Positions 1-64,000 of a stretch of 64,000 bases of DNA are shown piece by piece. Below the pieces are notes generated by a model. The model was not told the origin of the DNA. It saw nothing but the letters and a program-made list of their open reading frames with translations, and ran no database searches. The DNA lies in assembly GCA_014871385.1 (NCBI GenBank), contig CM026426.1:66374716-66438715 (forward strand). Reading direction: 5' to 3'. The stretch comes from Ceratodon purpureus. Lineage: Eukaryota > Streptophyta > Bryopsida > Pseudoditrichales > Ditrichaceae. Position numbers and translations under genes: made by a program. The first letter of the stretch is position 1; each line of letters starts with the position of its first letter.

Positions 1-1056
1 ATGGGCATCCCTCTTAGGTTTCGCGTAGATGACGATGGTCTTGCTACAGTCTCCTCTCTTCGCTTGAGTCTCAGATTCCATTTCCGTGAGGATTCTATCA
101 GTATAGAGGAGGAGATCTTTGATGACGTTACGGCCGAGGTTACCCACACCCTCGGGCAACCTTCAGTGAGAGATGAGAACAACATGTTGCAGTGGAGACT
201 CCTCCCTGGATCCTATAGAGTCTATGGTCTTACTGATTCTCTTATGGCTGCATCCACTGAGATCCTCACCCCCCGTCGCTCTTCTACTTGCACAATTCAG
301 ACTCCCTTACCTCGTGATGTCAAGGTCAAAGTCGAGCCTGGTACTGAAACTTCAGACGTAGAGAAACCTCCCCCTCCAACAGTCATTTCTCTCTCCTCTG
401 ATGACGAAGTCAGTCCCGTCAAGTTGGTGCCTAAGGTCGACGCAGATGCTCCTCCTTCCAATGTGTCTCCTCCATTGTCCTTAGTCACAGTTAGCATTGT
501 TCCGCTCCTTAAAGAGATTGCTAAGACGCGTGGGTCAAAAAACATATTGAAGAAGATAGACTATTCCACTATTAGACACGAGAGAGTTGAGTACTTGCCT
601 GCGAAGTTTGATGGTCCGGTTCTTTTTGAGTTGCCCCCAGCTGCTGCAGGATCCTCTAAGGTCGCCGCCAAGTCAATGCAGGGAATGGACAAACGATACG
701 ACGGACACTTGTGGACCAAGACCATCACAACAAACATCAAGAACGACTTCGGACTGTCTTTTCGTAGTTCCACCTGCGTCGGATGGCTGCGCTGCACCAA
801 CGAGGAGTGTGACTTTCTGAAGCGTGTTCGCAAGATCTTCGATGTTAACGAGACTGAGTTCGAAGGCTGTACCCTGCAAGCTTTTCTCATGGATCAGCCT
901 CCTCCATCTGAATCCACGCTGGTGTGCAAGGTATGTAAAGAACCTCCATCAGGTGTAGCTACATGCGAGGCTAAGATTTATTACGTAGTGGGCAAAGCAA
1001 ATCAGACTAGAGCTTGTATTCACCTAGGAACACATGATCATCCAGTGAAAGTTTGA
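1..1056 (+). CDS. MULE-like transposase, N-terminal part (ends at an in-frame TGA)
   Basis: The frame is open from the first base of the window, so the true start may lie upstream. The 351-residue product has a low-complexity acidic N-terminal half, then a Cys/His-rich module at about residues 260-350. Its ligands appear in CxxxxC, CKVC and a final HLGTHDHP motif, resembling the WRKY-GCM1/FLYWCH zinc fingers found at the N-terminus of plant Mutator-like transposases. The HxGxHxH ending is typical of that finger. Directly after HDHPVKV the frame meets TGA (1054-1056) and then stays open in the same frame into the DDE region, so this stop probably breaks one protein. An SUMO-interaction-like stretch, VISLSSDDE, lies near residue 130. 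Family assignment is from motif memory and is moderately sure. Confidence 0.6.
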   Translation: MGIPLRFRVDDDGLATVSSLRLSLRFHFREDSISIEEEIFDDVTAEVTHTLGQPSVRDENNMLQWRLLPGSYRVYGLTDSLMAASTEILTPRRSSTCTIQTPLPRDVKVKVEPGTETSDVEKPPPPTVISLSSDDEVSPVKLVPKVDADAPPSNVSPPLSLVTVSIVPLLKEIAKTRGSKNILKKIDYSTIRHERVEYLPAKFDGPVLFELPPAAAGSSKVAAKSMQGMDKRYDGHLWTKTITTNIKNDFGLSFRSSTCVGWLRCTNEECDFLKRVRKIFDVNETEFEGCTLQAFLMDQPPPSESTLVCKVCKEPPSGVATCEAKIYYVVGKANQTRACIHLGTHDHPVKV

Positions 1057-3652
1057 GACTACAGAGACTCTAAAGCAGAAATTAGTAGTTTAATAGAAGA
1101 GCAGGTAGAGATGAACAACAAAGCAACGAAGAGCGCCGTTGTCTTGGAGGCGAGCAAACTCCTCATCGGGAGCTACCTGCTACAGCCCGAGGATGCACCA
1201 CCGAGGAAGCTGACGATGGAGGAGCTGGTTCCTGTTCTGGATCGATGCAAAGACATGGCGTCACCAAACATCCGCAACAAAGTCGCCACCTTCAAAAAAT
1301 TCAAAAGGTACGGAATCATGGACGGTATCACCAAGCTCCGTGGTAACAGTCTCTGGGCGTATGTCCAGGAGAATAGGTTTCCTGGTCAGGGATCTATGCG
1401 TGACAAAGTCTTTCTCTTCAAGATGTCGGAGGTCGGGCCGGGAAGTGGTGTCCACTTGGTCAGCCGAATGCAAGCTGGTGGCGACTTGGAGAACGCATGG
1501 ATCATGTTCGACCATGTAAAACGCGTCAAAGACTGGTCGACCATGGCGTGCCATGTGTACGACGCCACCTACTGCCGCGTGATGACAATCGCCACTTGCA
1601 ACATGCAGTCCGAGGACACGGACGCCCAGCTCGTCTTCTGGAAAAACCTGAACCTGGTCATGGAGATCAATGGCGTTGCAGCGCCGAACTTCAAGGGGTC
1701 CATGGCGGATAACGTACAGGCGAATTGGAATGCAGTGCGAATCCTTTACGGCAATGGCAACAAGGAGGACCCAATGGAGGACCGGGAGAGGTCGTGCTTG
1801 TTCCACTGGACTCAGAACATGGTGGCGTATACGCAGAAGCACTTCCCCGAAGAACTCTGGGAACAGCACAAGAAGATGTGCACTCAGTACAAGAATGCGA
1901 CCAGCATGGCAGAGGCGGAAACTCTGTACCACGCGTTGCGAGCATGGTGGGCATCCACCGGGGTTGTTGGCGAGAGCGGGCTCATCAAACTCGATCAGTG
2001 GCTGTCATTCTGGCACCACCGCTTCCGCCAGTGGGGGGGATTCATGACCGAGGTATTCTCTCTGCACTCTGTTTTGATGTTTTTGATACTGGTTTCCTAG
2101 CCCTAACCTACAAAACTCTAATCCGTGAATCTAACGGCACCTACTGTCAAATCTGCAGAAATTCACGAAAGAAGAACTCACAGAGATGCCCACCTGTAAC
2201 CTCGCCAAAACAGTTCACAACAAGTGGCTCCAAGCTTCTGGAAACAACGGGAACAACCTCTACGTTGCTACCGTGGACGATTTCGTTCGGGCATTTCTAC
2301 AGGTTGTCAACTACTACCAGTTCCTCAAAGGTGACGTCGGCGGAACAGGACCATCCAAGAAGGAACTCAGGCTCCGGATGGCTGAACGCAACGCGAAGAA
2401 ATGGGGAAATCCTACAGTGCTCGATAAGCCCATGCTCGATATGCCAGGCGCCGATGAGTTCTGCACCCGTCAGCCTATCATGCCTGGAGCGGAAGTCTTC
2501 GGTTCACAGAAGCGAAAAGCCGACGTCCCCATCGGAGCTGACGAGGAGTCTCATCGCCCGGACAAGACAAACTTCTCACGCCCAAGAGGCCCAAGACGTG
2601 CCGTCAGGGCTCGTCCTATGCAGATGCCCGTGATTGTGGAAGACGACTCCGAACACGACACCGAGGTACAATGTACCCAACCTCCTGCCCAGGAAGTTGA
2701 TTCCCCTTTACCTTCACCTGTGAACAAGGGCGGCATTCGCCATGTCAACGCGGTTGAAGAAACCAAGGTCGACGTGAAGGAGTGGCACATTTCCAGACTT
2801 CACAAACTTTCTGCAAAGTGCTGCTGGGCCCAAAGAGCTGAAACGAAGAAGAAGTGCACTGAGAGAATCGTCAGGGGGCCCCTTTGCACAGCTGCACCGA
2901 CCTACACTGGGCTGTGGACTAACTATCGCAGGAACACAGTCGAGAAGACAGAGTTCTTCTTCTGCTCCGACGATATTGAGCGCTGCGTGAATGGCTCTAA
3001 GCGCAAGTGGGTAGCGCACTACTCAAAGGACCAGGAATTCCCCTCCATTCCAGAGGTCTGGCCAGTGAAACTAGGTACTAACCTAAAACTGACTGAGATT
3101 CTTGCCCTCGAAGCAGCAGGCTTTCAACTTCCGCCTAAAAAGCCGGTCTCCCCAAGACGCCTCTTCTCCTCTGCCCCGCCCCCTGCAAATCTCAACTCGG
3201 TGCCAGTCCCTGCAGACGCTGACCGCTACCCAGGCAAGAGAGACGGCAAGATGGTGAAGCGCACTGCCACTCGTCCCAATCCGGCGCAGCGACTATCCAT
3301 GGGCTCCTCCGAGTCTCTCAAAGCGCGCCTCCGTTCCGTCACCATGATACCTGAGCCAGGCCACGGTTGCATCATTGGGCTGGATTCGGGCGTCGCTCCA
3401 CACATCACACGTTACCAGATTACCATCAGTTCTTACCCTGGTTGCACTTGCCCAGCATTCAAGAAGACGATGACTACGTTCCGAGGCAGGACTCAGTTCA
3501 CGTATTGTAAGCACCTTTACTACATACTCTTGAAGGTCTGCAACCGTGATTCCGAGGCCGAGCTTTTCATCCATGCGCCTACCTTTAGCTTCAACGAGGT
3601 GAAGCTTCTCCTAGAGAGTGGAATCTTGTGTCACCCCTTGGCGAAGAAGTAG
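1057..3652 (+). CDS. MULE-like transposase, DDE and SWIM zinc-finger part (one intron)
   Basis: This continues the upstream frame after the TGA. A start within it would be the ATG at 1111, and the 54 bases before that are also open. Residues counted from that ATG give HVYDATYC (D151, codon at 1561) and KGSMADNVQANW (D200), fitting the first two acidic residues of a MULE DDE core, followed by CLFHW. Exon 1 ends at 2052 (codon GAG). After a 106-bp GT-AG intron, exon 2 begins at 2159 and runs to TAG at 3652. Near its C-terminus CTCPAF followed by YCKH forms a SWIM zinc finger (CxC...CxH), a standard domain of MULE transposases. A basic and acidic linker with VIVEDDSEHD precedes it. The function would be DNA cut-and-paste in the nucleus. 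Terminal repeats of this element were not found. Confidence 0.65.
2053..2158 (+). other. Intron of the MULE-like transposase gene
   Basis: The exon-1 frame runs into a stop at 2098-2100, while a second open frame starts downstream in another frame. A GTATTC donor at 2053 and a CTGCAG acceptor ending at 2158 join the two in phase 0: GAG at 2050-2052 to AAA at 2159. The join reads FMTE followed by KFTKEELTE with no stop. Confidence 0.75.
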
Positions 3653-3906
3653 GTAGCCCTCCTACTTTAGAACTGCCATTTCCACAATGGCCATTTGTCG
3701 CGTAGTGAATGATTTTAGTAATATACCATGTACTAAGTCAGCTATTCAGAAGCTGTATTGACTTTTTCATTATATTAAAGGCTTTGTCGTTCACATTGAT
3801 TGCATTCTATTTCAATACTTTCTATCTTGAAGAAGTGCACTATATACCTCGTATCCTCTGACATGTACCCTTTATTACAGCAAACATATACTTGTTATTA
3901 GATGTC

Positions 3907-4359
3907 CTAATCTTCGAACCTAACACGTTTAGGGTTGCCCACTACACTATCAGCATGATTGCAAACCTCTGACTGTACTACATGACAAACTACATTCGCG
4001 TTCACTTTCGTTCCCACACTTGCGAAGTGTCCTTGGTATGAACGTTTCAGCAATGGCCCACCTCCCCGCCTCCGATTCACTGATTCCCTCGAATAGGTTC
4101 CCCTTGGGATCTTTCCAACCTTGGAGTATGCATGAGTTTGCGAAGGCACATCTGCGTTCTCCTCCAGCACTCTGATATCATCCGAATTTTCTGAACGTGG
4201 AGGGTCAGCTCTTACATCCGGTTGTACGTCAACATCCGTTGTCAAAGGACGCCCTTGGCTGTTCGCCATCACCTCTTCTTCGTCCTCGACCTCAACATAT
4301 GGTTGAAATGGACAAACATCGTCAGCAAGTGATACAACAATATCTCTAACGTCTTCCAT
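3907..4359 (-). CDS. Hypothetical 150-residue protein
   Basis: An ATG-to-stop ORF on the minus strand, convergent with the MULE-like gene and about 250 bp from its stop. The N-terminal third is acidic (VEVEDEEEV) and the C-terminal half is basic (RRRGGG, KRSYQG, PKRVRFED). No family is recognised. Its position suggests it may be an accessory ORF of the same mobile element or a 3' exon of a neighbouring gene, but the sequence does not decide this. The 254 bases between it and 3652 hold only a likely polyadenylation region (ATTAAA near 3772). Confidence 0.35.
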   Translation of the reverse strand: MEDVRDIVVSLADDVCPFQPYVEVEDEEEVMANSQGRPLTTDVDVQPDVRADPPRSENSDDIRVLEENADVPSQTHAYSKVGKIPRGTYSRESVNRRRGGGPLLKRSYQGHFASVGTKVNANVVCHVVQSEVCNHADSVVGNPKRVRFED

Positions 4360-4554
4360 AACTGCTGTCCCGCACTACGGAAAAGAGCTTCACAAAACAC
4401 CAACAGAAAAGAGGAAGAGACAAACAATAATCCCACCTTAAATATCCGTGAAGATGATGCTTGGCGCCCTTGAAAATCGGCTTCTCATTGATTCGAAAGT
4501 TGTCGTCCTAAAATGAATGAAAAAGGATGAGGGTTGAGCAGAAGTCATTTAGCA

Positions 4555-4835
4555 TTTAAATTATTTTTTTTTAAAAAAAAAAATGAAATTATAAAAGCAA
4601 AAAAAAAAAAAAAAAAAAACATTCAGAAAAAATGAAATTAGAAAAATAAATCTAAACAGAAGGAAAAATAAATATTAAGGTTGAAAAAAGTATGAAGGCG
4701 ATTGAAAAAATAAAAGAGAAAATAAAATGAAAGAGAATTAAAGGAAAGGACTCTTTTGACCCCTTTAACAAGATAGATAGAATAATGGAAGTTAATATAA
4801 AAAATAAAAGAAATAAAAAAGTTGTAAGGCATGTA
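4555..4835. repeat. A-rich low-complexity stretch with a poly(A) run
   Basis: Strongly A-rich on the plus strand with almost no C, including an uninterrupted run of about 21 A at 4599-4619. The rest of 4360-5143 contains no coding signal that I can support. The run could be a retroposon tail, but no target duplication was found around it. Confidence 0.6.
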
Positions 4836-5143
4836 GACTATGGCGAATGAATTCTAGCAATGTTAAGAAAATGTTAGGAAATTAAATGTTACTTGATTCC
4901 TCTTAAGAGTTTCAATACCAATACATTTTAAGTAGTAATTTGCATATAAATTTGAGGAGATAAGGGGAATCAATGTATGCCTGAACTAGTTAGAAGGAGC
5001 TGGAGCATAGTAATTGGTGCACGCTAAAAAATTAATCACCAAGAAAAGAGAAAACAAACTACAAATTCAATGGAAATACTGTAATTAATCCACGGTTATA
5101 GGGTCAATAAAATTACTAAAATTAGTAACTTTCCAAAAATATA

Positions 5144-5976
5144 CTAGGAATATTCGAATCTTCTAATTTTATAATTTATTTTTAGTAAAAAAAGTTCTAT
5201 TTTAAGGATCTGTCCCCCATTCTGTGCTCTCCGCTCTCCAAATCTGCGCTCACCGCTCTCCGCTCTGCGCTCTCCGCTCACGTACAAGCTACGTCCCCGC
5301 ATAGGAGAGTCCAGTGGTTCCTTCTCTCCCAGTTCTCGACATGCCTCGAACGTGTGCTGGCCCCCAATTATGTACCAGTGGATTTTCTCATCTTCATACC
5401 AAGATATCTCCTTAAATGTGCCGTCATCCTGTGGTAAATAATACTTGATTGTCAGGGGTGGCATGGGACTAAGAATTGCTTCCTTGCCTTTAAGCCTAAT
5501 AATCTCGCCCGTCTCTGGATCCTTTATTCTGGGGTCACCACTCAAAGGAAGGCAGTACAGCTCGGGCTTCTTCCGGATTGCTCCAAGTCCTTTGTAGAAA
5601 AGACTTATCTGATCTTGCCTCTTCCTGAATATCGCTCTATACTTAAATTTGTCGGGAGCTATGTGTATTCTGTCATATGGAATCTGCGAAGGAAGGGCAC
5701 GTTGCTTGTTGGGGAAGCAGTGCCCAAGTCCCTCCTTTAACGTCTGGTACATAGCAAGGACGTCGGTGTCCTTTGTTTTGGAAGTGAGATTGTTTGCGAG
5801 CATGAGAGCTTCCGCCACAGTCTGCTTTTTCTCTTCCCTCTTCCCACCTTTCTTCTGTCTCCCACCCTCGCCCTCAGCAGCCGCTGCCTTTCCATTCTTC
5901 TTTCTCGATGACTCCCCTGTCGCCTGTGTCTCTCCGGTCTCGGGGGTGACTGTACTAGTGCCCACTTCTACAACAG
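5144..5976 (-). pseudogene. Coding fragment with a ParB-like GGQHT motif, joined to LINE sequence
   Basis: From 5976 downward on the minus strand an open frame encodes a Thr/Gly and Lys/Glu-rich segment (RKKNGKAAAAEGEGG, then GKREEKK), probably nuclear. It then has a well-formed globular stretch ending in WYIIGGQHTFEACRELGEKE. The GGQHTxEA signature resembles the GxHRxxAxxxL box of ParB/sulfiredoxin-like domains. After about residue 270 the frame runs into a simple repeat and loses protein character. The upstream edge lies at an acceptor-like TTGTAG exactly where the LINE RNase H homology stops. Whether this is an exon captured by, or inserted into, the LINE copy is unresolved. No full-length gene is visible. 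Confidence 0.45.
5217..5282. repeat. Short imperfect tandem repeat (GCTCTCCGCTCTGC-like units)
   Basis: Several imperfect 7-15-bp units built on CTCTCCGCTC follow each other. On the minus strand they are read as SGERRAESGERRFGERRAQ, which looks like translated repeat rather than protein. Confidence 0.6.
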
Positions 5977-8900
5977 ACAATCTGGAAATATATATGCTGG
6001 TTCGTTGGAAAATTGTGTGTTGATAATTCTTAGTGTTTTGTGTATTGCCATCATTTCTGCACGTAGTATATTTTGGTGTCCGTGGAGTCTTTTGGGGATA
6101 TTGAGGCCTTTGGGGCTGTAAATACCGTATCCAGCTCTTTCTCTCAGCCATTTACCGTCGCCAATTTCTTTTGGGGGTTTAAATGATCCATCTGTGTAGT
6201 AACTGAATTGGGGGTGGAATTTTAGTGGTAGATTTGTTTGGTAATTCGATAGTTGTGGGATAGGTGTTGAGTTATTTGCGGGGGTGTTTGGATAGTCTAA
6301 TTTGGACCATTTTTTATTGGGATTAACATGGGTATTTAAAGGAGTCGGTGATGCAATTTGTGTGTGAATTTGTAATATTTGGAGATTGTCAATTGTGTGA
6401 ACGAGTTGATTCATTTGCTCGTGAGTACCTATGTTGTTGTTTTGGTGGTGGGTACTGAGTATTTGGAGCGTAGAAAGTTCTTTTCTTTTGAGTTAAAGTT
6501 TGGGGGGAATTGTTGGCTTCTCATATATAATGGTGTTTGCGGCAAAATGGTCAATAATGTGTGTGTCCGGGAATGGGTCGGTGTAAGGGTTAAAGTTTTG
6601 GTACTTGTTAGTAACGGGAGAGATGAGTATAGTGATAGTGTTTGGGTCATTTTTTGCCGCCAGGCGGGCCCAATGAATGGCTTGTTGTAAGTCGGTTTCA
6701 TTGTGGAGGTGAGCATAGCCAATTCCTTTCCATTTATGATCAAATGCTTTCCCTAGGAAACCAAATATTATATCTCGTGGAAATGGTGAGTAAAATTGGG
6801 TAAATTGTGTAGGGCATGTAACTGGTGATGAAAAGTAAGATTGGTGGATGTTGAATGTTGCTATTAGTAAGTCTAGTATTTCGGTTGGTATTGTATATTG
6901 AGCACATTTAAGTGGATCATTTTTTGGAATACGATATTTATATCTTTGATATAGCCACACAATTTCAGTTTCAAATGATTGGCTGGATGGCTCAAGGCTG
7001 TGTGGGGTATTTTTTGCATATTGATACTGTCTCCATAGCCATAGTAGTCTAGTTTTCAAGATAGTGATGAGGTGTCGGCCATTATCTTCGTATACATATG
7101 CGACGTCATGTTGTGTTTGGATAATGTTCAAGCCCGTTTCGATGTCATTTTCTGGATTGCATTCATTAATAGAGACATGTGCTCGTGGAATAATTGTGGC
7201 CGGAGTAACGTATCTTGTATCTTTTTGTTGTTCTTTGGAGAAGCGTTTTTTGATGATATTTAAAAAGTATTTATGTTGTTGTTTAGTGTAGTATTGGGTA
7301 AGTAATTCAGTATTGTGGAGACAAGTGTTGGTATCACTCCAAGGAAAAAGTTTGCTTTGACTACGCCATTTGTTGTATGTGTTATTATTTGGCGTGGTCC
7401 ATTGGCATAAATATGTTGTATCTTTATAGTTTATTCCATTTGGCTCTTTGATTTTACGTTGTTTGTGGTCTAGTATTGTGTGTATTGGGAATTGTCTTGG
7501 ATATTTAAGCATATTGTTGGAAGGAGGAGGAAGTTCGGGAATAAGAGGGTTGGGAGGGTGTATTGGGGGGATCAGTTGTTGCGGTTGGATGTTGTGGTTT
7601 AATAATATGTAATCATTTTTTAGAGTTCTTGGGGGGAAGTGGAATCAGCATGGTATTTGACATCTTTGATGGCAAGAGGGTTTACAGAATAATTGAGTAG
7701 CAATATTTAGCACACTTTTGATGAGTTTTGTAGGGTTAGAGTGGTATATTTTAAAGTCGTGTGGATTCATTAGGGTGATACCGTTAGGCATGGTTATTTG
7801 TTCTGATTTTATTATATTATGTAATAGTAGTTTTTGAGGTAGTTTGAGAGAAGTTTTGGGATTTAGGCCATTTAGGTATTGTGCTTCTTGCATCCATGCG
7901 GTTTCGAGTGGGGATGGGTTTAATAGAAAAGTTTCTATTGTGCTTTTAAGGTGGATTCCAGCTTCATGTTTAAGTAAAAACAATGTTCTAGTGATAGGGG
8001 ATCTCACACAATCTTGGTATTTGATGCGGTCTATTTCTTCGGAGCCTCCAAATTTTGCAAGTATGAAATGTATCAAGCCAAAGTATATTTTACCGAGTCT
8101 ACCTTTATCATTGAGGGCATTTTGTAATTGCTCTCCAATACATCAAAGATAGGCATTTTTTAATGAAAAGGCTTCCATTCCGAATAGATCATGTGGGAGT
8201 TCTATAGCAATATTAGATGTACTTTTTGGTAATCCACATATTGTTTTGTGGAGTGCTATGATTTTTTTGTCAAGTTTTCTAATGGCCGGCATAGAATATG
8301 GTACTGCGTAGAAGCTGTATGCAATACCGGCACGTATGACTGTATCGGCCATATTGATTTTTTGTTTCATAATGGCTGGGCAAGCCACTAAGGCTTGGCA
8401 TTGTTTGATGACTTTAGCCGTGGTGGTGTTTATTTGTGTTTTCCATTTAAGTGATGGTGCAAGGTTTATTGCAAGGTATGTATATAGATCATGTTGGTTC
8501 AAAACTGGTATTGGTTGGTTTCTGTAGTTTGTATTGGTGGCTTGGATCTATGCTTTGAATGCTATGGGGTTCATTTTTGATTAATTTGAGCATCCGGTCA
8601 CTCCACATTTAGGTATACCAAGGTCCATTCCAGCCCATTCGCAGAATTTGTCTAATTTATTTAGTTGTATTTGTAGTGATGCTAATTTGTTAGCAATAGC
8701 TGCTAAATCATCAGCATATGCTGCATATGAGATTGTAACTTTGGATGTACCAAAGGTGTATCCATTGTCACCTTGTTGTAACCATCTAAGAAGTGGTTCT
8801 AAGAATATTATAAATAAATGTAGACGAAGAGTATCTCCTTGTATTGTTCCTCTTTGGATGAGAATAGGTAGAGTTTTACCAAAGTATTCTCTAGAAAATA

Positions 8901-10195
8901 TAGTAGAGGATTGTGAGTATATATTTCCTATGAGGTTTATAGCATCGGTTGGAAATCCAAGATCTTTCATTATGGCTAAGAGTCTCGCATAGTCAATGGA
9001 GCCAAAAGCATTTTTGAAGTCAATGTAGAGAATATATATATCATGATTTGTAAATCTTGCATCTTCTAAGGGTGCAATGAGTAGTTGGAGTTGTCTGGAT
9101 GTTCCTCTTTCTGCTCAGAATCCTTCTTGGTTGTCATGCAAAATTTGATGTCTTTCACCGTAAGTGGAGAGGATAGAGGTCAATGTGCTAGTTTAGAGTT
9201 TGTATATGGTGTTCGCTAAAGCGATAGGCCTATGGTTTGTAAGCTGTGATGGATTGCCTTTTTTATATATTAAGATAGTTAGACTAGTTTTCCGTGTTGC
9301 AGGTATTTGTTTTTGTTTGTAGCAGTGTTTAAAAAATAGAAATAGTAGTTTGTGGAATCGTGGGGGCATATTTTTCATAATAGAGTTAGGTATTTTGTCT
9401 GGGCCTGGGGCTTTGTTATTTCTTAGGTTTTTGAGGCATAAATTGTAAGTTTCTTGGTCAAAATATGTGTGTAGGGGGATTTGTGGTTCTCCGCGTTGAT
9501 CAATTGTGAATCCGTCTAAGTCATGCCATGGATATTGTCTAACACCGCATGTGCATTGTGGAGGGTGTGTAGTTTGATAGTGACATGTGAGGATTGTTGG
9601 CCGATTACAAATAGATTGTTGGATGTATATTTCTTGAAAAATATCTTCCAAACTAGTTAAGATGTTATTTTGTTTATCCATTATAGAGTCAAGAGGTGAA
9701 GTTTCAGAGTTTTTGAAGACTTTTCTATTTACTTCTTTGGGGCTTTTTTCATACAGTTGTCAATATTTTGATACGGCTTTGCGGATGCAATCTTTGGTGT
9801 ATTTTGTGGTTATTTTCCTGGCTTCTTTGTTAGCAATTTTTGTGATATTAGCTATGACATCAATCCATTCGTTCGGTATAGAGTCCGTTACTGGTGGATC
9901 TGGAATTTGTACGTATTTGTGGCTACGTATTTCGTTCAATATGGGGTGTGTTTGCCATTGTGGGTTGTTTTTTGCAATGTATATAGTTTTTCTGATAAGA
10001 TGATATGTAGCAAGATGTTTTTTCCATTCTTTGGCTAGTTTTTAAGGTAAAAAGCCGCCTTGTTGCTTTGTTCTATTTGTGAGTTGTGGTAGTGGGGTTG
10101 CGTTACAGGTTTTTTCAATGGTTTCTCAGATTTTTTCTACGATTTTGTCTAAGGATGCGCAAGCTTCTTGCCATAAAGCGGGGGTAAGATGGTCA
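5977..10195 (-). mobile_element. Decayed Dualen-type LINE copy (partial ORF2)
   Basis: Read on the minus strand from 10195 down, the translation in shifting frames matches the ORF2 of the neighbouring full-length element (11876-18718), residues about 470 to 1875. Landmarks in order are QQGGFLP near 10050, YPWHDLDGF and NKAPGPDKIPN (9681-9193), IQRGTIQGDTL and AAYADDLAA in the reverse transcriptase (8970-8581), INECNPENDI, YFSSPVTCP and FGFLG in the PCIF1-like domain (7512-6493), and YTDGSF, ILRAEMMAIH and YIFPD of RNase H (6414-5977). Frameshifts and stops make it non-functional. The restriction-like endonuclease and everything 3' of RNase H are missing and replaced by unrelated coding sequence. 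Protein similarity to the second copy is only moderate, so the two are related lineages rather than recent duplicates. Confidence 0.85.
6493..7512 (-). pseudogene. PCIF1-like domain segment of the decayed LINE ORF2
   Basis: The longest open stretch of the decayed copy (339 codons). It contains ISINECNPEND, then SYFSSPVTC, PRDIIFGFLG and GYAHLHN, in the same order and spacing as in the intact element. These resemble the PCIF1-type cap-adenosine methyltransferase region, with AHLH at the place where PCIF1 has its NPPF catalytic motif. It lies between the reverse transcriptase and RNase H regions of the same element. The resemblance to PCIF1 is from memory of the family and needs a profile search. 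Confidence 0.55.
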
Positions 10196-10890
10196 TTATT
10201 GGAAGAACGTCCAGGCCTAGACAAAAATACTGCCGCAAAGGAATACTATTGCAAGAACGTCGAGGCCCCACTCAACATTTTGCTTGGGGAAGGAGAAGTT
10301 CTATTTTGAGAGCCTTCCCATCAATAACATCAAAAATCCGTGTTACGTGTAATCAAGAACGACCGTTTTGCTAGCAGTGAGAAGAGCAGAGGTTAGATGT
10401 TGCATCACCGTTTTGTAAGAAGATGGGAAAACCATGCAAACAACATGATTTCTAGTAATTGCCATCATATATAATGGACATTTATACCTCTTTCTTCTCC
10501 ATATTTTGACATTGTCAAATGCTGAATCTTACTGAACCTACTGTTGCACTTACAATTTTGCGTGTGAATATAAAACTAAAACCAAGTAGGTTCAACTTGT
10601 ACATGAGGAAGTCATTAAAACAAAACACTGGTTTTTAAAAAATTGAAAATTAAAAAATTAAAAAAAATTGAAATTGATAAGGGAAGTACACCCAGAGCAC
10701 ATTGAAGGCCATCTAGGATGAGAATGGTGGGACCGGAATGACCTAGGACATTTACGGAAAATGTGATTTCAATAGATAGAGGCATGGGACAAAACAAGGT
10801 CTGCAAATTGCCCTGCAACTGGATACAAATGTAAAAAGCATAGAAACAAAAATCTACACGACATAACAATACTTTTTAGTGAAGATGAAC
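10196..10890. other. Intergenic segment, no gene recognised
   Basis: No supported coding sequence or RNA gene. An A/T-rich patch near 10630-10675 is low complexity. The upstream edge marks the truncation point of the decayed LINE. Confidence 0.4.
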
Positions 10891-10903
10891 ATGGTCAGTG
10901 AAT

Positions 10904-11079
10904 GATCCATTCTCCTCAGCGGCGACTTACTCCTGCTCTCACTATGACTCTGAGGCCCCTCATTTGGGGCCTAGATTGATGTACTTTGCTTTTTCCTCCC
11001 CCGGTTTTTGCTGGACAAGGGGTTTTTTTTGCACTAATTGATGGTCACCATTTTGCCAAAAAAATAAAAAAATAAAAAA
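10904..11079 (+). mobile_element. Short non-LTR retroposed insertion (SINE or 5'-truncated LINE)
   Basis: A 176-bp segment ends in an A-rich tail (CCAAAAAAATAAAAAAATAA pattern) and is flanked on both sides by the 13-bp direct repeat ATGGTCAGTGAAT (10891-10903 and 11080-11092). That is the hallmark of target-primed reverse transcription. The part before the tail (GCTGGACAAGG, then CACTAATTGATGGTC) resembles plant LINE 3' ends, so a 5'-truncated LINE is a little more likely than a SINE. No coding capacity. 11093-11734 beyond it holds no feature that I recognise. Confidence 0.75.
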
Positions 11080-11730
11080 ATGGTCAGTGAATAATTTATT
11101 CACTCGGGCCCACGAGGCGTGAAAAATATATAATTAGGACTATGAATGACAAAGCCATTGGTGGAAGTTTTAGTGTTACCGTATGTCACGGACATCGCAC
11201 AAGTGATGCCTTGCAAACCCCGCAAAGCAATCAAAAGCGACAGGCTCCGAAGTGAACGGGATCAGGAGCGACCGGTTGTGTACCAATGATGTGCCCTGAA
11301 CTCATAGAATCTTGTTCTGTAAAGTGCCTTAGATTACATCAATCCCGTTTAGATTTATCTAGTACCCCTGGCGAAATGAGAATCCTATACTTCCTACATT
11401 ATAGTCATTCATGAAATCAATTGCATGTTAATGTATCTGATTATGTTTGATAAGAGAGAGGAACTCTGGCCCGAAGGGCCAGCGTGAATAAAGGGATCGT
11501 TGGGGGAAGTGCTACCAGAGTGGTCACCAGGACCAAGCTGGGGCGGGCTACCCTTGATGCCTTCTTTCGAAGGTGAACCCTGTGGACACGTAAGAGACTT
11601 TAAGACTCAGCTAACGGGCATTCGAGGGGAGATGGTAAGAAGAGTAGGGGTAACGGAGAGGGAGGTATAGGTGGATCAAAATGAATGTGTGGATGGGTGT
11701 GAATATAAATTTTATATGTATGTATATGTA

Positions 11731-11734
<4 letters not shown>

Positions 11735-11789
<55 letters not shown>
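11735..11789. repeat. (TA)n microsatellite at the 3' end of the Dualen-like LINE
   Basis: About 27 uninterrupted TA units lie 90 bp beyond the ORF2 stop, continuing into TATG-containing variants on the left. The position suggests that the element's 3' tail is this microsatellite. Confidence 0.75.
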
Positions 11790-11792
<3 letters not shown>

Positions 11793-11875
11793 TATGTATA
11801 TAGGTATAGAGAAAGAGGGGACGTAGTTGTGGGGGTGGGGGATGGAGAGGTGAGGTTGGATAGGAAGAGGAGGGT

Positions 11876-14800
11876 TTAATCTAGTAGGGTGGGTAATGTT
11901 TGCTTGTTCTCCACTCTCCGTTTGGTGAGGATGATGTGGTGTAAGCATTTGATGGCGTTGGTATGGATTGCTTTGAGGGTTCGGTTGATTAGCGTATCAT
12001 GGACTTTGAGTTGGGGGTGTTTGGAGAGGGTGTTTTTGATGTTAGCATGAATAGCACCTCGGGCTCCAGCCGTGAGGACAAGTAGAGGTGCAACATTCCA
12101 ACCATGAGCGGAGATGGCTTGGAGAAGGGGGGCGTATTTGGTGGTTTTGTTAGTGATACTTTCGGGGGGGAAGCGATCATGGCAGTAAGTGAATTCAATG
12201 AATTGGATGGTGAGGTGGGGGTGAGGTTCTGTAGGTGGAGGGGAGTCAATGGGATGATTGAGAACAAGGAGGATGTCAGGGCGGAGGCGTGCCGGGCAAT
12301 GGCAAGGTTGTGAAATGCATGTGCAAGGGAGGAGCCACGCGGGGACGGTGTTTTCGGAGGTGCGGGTGTGGTGTTTTCCAGCGTTGATAAGGTTATAGTA
12401 TCGGGTTTTTGTGTTAGACAGAAACATTTTGTGTATATCCCAAACGGCATTATTATGGCGTTTGATGCGAAGGCGGTGTATGTTTTGTTCTGGGCAAGCT
12501 AAGAGTAAATGGGGCCAAGTATCAATAGATTGAGCTGGACAGATTGTGCAGTTGATAGATGTGTGTTGTGTTGGCCAGAAGAGGTGTTTGCGAGCATTGC
12601 CCATGTATTGGCCATATCTAAATTTGAGGAGTTGAGTGATTTGCGAATCTGTAATCGCGGGGTTTTCCCAGAAGTGGTTGGAGTATGTAGTGTCGATGTC
12701 GGCGTTGTTGAGCCATTTGTCTATGTATGTGAGGTTTTTGGCGGTGTCTTTTTGTTGAATGAGTTCTTCTGTCTGTAGGTATTTTTGTAAGTTGCGGATG
12801 GGGTCTTTGAAGGGATGATCAGCTTGTTTAGGGATGGCCCGATGGAGCCAGAATGGGGCACTGTGGCCATGGTGGAATGGTTTTGTTTGGTCAAGGCGTG
12901 GTAATAGTGTTCCGGCTTTGGCAAGGCTGTCAGCTTTTTCATTACCGGTGATATTCATGTGGGCACGGACTTTGTGGAGAAATGTGGGTGTAGGATTTTG
13001 TTGTAGGAGGGCCAAGATGGATTGGAGGAGTAGTTTGTCAGGGTGGTTGTTTTGAAGGGAAGGTTGTGTGATGTGTGTGCTAATTAGATAGAGGGAGTTG
13101 AGGCTGTCGGTGAAGATGTAGATGGGTTCGGTTTGGGAGGTGGTGAGGATTAGGGTGTCGTGGATGGCGGTAAGTTCTGCACGAAGAATGTTTTGAAGGC
13201 CGGGGAGACGGTAGTGTTTATTTATGTTACGGGCCGGATTGTGTATGCCATAGCCAGCAATGTCTCCGCTACCGTCGTCCTCAGGGGGGGTAAAAGCGCC
13301 ATCTGTGAAGTAGCTATCAAGGGGGAATTTATTTTGTGGTATGTATGTGAAGAGAGGGCATGGTGGGGTGGGAGGAGAGGGGGGGAGGAGGGGAGGGTTT
13401 GGGGCGTTTGTCCAGGCGGGGGTGGAGTTGACTTGGGTGGGGTTTATGGTGATTTGAGGATTGCGGGTGGGTGGGGGTTGGGGGAGTTTGAGGAGGGATG
13501 TGAGGCGATTGCGGAAGTGGATTTTAAAAGGGGTGTGTGGAAAGCGGGAGGGGAGTCGGTGAACGCATAATATTTGGAAAGCAGAAGGTTCGGTGGGTGT
13601 GGGGGTGGGTTTGGTGGGGTGTTTGGGCAGGAGGGGGGTTTCATAAGGGAGGGAGTCGGCAGGGAGGTAGGTTAATACGTGGGTGTCATTGTATTGGTGT
13701 GAAAGTGGAGTTTTGTTAGTGTACCATTGGAGGTCGGGGGTAAGTATTATGGTGTAATGGTTGGGATCGTCCTGGGAAGCAAGGCGGGCCCAATGGAGGG
13801 CTTGTGTGGCTAATTCGGGTGTGTGGGGGTGGGCAAGGCCAACAGTTTGCCATTTGTGTTGGAAGACAGGGCCTAGGGATCCAAAGATTTGATCTCTTGG
13901 GTGAGGGGAGTTGTAATGTGAGAGTTGAAGAGGGCAGGTGATTGGAGATGAGAAGTATGAGTGTGTTATTCCGAAAGTGGAGATGAGATAGCTGAGGATG
14001 TCAGGGTGGATGTGGAATTGGCTATGTTTGTGGGAGTCATCTCTAGGATTGTAATTGGTGTATCGTTGGTAGAGATGGACCACCTCAGATTCAAAATCTT
14101 GGAGAGGGGGGGTGAGAGTAATCTTTGTGGTTAAGAAGGTTTGATATTGGGACCAGAGCCATTCGAGTCGAGGTATTGGGATGGCCAAGAGGTGTTTGCC
14201 AGTATGGTCGTATAGGTGGGCGGCGGTGGAACGTTTAATGATGAGGGGGCGAGAGGTATGGATATCCGTGTCGGGGTTGCATTCGTTGATTGAGATGCGA
14301 ACATGTGCAAGGTTGTTGGGGCGAGTGCGGTGGCGGGAATCAGTGGTTTGTGTGTGAAAGAAGTGTTTGGAGAGGATAGCGGAGTAGTGCTGGTGTTGAC
14401 GGGTGGTATAGTATTGTTGTAGAATGAGAAGGTTATGGTTAGTGAGGGTGGGGTTGGTGTAGGGGAAAATATGTTTTTCCATGAGCCAGAGGGTATAGGT
14501 GTGTTGAGTGGGGAGTGTCCAAGAGCATTTATATTTGTGAAAGAGGTATTTGGTGCCCGAGGCTCTGTCTAATCGAGTGGAGGTGGTAATGTGGTGGATG
14601 TGGGTGAGGGGAAGGTGTTTGAGGCGGGCGGGAGAGAGAACGGGGGGAGGGTTGGGGGTAAGGGGTGGGATAGAATTGGGAGGTATTGGGGGATGGGGTA
14701 GAGGGGGGGGTGGAACATTGGTTGGTGGTATGGAGGGAGGAGGGTGGAAAGCAGGGAGGAGGGAGTTGGTGAGGTGGTGAGAGGAGCAAGGGGGGGTACA

Positions 14801-17800
14801 TCGAGAGTGGCATGGAGCGGGGTGGCAGAACATGATTTGACAACACAGTAGAGCGGTTTGTTGGATTCGTGTACATGTGCCGTATTTAGTTTTAAATTGT
14901 GTTTGGTTGAGGAGAGTGGTTTCTCTGGGGGAGGTGAGGTGAGAAAGGTGTTGTATTCCGGTTGTGTAGAGTTTGTGAAGTATTTTGTTGCTAGCATGGA
15001 GTTGGGGGGGTGGGAGTTTGTGTTTGTTGGTGGTCCATAAAACTTCCAGGGGTGTAATGGAATGGGGGAAGGAATCATCAAAACTATGGATTTGTATTTC
15101 AGCTTGGTGAAGGAGAGCAATGGTGCGGGTGGTTGGAGAGTGGAGGCAGGCTCTGGTGGTAATGGGATCAAGGGTTGTGGAGCCTTTGTGTATGGCCATG
15201 ATAAAACGAACTAGTCCTCTGTATATGATGCCAAGTTGGCCAGGGTCGTTGAGGGCATCACGGAGTTGTTCGCCAATGCATTTGATGTAGTCATTGGTGA
15301 AGGAGAATGCTTCAATGCCAAAGAGTTTGTTGGGAAGTTGGGTGGTAAGGTTCGGGGTGCTACGGGGGAGTTTACAGATAGTTTTGGTGGTGGCAACTAT
15401 GATTTTGTCTAATTTGCGGATATCAGGTATGGAGTAGGGGACGGCATGAAAGCCATAGGCAACCCCTGGGCGAAGAACAGTGTTCACAATTTTGATTTTC
15501 TGACGTATTGTGGCGGGGGAGAGTTGGAGTTGTTGGCGTTGTTTAAGGAGTTTTTTGGTGGAAAGGTCTCGTTGGAGGGTCCATTTGAGGGAGGGAACAA
15601 GTTGGAGGCCAAGGTATTTATAGGGTTCGTTTTGGGAAAGGACCGGGAGTGGGGTGTTGTTGTATGTTATATTGTGGGCTTGGATGAAGGCTTTAAACGC
15701 TGTTGGTGTAAGGTGGGATTTGTTGGGGCAGCCTGTAATAGCACATTTGGAGATGCTGAGGTCCATGCCAGCCCAGGTGTTGAAGCGGTGTAGTTTGTTG
15801 AGTTGGAGTTGGAGGGCTTTGAGGTTGTTTGAAAGGATGGCTAGGTCATCTGCGTATGCGGCGGTGCTTTCGTGGGTAGTAGAGGTTTTGAAAGTGTAGC
15901 CAAGGTTATCACGTTGGAGCCAGCGAAGGAGGGGTTCTAGAAAGAGGATAAAGAGGTAGGGGCTAAGGGTGTCTCCTTGGATAGTGCCACGTTGGATATG
16001 GACAGGGTCGGTGGTTCCAAAATGTTCGCCAGTGAAGGAGGTGGTGGATTGTGTGTAAATGTTGCCTACAAGATGGACGGCATCTATTGGGTATCCTAAG
16101 TCTTCCATGATGGAGAGGAGGCGGGCATGGTCTATGGAGCCAAAGGCATTTTTGAAGTCTATGTATATAAGGTAGATGTCTTGGTTAGTAAATTTGGAGT
16201 CTTCGAGTGCAGCGATGAGTTTTTGGATTTGTCGGGTGGTGCAACGTTCAGGTCGGAAACCTTCTTGGCTGCTGTGGAGGATTTGGTGGTCTTCACCATA
16301 GGTGGAGAGGATGGATGTGAGGGTGCTGGTAAAGAATTTGTAGATGGTATTGGCCAAGGCAATTGGTCTGTGGTTTGGTAGGTCTAGTGGGTTGCCTTTT
16401 TTGTATAGGAGGATGGTGTGGCTTGTTTTCCATGATTGGGGGATGGATCGTTGTTTGTAACATTGGGAAAAGAACAGGTAGAGGAGGGTATGAAAGTGTT
16501 CGGGCATGTGTTTGATGGCAGCGTTAGGGAGTTTATCTGGGCCGGGGGCTTTTGCATTAGCAAGGTGTTTTTTGCAGAGATCATATGTTTCGCGAGTGAA
16601 GTATGTGTGTAAAGGTGTGGTAGGGGTGCCGCGTTTGTCGAGGTAGAAGCCATCTAGGTCGTGCCATGGATATTTCTTAACTTCACAGGTGCAGGAGGGG
16701 TGATGAGTTGTTGGGGAGAGGCAGAGGGGGGCCACCGGTTGGGAGTTTAGCGTTTGTTGGGCGTGTATTTCGGTGGAGATGTCAGAGGGGTGTGTTAAGA
16801 TAGTTTGGTTACGGGCACGGATGCAGTCTAATGGCGGGCTAGTGGTTTCATTAAAAATGGCTTTATGGATGCGTTTAGGCTTGGTGTTTAAGGTATGGCG
16901 GTATTGTTTGATGGCCTTTTGGACATTTGTAGTGGTTTGTTTTTGTACGATGGTGCGGGCGTCGTTTTTGGCGAGCTTGCCAAGTTTTGCGAGGTCTTTT
17001 ATCCAGGCAGGGATGAGATGGGTCATAGGAGGGGGGGGAGGGGTGTTGGGGGGGAGGTTTTGGAGGATAGGATGGAGGCGCCAGCTGGCATCGTGTTGTA
17101 CAATGTAGATAAGTTTGCGTAGGGTATGGTAGTGTCGGAGATGTTTTGTCCAGGGGCGGTGTAATCTGCGGGGGAGGAATCCTCCTTGTTTTCTGGTGCG
17201 ATGTGTGAGAGGTTGGGGGGGTGGGGTGGCGCAGGTTGTGATAAATGTGGTGGAAAGGTTGTGGATGATGTCGTCCATTTGTTGGGTGGCCTCATCCCAA
17301 TCACTGAGGGAGAGCGTGGCGGGGACATCAAGAAGAGTGGTGAGGTTGTGGATGAGGTGGGAGTTGTTGGTGAAGAAGGTTTGGTGGAATTCGTGGAGTT
17401 TAGAGGGGGTGAGAACATTTGGGATTCGAGGGGTAGCGGGTGGGGTGGGGAGGGGGTGGCGGGCTATGATGGTATTGGAGGGGATGTTGAGTATGACGGG
17501 GAAATGATCAGAGTTGAGGTTAAGAGAGGTGTTGGTGGTGGAGGTGTAGGGAGAGGTGGTGGTGGATCTGATGTAGAATCCATCGATGAGGCTGGTGGAT
17601 GTGTAATTGTCACCGCCTTGTCTGGTGTAGGATGTGTTGGTGTGGATGTAGGTGAGGTGAAGGGCAGAGGTGAAGTGGTGCCATAGGAAGTCTTGCGGGG
17701 TAGGGGGTGACCATGTGTTGTTGTTGGATCGGCCTTGGAGATTGATATCTCTGTTAAAGTCACCGAGTAGGAAGATGGCGTGTGTTGGTTTAGCGGAGAT

Positions 17801-18718
17801 TGTTGAGCTAATTGTGGTTTGGATGAGAGGGATGAGGGGAAGGTCTTCGGTGTGTGATGGCATGTAGAGGTTGAGGATGAGGTGAGGTTGGAGAGGGGCG
17901 TTGTGAAGTTCGAGTATTTGTAAGAAAGGGGAGATGGTGTCTGGGGTAGGGATTTTGTGGATATTTCCAGGGAAAGAAAGGGTGTTATGGATGAGGGTCA
18001 TGAGGCCTCCTCGGTTTGGAGTGTAATTGAGGTAATGGCGGCGGCGGCATTGGTTTGCTTGATGTGTACGGTTTTGGATGATTTTGTAATTGGGGAAGAG
18101 TTTGGTGAGGTATTGTTGAGTTTTTGTGGTGTTGGATTTGGTTTCTTGGAGAGCAATCAAGGCGGGCGGTTGTGGGGTGGAAAGGATGAGTGTTTGGATG
18201 GAGGGGAGAGAGGTGTGGAGGGAGGCAACGTTCCAAGTGATGAATTGGGTGGGGGTGTTGGTGAACGTGGGGTTTTGTGGTTGGGTGGGGGAGGGGATGG
18301 GTTGGGGGGTGTGATGGTTATATCCGAGTTGTGGTGTGAGGCAAGTGAGTGCGTGAGTGAGGAGTGGGATGGGGAGTGTTGGAAATTTGGATGTGAGGAG
18401 CTCGAGGGTGGGATGGGGAGGTTGGAAAATGAAGGCATATAGGGCTTCGTGGATGGTGTTGGGGGGGTGAATGAGGGATTGGTGGGTGGATTGAAAAGTA
18501 GTTAATGGGTGTTTGGGGCCGTAGTAGGTGGTAGGAGGGTGGGGGAGTTGGAGGAGGTGGCGCATGAGAGTGTGGAAGAGTGCGGTATTGGAAGGATTAA
18601 TGAAGGTTTCACATTTGGAGGGGGTGGGGGCGATGGTGAGGAAGAGGGAGTAGAGAACTTTGGCGTGGTCGGAGTAGGGGGCACATAAAGAAGCAAGTTG
18701 AGGGTGTGTGATGTGCAA
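11876..18718 (-). CDS. LINE ORF2: APE endonuclease, reverse transcriptase, PCIF1-like domain, RNase H, restriction-like endonuclease
   Basis: 2280 residues without a break. APE endonuclease about 155-410: TWN (161-163), QETK (191-194), GDFN (319-322), SDHFPV (403-408). Reverse transcriptase about 715-1050: APGPDKLPN, YIDFKNAF, YADD (955-958). A Pro-rich linker follows about 1320-1365. PCIF1-like segment about 1370-1700: ISINECNPD, YFSSPITC (1588-1595), FGSLGPVF (1612-1619), AHPH (1629-1632). RNase H about 1800-1940: D1806, E1848, D1871 and D1930 are all present. Next comes a CTIC...H...C knuckle (2057-2075). Last is a restriction-like endonuclease: RPD (2146-2148), IEFTYC with E2175, and K2191/K2194, followed by a TAGARGAIH block. 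The protein would nick DNA and copy its RNA into the target. The ATG at 18718 is the first in the frame. Confidence 0.88.
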   Translation of the reverse strand: MHITHPQLASLCAPYSDHAKVLYSLFLTIAPTPSKCETFINPSNTALFHTLMRHLLQLPHPPTTYYGPKHPLTTFQSTHQSLIHPPNTIHEALYAFIFQPPHPTLELLTSKFPTLPIPLLTHALTCLTPQLGYNHHTPQPIPSPTQPQNPTFTNTPTQFITWNVASLHTSLPSIQTLILSTPQPPALIALQETKSNTTKTQQYLTKLFPNYKIIQNRTHQANQCRRRHYLNYTPNRGGLMTLIHNTLSFPGNIHKIPTPDTISPFLQILELHNAPLQPHLILNLYMPSHTEDLPLIPLIQTTISSTISAKPTHAIFLLGDFNRDINLQGRSNNNTWSPPTPQDFLWHHFTSALHLTYIHTNTSYTRQGGDNYTSTSLIDGFYIRSTTTSPYTSTTNTSLNLNSDHFPVILNIPSNTIIARHPLPTPPATPRIPNVLTPSKLHEFHQTFFTNNSHLIHNLTTLLDVPATLSLSDWDEATQQMDDIIHNLSTTFITTCATPPPQPLTHRTRKQGGFLPRRLHRPWTKHLRHYHTLRKLIYIVQHDASWRLHPILQNLPPNTPPPPPMTHLIPAWIKDLAKLGKLAKNDARTIVQKQTTTNVQKAIKQYRHTLNTKPKRIHKAIFNETTSPPLDCIRARNQTILTHPSDISTEIHAQQTLNSQPVAPLCLSPTTHHPSCTCEVKKYPWHDLDGFYLDKRGTPTTPLHTYFTRETYDLCKKHLANAKAPGPDKLPNAAIKHMPEHFHTLLYLFFSQCYKQRSIPQSWKTSHTILLYKKGNPLDLPNHRPIALANTIYKFFTSTLTSILSTYGEDHQILHSSQEGFRPERCTTRQIQKLIAALEDSKFTNQDIYLIYIDFKNAFGSIDHARLLSIMEDLGYPIDAVHLVGNIYTQSTTSFTGEHFGTTDPVHIQRGTIQGDTLSPYLFILFLEPLLRWLQRDNLGYTFKTSTTHESTAAYADDLAILSNNLKALQLQLNKLHRFNTWAGMDLSISKCAITGCPNKSHLTPTAFKAFIQAHNITYNNTPLPVLSQNEPYKYLGLQLVPSLKWTLQRDLSTKKLLKQRQQLQLSPATIRQKIKIVNTVLRPGVAYGFHAVPYSIPDIRKLDKIIVATTKTICKLPRSTPNLTTQLPNKLFGIEAFSFTNDYIKCIGEQLRDALNDPGQLGIIYRGLVRFIMAIHKGSTTLDPITTRACLHSPTTRTIALLHQAEIQIHSFDDSFPHSITPLEVLWTTNKHKLPPPQLHASNKILHKLYTTGIQHLSHLTSPRETTLLNQTQFKTKYGTCTRIQQTALLCCQIMFCHPAPCHSRCTPPCSSHHLTNSLLPAFHPPPSIPPTNVPPPPLPHPPIPPNSIPPLTPNPPPVLSPARLKHLPLTHIHHITTSTRLDRASGTKYLFHKYKCSWTLPTQHTYTLWLMEKHIFPYTNPTLTNHNLLILQQYYTTRQHQHYSAILSKHFFHTQTTDSRHRTRPNNLAHVRISINECNPDTDIHTSRPLIIKRSTAAHLYDHTGKHLLAIPIPRLEWLWSQYQTFLTTKITLTPPLQDFESEVVHLYQRYTNYNPRDDSHKHSQFHIHPDILSYLISTFGITHSYFSSPITCPLQLSHYNSPHPRDQIFGSLGPVFQHKWQTVGLAHPHTPELATQALHWARLASQDDPNHYTIILTPDLQWYTNKTPLSHQYNDTHVLTYLPADSLPYETPLLPKHPTKPTPTPTEPSAFQILCVHRLPSRFPHTPFKIHFRNRLTSLLKLPQPPPTRNPQITINPTQVNSTPAWTNAPNPPLLPPSPPTPPCPLFTYIPQNKFPLDSYFTDGAFTPPEDDGSGDIAGYGIHNPARNINKHYRLPGLQNILRAELTAIHDTLILTTSQTEPIYIFTDSLNSLYLISTHITQPSLQNNHPDKLLLQSILALLQQNPTPTFLHKVRAHMNITGNEKADSLAKAGTLLPRLDQTKPFHHGHSAPFWLHRAIPKQADHPFKDPIRNLQKYLQTEELIQQKDTAKNLTYIDKWLNNADIDTTYSNHFWENPAITDSQITQLLKFRYGQYMGNARKHLFWPTQHTSINCTICPAQSIDTWPHLLLACPEQNIHRLRIKRHNNAVWDIHKMFLSNTKTRYYNLINAGKHHTRTSENTVPAWLLPCTCISQPCHCPARLRPDILLVLNHPIDSPPPTEPHPHLTIQFIEFTYCHDRFPPESITNKTTKYAPLLQAISAHGWNVAPLLVLTAGARGAIHANIKNTLSKHPQLKVHDTLINRTLKAIHTNAIKCLHHIILTKRRVENKQTLPTLLD

Positions 18719-18894
18719 TGAAGGGTGGTCGGGGTGGGTGGGATTGAAGAAGGGGGAGAAGGGGGGAGCAAGGTGTTCGAATTCAATTCGGAGTCGGATG
18801 GTTTTTTGGAAGAAGTATTTATCTGATGTTTTCTTTTGGAGGGGAGAGAGGAGTTTGCGAATGGTATGTAGAGTAGGGGGGCCGGGGTTAGTTT

Positions 18895-19872
18895 CTATGT
18901 CTCCGCTAAGGAGGAGGAGCCGGGCAAGAAAAGGTGAGTGGGGAGAGATGTGGCGATGGGATAGTAGAGTTGGGGGGAACGGGTTTGAGGGGGGGAGAGA
19001 GTGGGAGGCATGTGGGAGGGATTTGTTGGAAGTGGGGGTGATGGGGGGTGTTTTGGAGGAGAGGGGGGGAGTTTAGGGGGGGGGGGAGGGGGGAGGTTGG
19101 GTTTGTGTGGGGCGAGATCCGGCCTGTGAAGGATGGCCGGGTATATAAGGGGCCGGGTATGAGGGGGGAGTGCGGGTACTGTCCTGGTATGCGGGTCCGG
19201 GTATTGGGGAGGGCGGGTGTTGGGGAGGGTAAGGGGCTTGGGCCGGGTATGGGGTGGAGAGGGGCGGGTATGGGGCCACGAGGGTGTGGGGGGGCGTTCA
19301 TGTGGGCTGTGTGCAGCGTCGGGCTGGCTATGGCGGAGGGGGGTGGGAGATGGTGGGGTGACGAGTTGTGGGGGAAGTGGGGGAGGTTTGGGAGGGACGG
19401 AAGGGGTGGGGGGGGGATGGCAGTAGGGTGGGCGGGGGGCGCTGGATTGTAATTTTGGAATTGCCGAGAAGATTGTGGGGGTGGGAGGCAAGGCGGGGTT
19501 GTGAAGGTTTTGGGTGGGATCGGAGGGTTTGGGGAGGGGAGGTAAGTGTGGGGAGGGTGTGGGAAAGTGGTGGGCAAGAGGGATTTGAGGGGGGGAGTTA
19601 TTCGAAGAGTTGGGGCGCTGCAGTTTGAGGCACCGGGCCAGGGGGAGATTATGGCGACAGTGGGGGGTGGGAGGCAAAGAGCAGTAGAAAAAACTCATAA
19701 ATATGGAGCATTGTTTATTAATGAAAGGTGGCCATGGGGGTGTTGGCGACCATGGGGTCTGAGTAGCAATCGCGTACAGCAGTAAGCAAGCAAGTGCAGC
19801 AAATAACAAGCGCATGCGGCAGTGGCATGTCGGAGGAGCACGGTGCGGAGTGTATAGGGTTTCAACCATCAT
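18895..19872 (-). CDS. Middle ORF of the Dualen-like LINE, Pro-rich, with a signal-like N-terminus
   Basis: 325 codons. The start codon lies inside the end of ORF1: ATGATGGTTGA contains the start and the ORF1 stop, an 11-nt overlap in another frame. That arrangement would suit termination-reinitiation. Residues about 20-38 (MRLLFAALACLLLYAIATQ) form a hydrophobic stretch after an Arg, like a signal peptide or membrane anchor. The rest is Pro/His/Thr-rich and is partly read through a degenerate tandem repeat at 19120-19290, so much of it may be non-coding spacer between ORF1 and ORF2. No family is recognised. It ends 176 bp before the ORF2 start. Confidence 0.35.
   Translation of the reverse strand: MMVETLYTPHRAPPTCHCRMRLLFAALACLLLYAIATQTPWSPTPPWPPFINKQCSIFMSFFYCSLPPTPHCRHNLPLARCLKLQRPNSSNNSPPQIPLAHHFPTPSPHLPPLPKPSDPTQNLHNPALPPTPTIFSAIPKLQSSAPRPPYCHPPPTPSVPPKPPPLPPQLVTPPSPTPLRHSQPDAAHSPHERPPTPSWPHTRPSPPHTRPKPLTLPNTRPPQYPDPHTRTVPALPPHTRPLIYPAILHRPDLAPHKPNLPPPPPPKLPPSPPKHPPSPPLPTNPSHMPPTLSPPQTRSPQLYYPIATSLPTHLFLPGSSSLAET
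19120..19290. repeat. Degenerate G-rich tandem repeat (GCCGGGTATGGGG-like)
   Basis: Units resembling GGGCCGGGTATGGGG recur irregularly across about 170 bp between ORF1 and ORF2 of the LINE. On the coding strand they read as PHTRP/PNTRP repeats. The G-runs could form quadruplex structure on the plus strand. Confidence 0.55.
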
Positions 19873-22054
19873 TGGGGGCGGGAAGCTGAGGTGCGGAGGA
19901 AGCCGGGGATGGGGCGGTGAGGAAGGTATCGGATTCGGGAGGCGGTAGCGCTAATTCGCCCATGCTGGTATCCAGTGCAGAGGTCAGACCTACAATGCGA
20001 GCGCTGAATTCCTTGAAGGCTTGGGAGAGCTTGAGGATGCGGTGTTGTACCGCATTGGTGTGAGAGATGACGTTGGTAGTGGCTGCGGTGACTTGCGTGG
20101 AAGTGTGTTGGTTGATCTGGTCACCTAGTGCGGTGAGCCGGAGCTCCATGTTGCGTTCAACCTTGGTGATGGCCTCGGTGAAGAGGAGGTCAGAGGTAGC
20201 AGGGCGTTGGGCAGCCGAGTTGGAGATGGCCGTGATCGCGTCTGCCATCTGCTGGCGAGTGGGGAGATCGTCCAGTTTTCGAGCAGCCTTGGAGGGGGCA
20301 GAGCCATCGATGCTGTGGAAGTGGGGCTCAAAATCAATGAAATGCCCTAGGAATTCCACGGCCTTCTTGCGGCACCAAATTGTGTAGACTTGGGCGTTGA
20401 GGCAGGTGAGAAACGCAATGCCGTTGTGTCGGTCATCTGGGTCATGTTGTGAGAGGCTATAGCTAACAGTGACGACGTTTTTTGGTCCGAGCAGCTTGTG
20501 GAGGGCGGAGGTGACTAAGGTTTTCGAAGCCCGCCTGGGGAGGTTTCGGATGATGATGGTTGTTGAAGTAGGGGGGCCGGGGTCTTCAAGGGCTCCAGTC
20601 TCTGCGGTGACGTTGCTTGCGGTGGTGGTCTCGTTCTGAATTGTCGGTGGGTGGCTGAGGAGGTACCGCTTCGACTGATCGGAGGCTACTGTTACGGTGG
20701 CACTGCTGCTGGTGCGGGCGGCCTTAGAAACCCCGACGATCTCAAGATCTTGACCGCCGTAGTAACCTGTGTCGATGAGCTCGGCAAGAAGTTGGCGAGT
20801 GTTACGGTTGGCGATGCTGGGACCGTGGAGTTGGAGGCGGCGATTGATGGAGGTGGTGGGACATTCGTACCCCTTTTCAACTTTGCCAATGGTGAGTTCC
20901 CCATCCTGCAAGGTTAGGGCAAAGATGCGTAGGCCTTGTAGGAGTTGGAGGCCGTGTGTTTCAGGGTACAGTAAATCAACTTTGAGAAAACCAAACCAGC
21001 GTTTGAGCTTACCTCCTGCCATTGCTATTACAGGTTCGCGATATCGATTTGTCAAAGGGATGTCCATCTGTGCGAAGCGCTCCATGGCAAGGTTCTGGAC
21101 CTCATCCTTCGTCATCTGGTGGTAATGTGAGTCAAAGCGTATGAGTATGGGGTAGGAGGGTGAGAGGTGGGTTACCGGGTCTGTCTTCACATGTTTGGGA
21201 AGCTGGGTGAAATGGAGATAATCCCCAGGAATTGTGTCTGGGCGTTGTGAAGGGAACAGGCTTTGGGGGACCCGGGGGAATGCGGTGCGGCAGTGGCGCA
21301 GTTCTTGAACCTCTGAGTCTGGCATGCCCAGGGCGAGCAGCTCCTCATCAGAGCGAGGGTCCCAATGTGGAGCAACGCCATTTTCTGCAGCATGAAGTTC
21401 GTGTACGGCATACGTTAACCAGAGATGCGATCGCATGTCGATGGGGACGAAGGGGGAGCGAACCTGTGTGCTGGCCGCGGAGGTTGTAGCTTGCGGGAGA
21501 TGAGCCGGCGGAGTGGAGGTGTGAAGTGCGGTGGGCAGGGAGGGATCCAGCATAGTTGGGGCAGCGTCCATGATGGCAGGTGGCTGGTGCGGTTGCTGAG
21601 TGAGGTCGATGACTGTGTGGGTGTGGAGTGTGGCCGGCAGGGGGGATCCGAGGGTGATGTCTCGGACTCCCAGTTGGATATGTAGCGCATTCGGGAGAGG
21701 TGGGGCGCCCGTGGTGTGGAGAGAAGTGGAGTCGTCCTCTTCATCCGTGAGTTGGAGGCGTCGTTTGCGGGCCATTTCAGAGAGGGGGATGTCGTCGTCA
21801 TCGGAGCAGGTGAACTTGCGGCGTGAAGAGGGAGTCTTCTGTTGGGATGAGGCGGCATCTGAGTTGTTGGACAATGCGCGGGCTTGATCTCGGATTTGCT
21901 GTTTGAGTCGGGATGAGTGTCTGGAGCCGGACTTGGAGGGGGTGGTGGAGGGGGTTACCTTGAATTGTGGTGTGGACTCAGGGCCGAGCGTGGTGGCTTT
22001 GGCGATGGTGGCGTCTGCTCCGGTGCCAGTGGAGCTTGTATTGCGGGGCGCCAT
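19862..22054 (-). CDS. LINE ORF1: RNA-binding (RRM-like) protein
   Basis: About 730 codons when started at the ATG at 22054, which begins MAPRNTSSTGTGA and leads into normal-looking basic and acidic sequence. The frame is open for about 390 further codons upstream, but those read like translated leader. A serine/basic N-terminus (SRRKFTCSDDDDIPLSEMARKRR fragments) is followed by a long linker. A globular region carries YECPTTSINRRLQLHG. An RRM-like fold follows: IIIRNLPRRASKTL as RNP2-like strand and NGIAFLTCL as RNP1-like strand, at about 20300-20580. The C-terminus is coiled-coil-like. The product would bind element RNA as a ribonucleoprotein. ORF2 lies downstream on the same strand. Confidence 0.65.
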   Translation of the reverse strand: MAPRNTSSTGTGADATIAKATTLGPESTPQFKVTPSTTPSKSGSRHSSRLKQQIRDQARALSNNSDAASSQQKTPSSRRKFTCSDDDDIPLSEMARKRRLQLTDEEDDSTSLHTTGAPPLPNALHIQLGVRDITLGSPLPATLHTHTVIDLTQQPHQPPAIMDAAPTMLDPSLPTALHTSTPPAHLPQATTSAASTQVRSPFVPIDMRSHLWLTYAVHELHAAENGVAPHWDPRSDEELLALGMPDSEVQELRHCRTAFPRVPQSLFPSQRPDTIPGDYLHFTQLPKHVKTDPVTHLSPSYPILIRFDSHYHQMTKDEVQNLAMERFAQMDIPLTNRYREPVIAMAGGKLKRWFGFLKVDLLYPETHGLQLLQGLRIFALTLQDGELTIGKVEKGYECPTTSINRRLQLHGPSIANRNTRQLLAELIDTGYYGGQDLEIVGVSKAARTSSSATVTVASDQSKRYLLSHPPTIQNETTTASNVTAETGALEDPGPPTSTTIIIRNLPRRASKTLVTSALHKLLGPKNVVTVSYSLSQHDPDDRHNGIAFLTCLNAQVYTIWCRKKAVEFLGHFIDFEPHFHSIDGSAPSKAARKLDDLPTRQQMADAITAISNSAAQRPATSDLLFTEAITKVERNMELRLTALGDQINQHTSTQVTAATTNVISHTNAVQHRILKLSQAFKEFSARIVGLTSALDTSMGELALPPPESDTFLTAPSPASSAPQLPAPNDG

Positions 22055-23224
22055 TGCCGATGCGTGAGTGTTGCGGGGCAGTGAGATGTGTCTGCGGAGC
22101 AAGTAAAATGCGGTTAGTAGTGATGAGGTAATGGGAAGGAGAGGGGAGGGGGAGAGTTGTAAAGTGGAGAGTGGTGGGAGGTGTTTAGGGGAAAGAGAAG
22201 TAAGGAAGGATTGTGCGTACCAGTGTGTGGGGGGGTGTGCGTACCTGAATGTGTGGGGGGTGTGGGGAATGTTAATGTTAAGTATTGAGGTGGGTTGTGG
22301 TTGGGGCAGGAGCAGTGGTGACGGTGAGCGGCATTGGGGGCGGCACTGGAAGTGGCATGGGGTGAGAACGGTGGGTTTATCAAGTGGAATGCGGTGGGAG
22401 ACGTGGGTGGCGGAGTGGTATGGCGACAGGTGCAGGAGGTGCAGTCTACCGGAGATGCGCGGAGGGATAAGCGGAGGTTGGGGTTTGTAGGACAACTTGC
22501 AGCGGCGAGGGGGAAAAGAGCCGGGCGTTGGTGTGCGTAGGGAGATAGGAGGGAGTGTGTTGTGGGGGGTAGGGTATGGGGATTGCTGGTGGAGCTTAGG
22601 GGCTCCGGGTAGCGTACCGGCTGTGAGCCAGAGACTGTTGTATGTTGGCCAATTGATGGCAATTGATAATAAAATGGGATGGTTGTGAAGTGATTTTGTG
22701 GTTGAGATGTGTGCGTTTTCTGTGTGGATGTGTGCATTGTGCGATGTATGGGGGGTGGGTGGCCCTAGAGCATGGGTATTGATGTGAGTGATGAAATGTG
22801 GAGTGGCGTGAGAGAGTACTGAGGCAGGGCCGAAGACAGGAAGACTTGCGAGCAGGGAAGCTGTAGCAGAGGCGGGGGGTGACAAGGGCGAACGAGAGTT
22901 TTCGGTGAAGAACTTGCGATGTTGAGGTCTCGCAGTCCATGTCGACGGTCGGGGGAAAGATAGGTTACAGGCAGCAGTGAATGAGCTCGAGGTGAGTGGC
23001 TGGCGAGGCAGGTATGTTGGAAGTGGCCAACGCGGGTGTCGAAGGACACCATCAAAAAAGAATTTTGTCACTGAGAATCCCCCGACCGTGGACGTTGTGA
23101 AGACCTGGTTAAAGCCGCTTGAGAAGCCCCGTCGAAGAAGACCCAGCCATGCGAGGCTGAGGTGCGGCACGGCGGCCGTGCGGGTGAGGGCAGGCAGCAC
23201 AAGGCTGCCTTGCGGCCGCCGCAT
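22055..23224 (-). other. Probable 5' leader of the Dualen-like LINE
   Basis: The frame stays open upstream of ORF1, but the translation is rich in His, Ser, Thr and Pro and has no domain-like content. This is as expected for an A/C-rich leader with few stop codons. The 5' terminus of the element is probably near 23220-23230, where composition changes. Confidence 0.4.
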
Positions 23225-23835
23225 CTAAGCACAAATTGCGGAGCTCATCTCAGGCACCGTCGATCAAAATCCGGCTATCCAAGTATGGTTGTTTGATAAC
23301 AATACATTTGGTGATTCATCCCACTGAACTTCAGATGAATCACCAAGTATATTGTTATCCCCAATGGCAGGACAATCGTAGCGTGCTTGCAAGCACACGT
23401 TGCTTAGACAATCGGATTCCCCTTGCTCAATGTGCGATCGGTAGAGGTCCTTGTCCAAGATCTAGGCGGTTAAGTCTATCGCGCAACTCAAATTTGGAGA
23501 CCATCAATCGCCGTGGAGGAAGAATTAGGGTTTCTCCAATCCCCTTTTTTGTGTAGTTGTTTTAGATTTGTTCATTGTGTGTGGTGCGTTATGTGCGTGG
23601 TGTGCTCGGTTCAATCGTGAACAAGGGTTCAGGTGGGACTAATACGACAGTCAGGAAAAACTTTGCACCAGAATTGTCTAGGTATTTTTTGTTTGTGACA
23701 AGGTACGAGCAGTAAGCGATTGTGGATGGGAGACACTCGATCCGCTACATTAGGGTTTGGAGCTCTATTGGGTTTGATTCGGCGTCGACCAGCTATGTTG
23801 CGACCCTTCGGGCGCACATAGCTCACACCCCCATT

Positions 23836-24507
23836 ATGCCCATGGCTACAGAAGAACGGGCGTTAGCAGTGAATTTGAAACGGCACGAATTGGTGGAACC
23901 GGAGCTCGTCGCAGCAACCACCCACCTCGGCGAGTTTGCTCAAATTCACCCGACAATTGCCACACCGGGAAAGGAGCTACCTGAAGGCGTCACAAGAAGC
24001 AGTGCAGGCTTCCTTATCACGACGACGGCGGCACACAGGGTGGAGTTAAGCAAAGGGAAGATTCAGAAGAAGATGAATATTTTTCAGAAGCAGGTGGTGA
24101 TTGCCTACTTTGTAGGCGATAGGATTTTTAGTCAAGGGCTGCAAGGATGGATTGCCGAAATTGAGAAAGTTGTGAGCGGGACTTGCCACATCGGCCGTGA
24201 TCTTGGCCATGGCATTTTTCAAATTCTAACTAAAGATAAAGCCACCACTCAGCGCATTTTAATGCTCACCCCCCATCTCTCAAAATGAGTGACGTGCACA
24301 ATGCAGTCCTGGGCCCCTGGCTTCAACTCGAGCCGGCCAATGGGGACCCAAATGCCAATCTTGGAAGTTCTAGATGAGTTTATAAGCAACGCAGTGAAGT
24401 TAGAGCAGCGCCTGGGGTCGGTTCTTGGGAAACATAAAGGCAATGCACACAACTCCGATCAGAAGTTCTGCATCGCTGTGCAAACGGGCAAGCCGCAAAC
24501 CCGGTAA
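23836..24507 (+). pseudogene. L1-type LINE ORF1 (DUF4283-like gag domain), broken
   Basis: MPMATEERALAVNLKR opens the ORF. The core reads NIFQKQVVIAYFVGDR, GLQGWIAEI, HIGRDLGHGIFQIL, then after a TGA (24286-24288) SWAPGFN. This is the order expected of the DUF4283 domain in plant L1 ORF1 proteins: a Trp-containing helix, the rdLGxGxFxV strand, and the WxPgFn end. The in-frame TGA splits the domain, so the gene is dead. It would have bound LINE RNA. Confidence 0.6.
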
Positions 24508-24867
24508 CTACAGTGATTTCCAATGTGCACGTTGATTACACCAACCTTCCGATACAGTGCCGTTACTGCCTCTCAACGTCTCAATAAATTAAGGACTGCA
24601 GTGCGCTTACAGAGGGGAGACGTTCAATTGGACAAATTGTAGACGAACCTCAAGAGAATGCGCTTGAGCAAGGCAAGGCTGCGGAGTCTGAATTGACGGA
24701 GGTTTGAAGACAGAACCGGAATAGACTCAGGTCATGCCTCCCAAAAGGGGCCAAGAGTGGTTCACCACAAGAAGTGCTACCGGACTCTAGAGGAGAGCCC
24801 ACTGGACTAGACCCCACCCCTCCAGACACTAAGACTAGAAACCAACTGCAAGTGTTCAAGCAGCCCT

Positions 24868-24891
24868 CCCCCCCCCCCCCCCCCCCCCCCC
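24868..24891. repeat. Homopolymer run of about 24 C
   Basis: An uninterrupted C run inside the decayed L1 ORF1 region. Its length may be affected by assembly or sequencing error. Confidence 0.8.
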
Positions 24892-25881
24892 AGTTAGGCA
24901 GGGGATTAGCACCCCGAGAACAAGCCAGCCTACACCCCGTCAACATGGAAAAAGAGGCTGCATCGGCACCCCGACAGTGAACTTGAGCTGGTCAAGGTGG
25001 AAAAACAGAGAGAAGGAACGTGGCTACGAGTCTTCCTCAAACTCTCAAGAATTTCCTGATGCTTTAGAGTTCCAAAAGGCTCGTGTCAATTGGAACTCTC
25101 CGAAGATGCCTGGCCCTAGTCACCCTCCGGCCACCCCGTACGGTACGCTAGGGAGCTCGCAGGCTCAAGAGCTACAATGCTACATGGAACGACAAGAGGG
25201 CCGAGATGAAAAAACCGCCAAGCCTCCTACTCAGCCGACCACTCAAAGCACGCTACCATCTCAAAGTGCCACCCATGCTACTTATGCGGCAGAAACCATT
25301 GCCGGCTTTGGGCTATCTGCCCCAATGATAGGCCTGGAAAATCGGGGTCATCTTGCTCCTCTGGGCGAGTCAAAAGTAATAAGGTCCAAGGACAAAGAGA
25401 TGACGGAGTACAAAGTGGAAGATGAGAATAGAGACCAGCGTGAAGTCCAAACGCCCGTTGGCAATGACAATTCCTTCGCGTGTGAATGGAGCGGTGACTA
25501 CCGCAGCTTTGGAGCAGGGCAAGAGGCATTTTCTGGTGAATCAGTTCACTATATTGTAGTGGCAAGGACCGTCCTAGGCAGAAGGAGGAACTCCCCTCTC
25601 CCCACCACCGCCGAGGCGAGGCGTTGAAGACCAGATTCCACCTCATTTGTTCCCCGTGTTGCAAGAGCATGGTTGCAAGAGCAGGGTGTCCAAGCCAATT
25701 TCTCCGGCTCCCCTCTTCACCCGACACTAGCCCAACAGACCATCTCAAGAAGGAACGACAACCAGGCTACACAATCCTTAGGCAAGATGAAGACCCTGCA
25801 AAAGATTAAGAAGAATTCCAGAGTAAACCATAGTAATCTCTACCCCCGGCCGGTTGTGGCTAATCTTTTCCGGTCATTTGA

Positions 25882-27128
25882 ATGAGGATCAAAATCTTTA
25901 GCCAAAATGTGCAAGGCTTGAACAGCCTCGCCAAAGTTGATTTGGTCAAAATTATTTTCAGATACGCCTTTAAGAATTGGAGATTGTTTGCCTCCAAGAA
26001 CTGAAGTTTAGAGGGACAAAGTTACAAGCCATCAACAATCTGCTTTGGCCGGGGGCCAAGTTCTACGGTTTGGAAGCCCAAATGGCCTACAACAACCATA
26101 ACAAATCTGACGGAGCCGGGAGTCGGGGGATCGGAATGTGGATTGCCCCGACCCTCGGCCACCTCATCCATTCTGAGGGACACTCAACAGGTGGTAATGC
26201 TTAGTGAATCCGGCTTAAGGATGTCCTTGGCAAGGACATTGCCGTTCTAAACATCTACGCCCCGCATACATTGGCCGATTGAAGCGCCCTTTGGATGGAG
26301 TTGCTGGATATACTTCCTCGGGACTGCAGGTGGGTGCTCGCAGGAGACTAAAATTTCATCGAGCGACATGAGGACAAATCCTCTAATCGTGCTTTCAACG
26401 TAACCAAAGTGGAGAAGCGGATTTTCCAAGAGCTTAAGGACGTGCTTCAAGTCACTAACTGCTTCCCAGCTAATAGCCGGCTTAAGTATTCCCGGGACAA
26501 CAAAAGGAAAGACTGCACACGAGTCCTCGCCCGCCTCGACTGGGTATACACACTTACCGGCCTCGGTGGATCAGAGTCAAATGACGACATCAAATTCTCG
26601 GCAATTGCAACTGCTCAAATCACCTACCGGTGCAAAGAAGAGTATGGCTCGATCCGGAAGTCCGCAGGGCGTCAACATATGTTATGAATGCCTTGTATCC
26701 GCGTGAGGAGGCTGACAAGCAAAATTTCAAACAAATTTGGAGCAGCAATGCTCAGCTCGCGTTCTTTGGAAAATTAGAAAGTGTGTCAAATTTTACAAGG
26801 AGTTTTGTATTAAGAGGGCTCAAGCAAACAAGGCCAAAGAGGCCGTACGAAGGAAGAGCCTAGAACTAGCAGTTGCCGCGCTGCGAGAGGACCCTTCCAA
26901 CCCAGCTGTCCAAGCGGCCCTTCTGGAGGCCTCTGACTTCCTAGCTCAAGTGGAGTCACGGAAACTCGATGCCCAACAACTGAGGAGTCGACTCAAGTGG
27001 AAGCAATGCGGAGGTTAGAGAACAAAGGACTTCTTTTGGGCTCACAAGGCACGATCAACAGCTTCCCACATCACCGCCCTCGAGGACCAGCAAGGCACCA
27101 TTTACACCAATCAGTCGGCACTTGGCAA
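25882..27128 (+). pseudogene. L1-type LINE ORF2, endonuclease part, broken
   Basis: ATG at 25882 followed by IFSQNVQGLNSLAKVDLVK, the first strand of an APE endonuclease, then FASKN where a QE(T/L)K motif would be expected. Stops and shifts occur throughout. The clearest late stretch is 26737-27128: EAVRRKSLELAVAALRED, QLRSRLKWKQCG, TKDFFWAHKA and ALEDQQGTIYTNQSAL. That is the typical linker before the reverse transcriptase. It continues at 48728 as KIC, stop, EYYKQLYQAR once the CACTA element and one copy of its target duplication are removed. Confidence 0.7.
27126..27128 (+). repeat. CAA target-site duplication, left copy
   Basis: CAA directly precedes the CACTGG terminus and is repeated at 48725-48727 directly after the other terminus. 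Three bases is the duplication length of CACTA elements. Confidence 0.85.
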
Positions 27129-27153
27129 CACTGGTAGCAAACCAGTCGTTTTT
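27129..27153 (+). repeat. Left terminal inverted repeat of the CACTA-type element
   Basis: Identical over 25 bases to the reverse complement of 48700-48724. It contains an internal palindrome, CTGGT...ACCAG. The adjacent 27154-28056 has no supported gene and is probably the subterminal transposase-binding zone, with a G-run at 27410-27424. Confidence 0.92.
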
Positions 27154-28056
27154 AATTTCGGGAGATCCGGAGAGTGACGCATTTCACTGGGAATGGCGAG
27201 AAACTGAGCACCCGCAGAGTGACTCCGTCGCTGCCGCTGGGGAAATGTCAGTGCCCAATGGGGAAGGCCCGTAGCTCCGTTTTGTTCGTAGAAAGCGAAC
27301 TCGGTGGGTCCATTCGTAAATCTGGGCTTCCCATTTACTCAGCTGCTGCAATCCATGGCAGGGGGTAGTAAAAAGGTGTAGGGTTCGATCGAGGTCCCGT
27401 CAGGGGTGTTACGGGGGGGGGGGTTTGGGGGAACATTAACCAGGATGTAAATAGGATCTTCAACGCTGACAATTATTAACAGGTAGGTAAAATGCTTTGG
27501 GGGGCTTGGTTTGAGGGAAATATTATCCATTTTCAGTACATGGGATTTCGTACATTGGCAACGAGGACTACTGAAAGCAACACGTCAATGCTATTTGGAT
27601 TATACCGAGACTGCAATGGACGCATTCAGTAAGTCTGATTTAGGGTTAGAAGCTGACTGTCTTAGTGTATATCAACGTCTTCATATGTAATGTGCACACA
27701 GTGTTTACCAACAACTTCATAAGCTGTACAGTTTTGGAAATAGCTGTATTCGGTGAAGGACATGTTTGAAGTCAAAAAAACAACCTGTAGATATTGTAGC
27801 TGAAGCTATGTTGATGTCAGAAGCGATTTTTGGCAGACTTTAGGCACAGAAACCAAGGTTTTAGGCCTAATTTATCGACCGCATCTGGACTCTACACTAC
27901 GGTGTGGATCATTTGAAAATTGATTTCCTATAGGTCTAGAGTGAGCAGAAGTCTGTCCATGCCTATCTAAATGCTACTCTGTACAGATGGTCTTCTTTGG
28001 ATTGGAGGAGTATTTCTACGCTGTGATTGCTAAACGTAGCTCAATGTTTCATCCCA

Positions 28057-29845
28057 TTACATAACATTCTCTTCACCTTCGTCAGAATTGTCGTCGTCGC
28101 TCAGTACATCAATATCATCTGCACACGGTAGAACGAGTTAATGAGGTTTTAAGACCGGGTGAACTCCTTTGCAATTAGAAAGCAATCCACGTTAGCATAA
28201 ATCATGAGATAGGGATACAACTCACCTGGGATGTCGAAGTTGCCGAGGACAAATGAACGACCCTCTAAGCTGACGGGTTTGTAATCATAGTCCCATTCGC
28301 TAAGCCTCTCCACCTTCGGTGTTTTCAGTTCCTCGTGTCCTCCAACGACAGCACTCTCATGACATCCTTCTGTGGCTTCTCCTGCGAGAACAATAGGGGA
28401 TAGAGATTTTAAGAAATGCCATACAGATACGACACATAGATGTTAAATGAATGCCGTGAACATTGGGCGACGTTCTTGGAGCAATGGTCCATTGCGGAGG
28501 GATTAAAACAAAATCAGGTATGAAAAACGAGGACCTCAGTTTCGGGCTGTACCTTCTGATTTGGCGATCCAGTTCTTTGGTGAGGTAGTGCCACCTCTTC
28601 CTTCTCCCAGAATTGCTGCAGACACCCAGGGCATGTAGAGTATTTCGTTAGTGAACCACGTGCAGGAATACAAAAAGAACGAGTCATCCAAGGGGAATAC
28701 CAAACAATGGATTTTTTTGTTACTAAACAAATTGCCTGCCAAGGGGCTACTAGCGTCTCGGGAGTTACCGATTGAGATGCCCCCTCCACGGTATGGCGAG
28801 CTTGCTCCAGCATGTGCAGCGTCAGCGATTTCTGAAATTTGGGAGTGACCAGAGCAATTAGTCCTTAAGTTATAACAAGTAACTCGTGTCCAGCAAAATC
28901 AGATGAACAGGCATGAAAGGCAAATTTACAACAAATTAGGGTGTTCCAAAACCAACCGCATGCCAAGGTATTGTTACCGTGTCGGGACTTGCCAAACGAG
29001 GTGCCCACTCCACGGTTTGGCGAGCTTGGTCCAGCATCCGCAACATCCACAACTCCTGAAATTTGGTACAATGTATGTTAAATCTGACCCAGGGCGGTCC
29101 AGTCTCACAAATGGGAGATGAAACAGCAGAGTACATGGGCTGATAATCAAGACATGGAATGTGAAGGTACGTGGTACATAATCTGCATGGAGAGTTTACT
29201 TACCATTCAATTCCCACCACTTCGTGTACATCGGATGCTCTATCAAGGTGCAGAATCTGAGTCCCCATGTCTTCCTCATGTTGAACCTCTCATGAGGCGA
29301 TGGAGAGGGGAACTTCAGATTTAGCTCCCAGTCATCCGTGCACCCTTCAAGGTTTGGCGGTACTCTGTCCTCCACTTCATTCGCTGGCCAGAATGTCGAT
29401 CTCCCGTAGAATTTCTTGAACTCCTGGAACGACCGAAATGGCTTATGGCGTAGCTTCCCGCGGTGACATTGCTTGTTAGCGAATGCTGCCCAATTCACCG
29501 CATACCCCAGCTTCTCCGCCAGAATGCCTCGAGCAAAGCCGATGCCGATGATCTTGATTTTTCCTATGGGACGCTGGTGCGTCTTCTGGAACATGATCTC
29601 GATCCGTCGCTGCATCCTGGGGCTCTCTCCGTGGTAAACGTCCGCGTACTGAAACCCCCCTCCCTTGCGAGGTCCCCAACGGTCTACGCACATGGCATTC
29701 GATACAATGCCCTGCGGGAGATGGTTGGGATCGCTTTTGGGAAATCCAGGGAGGTACCCTTCATTGTTCAATCCCTCTTCTCTGTGGAACCACTCCGTGT
29801 CGCCATCCTCGCCCATCGCGGCGGAACGATTGTGTCGAATAGGAG
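28057..29845 (-). CDS. Unrecognised multi-exon gene inside the CACTA element
   Basis: Six minus-strand exons can be chained, all with GT-AG borders and all in phase 1: 29204-29845, 28978-29055, 28769-28831, 28553-28615, 28226-28381 and 28057-28118 (TAA at 28057-28059). The large exon has ordinary globular sequence, including QRPIGKIKIIGIGFARGIL, FRSFQEFKKFYGRSTFWP and HPMYTKWWELN. The next two small exons are similar in DNA and protein (DAGPSSPNRGVGT versus HAGASSPYRGGGI), a tandem exon duplication. The last exons end with FVLGNFDIPDDIDVLSDDD, an acidic tail. An upstream start was not found; the acceptor at 29845 shows that more exons existed. It may be a third captured host gene or an element-specific gene. 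No function can be given. Confidence 0.5.
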
Positions 29846-30043
29846 CTGCATGGGAAGGAAAGCCGAGGACAACAGGTTAGAACCAGTAGCCGGCGACCAT
29901 ACCCACAAAGACCAAGCATCCGTGGACCTAGAGAATAGTAAGCATGGCAGCCATGGCAACCTCGAACGCAGTTCAATGTCAGAATGACATTGTAAGGTCT
30001 GCAGAATTAGTTGATCTCGGAATGGAAGTCACGATTGAAGACA

Positions 30044-30083
30044 ACGTCGCAGGGAAGAACGGAATTCCACGATTGCAGAGATA
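30044..30083 (+). repeat. 40-bp direct repeat, copy 1
   Basis: Begins ACGTCGCAGG and ends GCAGAGATA. It matches 30821-30860 at 39 of 40 positions, with no similarity outside. Confidence 0.8.
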
Positions 30084-30820
30084 CTGTGTGCAAGAAAATC
30101 AATACTGCAGGACAAGCCACCTCCAGAAATCAAGAGTCGCTTGAAAATTCACAGGCCAAAGGCGCAGAGACATGAATTACACAAAAAAAATCCCTCATCG
30201 AGCCTCTGCAATCAACGAGATTCTACTCAAAACGAACCCAAACAATCTGCCTTTGTTCCGGCGAGTTTTCCGCTGCGATTACTAAACCTCCCTAGTTCTC
30301 TCAGAGCAACAAAAACCCATCACAGGAAAGAAGCAAACGAATTCTGCGATCTATGCTACACGCCATAGGATTCAAAGAACACGTTAAACCTCTACCTAAT
30401 ATCCTCCGTACCATCCTAGCCCTTCTCGATAAAAAAAAACACAAGCTTTGTGTTCAACAAGGAGTTCACAACAAAACCAAATTAAACAAAACGAGAAGAC
30501 CTGCATGCTCCCAAAAAGGGAAACTGCAACAGCAGCTCGGTTTGCAGAAACGCTCTAGCAACCACAGCAGCGGAAATCACACAAGCTGCACTCCTAGTTC
30601 GCTTCTAATTTGGAGGGGGATAGAAACAAGAGGTACGACCATGCCAATCAGGGCTAATTGCGCCTGGTGCAACTCACTAAACGCAGAAACTATACCTTCA
30701 TCAAAAGCAGGACCATAAACTCCCAAACCAAAACTCAATCCAAACTAAGACCGAACAGATGAGTCTAGCAAGAGAAGATGATTCAAGCTCCGACCAGGTA
30801 ACCAGAGAGAGGCTCCATGG

Positions 30821-30860
30821 ACGTCGCAGGAAAGAACGGAATTCCACGATTGCAGAGATA
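30821..30860 (+). repeat. 40-bp direct repeat, copy 2
   Basis: The single mismatch to 30044-30083 is A for G at the eleventh base. The copies are 777 bp apart. Confidence 0.8.
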
Positions 30861-31530
30861 AGGCGGAGGAACATACCCATGACGGAGGCAGAGCAATCGA
30901 GACCGAATTCGTGGGAGAACAAGGTAGGCCGAGGTCCGAACAGCGCAAGGAAGTAGTTCACTGCGGTGGAGCTCCTTCAAAACTCCGCGATCAGAGCTAC
31001 CCTCACAAACCGAGGCGGAACAATGTGCAGAATTGATGCGCGTTACCACCTTATAAGTCTTGCAAATGGGGGATACATGTTGATGGAGGCGGTGACTGTG
31101 ATGTCCTGTGATCCATCCCCAGTCCCATGTCTCCAACCACCATCATTCAGCCGACCAAGGAGTGATAAATCCATGAATGCATTTTGATGTGCAGGTCGTA
31201 TGAGATCGGGGGGAAGTGACATGCAGAGGTCCGCTTCGAGTAGGATGGGGCCACGTCAGAGAAGGTGGATTCGGAGGATCCATCGAGTAGACGTTCTGAG
31301 AAGCGGGTATGATTGCGGCTGAAGAATGCGGCCGGCAACCAAATTCCAACTCCACCGGGGGGCGCTAAAAATTACGTGCGTGCCGGGGCCGGCATCAATT
31401 GAGAAATCATTAGATTGATCTAGCTGTCCCGCCTGTCAAAACTGCAGCACCATGCGGTCACATCAGCCCGTTCTATCATGGTTGCATTGTAATGGAGGGG
31501 ATGGAAAAATGTGCGGTCATCGTATCGTAC

Positions 31531-33230
31531 ATCTGGATGGCTACCTTGGAAGGAAGGGCATCCCATTTCAGTTCACTACCTGACCTCTCTTTAAAACGTG
31601 CAATGATATCTTGAATGGAAGCTGAGCAAAGTGTATACTGCTGCTTCAGCCGCAACAATTTTCCTTCGTCAGTAGCATCGCCAGGGTAGAGGACATAACA
31701 AATCTGCACCAATAAACCACGACAATCATGTCACTCTTCTGAAAAGCAGATCCTAGCCATATAGACCCAATTGAAGGGCTTATCTCCACGATGCGCATGG
31801 TCATGGTATCTCTCACATATTCTCGGCAGAAAGATCAACATCGAGAAAATATTATTTACAGAGTAGTGTGGGAATGCGGAACATTAAGTGACAGAGAAAC
31901 CAAGGTGAGAAAACACATACTCTTTCAGCATTAGCATGCGCTTGACCAGCCTTGCTGTAATCACCGGCATTGAAAGCCTCAAGATCAAAGTCCTCAGGTA
32001 ATGCCCTGGTCGACCACAACCGTAAACTAATGCTATTCTTGGTGCGGAAGCCCGGGATCGGTACGTCGTAAGCAAATGCACTCACTGTCTCGCCTCCCAC
32101 CCACTCCTTCTTTCCATCGTAGGAATCAACAACCTTTCCGAAAAACTTAACTGGGTAGGAAATGTCGTTCCTGGGAATCTCCCAAGGATAACCCATCTAT
32201 ATCACAGCAAGCAAAAGTTCAACAAACGAAATTGACGGAGCAGGGCCACTTGCAATGCATATAATCCGCTGGAAAATGAACCTAAACAGTCATCCGTTTT
32301 CCAAATCTAATGCTCGCAGACTAGTACAAATTTCACAAGATATTGTACAATACTGCTAGATAGACTCTCTTTGTCATTGATGAGAGCTGCAAGTTAGCAT
32401 CGACTTGCAATGATTTACTTTCAGTACCACATGGTGTATACCATATAACTTAGACCATTACTTGGTTTGTGACGAAGAGCTTACCTCTAGCCATTTCTCA
32501 CATTGTTCCTTCTGGCCATCCGTCATAATGGTCTGCTGAAATAGACCATACTTGTAGCGCAACCCGTAGCCCCAAGCAAGGTAGTTGAGAGTAGGCAACG
32601 AGTCAAGGAAGCACGACGCTAATCTACCCAAACCACCATTGCCGAGAGCGGCATCCGGCTCCTGCACACATGACCCACGCAGGCAAAAGTAAACAACTCA
32701 GCTCTTGGGTAGTACGGTTGCAAGCTGCATCTATGAGCGAATCTCAAAGACAAAGAGATCAGGTGAACAGAAAATTTTCAGTACCTGCTCAGCGACAGCC
32801 TCCAGATCAAGGCCAAGTTTGTGAAGCGCTTCAGTGTATTCATCCTTCAGCTCAAGGTTGCCAACGGCATTCAGTAGAGCTCTCCCCTGAACAAACCAGA
32901 CATTTCCGGAAGTTGAGAAAATGAGAGAGAAACCAAGTTGGTATTCGTAAAATCAATGGAGGGAGGATTCCAGAGAGAAATTTCTGACCTGGAGAAACTC
33001 CATGGACAGATAATGGATAGTCTTTGCATTCTCCTTGGTGGAATGCTTGTAGGTCTCGTTCCATCTCTGGAGCAACGCGTCTCTCAGGCTTTCAGATGTC
33101 GCCACATATGCTTGCTTCAATTCAAATTTGGTGGAGGGCGAGAACGATGGGGTGTAGACGTCGTGAAACTTAATGTTGCTCGCAATGCCATTGGCGTCAG
33201 TTGAAAGAGGGTTAGCTTCGGGCTTGACAT
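31531..33230 (-). CDS. PHS1-like: Alpha-glucan phosphorylase (plastid type), N-terminal exons only
   Basis: Five minus-strand exons with GT-AG borders: 32989-33230, 32785-32886, 32485-32661, 31921-32196, 31531-31703 (phases 1-0, 0-0, 0-0, 0-0, 0-2). They encode about 323 residues without a stop. Landmarks are [88 protein letters not shown] and [18 protein letters not shown]. These are classic glycosyltransferase-35 blocks and fit the plastid form of the plant enzyme. The enzyme phosphorolyses starch and maltodextrin ends. The fragment covers roughly the first two-fifths. The NDTHP block and the C-terminal half with the pyridoxal-phosphate lysine are absent, so no active enzyme can result from it. 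It sits inside the CACTA element, on the TNP2 strand. Confidence 0.85.
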
Positions 33231-33437
33231 CTGCCAAATTCACAAGTATGGCAATGTGAGTGCAGAGCCAAAACATCTTCCCAAGACCAGGAGGAAACAG
33301 CCTAATCACTTACTTGGTTAACATGTACATTGTCACTATTGCAAGTTATTTGAATCTCTGTTCAAAATCAAACTCTGTAGCAGACACAAATAATTGCTAC
33401 AGAATGTCAGAGCAATCATTGTGGTATGGTCACAAAC

Positions 33438-34332
33438 CTATGGCGGGATCTGTCTCTGCTTTCTCTGCAACCGTTGTTTCTGCAGATTGACACGTCCATT
33501 TTTTTTGTGGTGACTGCTTGAAAGAATCTGAGTCGTCAAAAACGCAATGCCGAATGTAAGCTAAACGTTAATAGCAATGTCGGTAAAATATTCAGTAATT
33601 CTTACCCGTGATCTAAACGAATCATGTCGGGGCTGTTACAAGGGGGGGGGGGGGTTCATGTGTAGACGACACTTCAACCGTATTGGTTGAAGATTATCAA
33701 CTTTCACTCTGCGAAAGAGGAGAAGACTAATTAGAATTGTCAAGGAGAACATTAATACCTCTTTGTATCAACTAATATGAAGTATTTAAATATTAAAGAT
33801 TTTAATTACTGTTGTACAGCTCACAGGCGCTAGCCTCATAGGGGTTTAATCTACAACCGTTTGGTTTCAGAAGCATACCTCTTGTTGTCGTTTTTGGAGG
33901 ACTTTTGATTCTGTGACTCAGATACCTCCAATGCAGAATTCACAACGCTGAAAGATGTCACAAGCCGAATCAGTATCAAGACTATGGCTAGCCTATTATG
34001 ATACTGATCATAACGCAAAAAAATCAAAAGGAAGTGAAAAGGTAGAGGGTTGACCTGTCATTGAGATTCATAGGCGCTTTAGTAAAGCCTACGGTTGAGA
34101 TATTACTAGGAGCTTGATGCAGTAACGAGTTTGGCACAATCGCAGCTTTCTTAGCTATACCACTGCATGGAGTCATCGTTGTCGAACAGTGATTAGCACT
34201 ACAAGTGGAATTGCATATTACATGAAACACAACAAATGGAAAAGAAATCTCGAAGAAGATACCTATTGGTTTTGGCCGAAATTGTATGCTTCTCAGAGTT
34301 CGTCGTTCGGTCCGCAGAATTTTCAGCAAAAT
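33438..34332 (-). CDS. Linking exons between the TRAPPC11 and phosphorylase fragments
   Basis: Five short exons chain with correct GT-AG borders and matching phases: 34263-34332 (1 to 2), 34055-34162 (2 to 2), 33879-33947 (2 to 2), 33668-33708 (2 to 1) and 33438-33527 (1 to 1). The last joins phosphorylase exon 33230 to give AETDPAI then [10 protein letters not shown]. The encoded peptides (for example KKAAIVPNSLLHQAPSN and VVNSALEVSESQNQK) are Ser/Asn/Lys-rich and resemble the poorly conserved transit-peptide region of plastid phosphorylases, so they are probably its own 5' exons. The 33668 donor is the least certain. Some could instead belong to TRAPPC11. Confidence 0.45.
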
Positions 34333-34486
34333 CTACAAAGTCACCAAAAATGGAATACACTGTAAGCTCTCAAAGAAGGTTACACTTCAGGATGAAACAA
34401 CATTTGAAACGGACTAAGAAAACAAAATGAGAACTGGCATGAAGAATTGACTTGCCTGCATAAAATATTAAAGTAAACGAACATAC

Positions 34487-34686
34487 CATGAGTGAGCTTA
34501 ACAATTTCCGCTTGAATAGAGCTCCGGTCTTCATTAGATATGGGGCTCGGATCTAAAGACAAAAGCTTGATGCAAGAGGAGAGGTAGCAACGCCCAGTCT
34601 GATAATCTCTTTTGGCATTCAGAAATTCGAGGAAGAACTTGAACTAATAACGCATGCCACCCTTCACTCCCATAAAGAGCACAAAC
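34487..34686 (-). pseudogene. TRAPPC11-like: TRAPPC11 exon fragment with a 1-nt frameshift
   Basis: A 200-bp exon between an acceptor ending at 34687 and a donor GTATGT at 34486. The first frame reads VCALYGSEGWHALLVQVL then ECQKRLSDW, matching the plant TRAPPC11 helix that contains LYxxEGWxxLLxxVLxxLRECxRKL. After SDW the homology continues one base later as RCYLSSCIKLLSLDPSP and NEDRSSIQAEIVKL, matching the following family residues without a gap. An extra G at about 34593-34595 therefore breaks the frame. TRAPPC11 is a membrane-trafficking complex subunit. Only about 66 codons of a protein of more than 1000 residues are present, so this is a captured fragment. The family match is from memory and should be confirmed. 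Confidence 0.6.
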
Positions 34687-35028
34687 CTGTTCAATAGAGT
34701 AGTGAAGGTTGAACTCCATGGTCAACCCAACCATGACAAAAATACAATATCCAATAAGGTAACTTCACGGGGAAGAACAAGTATAAACATAATGACGGCG
34801 TGACCAAACAGAATTGTAACCATCGGTGAGGAATAGAAACATCAAGAACGAACCCCCGACATCACAGGGCATGGGAATCCCGTTCAAAGCTGTTATTATG
34901 CGCTACCGAATGGCCGTGTCCTGGTACAGTTGAACTAAACCTTCTCATAAAGCTTGGCAGCAGGTACTGAATGCCGACAGATTTTTCCTCAGATTGGAAC
35001 AGAGTTTGATCTCGAGGACACCCAGAGT

Positions 35029-38000
35029 CTACATGTCGTCCATTAGCGGAGCTTCGTCCTCATCTGCTTGAGTCTCTTGGTTGTCCTCGTCACCACCTGC
35101 ATCCTCGGCCTCGTTGTCTGTTGGCATTTCTTCGTCGTCATACGCAGTCTCTTCGTCTGGTTCTTCATAGGCCATGACGTGTTCAACGTCCACTTCCAAA
35201 ACCGGCACACCTGGAGGTGGTCCATTTGCAATCACTGCCTCATCCGGGAGTCTAGCATTGTGAGAACTGACAGGGTGGCCTGGCGCGCTAAGTACCTCAT
35301 CGTCTCGTTCTGCTGTCACTCTACGTGCTCTCGGCTCTATGTGTCGAACAATCTTCCAGTCGGGGTCGTTCGGATCCTCTATAAAGTACACCTGGATCAT
35401 AATTTCCACTTGTCAGTGAACGTCACATCAAGGACGACCATGGAGGCCGGGAAAACAAAAGAAGCTCAAGCAATAGCCAAGTCACATCTGTAGTCTATAA
35501 TGAAGCAATTCGGAATAATGTTCTATGACTCACCTGTTGGGCGTGACTGGGTAGAATTAATGGTTCGATGTTGGTAGGCATTCTGGCGTTGAACTTAACT
35601 GACCAAAAGCCATGTACGTCTTCTCGCATACTCAACATTGGGCCCTCCAAGTCAGGGCGAATCCATGAGCATCTCAGAACGTTGTATTTCAGAGCGCCAT
35701 AATTGACTTTAAGAATGTCGGTTATAATGCCAACGTATTGCAGGGCAGCTTCCACGGGGTTACGATCCGCCCTCGATGAGCGGCATTCTTGTGTGATGAT
35801 GGCCGCTACTCCTGAGTCGTAGGAGACGCTGCTACGTCCTTGTTCAGCATCTGTGCGGAAGTGATACCCGTAGGCGTACATGGAGTTATAGTGCTCGACT
35901 GTTGGGTAAGGGAGTCGTGACATGGACCTCAACTCGTCACTAATTTGCACTCCCTCTCTTTCTCTCTCGCGCACTGTCTCTTCTAGCCACATAGTGAACG
36001 TTGTGAAGCACCGTCCCGGTCTGCCCTCGTGCTGCCTCCGCAACACTTCGTATTCTCTGCGCAAACATTGCTCTCTGTGTTAATATAGAGCTTGACATGA
36101 CATGATCGTAGCCATACTGGTGCTCTTAGGGACCACGTAGTACACACGTACGGCTCATAATGGAGTTTCAGACAGATTTCAAACTCTGGTCACTGCGGCC
36201 AGGCGCTGCTATAGCTCCGTGACACAGAGGACCAATCATTCTACAACGACAACATTGCAGGTGGGGTGGGAACAACACGACTGGTCTAGCTTTCGACAAA
36301 CCTGAATAGATCCTCTGTAAGAAGAGAATGCCGTATGATATAGTCATGAACCGACAACAAATCCACATCCTCCCATATCACTTCCCGTGGCTTGCCCTCG
36401 AACACCTCATTATTGTCTCTTTCGTCTTCCTCTAGGTCCCAGATAACCCTAGCAAGCCCAGGGTACATCCTGAAGTGTTCAGTGACAAACGCGAGAGCTT
36501 CTTCGAACATATACCCCATAGCAATCGAGCCTTCCGGTCTTGCTTTATTTCGCACCAAGCCCTTCAAATGACCGAGGTACCTCTCGCCGCTGTACATCCA
36601 CCTGGCATGTACAGGGCCGCACCAATAGAGCTCCCTCGGCAGGTGTAACACGAGGTGACCCATAGAATTCCAAAATGCTGGAGGAAAGTGGATCTCAAAC
36701 AAGGCCATGGTTTCGGCAACATAGTCCATAAGCGCTGTTAACTTTGACCTCTTGATAACCTTATTGCATATACGCTTGAACAAGTGGCCAAGACGGATCA
36801 TCGCCACACAGGGCCCCATTGGTAACAGACCACGAATAGCCGCTGGCAGCACTTCCTGGATTAAGACGTGCCAGTCGTGAGTTTTCAGGAATTGCAGGTG
36901 TCCTTTCTCCAGGTTGACGAGCTTCTCGAAGTTGGCGCAGTGGTTTGAAGGAGTCTGCGTCGAACGGATGGTGCGGAGGAATTTCTGCTTCTGTGCCGGC
37001 AGGAGCACATACGGTGCATGTGGTTTCAGGTACGTCGACGTAGTGCCCTGGCGCACAAGATGCAATTCCGGCATGACGCCAACTTCTTGCATATCCTTTC
37101 GAACGGCTATGGTGTCGCTCTCCCCTAGTAGAAATCCCACCGCAGTGGCGGCAACGTTTTTCTCGACGTGCATCACGTCCAGTGTGTGCCGAACAGGCAA
37201 CTCCTGCATAGATTCACATAGAAATTCAGAACAATTGGAAAGGCGCGAGTGTGAACACAACATCTGATACACACTGCCTAAGTATGGCGACTACACTTAA
37301 AGTATGAATTACACAAATAATCTACATTTACATGATGCTTGTCCTTGGCAGTGACATAATACACTACTTTCAGAATGCAGCTACACTTTCAAGGTCCAAC
37401 ACAAGTATAGCGAAAATGCATAGCAAGATCATGGTCGGGGTTCATGACAGCCATGAGCTGCAATTGTTAAGGTACAGGAAACTGTACGTACATCATAGCC
37501 CACCCCGTTAACTCACGTTTACCACAGCGAAGACTTGTGCTGACACGGACAACCGCATGCAATATCCGAAAACATACTCTAGAACTACGAAGTGCGACGA
37601 GCAGCAAAAACTTCGAGCGACGTGCCTAAGAGTAAATGGGCAAAATTGATTACAACATCTTCAATGCTTCAAGGAAGTCATCATCTTCGCACAGGTAACC
37701 CAGAAAACAGTTGTTACTAATTCGAGGAGCGGAATGGAATCTTACCCAAGTATCTGAGCTGGATACAAACCGTTTAACAGTCATTGCCGCTACTCCACGT
37801 AAAGACCACATCTGTGGGCACCAGGTGCTCTCCCTTGCTAATCTTACGTGTCTTTTTAAATTTATCCTAATAACATTGAGAACATTCAACAAACTAAATT
37901 AAATCTCAGTTCTCGGACCAGCGATCGCAGCATTTTGCGAATTGTTTGCACTCAAAGCAGAATTGAGAACTGACAATGAATATATACCCTACATCTCTTT

Positions 38001-40341
38001 ACTGTCTAAGTGCTTTTACATGGACCCGGACTGCCGCCCTCTTGACCATCTTAATCAGAGGGCACGCATTGAAGTGGAAACCTGAATTACGCCCCGGAGC
38101 AGGACTTGGCATGCAAAAATCCGTTAAGATCAGTGTACTTGCTTAGAAGTAAAATACGAAGCTTGGATAATCCCAAAAACTGCTATTTCCAAGGAATGGC
38201 AAAGAGGTTCCTATGGATTCCCTAGTTATCACGTACAAAAAAATACAGTCAAAGGGTCCTGGTTCTAACTCAAAGAAAATACTATCGAAGCAGCTGTCTC
38301 TTCAATGAGTCAGCAGACCTTATATGATACTCACTCCAAATCCAACACGCAAGCACACCTATAAGACCCAAGCACACCGAAGAAGACGCTACAGAACAGT
38401 GTGACCCATTCCATAGACGTTATCGAACAGACTGGGGCTCCATTGTTGCGTAAAATAACGGCTACAATGAGCTCCTCCTGAGGACAATCATCCACTGTAA
38501 CTGCAGCGTACAGACGAACAGATGTAGAAACCCACGGTATATTTTAAATGAACGCACAGTGAAAGTCATACTACTGCAACGATTCAGCAACTCTGGATGC
38601 AGGGGGCAGAGAAACATTGTGTAGATGGGTATAAAATGAACTCCGAAAACGAGGACTAACAGTATCCTCACCTGCCAATACGGGAGTCTGAATAGTCCTG
38701 AGACTCGTTTGATCCCGTGACGACGTACCGGGTCATTTTGGCCGGGCCTCCCCTCTTCGACCAGCCATCGCTCACGTTCGCGCCCCCAGTTCAAAACCTG
38801 TGTACCGGTAGGAGGATCTGGGGCCCTTCCCCTCTCCACGAAGCCAAAACTCTGGGCGTCGAAACGCATCGGGTGATCATCAGATAAAAACTTGCGAGCA
38901 CAGTTGCAATAGATGTTTTTGTGCAGGACTTTAGAGCGCCGTGACCGGAACCCTCCCGCACAGACAGGGCAACCTATGAAGCCCTTGGTCGTACATCCCG
39001 CCATCACTCCGTACGCGGGGAAATCTCCGATGGTCCATATGACCATCGCCTTCATCACGAAGTGGGAGGACTCTCTGTAGCGGGCCGCGTCAAAGCAATA
39101 AATCCCGTAAGTCCAAAGCTCTAGCAACTCATCAAGTAAAGGACCTATGAACTCATCGAAACGGTCCTGGGTCACTGACTTCGGCCCGGGAATAAGCACC
39201 GCCAGCATCATGAAATATTTTTTCGTACACAGCCAAGGCGCCAGGTTATAATTAAGCATCATCACCGCCCATATAGAATAGGTGGACCGCTTGTCTCCAC
39301 TCGGATTGAATCCATCTACTATCATGGCCATTCGGATGTTCCTATCCTCGTGACCAAACTCGGCAGAGTACCTGTCGTTAATCCACTGCCACTGAGCTGA
39401 GTCGGAGACATGCGTCATGACCTCGCCATCATGTTGTTGAAGTGCATGCCACGTTAGAGCGGCTGCTTGGGTAGGACTCCGGTACATCCTCTTGAAGCGC
39501 GGAGTCAGGGGGAAAACTCGATTCACCTTGTGAGGGACCATACTCTTTCCCACCCTCTTCTTCCTCGGGGCACGGCATTCTGGGCAGAATGTCGCCCTCC
39601 TCAACTCACCCCTGAACAATCTGCAATTGTTGGCACACACGTCATAACTCTTGTAGCTATGTCCAAGCTTCCTTAAATATTCCGAGGCTTCCCGATACGA
39701 AGATGGGAGTGAATTAGGTTGCGGTAAAAGACTCGTGCTCAGCAGCCTGAATAATTCATCCATGTACACATTTGAATTGCCATGCACCTTCCCCCCGTTC
39801 AGTATCAGATAAGTGGACGCCATACATGAGTACTCTGAACTTGGAACAACGGGGTCAGAGCCGCCTCTTCTAACGCCGCTATGGAGATATCGGTTTCATC
39901 ATCCGATTCGCCCCAATCGATGTCTTCATCCGATGAACTCCCATCGCTCTCCTCGGCTGGCATATCCGGGGGCGGTGGCTGTCCTGCTTCGCGATTGCCT
40001 GCCTGTGCTCCTAGATCATCTTCTGGCCCTGGCGGTTGCAACACTGGGGATGGATCCCTTGTCGGTGGTTGATCTACTCCGTTAGCAGGGGACATTGGCG
40101 GCAGCACATCCCCATGGTCTGGAGACGCTGGAACGCTACCCCCTCCTCGATTTCGCTCTGCTTCGGCGTCTACCCTGATCCGATCCCCTAACTCAAAAGT
40201 ATCCACCACTATCCCCGTCATGTCCACCCCCGGGTCGAATTGCCCTGGTTCCAACTGTCGCCGACGCTCATAAGCCTGGGCTCCGTAATACCACTGGATA
40301 TGTGCATCCCAGTCATCATCCGAGTCATTTGCATCATACCC
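35029..40341 (-). CDS. TNP2: CACTA transposase TNP2 (En/Spm family), five exons, frameshifted
   Basis: Minus-strand exons: about 39843-40341, 38672-39842, 36302-37203, 35534-36056 and 35029-35391, with GT-AG borders and matching phases. The first is acidic and Pro-rich and ends EEAALTPLF. The second carries YMDELFRLL, SLPSSYREASEYLRKLG, the CANNCRLFRG...FCPECRAPRKK zinc-binding part, and MAMIVDGFNPSG of the tnp2 DDE core. The third has LPVRHTLDVMHVEKNV and the DUF4218 block (MALFEIHFPPAFW, GPVHARWMYSGERYLGHLKG, KARPEGSIAMGY). The fourth and fifth form DUF4216 (YHFRT, DYSG-like, LPSHAQQ then VYFIEDPNDPDWKIV) and an acidic tail. It would cut the element's ends. Between TPLF and SSEYSCMAST one base appears missing near 39842, so this copy may be inactive. 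Its 5' exon was not found. Confidence 0.88.
37204..38671 (-). other. Long intron of TNP2
   Basis: The donor at 38671 (CAG then GTGAGG) and the acceptor at 37204 (CTATGCAG) join PYWQ to ELPVRHTLDVMH in phase 0, exactly as expected from the tnp2 family. A 243-base minus-strand ORF inside (37650-37892) has no tnp2 similarity. Confidence 0.75.
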
Positions 40342-42653
40342 CTGCGGTAAACACATGATACGCCTGATTCAATTAATGACTAATGCAGACTCCACGCAAC
40401 CAGGCTCAAGACCGCGACAATGAAAGGGGCAACGGCTGTTTGGAGATACGCGGTCATTGTAGCTACACTGCTTTATTATCCATTAAGAGTCTACATTCTG
40501 TAGAAGGGTCCCAGACACATCGACTCGAGAATGGAGAGTCAATAGTCACATCGATTTTGGAGCAATGTAAGAGGAAACGAAGGCAACCAATTCCAAGTAT
40601 GCGATGAAGAGAATTGAACCTCAGAACGGCCCATGAAGTATGGGTGTCGCCTGTTCCTCCTAACGCAAGCTCTGTAAGAAGCCAGAGACAAGTCGGACTC
40701 CCGCATATGTATTCGGCAAGGGCATGGCAGCCTCTTCCATCGTCGCCGTTGAGCAAACTCAATCTCTCGGTTGAGCAATTTTGCTTCCCTAGCTTCGATT
40801 CTGCGTTCCGATGGGGCCTGCCTTCTAATACTTTCCGCCATTGCACTTGCAACTCCACGGAAGGAATCCCACGACGATGCCGTATATTACTGCATTTGAC
40901 AAGCCAACCTACTAATACACAGTCAGTCTTAGGTCTGGGCACTCCCGCAAGAATGCCGCAGCAATTGAATAGCACGCAATCCATACCGACTTAGAGGAAC
41001 CGGGAAACCCTAACGTAGGACTGGAGTCTATGCGTTCGACCACGATGTTAGCAAATTCCCGACATAATTTGCCGTCAGAAGAGCATTGTGTCAATGATCG
41101 GATAGGGAGGTCCGACTCTCGGCACATGATCACCTTCAATATTCCGGAAAGAACGAAACCCTATGAACAGCACGTCAAAAGTGCATTGAAGGACTTATCT
41201 TCGGAGTACGCTATACGGTTGGTCAGAATACACTGTTGGTCCGACGGGTCCCTATGATATCCGTGTGCTACCAGACGGTCGGGGAGTCTTCCGGTACCCT
41301 TCACTATGACATTCAACATGATCCAAACCATCTGCAAGCCAGCAGGGGACATCCTACGATCGTGACGAAGACATCCCAAGTAACACTCTCCCGACTTTCC
41401 GACGCCACAGCCATGGCAACCTAGTAGGTGAGTTTCCCCCTAGTTCATCTTCCTACATTACGTGCTCTTCCAATTGACTCCCTAACCGAGGGGGCAATCA
41501 ATCTCATCCTCGTTGGCAGCGTGTGTGAAGATTTCGTGGATATCAGTTTAATGGAGCGAGCAGTTTTATATCGGACGAGCGAACTACGAGAAGATTGCCT
41601 AGAACCCGCCTACGATCACCGCGACAGACACTTGCAGATAACAACATCTGGGGGACAGTGGGGCCGCGATCAAGGACCAGATGCAAGTCTGGGAGAGGAA
41701 GGCAAGCAGACGGGGCGGATTCAAGCACGCACACGCAAATGACATGAATTAGGGTTTAGTATGCATGCCGGAAACAGAGCCTGGACACTCACCTGGTTAG
41801 ATTGGAGACTGGACTGCGAAGACCTTGGTGCGATTCCCGCTTTGCCGAAGGTGCGAACGTTGCATAAACACACCGTGTCAAGCTCGGAAGAGCATCCAAG
41901 GTATGGCTCGTACACCTCCCCCCCCCCACCCCCCTGAGCTCTATGAGGCTGTTTTCATTTTTCCAAACGGTCCAAAATTCTATACCACCCTACATAGTAT
42001 ATTGTCGCTAGCCTGGAGAAAACATCGGGGCATGTGGTCCATGGAAACTGCCATCTCTTACCACATGTCGCAATGAGAGAGTTGAGGTAGCGTCTCCTCA
42101 TTCGCGCTCTGCGCATGACACATCTGATGCCGCGGACACTGGGTACATTCCAAGTCCACATTCCGCAAAGTATGAGCCTCCACTCCGGTAGTGGAGGCAG
42201 GGTACCCGTAGTTCTTGCTGAAGGCGGCGCCTTCGCTTTTTCACACCCATATTTGCACTCTGAGTCATTAATATGCTCCTAGTTTTGTTGCCTTTAGAAG
42301 CAACATCTGAAGCTGTTGTTTGTCCCATGCAGGAGTGAGGTGCCACAACTTGACAACGGTGCGGATGGAGCTCGTAATGGAACATCGGCAGCCTCCACCG
42401 CAGGACCCCTGTTGCTGCTATGCGTACGCACTAGATAACAGCCGCTGCCTCCCACTCCACATCCTAATTTCGAAGACAACAGGAGGAGCATACTCTTCTC
42501 AGGTATGTCCGTCGTTTCGTAAGGCTTGCGAGGTTGTTACTTTCGCATGTGTCTCGGCTGTGTATCCTATCGTGCATAGAGTTCTGTCTTGGACGAATCC
42601 GCCAGTGTGTAGGCTCACCTCGACCGAGTCCTTAGCACCACGTAGTTGCGGAC

Positions 42654-43157
42654 ATGGCGGACCATCCGCGACGAGGTGAACAGGCCTCTCTGGAGCACGC
42701 ACTGGCCAGCACGCAGTCAGAACCTGGGGAGTCTTCCGGTATCCTCCTTCACAGCACAGGCTTGCCGATTCGCGGAGAAGGCGACCACCTCCCAGTCGAT
42801 GCTACTCTACCACGCTCTGAGGAAGCCCCTACGACGTTCCTTGAACCCTTACCGCTTGACATCGTTCTCCACGAAATTTGGCCACTTGTGATGTGGTCGG
42901 AGATTTACCTGGACAACTTCAGGGTGTGCTGGGAGTTGCGCTGGGTTTGCACGGCTTGGACGACGTTCGTAGAGCAGCAGAGGGAGTGGCACCTCGGCTG
43001 GCCTGCATGGATAGCGTTTCGAGACTCACAGAGGGACGACGTGCTTGACTCCTGGGACCTCGCACCAGATGCTGACGATTTCGAAGTAGAAATGGTCGTA
43101 GCTGAGCATGAGGAAGGGGAGGAACCAGTAGCCCCGACATTAGACATGTTTCCCTAG
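42654..43157 (+). CDS. F-box-like protein in the CACTA element
   Basis: 167 codons from ATG at 42654 to TAG. After a polar N-terminus, residues about 66-112 read LEPLPLDIVLHEIWPLV...VCWELRWVCTAWTTFVEQQREW. This follows the F-box pattern (LPxDIxxxIxxxL ... VCxxWxxxxxxxxxW). The C-terminus is acidic (DADDFEVEMVVAEHEEGEE). F-box proteins are SCF ubiquitin-ligase substrate adaptors, but no substrate-binding repeats follow here. It sits in the gap between the divergent TNP2 and TNPA-like genes, so it may be element cargo or a TNPA accessory ORF. The assignment rests on a short motif only. 40342-42653 upstream shows no other gene that I can support. Confidence 0.4.
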   Translation: MADHPRRGEQASLEHALASTQSEPGESSGILLHSTGLPIRGEGDHLPVDATLPRSEEAPTTFLEPLPLDIVLHEIWPLVMWSEIYLDNFRVCWELRWVCTAWTTFVEQQREWHLGWPAWIAFRDSQRDDVLDSWDLAPDADDFEVEMVVAEHEEGEEPVAPTLDMFP

Positions 43158-43696
43158 CTTCCCATTAGAAAACTAGTGACCGTTTGTCAAGGGTGGTCAC
43201 TCACTCTATCCATGCGTTTTGTACGTCTTTCTACTGGTCGTAATAGATAGATCCTCATTTCCGAATGCTGTTGTTTATGTGGAGGAATATCTAGTTTCTC
43301 TTGTATGCCATGACCATTTCTCATTGAATTGCCTTGAATGTGTGGTAGCATGGACGACATTGGGGAATGCAAGGTACCAATAATCCTGCTCTCATGTGAA
43401 TGTGATTCGCCGTCTTGTAGGCCGCAGTTAACTTCATCGCAAACGCAAGTGGTATCTGCACTCCAATCGCAACAGTGGACATGACCTCGAACGGCCAGAA
43501 CCAGGTACGCGACCCTGACGAAATCCATACCCTGTGACCTTGTTAAATTATCCTTCTGTGAATTATAGCATGACAGCAACTGCATTCTCCTAGAAGAAAT
43601 ACGTTTGCCCCTATGAATGTCTATAGACGTATGAAACAGCTCTGGAGAACGACTCCCTCGTAAGCTCCTTTATTAACATTCGCAAGTTCATCACAG

Positions 43697-46600
43697 GGTA
43701 ACGGTAACAATGGCATGCCGATGATGAACCAGTACCAAGAACGGCCCATGTTCGCTTCACCATGGGGGGGCAATATGCTTTTCCCTGGAGCCCCTCCACC
43801 TCCGATGGGGGGAGGTAACCAGATGCAAATGATGTTCCAAGGATACCCTCCACCACAAGTGGCCTCAAAAAGTGTCCCCGGGATGTATCAGCAAACGTCT
43901 AATACCTCCAACGACAGTCAACAATCCGGTGGACATCAAGATGGGGTGATGCATTACAATTCCAACCAGCCGAATATGGTTGGTGCTAATGCAGTATCCG
44001 GGATGCATTACCAGAATTCCCCAACAACCAACAGCATTCAACAACCCTGTGGACCTCAGGAGGGAATGATGCATTACAACTCCAACAGGCCGAACATAGA
44101 CAACGCTAAAACTGTATCCGGAATGCATCCTCAGAACTCACCCACATCCAACAGCGTTCCACTACCCGGTGCCCACGAGGATGGAATGATGCAGTATAAA
44201 TCTAACCAGCCGAACATGGTTTTAACTGGCAACAACATCCCTCAAACCGCTCGCTTCAGCAACGGGGTCTCCAGCGTGTTCTCCTTTGACAGTAGCAGCG
44301 GGCATACGCCGGGGTCGAGCTCGATGGCAGGTGCGCAATCCTCTCTACAAGAGGTGCCATATTTTAACGCGAACGGCGTGCAAATGCCCGTTGGTTCACC
44401 CTTCCACTACCCCGGACAAGCATCGTGGGCACCATGGGCCGACGGAGGATACTTCTCCAGTATGAGCAGCGCAAATCAACGTGCAGTTGGTCCAATGCAG
44501 AGCCCGATGGGGACTCCCCAGTATGGACCTGAACACTTACCAACAAACACGCCGGCTCCTTCTGCCATCGTCCCTTTCCAAGAATCCAAAAAAACCACAC
44601 AGCGGCGCTTGCAGAGGCTGAAAAAGAAGAATTACAGAGACAACACTCGGATATGGCCTGCGCATATCTTGTGCACGGAGAAAGGGGATATCGACAAGAG
44701 CACTCGCATTTTCGTGCACAGACACATAAGGGCGACGGCCAAGCGCTTTTTAGATCTTTCAAAAATCCACTTCAGGGACCATTTGAACGCGGAACTGAAG
44801 GTCGTAGAGGATGACATTATGAGGGATTTCAAATTCAATCCACCATTGCGGAAAGGTTACATAATCTGGTACATCGAAGAAGTTCTGCGAACATCTAGGT
44901 ATCAATGGCGCAAATACTGGGTCGCCACTGGGCGAGGGCAGAAGCACAGGCAGTGCCCGGAGCGTTTCTTCCCGGCGTTGGAGAAATACTGGCGCACGGC
45001 CGAATCTGAGGAGGAGAGCAGAAGGATGACGGAGGCCCGAGCAGGACGCCGGAATGCGAGGGACGAGCGTGAAGATGGGGCCGACGCACAGTCCGACGTC
45101 TCAAACGAGTCATGGGATGTGAGCTACCTAAGTCCTCGAATACCACTCATTTTTATTATACAGTAAACCATCCTTATGTGATTCTCTTATATATCAAACT
45201 CAGCAGTGCACATAGGTGGTCAATTAATTGATGGCGTCGCTGTACTAATCCAGTTAACTGGCTTCTGGAAAATGGCGCAGCCCCTCTTAAAAACAGACGA
45301 CCCACCGGATTACTTGCAATGGGACGACATGGAATCCGGCCTCGAGTCTGAAGATCACGTCGTACGGGAGGATTCCTTCTGTGACGCCGTTCCTCATACG
45401 CAGGTGAGATTAAGTACACGACCGAAGCTCCTGAGATGCTATGTAGGTTATGGCTCTCCCAAATACCAAACAGACCTTCATTCTTTGACATTGCCGAACA
45501 GGCAACAGACCTGGCTTCTTTGACATTGCTTGTGCCGTAAATGCCAACACTGACTCGTGACGGGGATTGGCACGACACAGGTAGGGACATCAAAGACCCC
45601 TCCTGCAGAATCTGATATGGACGTCACGGCTCAGGTAAACCACCTTGAAGTTCAGATTATTTAAAAATCTACCATCACTGGCACAGCTTCATATGCGGAA
45701 GACGACGTTTTCACCCTAAACTATGGACCTCCCCTAATAGGTCCGATGTCCCTGTTGAAGTGCATGCCATGTTCCTAACTCACTCATTTCTATGCAGAGG
45801 GAAGAGGCCAACGGTACTGCAAGCTCTGCGTATGTTGTGAACTCTGCCGACTTCAGGGCCGTGGTAGGGGCCCAGCGATCGCTAACGCTCAACATGTACA
45901 ACCTCAGATCATCCATGGCTCACATGTCCAATTGGCGTGAAAGCGTTGAGACACAGATGGCAAAACAAGCCGACGACATGACAGACGTTAAGCGGAAGCT
46001 CGACCTACTACTGGAGCTCCAGATGAATGGTAGCTCGAGGGGTAAGTCATCCGAACCCAGGGGGGATCTACAAGCCAGGTCCGGGAACTGGGGCGGGCAG
46101 AATGAGACAGTGGTGGCTACGCCCGCCGGCAACAACTCTGAAAACCATCTGGTTGTCCTGAAAACGACCTCTGCATCCGAGATATCAGACGACGTTCGAG
46201 CCCCAGAAGCGGACAACCAAACTACAGGTACTACTTACAACCGCGCAGACCCCCTTACCATAAGGGAGGCAGGTGAAATTCTGTAGCATCCTCAGCCAAT
46301 CTGTGTATATGACTTGGTTTATGAGCCATCTAGGATTGCAATGATATTTTGAAACTAAGCATACGTTTCCAATGCTGACCAGAGGCGACTCCCGGAGGAG
46401 GGGGAATCCTTGCGGTCGTATCCCGAACCATTGTCGTGACAGACCAGAGTCGGTTAGTTGCCGCCATACATCCCTCTCCCGATCAAACTACCTTGGGAAC
46501 GGATGGTGCAAGCGTCACTATCGCACCTTACGTCATGCCCGAAGAAGTGCCGAACAGCAACGGACCTACGGCTTCACAAGCAGCGTTTGGAGCCTACAAC

Positions 46601-47998
46601 GACAATCTGTTCCGTAAACAGCCTTCGGATCCCACGCCTGCAGGTGCCACCCGTCAACACCCTTTAAACTCGTATTTACATCTCAGCGGCCTTCACAGTT
46701 TAGAACAACCACGGTGTATGGACGTGCTCACTCGGTTCTCCGCAGTTGCTAACGGTTGATTCTATGTACAGTCAAGGACAGCGCCCCTTCCCTCACCGAT
46801 AAAGGGAAAAAACGACAGCTCGGACCAGTGAAAGCAATGGCATCAAAATCCGGCGCTGGAACACTAGTGACGGTGCCAGAACCAAGGGAGTCTGAGATCA
46901 CCATCTGTGGCGGGGCCAAAAAGAGACGAGTGACGAAAAAACCGTCAAAGTACATGGACCATGTGCCCCCCAGCGACCTCAAACCGCGATCAGACAAGGT
47001 TATCCATCTCTCTACTTCTCAACTTTTAACGAATCAAATTCTATTATGCGTGACAGCGCCTCTAAACTGAAGCTCCAAACAATCTACTGAACTTCTCCAG
47101 GTATGTCTTTGCTACAGGGACCAATTCCACCTCGGAACTGCGTGTGGATACTCCATCCGGAGCACCCGAACGAGGCCGTTGGCCTTGGATGCAGCGGTCC
47201 TCACTGGCGATCCCAGAAGCGAAAACTAGTCCCCAACGTCAAAGGGATTGAGTGGGAGTTTGGGATGCAGCAGGTGACTGTGGAGCACATCTACCCGCAG
47301 TATGCCTCCACGAAAGTCCTCTTTGCAGATTGCCAGCGAGAGGGAATCGAGACACTATCAGATGCCTTGAACGGCGAATTTGCGGAGGACTCCACTATAC
47401 TATGGCGCAGTACCTACCTCCGGAATGTTGAAGTAAGCAAGGTGAAGTAGGAAGTCTGCCCGAGTCGATTTCTTTGTACAGTGTTCGTTGCATGGGAATG
47501 CACTTGATTTTCTGGACCTCGCGAAGACAGGGGATGGTGGCCGAAGATGACGGGGACAGAAAGATGCTGTCTGATGCATAGAGAGGCAGCAACGTTGGGA
47601 TCACGGCATATGCATGAGAGGCAGTGCAGCGTTTTCGTTTCCCCTTTTATTACAACCCAGCCATGGTCAGGGTGACCTTACGACTTCTGTTTGAAAATAA
47701 AGCAACTGCCTTTCATATGAGACCGTTGTCCGAGTATCATTGTTTCTGCGTAGTGAATGCTTAATGTTTGATGGCTATATAGTATGCAGAAGATAGTTGC
47801 TTGTAACAGATGGTGGACGCATGGCTCGATAATATTCCAGTGCACAGAATGATCCCAGCAGAATTAATGGCGACTCTGAATTGGACGAAGGATGCGGACT
47901 TCAGGCGAGCTTGGACACAGCGGTTTCTAAAAGAGTATTGGCATAACGATTATGGGAATTGTGAATGTTCTTTGTGCGGGACAGAATTGCAGGGCTGA
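43697..47998 (+). CDS. TNPA-like: TNPA-like protein of the CACTA element (multi-exon)
   Basis: The large exon 43697-45118 follows a CACAG acceptor, so an upstream exon with the start is missing from this model. It has a Met/Asn/Pro-rich N-terminus with 40-residue repeats. A conserved basic domain follows (KKTTQRRLQRLKKKNYRDN, FNPPLRKGYIIWYIEEVL, RYQWRKYWVATGRG), like the Ptta/En/Spm plant transposase domain of TNPA-type proteins. Phase-0 exons follow: one ending at 45403, 45581-45634, and one from 45798 with a coiled coil (QMAKQADDMTDVKRKLDLLLEL). Then come 46384-46645, 46771-47000 and 47101-47415, the last resembling the DUF8039 module (CVWILHPEHPNEAVGLG). The final exon 47810-47998 ends with CECSLCGTELQG. 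TNPA proteins bind subterminal repeats. It is divergent from TNP2. Later exon borders are approximate. Confidence 0.65.
43868..44230 (+). repeat. Three imperfect 40-residue repeats in the TNPA-like protein
   Basis: Three consecutive units share the pattern VxGMxxQxSxTxNSxxxxxGxxxGxMxYxSNxPN. Units begin with SVPGMYQQ, AVSGMHYQN and TVSGMHPQN and end with NQPNM, NRPNI and NQPNM. The repeat is about 120 bp at the DNA level. Confidence 0.75.
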
Positions 47999-48699
47999 TC
48001 TGTATGGGAACAGTATATCAAATTACTGGAATTGGAATGCCTAAACCATAGTCGATGGCAGTATATGTATATGGATTTAAACCTCCGAAAGCTTCATCGG
48101 TGGAAGCAGAAGCACTTAAAACGTTTTAAATAATACGGATTCGTGTAAATGGACCAACGTGACTGTACATTGAAACACGCACATTCATCACAAAAGATGA
48201 TTCTCGTTCATTCATCACCGCTGAGATCATTCGTTGGATCGGACAACATTCATCGCCATATTGATCAGCACCTTCAACATAAACCCCACACTTGTCACAG
48301 GCTTATACGCTCACATGGGTAATGTAAGTCCCAAACGAAGACCTGATACATTTACTGGGATCTCGGTGACCAATACCACGCAATGGCAGAGTTCCCATAT
48401 CCACGTCCCTTTGCAAATAGGCACTTGAGATGGACGGTCCCGATCGCAACCAGGCACAGGTAAACTTCAAAGCCAAGGGAAAACTCAACGTTAAAAAAAT
48501 TCTTACGCTTTACCGAGGCAAAGAGAGGCGCATTAGGGAAACAGGACTTACCCTGCACAGACTGGCTCCGCAGGGCCCACCCTCCGTCGTTTTGTGACCA
48601 AACCCATCGAGTAGTTCGCGGAGTCTAGGCCATCGACCTTCGACGCTGCAGAGTGGAAAACATGTCGCAATTTGCACTTTTTGACTATTCTGGGTAATG

Positions 48700-48724
48700 A
48701 AAAACGACTGGTTTGCTACCAGTG
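48700..48724 (-). repeat. Right terminal inverted repeat of the CACTA-type element
   Basis: The reverse complement begins CACTGGTAGCAAACCAGTCG and equals the left end over 25 bases. 47999-48699 inside it has no supported gene and is probably subterminal sequence. Confidence 0.92.
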
Positions 48725-48727
48725 CAA
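48725..48727 (+). repeat. CAA target-site duplication, right copy
   Basis: Identical to 27126-27128. The sequence after it continues the LINE ORF2 frame. Confidence 0.85.
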
Positions 48728-49162
48728 GATTTGCTAAGAATATTATAAGCAACTGTACCAAGCTCGCACCCCAACCGTGGAGGCAGCCAAAGCGGAAGCT
48801 GCATTCCTAGAGTACGTGCAATACCGCGTGCCCTGGGACATGAAGGCCAGACTTTGCTCCCCACTATCACAATCTGAGCTTAAGCAAGAGGTAGATGATA
48901 TGCGACGTAGTAGAGCCCCAGGCCCCGACGGCGTAGTCCTCAAATTTTACAAGTTGTTCAAATACCTTATCGACACAGATTTCCTCAAGATGATTACTGA
49001 GAGCGTGGCAAAGGGTAGGTTACCCGCACAAGTCACACACGGAATGATAGCATTCCTTTACAAAGGAGGAGCGAGACAAGCCCTGACAAATTGGCGACCG
49101 ATCAGCATGCTCAATATGGGGTATAAAATCTACGCCAAAGCGCTCCAGCTCAGACTCTAGCC
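48728..49162 (+). pseudogene. L1-type LINE ORF2, first part of the reverse transcriptase
   Basis: After VEAAKAEAAFLEYVQYRVPW the RT fingers are clear: MRRSRAPGPDGVVLKFYKL, THGMIAFLYKGGARQ and NWRPISMLNMGYKIYAKAL. The frame ends in TAG at 49158-49160, with homology continuing beyond (DQSAFLPMRFILNN) and then a deletion before the GVRQGCLLTPYLF block near 49310. It was part of the LINE replication enzyme and is now dead. Confidence 0.75.
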
Positions 49163-49502
49163 GGTTCTTATGGAGATCATAAGTCCAGATCAATCCGCGT
49201 TTCTACCGATGAGGTTTATTCTCAACAACCTCCTTCTCACGTATGAAACCATGTCAGGGGCTTATTAAAGTGAACAAGAAACCATCGCCACAATTTGTAA
49301 TCATACGAGGCGTGAGGCAAGGGTGCCTACTGACACCCTACCTCTTCATTATTGTATCCAAAGTCTTGAACTTAATGGTGTTTAAGGAGGTGCAGCTTGG
49401 GTGCGTGAAGGAGACCAAGCTGCTGATAGAAGGGAGGCAACAACTGTTTGCGCACTACTATGACAACACCTCATTCACCCTTTTGGGTGAGGAGGAATCA
49501 GC

Positions 49503-49893
49503 CATTAGGAGAAAAATCGGGTCACAAAAAGGCCGTGTAAGCGGCACGTGAGAGAAAAAAACAGGCGCTACCCGCGTACTTTTTGACATGGCACCGCCTG
49601 TGCCTCCATGGTGCCAGCAACCGCCACAGGGGCTCGAACCAATGACCTCCGAGCGAGGCGTGTGGAGGGCACGATCTACAGTGTCGGTCTGACAACTTGG
49701 GACCAAACCCCGAGACAAGTCGTTCATGTCTCAAGAATTATTCCGAGAATTGTTAATCACAGTGCGCCACGCAGTTCTGTGCGGGCAGCGACTCTGAGAC
49801 CCGCTGCCAGCGACAGTGCGGGGGGCAGCAGGGAGTTCACCTAGAAAGGGCAGGCTTACACGGCCTTTTCATGACCCCAAATTTCACCTAATG
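49503..49893. mobile_element. MITE with CATTAGG termini, inserted in the LINE
   Basis: A 391-bp non-coding segment whose ends are imperfect inverted repeats of about 38 bp. The left starts CATTAGGAGAAAAATCGGGT and the reverse complement of the right starts CATTAGGTGAAATTTGGGGT; both then reach AAAAGGCCGTGTAAGC. It interrupts the LINE reverse transcriptase just after the decayed YADD. Its interior differs from that of the copy at 60041. The target duplication could not be fixed, so the transposase family is unknown. Confidence 0.75.
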
Positions 49894-50885
49894 TTGGAAT
49901 CTCGTACAAGTGCTGAATACATTTTGCTTAGCCTCTGGGCTTGTGGTGAATTGGGAAAAATCCAACGGCTACTAGAAATGCTGTCACCTTCCGGACCGGC
50001 CCGAGTAGACCAATAGATTGGGAGTCACCAGGGCAGATAATACGCATGTCAGCAAATTGTTTGGCGTTCCTTTCGGTCTATTTTTATCCACAAAAGACGT
50101 GAATACGTTTCTCTACAACAAGCTCTCTTCTAAGTTGTCCCACTGGAGCACAACGAAGATCAATCGTACGGGGAGAGGTGTAGTAGTCAACAACATTCTC
50201 TTGTCGTTCCTCTTCTTTTTCTCGATGTTGGGAGGCAGTAGGAAAGGAGTGGCAAGGCTGAAATCCTCTGTTCTCAACTACCTGTCTATAGGCAAGGTTA
50301 AGCGTTCAAGAGCGACAGTGAGCTGGCTCTAGTGTTGTCAGATGAAGGCTGACGATGGCATCAACATGATTAACTCGGAAGATGCCGTTGATGCGTTAAT
50401 GACCAAATGGATCATGAAGGCAATGGAGCCGGGTACCTCTAATCTCCACCTCTTTCTTTGGTTTAAGCTCTCCCAATTCCAACCTTACAGTGGAGGAAGG
50501 TAGTGTGAGAGCCTGGAGTTCTTCCTTATCCCGAAACATCAGGCCCGTCAAGGCTACATCACGTGGAATAGAGTCACACCATCTTGGAAGAAACTTCTCC
50601 CGACACTATCGTTTAACCCGCCTAAGTGCTGAGAAGGCGTTTTGTGCCTTAGTTGGTGGTGGAACCCCGTTGTTTGTCCAATTGGCATTGGATTCTCACG
50701 TATCAGGGCCGCAGCCCTTCATCGTTGAGGACTTAGATTTTACGGGGACGTATGGAGAGCCGAGAGTTGTTTCATGAGTGCTGAGGAAGTCCTTTAGGAA
50801 TTTGGCTTGCTCACTGAGGACTTTGGTGCCAGGAATGCGGTTACGGCTCGGGCCAAGCAAATGTGACTGCCCCTACTACGTACTA

Positions 50886-50985
50886 GAGAGCGGGCATGGA
50901 GTGGCGCATTCTGCCGTGCAAGCGGCTCCAGGGCGAGACCTATAGCCGCGCGCGCGGCAGAATGCGCCACTCCCTGCCCGCTCTC
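50886..50985. repeat. Near-perfect inverted repeat (31-bp arms, 38-nt loop)
   Basis: Arm 50886-50916 (starts GAGAGCGGGCATGGAGTGGC) pairs with 50955-50985 at 30 of 31 positions. The single mismatch is A against C. The loop contains a CGCGCGCG run. It lies within the decayed LINE ORF2 and is a small foldback element or a folded insertion. Confidence 0.85.
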
Positions 50986-52805
50986 AAGCGTAAAAAACCT
51001 TGGGAACATTGTCGAGAACGTGAGAATTGGCCAGCGCTCCCTGGGAGCACATTCTTGAGCTACAGAATCAACAGTGCTCCCTTAGTGCGCATTCTGCTTC
51101 CTAAGCGAGTCGCCAAAACGGCTGAATCAGCCACCAAGGATTTTTACGTCAACAGACCAGGCCCGTGCAGGCGAATGAGTGGGACTATACGAGGATGACA
51201 TCGTCAACCATTCACTACCTGTATGCTTCAGTGATGAAAAGTTTACCCCATGCACGGGACCCAACTACCACCAAATCCCGCTCTCTATCACCACGTACTC
51301 GGTGAGGCTGTAGTTAGCTATCATGGTCAAGATTCTCTATGAATTCCGGCTCAAACAAGCGGAGTACGATTGCAAAGGGGACAATGCGGTGAACATCTTC
51401 GCCAAGTGTGTGAGGCGGGTGCGTGTAGTGGAAACCACGCGAGGACTCAAGAAGATGCTTCTTCTCATGTTTTATGGGAAAATCCGGGCCCTGATGTGGG
51501 ATCCCAACAAGTACTCTCGACCCGGCAACACTCCGTTCGTGCGAAATACTGCCCAGCTGGGAAGGAAAATCCTCCTCAAAACACACCCCGTCCCATAGGT
51601 TGTGCAAAAGAAATCAAGCGGAATCCTTCCTCTTACCTACAAGTTAAGGTGGCTTAACACTTGGCATCCAAGCCACGTCAAAAAAGAAGCAGGCTTAATA
51701 TAGGCGGTATGGCACAAGGAAGTAGAGGTTAAACCGAGTATTTTGGGTATATAAGGCAAGGACAGGCCCCCTTTCATCAGAACCCTAATCTCATTAGCGG
51801 ACGCCTGCTCCCCGCCCCCAGGAGAATGGATACGGAGAATTAATACAATTACTGGTGAAGCTCGGTGCTGCTTATCTGCCCTCCGAAGGCTTAGAACTCC
51901 TTGAATGATTTCAATGTGCATTAGTCTGGTATTTGCAAGCTCGCATCTCCCTCTCCCTGGGCTCTCCCTGCGCCCTCCAAAGGACACATGTAGAGGGGAA
52001 GTTACAAAAGGAGATCATCTTCGACTTGCGACAGATATTGGAGCAAGTGTAGGTTGATGCCAACTCCAAGGAGAAAGAGCTCAAGAATGCGACCACGAAT
52101 TAGGCTGCCAGCCTCTTCCTACCTGAGCGGGGCGAGGCCGTGATCGGCAGCTGAGGTGGCGCGTAGAGTGGAGGTAACCTTGAGAGTGCACGGTGAAGCA
52201 CTTCCGAACTTCTGGTTTAATGCATTGAGGGGTAAAAGCAACCCTCATGGCATTGACCAGTGTTGTCTGGTGTGTCTATCTAGGACTCGCTAGACGGTAC
52301 TTCATCGATTTTGGAAATGTCCGGCAGCTGTGAAGGCCTGGCAGTGGGGGTATTACTTGATGGACTTCCTAGTACCGCGAGGAACCAACGACACAGGGAC
52401 TCCCCAGGGTCAAGCCACTGTCTGCGGAGCTCATCAAGGCACGCAGACCAGCAAGAAAGAGTCTCCTGGCCTCAACGTGGCACATCAAATCCCGGACCTA
52501 AATTATGCTCCGGCCCCGCTTGCTCTTAGTGCACAGAGCCTCAACCCTACTCACACCCTCCAGATGACCGCAGTCACCTAGAAACATGGGCTCTGTGCGC
52601 ACCGGATGTCACGAAGATTCAAGCCTATTAGCCAGTTGTGGTTACTCTTGCGGGCGGCAATTATGTCGATGATTTGGCAGGAACGAAATGACGTTGCGTT
52701 CAACGAAGTCCACTGGTACATCGAAAAAGTCTGCTTTAAAATCAAGCTTGACATGATCGACTAAGGGGCATGGTCTGGGCACGAAACCAAGCGGAGAAGA
52801 CCAAT

Positions 52806-53061
52806 CTCATTAGTAGATATCCTGCCCGTTGACAGCGTCAGGAGCTATAGTGTTGACTGCGTCATTATTGCTCGTACTGTCCAATGGAGTGACAGCAGTG
52901 GCACACGCCGTCGCTGGCAGCGATACGCTAAACCCACGAAATTCACTGTTGGCAACAGGTGGCACCATTGGTGCCAGCGGATAAAGTGAATGGGCTGGGC
53001 CAAATTTTTAGGCATGTGGGAAACCCAAAGGCCTTTTGGAGACCCCAGATTTCCCCTGATG
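52806..53061. mobile_element. Partial copy of the CATTAGG MITE family
   Basis: Aligns with about 60124-60386: GACAGCGTCAGG, CAGTGGCACACGCCGT, GGCACCAT and CCCAAAGGCCTTTTGGAGACC are shared in order, and the right end is TTTCCCCTGATG. The first roughly 85 bp with the left terminus are missing. It lies between the LINE ORF2 end and the LINE tail. Confidence 0.7.
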
Positions 53062-53169
53062 CTAGTTCCATTAGTGTACATTAGTGTCCCGGGCTCGCCG
53101 GCCTTGGTAGGGCTGGTTTGTCCTTGTACTCTTCTCTTGCAGTAAAGGTTTCTCTTTATCTGTGTCAAA

Positions 53170-53197
53170 CAATAAAATAAAATAAAATAAAATAATA
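53170..53197 (+). repeat. (AATAA)n tail of the L1-type LINE
   Basis: Five AATAA/AAATA units follow CTTTATCTGTGTCAAAC, a typical plant L1 3' end. The following 53198-54000 has no gene that I recognise. Confidence 0.7.
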
Positions 53198-56100
53198 TTT
53201 CAAATTGCCATGTTACTCAAATTTAGAAGAGCCCGTATCAGACAGGGAGAATCTCTAAACCACCTTCAACGATCCATATTTCTGACGTCCATGCAATGTA
53301 CCAACCATCGATACCCAAACCATGTGCCCGGTCAGGGTATCCTGATTACCACCTTCGACAGGTTATGTTCGAAGGTATCTAATCCGAATATTTACACCAG
53401 ATATCCGACCACGATAAGTGTAAGTTCCCTGATGGTGATAACATTAGTGACATCAGCAATGACTCTACTGCAAGTTGTATGTATTTATATCGGACAGACA
53501 GGAAGATGGTCCGCAAAATTGGACTCAGTCCACCTGCAGAGCCACTGTACACCTTTGCACAGCCTGAAATCCTAAAATTAAACCAGTACTAATTAGAAGT
53601 CATGTTGAGGAGATGTGTTGACTTTGGGCATGCGCAGTCAATCACCTACAATCGGTCCCTCCAGAGGCACGTGACAGCTCTTCGTAGCGGGGCACGCTAC
53701 CACAGCGTGCGCGAAACCTGTAACAATCCACGTCAAGAAGTCCCGGGATCGATTTCCATTGGCGACTTGTTGCATGCGGGTAGGCCGTACTTCTTTTGGG
53801 CTTCCCGTAAGATTTGTGTGCTCGCTCGTGTCAATCTACTTGACCTGAGCGTGGGCAGAAGCTACCATTGACTTGTTTTGGCGTGCTGAAAATATATCCC
53901 GCCATTGGGGCCATTTTTTTTTGCCAGGGGCCGCTATTAATCGTTAGCGTGGCTGGATGGCGCGCGATTGGGGATGCTCTTAGACTCCACCCTCTGGAGG
54001 CCACGCCTGGACTAGCCGGGTGGAATTAGCCTTATTTAGCACTAGTGTTTAGTGGAATGAAAATGGTTGCTTGATGTGGATTGTAGTATATGGTTGTAAT
54101 TAGTGGGTAGAGTCTAGGTAAAGTTTGTAAATGGCTGGTTGTATTTCATATTCAAAGGATTGTTGAAGTTCATTTGTGGCTATTGATTTTAATTTGTAGA
54201 AGTTGCTTAATCGTGATTTGTTGACCCGGATTGGAAGTAGCTTGATGTAGTTGAGACTAAATTAGATTATTGTCGAGTTCTAGTGTAAGTCCTTTGATAT
54301 TGTTGGATATTCTCATAAACGCTATCAAAATTTAATTGTGAAATTATTACGTCAAGGTTTGGAACTACTCCACTCTTGCTTGATTTCTTGTATATTCCTT
54401 AGTAGAGAAATCTTTATTAACCTCTAAAATTCCACAAAACCCAAAGTGGGTTGCAAGGAACTTCGGTTATTGAGCATTTCAATTATTTTGACCATTGCTT
54501 GTGTAGTTTTTTTTCCCAGATGGTAACTTTGGCTATTGAATTTTCTGGGGATTGGTGCTTTTTTGGTAGATTTTGAAAAAGATGTTATATCTAAACTACT
54601 ACTTGGACTTGATTTTGTTCCTCTTAGTGTAGATTGTAGAGTTTGTTGGTTGAATGTATGCAAATTGATTCTTCAACTTCTTGTCATCTTTTGCAAATTC
54701 AAACAAGACATCAAGGATGTTTGCAATTCCACTGAGTGTTTAAAGCGTACTTCGAGAGTTAATTGGACTTCATCTATTAACATAGTTTTGGTTTGGAAGT
54801 GCCAAATTTGAGGTTAGTTAAAAAATTGCACTCACCTTCTTAGCATGATGTAAGATTGTAGGATAAACTAGCAATTTTTTATCATTGAAAGGTGGAATAT
54901 CTAGTTCGCAATGTATTTCTAACTGCTACACCTTTTTTTTATATAAAGATGTATTTTTGGTTAAAATTATGCTTGTTGACATTGTCAAATTTTAGCTCAA
55001 TTGATAGCATTTATTGGTTTGTCTTTAGGCCACACAAATAAGGGATTGCTAGAATATTTCTAAATCTATAAAGTCACAAGCCTTCTAATTATTAGTGACA
55101 TTGGTGAAGACATTGTTGATAATCAAGAAAAATGGTTTCTTTTCTTTTATTATGTCTACAAAGTCTATCTTTGGATTTTAGAGAATCAAATAAATAAAAT
55201 CCAACTACTTGTATTTTTTGAGGTGGAAAAATGCAACATGGGCTTCTTATATCTAGTGTCTTGTCTAATGTTCATTGTGGCAAATCTTTTAGTAGTAACT
55301 TCTAATAAATTCAAGTTAAGAAAGGTGATGGTAATTTATTCTAAAACAATGAAGGAGTTGGTAACCTTTGGATAATTTTATTATCAGACCTATAGGATCA
55401 TTCTTCGTGATATGTATACAGTGTAGACATTGGCCAACAATTGTATTGATAGTCTCTTTTGCAAATAGGATATGAGGGACCCTATGGAAATGCTTTATCA
55501 AAGTTGTAGAGTTTGATGGCATTTAAGCATTCTTAGGCCTTTTAATTGTGCTATTATTTTGCTTCCCATTATCATTTGAATAGTTATGCTTCTAGCATCT
55601 GCTTTTCATCTTTCAAAGTCTAACAACATGCAATTGTAAAGTCTAGATCTAGAATGGTCTCTATTTCTCCAAGCACTCTCTTTATGTTAATCATAAGAAA
55701 ATTATAATTGGATCAAAGCTTTGAGTGTTTCGGAGATATCTCACCTTGGCTATGTCTCAAATTTTGTTCCACTATCTAGGTTGGTTTTAGAGTTTCCTCT
55801 TTAACTTTTGATATATTGTTGTGTTTTTCTAGATCTATAGGATTATTGAGTAGCACCAATTTCTCAAAGATATTGGCATTGGTATTTGATTATTTTGTGA
55901 TGTATCCAAGACAAGTCTCTCAAGGTTATTTTCATTTTAAGCGTTGAGGTTTTAATTAGCTATGCTTATTTGCAGGGGTTCGATTAAGCTCCCTTAGTAG
56001 AAATTGGCATATCTCATTAAATTGGTCTTTGAAGTTTTGACAAGGGTTGGCTTTCTTGAAGCCGATCTACTCTTTTTGTTTGTTATTGATACATATTAGG

Positions 56101-57044
56101 TTTTGCTTCTTGATCTTTGGCTAAAGTAATATTGTGTTTTATTTGTATATGATATAATTCTAATTTTTAATATGGTTGAATTAATACTAAGGGATTTGTT
56201 GGTGAGAATATTGAAGAGAAAACCTTCAAGGATTCAAATTTGGGCCAACTTTTTGTTGTTGTCTATACTAGACTCATATCTGCAATAGATGTAGCATAAG
56301 CCATGCTATAGACTTTGGTGTGTATCCTTCTTGCTTCTGCGTTTACTTCTCTATGCACAATGGTTGTAAAACGTGGGCTTCTCTTTATTGTTGAGTGTTT
56401 TGACTCTTAAGTACTCTGAATATTGGTGTTTTCCTACTTTAAATAAAGGCATAGTTTTCCTACTTTTAATAGAGTCATAGTTGTAGGTCTATATTACTCT
56501 TAAAGTCTCTTGAGGTGTTTCAATTGAGCTCTTACTCTCTTGCTGCCAACCTTGTCTTTGGCTAGCTCTTACTTTTGTTGTTTTTGAGCGACCTCTATTA
56601 TTGGCAAAAAATTGGATAATCCACTGTACCAAAAGCATATGTCGGAGTTTCAAGCCCTTTAAATTTTATGTGAGATGATTTCAAAATACTAGATTAGAGA
56701 ATAAGGGTACTCTAAGGTGTTAAAGGAATATTAAAAGATTGGCTTTAGCTTTCGGCAACATATATAAGCTCTTGAGCAACATTTTGCAAAACGTGGTCAA
56801 GAAACTCTTTAAGTTTAATATAGAAGACTTTGGCGGTCTTTCAATCTAGGATTAAACCACTTCTAAGTGTATATTAAAGTGGCTAATAGTTCTGAATAAA
56901 ATACTGCAATGTGCTAAAGTACTCTTGATCTTTTAAGTGATTGAAGTATACAGAATTAATACCAATCAACTTAATGTTTTTAGTATGAGCTTTGTAGACA
57001 AAAAAGTTCATGATATCATTACTTCATTTTAAAGATTACTCAAC

Positions 57045-57069
57045 TATATATATATATATATATATATAT
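57045..57069. repeat. (TA)n microsatellite
   Basis: About 12 uninterrupted TA units in the AT-rich segment. Confidence 0.85.
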
Positions 57070-58080
57070 TAGCATTTAATGTTAGAACCTTCTACATGGA
57101 TTGTTTTGTACTACATATTCTACCTTGCTAAAGCATTTGCTATTAGTTCAATCAATTTGGAATTGAGTTGTTGCACAATTTTCTATTATGTAATCTAAGA
57201 ATCAACTACAATTACATACAAGACATATAAGTAAGGAGAATACTATGAAGATCATTATAATTCATATTATCCACATGTTTTACATCAAAGCTATGTTATA
57301 TACTTTGATTGTATACGGTAGTATTGTGATAACATTGACTATAAATAGTTTAAGAAAAGAAAATGATATATAATGAGAGGTGCACAAAAGAATATGTTAT
57401 ATTCCATATATCTTGTTCTTTTAATGTAAATAGTCTTAAACTTTAAAGCATGAGTCTTCTAATATAAAGAACTGAATTCTTTTATTACTATAAATGGAGT
57501 AACTAACTTTATTATTTACATACAAATTAAAATTATGTCTAGAAGGTGAGATAGCATACGCTTTTGTATGAATTCAGCTTGAAATTTTCATGAAATAATG
57601 ATACTGAAATGATACTATTTTAAATATATTCAATTATAAATTTCAACTATTTTCAAGATAAATGATAATTTAAAGGTTTTATGGACATTGAGAGTTTAAA
57701 AAGCATTGAAGTACCAAATAAATATGTTGAATTCTTTGTTTGAAGACCAGTTCTATTATGCTCTCAATGAACATTGCTTGAATTGAGAGTTTTGCTTTCG
57801 AAAAAAATGCAAATGGTTTTTAGTGACCATTAAATCTAAACATCTATTATTAAATTAAGAAGAACTATTATTTCATTGGAAATCTATATTAAATATCACT
57901 CTGTATGTGTAGTAAAATATATTTTTGAGTAAACAACAATGCCTTTTTTTAAATCACTTCAAGTATTCACGAAGTTGCAACTTTCATGAATTTATCAAGC
58001 TGCAAACCTGATTCATTGAGGCAGACTACAGGATAGTTGTGGTTTTGAGATTAATAATAAAGTTCATCTTTTTTCTACAG

Positions 58081-58428
58081 AAAGGGCATGCAAAAGAGAT
58101 GTACAAGGCACACACAAGAATAAAACAACTTCGTGCTAGATTGGGAGTGCAATTTACACAAATGAGTCAAATGCAAATAAAGCTTGATACTTTTGGACAA
58201 CATATGAATACAGTCAATTGTACTCTGTGTCAAATTCTAGAGGAAAATGATTGTCGAAAGTGGGGTTCCCTTATTAAAGATTTGTACATGCTCTATGCAA
58301 AAGAGTTGCGCAGCACTATGAAGGCTGAGGGTTTTGAATCTGAAGAACAAATGGTACATCAAAGGTACATATGCTCCTACTACATCAAATTAGCTTCTGA
58401 TGCAAAGTTTGGAAATTTGAATTTATAA
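58081..58428 (+). CDS. Exon-like ORF, hypothetical helical protein
   Basis: A pyrimidine-rich tract ending TTTTTTCTACAG precedes an open stretch of 115 codons ending in TAA at 58426. It begins KGHAKEMYKAHTRIKQLRARLG and has a heptad-like helical segment (FTQMSQMQIKLDTFGQHM), then CTLCQILEEND and a helical C-terminus. Codon-like composition stands out from the AT-rich surroundings. It would be the last exon of an unrecognised gene, with upstream exons not found. Confidence 0.3.
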   Translation, partial: KGHAKEMYKAHTRIKQLRARLGVQFTQMSQMQIKLDTFGQHMNTVNCTLCQILEENDCRKWGSLIKDLYMLYAKELRSTMKAEGFESEEQMVHQRYICSYYIKLASDAKFGNLNL

Positions 58429-60040
58429 GTCACTAAATCATATTCCTTGGATGATAAATACAAAGATTTATACATCCATATATATTTTTAGCAACTAAAA
58501 ACATATTTCAATATTCATTCTTTGGTAAGTAAAATTTTCATCAATTAATCAAATTGAAAATTAACTAAATCAAAACCAGATCTTGCACTTTAAATTTAAA
58601 CATGCTATAAAGAATATTAGTTTAATTCAGCACATACAGAATTTAAACATAGATTGCTTTTGTAATCAGATCTTACATATTCTATTATTAAGATGATTGG
58701 AATTAGAAAAATCCATTGCAATGACAAATTTAAGGTTGTTGGTTATTTATGGCATAAATTAATAGTAGATATTATGCAGTTAAAGCTTTAGAAGAAATAA
58801 TATTTAATTTTGCAATGGAAGATGGAATTAACATAGATCATCTAAGTTTTTTCACTGATGGCTTAAAATTTAATACATAGATCTAAATTTAGATGATGTT
58901 TCTCCTAAAATATTCTTTTGAAAAAAAAAATGAAGCCTACCAGAAACAAGTCTTATGACAAATCCTCAAGGCCACAAGCTGCATGTATATTTGATGTTTG
59001 AGAAATATTAAATACGTTGCTTAATTGTAACATGCTGATTTTTAAACAAGAGTGCCTGTATTCGATTAAAACTTTAACCAGATAACCCTTCTTCTCCTCT
59101 CTTTGCTCTTTCTAAGTGTCTTTTTGATCTCAGAGGGTCAATCAACATTGACCAACTACATTTGATAATTCTCAATTCTTTTAATTTTCTTTTGAAAAAC
59201 GGAAAGCTTCAGTTTTCATATTTAATTTAGAATAAATATTGTGGCTAAAATATAAGATATCATTTTGACAATAGTTGCACACTTTAATTATGTAGGCTTG
59301 CATAACAAAGACTTGTAAAATTTGCAAGCTTTTAATATGAAGAATTTATTGTGGCGTGATATACTATATACGATTTAATTTAGTGAAACCCACCCACCTC
59401 TGTTATACGTGGCTTGTTAGAAGTTGTTCCAAACTTAACCCTTAAATGCTCTCGGTGTTTTTGGAGCCAAAATTGCCCAAAACATACCCGTTTTGATAGA
59501 GACCTACTGTTTTCTAAACTTAGACATCAAATTGTAAATTTAATCATAGGATCTTGTACCTATCTTACCCAAAAATTATAACACCAAATTTGATAACAAT
59601 CCACCATACAAATTGCAAGACAATAAGGTTTAAAATCATTGTAAAAAACATTTTGACACTGCCATAAAATACACCTAAGTTTTGATGCCCAAAAATTATG
59701 CGTTGCAAACACATTAAATTCAAGGAGAATTGTCAATTCCTGTAGTTGTAGAAGTTAGGTACAAGCTCAAAAATTTTGTGCCTCACACGGACTTGGAAAG
59801 GGGAAAAGATCCTTGATTTTGTGAAAAGCGGTGTGCTGAAATTGCCATACATTCTGCAAAATTAAAACTACAAAAAGAAATATTTAAACATGCCCAAATG
59901 AAAATTTGAATTTTACATATGTTAAGACCAATGAGAGAAAGTACCAAAACAAACTCTTATGCAATTGAAGTAAAAATCAAATTTTTGAATTTTTTTGAAG
60001 TTGACAAGGCATACGGATAAAACTGATAAGAATAAACCAT

Positions 60041-60386
60041 CATTAGGAGAAATGTGGGGTCTCGAAAAGGCCTTGTAAGATAGCCCGAGATAGGTGAACT
60101 TGCTGCCCGCGCATGCCTCTCTAAGTAATCCCATTGGTGGATATCGTGCCCGATGACAGCATCAGAAGCTACAATGTTGACAGCGTCAGTATTGCTGGCA
60201 CTGTTGACTGCGCTGATAGCAGTGGCACACGCCGTTGCTGGCAGCAATTGGCTAGACCCACAAAATTTATTGTTGGCAAAAACGTGGCACCATTAGTGCC
60301 AGCACATAAAGTGCACGGGTTTCACCAAAATTTTAGACACCTGGAAAACCCAAAGGCCTTTTAGAGACCCCAGATTTCCCCTAATG
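60041..60386. mobile_element. MITE with CATTAGG termini (full copy)
   Basis: A 346-bp non-coding unit. The left end starts CATTAGGAGAAATGTGGGGT, and the reverse complement of the right end starts CATTAGGGGAAATCTGGGGT; both continue to AAAAGGCCTT. Its interior matches the partial copy at 52806-53061. It abuts the LTR beginning at 60390. Confidence 0.75.
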
Positions 60387-60389
60387 ATA

Positions 60390-61069
60390 TGATAGTATTA
60401 ACCTGGGTCATAACATGGAGCTGCCTGAGGTGAGAGTTAGAGGGGGCTAAGGGTAGAAGTTTGAGAGTAGCTACACAGGCAGACTGAAGACTGGCCGTGG
60501 GTGTTAGTCTCGGGACACGGTCATAGGGCCTGCAGGGTGTCCCTTTGAGTACCGGTCCTGAGACCGTTGGGTCTTCCACGGGCACGCGGTTCAACTCCAA
60601 GACAGACGGGGAAGACAGACAGGTGAAGTCACAACCAAGACCCCGTGAACACCAAGAGAGGGAGAGAAGCAAAGGGAGTCCGAGAAGGGTTCGGTAGCGG
60701 GGACAGTGCAAGGTAAGGATCAAAGACTCGTGAGCTTAGACATGTAATGACAATCGGCAAGCAGGATGCATACAAGTGAGATAGGGGAGGGCAGATAGTA
60801 GAGAAGGCATAGTGTAGTATTAGCGGAGTAACCCAGGACTGTCCATGAACACCAAGGTTCAGGCGCTTACATGAAGGGGCAAGTTGTCCTAGGAAAAACC
60901 AGCTGCTCTGAGACCGGACTCGACTCTAACCACAAAACTGAGGAGTGAGTTCTCTACCCTGGATACCTTGTTTATACTAATCTAACTAGACTTCTCCTTG
61001 TAACTCCTTGTTGCACTATCAGTTCCACCGTCCTAGGCTATCCTCGCTGGTCTTGCTGGGGCAGTAACA
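60390..61069 (-). repeat. 3' LTR of a Ty3/gypsy retrotransposon
   Basis: On the minus strand the 680-bp unit runs from TGTTACTGCCCC (at 61069) to ACTATCA (at 60390), with TG...CA ends. It is immediately preceded by a polypurine tract. TATA-like TAGTATAAACAAGG lies near 60965. The partner LTR lies outside the window, so the borders rest on the TG/CA ends and the tract position. Confidence 0.6.
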
Positions 61070-61084
61070 TTTTGCCCTCCCTCG
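61070..61084 (-). promoter_or_regulatory. Polypurine tract of the Ty3/gypsy element
   Basis: The minus strand reads CGAGGGAGGGCAAAA directly before the LTR TG. This is the plus-strand DNA primer site for reverse transcription. Confidence 0.6.
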
Positions 61085-61115
61085 GAGAGTGCAATTCGTC
61101 CCGAATTGTTGGTCT

Positions 61116-63404
61116 TCAGCCACGCTTTCGTCGATGAGCAGGTCTCCGATCCGGCCTGGTCTCCTCCCGTGGTACCTGTGCCTGTCGACGAGGAGGTGCT
61201 TGGTCTCCGTATATGGCTGCTATGGCTGCACCCACCCCCTTATGGATTAGGTTATGTTTAGACCGGGAAGTAATGGAATGCTGATATACGTCATAAACGG
61301 TTTTTCCTAGGATTTTGTTGCAAGCAGGGCATTGCACATGGTCAGCTTCAGGATCACTATAGAGGTTGATCAAATCCGGATTTGCAGAAAAATAACGTTT
61401 AACTTCTTCAACAGCAATTTCTAACTCGTCCCTGGCTTCATCCTCATCACTGGCCTGAACTTCAAGACGGAACTCTTCTTCTAGCTTTTTTAATGCTTCC
61501 TTATGTTTCTTAAAGGATTTGGGTCGCGTGGTAACCTGGTTTGGTGATGCGTGGGTTGCAGGGGGCAGACTTGGCGAAGCTTGGGTTGCAGGAGGCAGAC
61601 GAGGTGACAGCTGTGGAGTATCCTCGGGATCCGTGAAATGCTCAGGGATATGGACTCGGTCATCTTGGGTTTCGATGTCGGAGATGGCTGCCAACTGATG
61701 GTCTTCCTGTGGATGTGTGGCAGGGCTGCAGGGTGCAAGCTCCACGTGCGGTAGTGGAGACATGGCCTCGAGCTCCATGTTGTCCCAATCGTTTTCTGAC
61801 TGCTCTAACTCCAAGGCTACGAGTGCTTCATCGATGCACTGGTTCAAGAAGTCTTGCGGGGGATCCATGGCTATTTGGGGGTGGGTGCGCAGCCACTGAT
61901 ATGCATTGGATGCAATCAATTTGGCTGCATTGTGCACCCACCCGACCTTGTTGGCCTCGAATGTCTGCATTGCGAGTTCTGCAGCGACCTTTTGCTCCTG
62001 GATCTGCGCCACCTGCTCGTTGCTATGTGAACTCATCCCCTGTGATGCCAAGGTCTTGCACTCGGCCAAGTACTCTTGGTTCTGCTGCTCCAACTGCTTG
62101 GTGTGCTCCAACGCGGTCGCCTTCTCCCTGGTAAGCATTTCCACGCTTGCATGGGTGGCGGCTAACTCTAGTTCCAAATTAGCAACCTGGTCTCGGAAAT
62201 TAGATAGTGTCTGCATTGTTTCCTCTTGTTGTTTGCGATGCTCTGTACGGGCCTGCTCCAGCAGGCGTTGTGCTTGCTCCTTGGCTCCTTGGATTGCAGC
62301 AGTCAGTCGACACTTGTATCGTTCTTCCATGCCCTGATGTTCCTCCTTCTCCTTCTCTGCAGTGCGGATCCACTCCAACATCTCTGTCATGTAGCCCGTA
62401 AGCGCGGTGGTTTTGGTGTGGAATTTGGTGGCCATGGGTCCCCAGGCTGTTGCTGCTACTGCTGCTGCTGTGATCGGCTCCTCGCTCCTGGGGCGCTTGC
62501 AAGGACCTGGGAGAGCGGGGTCTCGAGTTGTGGCCGTGGCAATCTCCCTCTGGATGTCAAAGAAGGTTCCCATGAGTGGCGGTCTGTTGTATTTCTTGTG
62601 GACGGCCAAGAAATGGGCGATGTAGGCTGTTAAAAACGGACCCACGGGGCTACTGTAATCGAGGCGGTGCCGGTACCCACGCATCTGGATGAGAAAATTC
62701 TCTTCCACCATGAGGCCCCAGTTAATCTTCTCTCCGAGGTCAGCCAATAGCAGTAGGGACAACTGCGATGGCAGGATGCCATTGCAGTTGTTCTGGAAGT
62801 ATACCTGGGAGAGAACACCACGCATTCTCGAAAACCATGGATCCTTCATGTGATTGCCTAATGCGAAGACATCATACCTTGTATCCTTCCGGGGCTCCAA
62901 GCTGCATACGCGAGCCAAGACGTCCGGTTGGGGGTAGCGCGAGCCTTCGTTCCACGCGGTGGCGCCTAGTCCGTCCCAGCCGAAGAACTTGTGGAGATAC
63001 TTGCTGGTATACTCCACAAGCACGCCCTCCACGACACCAGCCGGGTGAGTTGCTGACTCACTCTGAGTGCGCATAGAGTTCATGAATTCGGTGCAATGCT
63101 TGATGTTAACCTTCCCATCAAGCGAGGTCCAGTAACGTGCTAACCCTGACTCTGTGAGCCAGATGAGGTCCGGCTGCCTCTTCCATTCCATGATCATGCG
63201 TGGAACATGGAATGGCGGTTGGACCTTGCGGCTCTCCATGTATGCTAATTCGGTGCAGTGGCTCGCAGGTACGTAGCAGTGGCAGTGAGAGCGCAATGCA
63301 GGGAGCTGAAGAGATGAAGAAGAAGACAATGAGCAGTCAAGGCCTTGGGATGCACTCAGCCTGTATTCAGGGTATGCGTGGAGAATGGTGCACCGAGACA
63401 CCAT
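61116..63404 (-). CDS. Extra ORF downstream of pol in the Ty3/gypsy element
   Basis: An ORF of up to 762 codons. The likely start is the methionine of MESRKVQPPFHVPRM rather than the first ATG. The N-terminal globular part has KYLHKFFGWDGLGATAWNEG, RYDVFALGNHMKDPWF and CNGILPSQLSLLLLADLG. About residues 330-470 form a long coiled coil (KEKEEHQGMEERYK through LEQQNQEYLAECK). An acidic Pro-rich linker follows. Near the C-terminus CPACNKILGKTVYDVYQHSI is a possible C2H2-like finger, and the tail is basic (RRKRG). It overlaps the pol ORF by 49 bases in another frame and ends just before the polypurine tract, so it is an element-encoded accessory protein in the env-like position. It has no signal peptide or membrane segment, and no function is recognised. 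Confidence 0.6.
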   Translation of the reverse strand: MVSRCTILHAYPEYRLSASQGLDCSLSSSSSLQLPALRSHCHCYVPASHCTELAYMESRKVQPPFHVPRMIMEWKRQPDLIWLTESGLARYWTSLDGKVNIKHCTEFMNSMRTQSESATHPAGVVEGVLVEYTSKYLHKFFGWDGLGATAWNEGSRYPQPDVLARVCSLEPRKDTRYDVFALGNHMKDPWFSRMRGVLSQVYFQNNCNGILPSQLSLLLLADLGEKINWGLMVEENFLIQMRGYRHRLDYSSPVGPFLTAYIAHFLAVHKKYNRPPLMGTFFDIQREIATATTRDPALPGPCKRPRSEEPITAAAVAATAWGPMATKFHTKTTALTGYMTEMLEWIRTAEKEKEEHQGMEERYKCRLTAAIQGAKEQAQRLLEQARTEHRKQQEETMQTLSNFRDQVANLELELAATHASVEMLTREKATALEHTKQLEQQNQEYLAECKTLASQGMSSHSNEQVAQIQEQKVAAELAMQTFEANKVGWVHNAAKLIASNAYQWLRTHPQIAMDPPQDFLNQCIDEALVALELEQSENDWDNMELEAMSPLPHVELAPCSPATHPQEDHQLAAISDIETQDDRVHIPEHFTDPEDTPQLSPRLPPATQASPSLPPATHASPNQVTTRPKSFKKHKEALKKLEEEFRLEVQASDEDEARDELEIAVEEVKRYFSANPDLINLYSDPEADHVQCPACNKILGKTVYDVYQHSITSRSKHNLIHKGVGAAIAAIYGDQAPPRRQAQVPREETRPDRRPAHRRKRG

Positions 63405-64000
63405 GAAGACAGAGAGGTGGACAGACGCAAAGGGAAATGAGAGCTAAGGGAGGGAATTGGATGGTGAGCTGAGGCAGCTCCATGGGACCCTGGCGGCCGT
63501 GACGGGATAGATGGGAGCTGGAGGAGACAGTCTGGCTGGACTCTACCTAGCTGCCTGCCCCGCGATGATTGTGGCGGCTGAGGCCTATGAGTGCGGGGGC
63601 TAAGGGGAACTTGAAGTGTCCCCTCAATGTGACTATCGATGGAGTCCTGGCTACCATGTAGGCATACCTGAACTAGGCTAATGTGGATTTCCATGGGATC
63701 CATGGGTTCCTTGGGCTGAGTTGATTCCTCGGGTTCCTCATCATTTTGTGCCTCAGTGGCCATGGTTTTATAAATCTCCCCAAGGCTAAGCGTGGGGGCG
63801 GTTTCCGTGGTGACCGAATGATAATGCTTAAGTTTGGTGGAATTAACAATGGTAGCATGTTTGTCAAAGTAATCGTTTTTTACCAATAGGACAGTATTAT
63901 TTGGAAGCACCAGCTGAACCCGGTACGGCCCATGCCATATTGATTCAAATTTAGTCTTCCTAATTTTTGGGTCTCGGGGGCACCATAAAACTTGGTCGCC
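63356..64000 (-). CDS. Ty3/gypsy pol, C-terminal end of integrase (partial)
   Basis: Open to the window edge on the minus strand, so the upstream protease, RT, RNase H and integrase core lie outside. The first residues read GDQVLWCPRDPKIRKTKFE then SIWHGPYRV, the GPY/F module at the end of Ty3/gypsy integrases, followed by VLLVKNDYFDKHATIVNSTKLKHYH. A long acidic and Pro-rich tail then runs to the stop at 63356. The integrase inserts element cDNA into chromosomes. Confidence 0.8.
   Translation of the reverse strand, partial: GDQVLWCPRDPKIRKTKFESIWHGPYRVQLVLPNNTVLLVKNDYFDKHATIVNSTKLKHYHSVTTETAPTLSLGEIYKTMATEAQNDEEPEESTQPKEPMDPMEIHISLVQVCLHGSQDSIDSHIEGTLQVPLSPRTHRPQPPQSSRGRQLGRVQPDCLLQLPSIPSRPPGSHGAASAHHPIPSLSSHFPLRLSTSLSSWCLGAPFSTHTLNTG

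Follow-up and report, generated by a model that had tools for sequence, protein, structure and literature searches.

The window analysed here, a stretch of 64,000 nucleotides of the Ceratodon purpureus genome, carries a complete CACTA-superfamily element with host DNA captured between its ends, namely fragments of a plastid-type phosphorylase gene (PHS1), of a locus on contig C5 and of a TRAPPC10 gene. The element probably belongs to a low-copy, putatively transposase-coding family that captures intron-containing host DNA at two internal sites that it can spare, later captures replacing earlier ones. Element boundaries, donors, intron-retaining copies, separate insertions and the overwriting pattern were all documented in this work; the overwriting of earlier captures most likely proceeded via templated break repair. 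Capture by CACTA elements is already known; what is unusual is a moss CACTA family that codes for transposase and exchanges its cargo at fixed sites. The cargo itself is ordinary-looking, and its pieces look like decaying passenger DNA, not new genes.

The element lies on a chromosome of 110.5 Mb, judged by its gene tag to be the V sex chromosome (Table 1). The sequence CACTGGTAGCAAACCAGTCGTTTTT was found at both ends, at the right one as its reverse complement, and these CACTG-type terminal inverted repeats, together with 3-bp target-site duplications (TSDs) and a tnp2-type transposase, place it among CACTA (En/Spm) elements, as the original prediction had proposed from the sequence alone. 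The transposase reading ends in a stop at 35029, and cargo starts 65 bp beyond this stop codon. In a second copy of the element (hereafter the 27.2-Mb copy), what is probably the N-terminal part of this gene carries a 1-bp indel and a stop. A Pfam search for a second, TNPA-like protein gave no match for four further element ORFs, and within the outermost 700 bp at both ends three occurrences were seen for no exact 10- to 12-mer and, among exact 9-mers, for a G/C run only. Scanning the window against Rfam and for tRNAs found nothing.

Table 1. Features of the element and its cargo (positions within the window unless a contig is given).
Feature	Position	Strand	Remarks
Whole CACTA-superfamily element	27129..48724		21.6 kb, inverted ends and TSD; transposase on minus strand
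Left target-site duplication	27126..27128		CAA
Left terminal inverted repeat	27129..27153	+	CACTG type
Element ORF, 206 aa	29196..29816	-	Without Pfam match; dN/dS of 0.16 in a comparison of two copies
Left 40-bp repeat bordering site A insert	30044..30083	+	
Site A insert, 737 bp	30084..30820		Lies between direct repeats of 40 bp
Right 40-bp repeat bordering site A insert	30821..30860	+	39/40 identical
Site B cargo 1: captured PHS1 fragment	31521..33620	-	Exons E0-E5 and 5 introns; donor C6:18665979-18668061
PHS1 exon segments E5, E4, E3	31521-31703; 31921-32196; 32485-32661	-	
PHS1 exon segments E2, E1, E0	32785-32886; 32989-33230; 33438-33527	-	
Site B cargo 2: C5-locus fragment	33656..34461	-	94% identity; strand judged from longest donor ORFs
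Site B cargo 3: captured TRAPPC10/Trs130 fragment	34485..34963	-	Parts of two exons and intervening intron (putative exon borders)
Last coding stretch of transposase region	35029..35409	-	Putative, assigned by position
DUF4216, transposase region	35495..36064	-	E=6e-4, below curated cut-off
DUF4218, transposase region	36286..37272	-	Pfam E=6.8e-29
Transposase_21 (tnp2 family)	38462..39823	-	Pfam E=4e-55
Probable N-terminal part of transposase gene	39805..40356	-	No Pfam match
Three opposite-strand element ORFs	42654-43157; 43715-45166; 45792-46286	+	No Pfam match; range 42654..46286
Right terminal inverted repeat	48700..48724	-	
Right target-site duplication	48725..48727		CAA
Second copy (27.2-Mb copy)	C6:27190926-27212305		Shares phosphorylase cargo with window copy

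In the genome, four copies of the element were found that end exactly and are flanked by perfect 3-bp duplications (CAA, GTG, TAT and GAA). Among the 23 end matches listed, eight had no mismatch and formed four inward pairs, the copies being paired by hand from strand and coordinates. Copy counts from a search that used 19.8 kb of element sequence (35 of 418 candidates scored) are lower bounds, since neither the window copy nor the 27.2-Mb copy was among the matches listed. A search with the joined flanks revealed no empty site, the only matches being the flanks themselves. The site B phosphorylase cargo was common to two of the four copies, those in the window and at 27.2 Mb, so that the search for other copies with the same cargo, suggested by the original prediction, had a positive outcome. 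Beside both of these copies lies a unit of 5.6 kb that they have in common (window -342 to 5296, 94.9%), as would fit a duplicated chromosomal block, or transposon invasion of a host gene region, in place of captured cargo; the distance between this unit and the element, however, amounts to 95 bp for one copy and 21.8 kb for the other, all four copies end exactly at the inverted repeats, each with a different 3-bp duplication, and the phosphorylase match breaks off in mid-exon. The TSDs in the main refute this explanation, which we consider scarcely credible, and the full phosphorylase gene that the original prediction had named as its sign does not continue at the locus, the match stopping inside E5. 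With donors located elsewhere, introns included, and four separate insertions, gene capture by an element with its own transposase is supported.

The cargo at site B spans 31521-34963, slightly wider than the interval 31531..34686 first proposed, within which cargo is indeed present. Its phosphorylase part matched a phosphorylase gene of plastid type at a distance of 47.7 Mb (deposited as KC19_VG058800, product 1011 aa) collinearly and with introns, at 95.3% identity over 2100 bp, in agreement with the predicted intron-bearing fragment. The five exons predicted are present, on the minus strand, but as part of six segments, the last of which (E5) is cut at 31521. GT-AG borders are preserved in all five introns, the joined E1-E5 peptide matched plant phosphorylases with E=1.4e-141, and the sequence shared at the two junctions of the fragment amounts to 0 bp and about 2 bp. 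On the stem common to both phosphorylase-bearing copies, synonymous changes exceeded their neutral share (about 12 vs 7 replacements; p 1e-4 to 4e-4), and at three residue positions the captured sequence has the state of other mosses, the present donor being derived there. Because of this excess and these ancestral states, the present C6 locus may not be the true donor, and a related allele, for instance a U-linked one, may have served instead.

Three sources, and not the two host genes initially proposed, contributed to this interval. What had been read as linking exons derives from the C5 locus (C5:18339881-18340529 and 18340858-18341017), 330 bp being deleted internally in the cargo. The second gene, also on the minus strand and thus in the predicted common orientation, had been named TRAPPC11 and is TRAPPC10/Trs130 instead: its DNA is 94% identical to C13:13576534-13577007 and C4:1328590-1329063, the TRAPPC10 profile PF12584 had a single genome match (C4:1332433-1332606, 3.4 kb downstream of the C4 donor on the same strand; no match at the C13 locus), and the relatives of the donor exons with telling names are TRAPPC10 or TRAPP II subunit 130. 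Three TRAPPC11-type loci matched the fragment at only 36-39% over 28-31 residues. The parental loci are therefore PHS1 on C6, as anticipated, and TRAPPC10 (C4, C13) in place of TRAPPC11. The compatible phases claimed across the fused exons are broken by a +1 frameshift in the TRAPPC10 exon of both the window and the 27.2-Mb copies, and the latter has also lost 84 bp of this exon. In PDB, the TRAPPC10 peptide weakly matched a herpesvirus triplex protein twice (E 0.0016 and 0.0024) and cyclophilin 40 once (E 0.13), and these hits were treated as chance.

Site B differed among the remaining copies. The C11 copy (3527385-3546772) has a PP2C fragment in place of the phosphorylase (donor C9:14582116-14583591, 97%, a single collinear match with introns) and, beside its left arm, a 34-bp exact match to the cargo edge of the copy at C6:54.4 Mb (30 bp lying in cargo, 4 bp in the arm). 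The C6:54.4-Mb copy (54399052-54470737) retains more TRAPPC10 and C5 cargo, the C5 DNA sitting between two adjoining TRAPPC10 pieces. Based on these four copies, two of them read in part, TRAPPC10 DNA would have arrived first, followed by the C5 fragment inside the TRAPPC10 exon, after which the left side would have been overwritten by phosphorylase in the lineage of the window and 27.2-Mb copies or by PP2C in that of the C11 copy. Identity to the donors, in this presumed order, was 94, 94, 95.3 and 97%, divergence thus falling.

The same replacement pattern was observed at site A. Positions 30092-30822 matched C12:4505166-4505894 at 96%, and parts of this stretch matched C6 at 11.665 Mb (95%) and 11.684 Mb (87%); since the source is present at three places and is not single-copy, the donor is uncertain. 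The insert is absent from the C6:54.4-Mb copy and present from 30117 on in the C11 copy, and in the 27.2-Mb copy the site holds 717 bp matching C11:3276908-3277625, with about 120 bp of the earlier insert kept. This fragment was searched for a tRNA, because its 60-80-bp pieces lie scattered in the genome, and none was found.

Alternatively, two CACTA insertions close to each other could have fused around chromosomal DNA and transposed together, which is the published model for Pack-CACTA elements (PMC8903248; PMC13317346). We consider this unlikely here: the sources matched are spread over several contigs (C4 or C13, C5, C6, C9, C11 and C12), a separate double insertion would be needed at each donor, several captures are nested in one another between the same outer arms, and the end pattern (up to 2 mismatches) matched the window element at its two ends only. 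Under the capture and replacement reading that we favour, host DNA would be copied, introns included, into two internal places that the element can presumably spare, site A around 30 kb and site B just behind the transposase stop, the donor genes remaining in place. Newer pick-ups would land within older ones and partly replace them, through templated and partly abortive repair of internal breaks with template switching to unlinked genes; the element would have transposed after loading, and the cargo would be neutral sequence within or adjoining the transposase transcript's 3' part. For gene pick-up from unlinked loci by DNA transposons, a 2026 review refers to "an alternative, yet undiscovered mechanism" (PMC13317346). 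More tentatively, both sites might act as cargo bays, repeatedly broken and refilled from unlinked genes, the family keeping its machinery while passengers differ between copies, with loaded copies persisting on the non-recombining V and the phosphorylase perhaps coming from a U-linked or other diverged allele.

As described in PMC8903248, Pack-TYPE elements are non-autonomous by definition, so that the Pack-type capture originally proposed holds as regards host DNA between element ends, but the strict label does not fit an element that encodes Transposase_21. The window element shares with Pack-CACTA and other Pack-TYPE elements the host coding DNA between CACTA ends, an internal location of the most recently gained DNA, and acquisition in steps inside a single family, as when maize Pack-PIF cluster 18 gained 163 bp and then 58 bp; in the Pack-TYPE examples given there cargo was added, whereas in the moss element it was also overwritten, and the fragments are larger (PMC8903248). 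The soybean CACTA element Tgm-Express1 (5.7 kb, five fragments) similarly carries several unrelated host gene fragments with exons, introns and usable splice sites (PMC1947982), and is placed among non-autonomous elements by PMC2613891. Unlike it, the moss element codes for Transposase_21 and its sister copies differ in cargo at the same place; transcripts were demonstrated for Tgm-Express1 (PMC1947982), whereas the moss cargo is known here from DNA. Tgmt*, a 20.5-kb putative autonomous soybean CACTA element, resembles the moss element in size, tnp2-type transposase and CACTA structure, but the passages of PMC2613891 considered here describe no cargo of this kind: the main text of that paper contains neither "captured" nor "host gene", and of three occurrences of "gene fragment" one concerns Tgm-Express1. 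Among the open-licence papers listed in literature searches, none had a moss case of this kind in its title or the opening of its abstract. The present family thus offers a worked case of CACTA gene capture in a moss, in which capture order, direction and junctions can be read, and the repair model tested, from four complete insertions whose donors are matched and whose cargo differs between shared borders.

Finally, the cargo might encode a functional TRAPPC10-C5-PHS1 fusion under selection, working as the regulatory or dominant-negative product that the original prediction suggested. Both copies keep an open frame for the captured phosphorylase (356 codons in the window copy) across its five properly bordered introns, the fragments share the orientation of the transposase (putatively so for the C5 piece), and the synonymous excess on the stem allows constraint before the copies split. 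Between the two copies, however, dN/dS was 0.99 (14 replacement and 4 synonymous changes, 18 in all), and each carries changes at residues identical in the donor and nine aligned relatives (P304L, T322M and N489Y in the window copy; D279I, R445L, K447R and V484I in the 27.2-Mb copy). The best database identity to the captured frame was 70% among the 120 listed of 5903 matches (length about 0.55-1.75 of the query), and therefore no match listed is the cargo's own product. Given a dN/dS of about 1, a TRAPPC10 frame broken in both copies and an exon part lost in one, a conserved chimeric protein is not supported by the sequences, and a functional product of this kind appears highly improbable. 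The nine element ORFs together showed 35 synonymous and 51 replacement changes between the two copies (p about 1e-4 against neutrality, computed with 5266 replacement sites in place of 5366, with negligible effect), a ratio not significantly different from that of the cargo (4 and 14; Fisher p 0.18). Values for single element ORFs ranged from 0.16 to 1.05, one having no synonymous change.

The CACTA element in the window is bounded by inverted repeats of 25 bp (CACTGGTAGCAAACCAGTCGTTTTT), with a duplicated triplet on either side. Transposase_21 (E=4e-55) and DUF4218 (E=6.8e-29) were both detected on its minus strand, and a DUF4216 match fell under its cut-off. A search of the genome (362.5 Mb, 151 contigs) for these ends, with up to 2 mismatches, resulted in 23 end-like sites, 8 of them exact, which were paired by hand into four inward pairs. 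The 3-bp duplications differed among the resulting four copies, which are therefore separate insertions. The transposase N-terminal ORF of the 27.2-Mb copy contained a 1-bp indel and a stop. Contig C6 (110,524,308 bp), which harbors the window at 66374716-66438715, is read here as the V sex chromosome of Ceratodon purpureus, based on the tag "VG" in KC19_VG058800, a deposited protein encoded on it; a review gives >100 Mb for each of U and V and 360 Mb for the genome (PMC8000587).

Element copies, captured fragments and other features (positions without a contig name are those of the window)
Feature	Position	Strand	Duplication	Match or remarks
CACTA, window copy	27129-48724		CAA	21,596 bp
CACTA, 27.2-Mb copy	C6:27190926-27212305		GTG	
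CACTA, C6:54.4-Mb copy	C6:54399052-54470737		GAA	71.7 kb, read only in part
CACTA, C11 copy	C11:3527385-3546772		TAT	
Insert near 30 kb (site A)	30084-30820			C12:4505166-4505894, 96%
Phosphorylase fragment	31521-33620			C6:18665979-18668061, 95.3% over 2,100 aligned bp
C5 fragment	33656-34461			C5:18339881-18340529 and C5:18340858-18341017, 94%
TRAPPC10 fragment	34485-34963			loci on C13 and C4, 94%
PP2C fragment	C11 copy			C9:14582116-14583591, 97%, single collinear match
Sister CACTA relatives	C5:3305339, C13:13194429, C8:9010557, C9:7487275, C6:67042342, C6:568660, C6:89.25-89.27 Mb			
Non-LTR retrotransposon ORF, 2280 aa	11876-18718	-		reverse transcriptase, RNase H, PCIF1_WW
MITE-like unit	49503-49893			inverted arms of 40 nt, 85% complementary
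AT-rich block, sharp	54001-60000			GC 0.24-0.33, bordered by ~0.5 GC

Just after the transposase stop codon, at site B, three fragments of host DNA were found. The phosphorylase fragment matched its donor locus in introns as well as exons. Its six exon segments are separated by five introns that retain GT-AG, and, judged against the deposited product of that locus, it begins past the first exon and ends within a later one. This product (1011 aa) has an acidic internal insert, which we take to be typical of plastid PHS1; its named relatives included chloroplastic L-type isozymes, and the captured frame scored higher against the solved structure of a chloroplastic enzyme (474 bits) than against that of a cytosolic one (433 bits).

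The second gene had been taken for TRAPPC11 in the original prediction, an identification that did not hold: the DNA matched TRAPPC10 loci, and the window cargo had no DNA match at any of the three loci of TRAPPC11 type, of which C2 has two and C8 one. A TRAPPC10 C-terminal family hit, the only one in the genome, lay 3.4 kb downstream of the C4 locus on the same strand, while the genome profile search gave none at the C13 locus. Of the 33 sequences related to the donor exons, many carried no name, and the informative names were TRAPPC10 or TRAPP II-specific subunit 130. Foie-gras_1 (Pfam) matched TRAPPC10-type donor exons as well (E=1.3e-8), which may be the source of the TRAPPC11 label. The two TRAPPC10 loci were 98.5% identical across 3.3 kb, and two TRAPPC11-type loci (C8:5665037 and C2:12400558) had the same profile scores; these pairs reflect either recent duplications or an assembly matter. 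The predicted "linking exons" between the two fragments came from a separate third locus, on C5, with no further place, apart from element copies, among the genome matches listed. No Pfam match was obtained with 302 aa of an ORF at C5.

The comparison among copies indicated that the cargo at site B had been built up and overwritten in steps. The same three fragments occurred in the 27.2-Mb copy (98-99.5%), where 84 bp of the TRAPPC10 fragment were missing. The C11 copy tracked the window from 34275 rightwards and carried on its left the PP2C fragment (E=5.3e-17, joined peptide), in which at least two in-frame stops were seen by eye (positions 2263-3762 of the extract); beside its left arm, 34 bp were identical to the distal end of the C6:54.4-Mb cargo. 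In the latter copy, the sequence passed from 34300 almost straight into 708 bp of C5 DNA, a stretch situated to the left of the piece present in the window. This was followed by 250 bp of TRAPPC10 DNA adjoining the captured piece in the donors and by 237 bp from a different source, matched best by C13:910665 (72%), before the left arm at 31519. Since TRAPPC10 DNA lies on both sides, the C5 DNA was inserted in the TRAPPC10 exon. In the simplest order, TRAPPC10 came first and C5 was placed inside it, after which the left part was overwritten by PHS1 in one lineage and by PP2C in the other; donor identity climbs along this order (94, 94, 95.3 and 97%). Internal deletions of the C5 piece differ between the C6:54.4-Mb copy and the others, so no copy read is the intact ancestor. 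All four fragments (C5 judged by longest ORFs) had the transposase orientation, a weak indication of bias with n = 4.

At site A, the insert was flanked by 40-bp repeats, and its donor is uncertain because parts of it also matched two places on C6, near 11.665 Mb (95%) and near 11.684 Mb (87%). It was absent from the C6:54.4-Mb copy and present from 30117 on in the C11 copy. The 27.2-Mb copy kept ~120 bp of it beside 717 bp matching C11:3276908-3277625 (98%), where most of the earlier fragment seems to have been replaced by a later one. New DNA at places already entered may represent only the survivors, since insertions elsewhere would kill the element.

Given that donors are still in place and that the PHS1, PP2C and TRAPPC10 copies retain introns, the DNA was copied, neither excised nor derived from RNA. 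Shared sequence at the two phosphorylase junctions amounted to 0 and ~2 bp. As the sources are spread over several contigs, the outer arms stay the same and the cargo is nested and overwritten, we infer that breaks inside the element were repaired from a template, bringing in donor DNA. Fusion of neighbouring elements, the published Pack-CACTA model (PMC8903248), is a possible route to such cargo, but would require more steps here than templated repair.

Whether the cargo behaves as a gene was assessed from its substitutions. Between the window and 27.2-Mb copies, phosphorylase exons had accumulated 18 substitutions, 4 of them synonymous and the other 14 replacements (dN/dS 0.99). Some fell on residues invariant across the donor and 9 aligned relatives, and exons diverged more than introns (1.7 vs. 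1.2%). The TRAPPC10 frame had a +1 shift in both copies, and a stop in the C6:54.4-Mb copy. On the shared phosphorylase stem, subtraction of pairwise counts left ~12 synonymous and ~7 replacement changes, a distribution that departs from neutrality (p 1e-4 to 4e-4) and from that of the tips (p 0.02). This synonymous excess speaks against a cargo that simply decayed after being captured from the present locus. Among shared residue differences that other mosses could resolve, three had the older state in the cargo, the present V gene being derived, and three had changed in the captured copy; for three more, near the N-terminus, other mosses gave no polarity. The template was likely a diverged functional relative, perhaps the U-linked allele; judging from these sequence comparisons, past selection on the cargo is also possible.

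Host gene fragments in CACTA elements are already known: Tgm-Express1 carries five, with chimeric transcripts (PMC1947982), and Pack-CACTA elements likewise hold them (PMC8903248). Unlike the Pack-TYPE elements described in the latter, the window element has its own transposase-coding gene, of putative activity, and therefore falls outside the strict definition. Cargo exchange at fixed places among transposase-coding copies had no precedent in the consulted portions of these two accounts.

A sister CACTA family, ~67-79% identical across the transposase, was related to 35029-40400. In three places its similarity started right at the stop codon of the transposase (35029), in three others it started further in, at 35111-35129, and it reached 34980 in the relative at C6:89.25-89.27 Mb (77%); none extended into the window cargo among the matches listed. 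Elsewhere in the window, the PCIF1_WW domain of the non-LTR ORF (E=2.3e-9) was over the curated cut-off, and peptides of a broken second element (~6.5-9.7 kb) resembled this ORF by eye. A 5.6-kb unit (-342 to 5296), with a SWIM-like cysteine-histidine motif recognized by eye, recurred 95 bp from the CACTA element of the 27.2-Mb copy (94.9%), with order and orientation kept.
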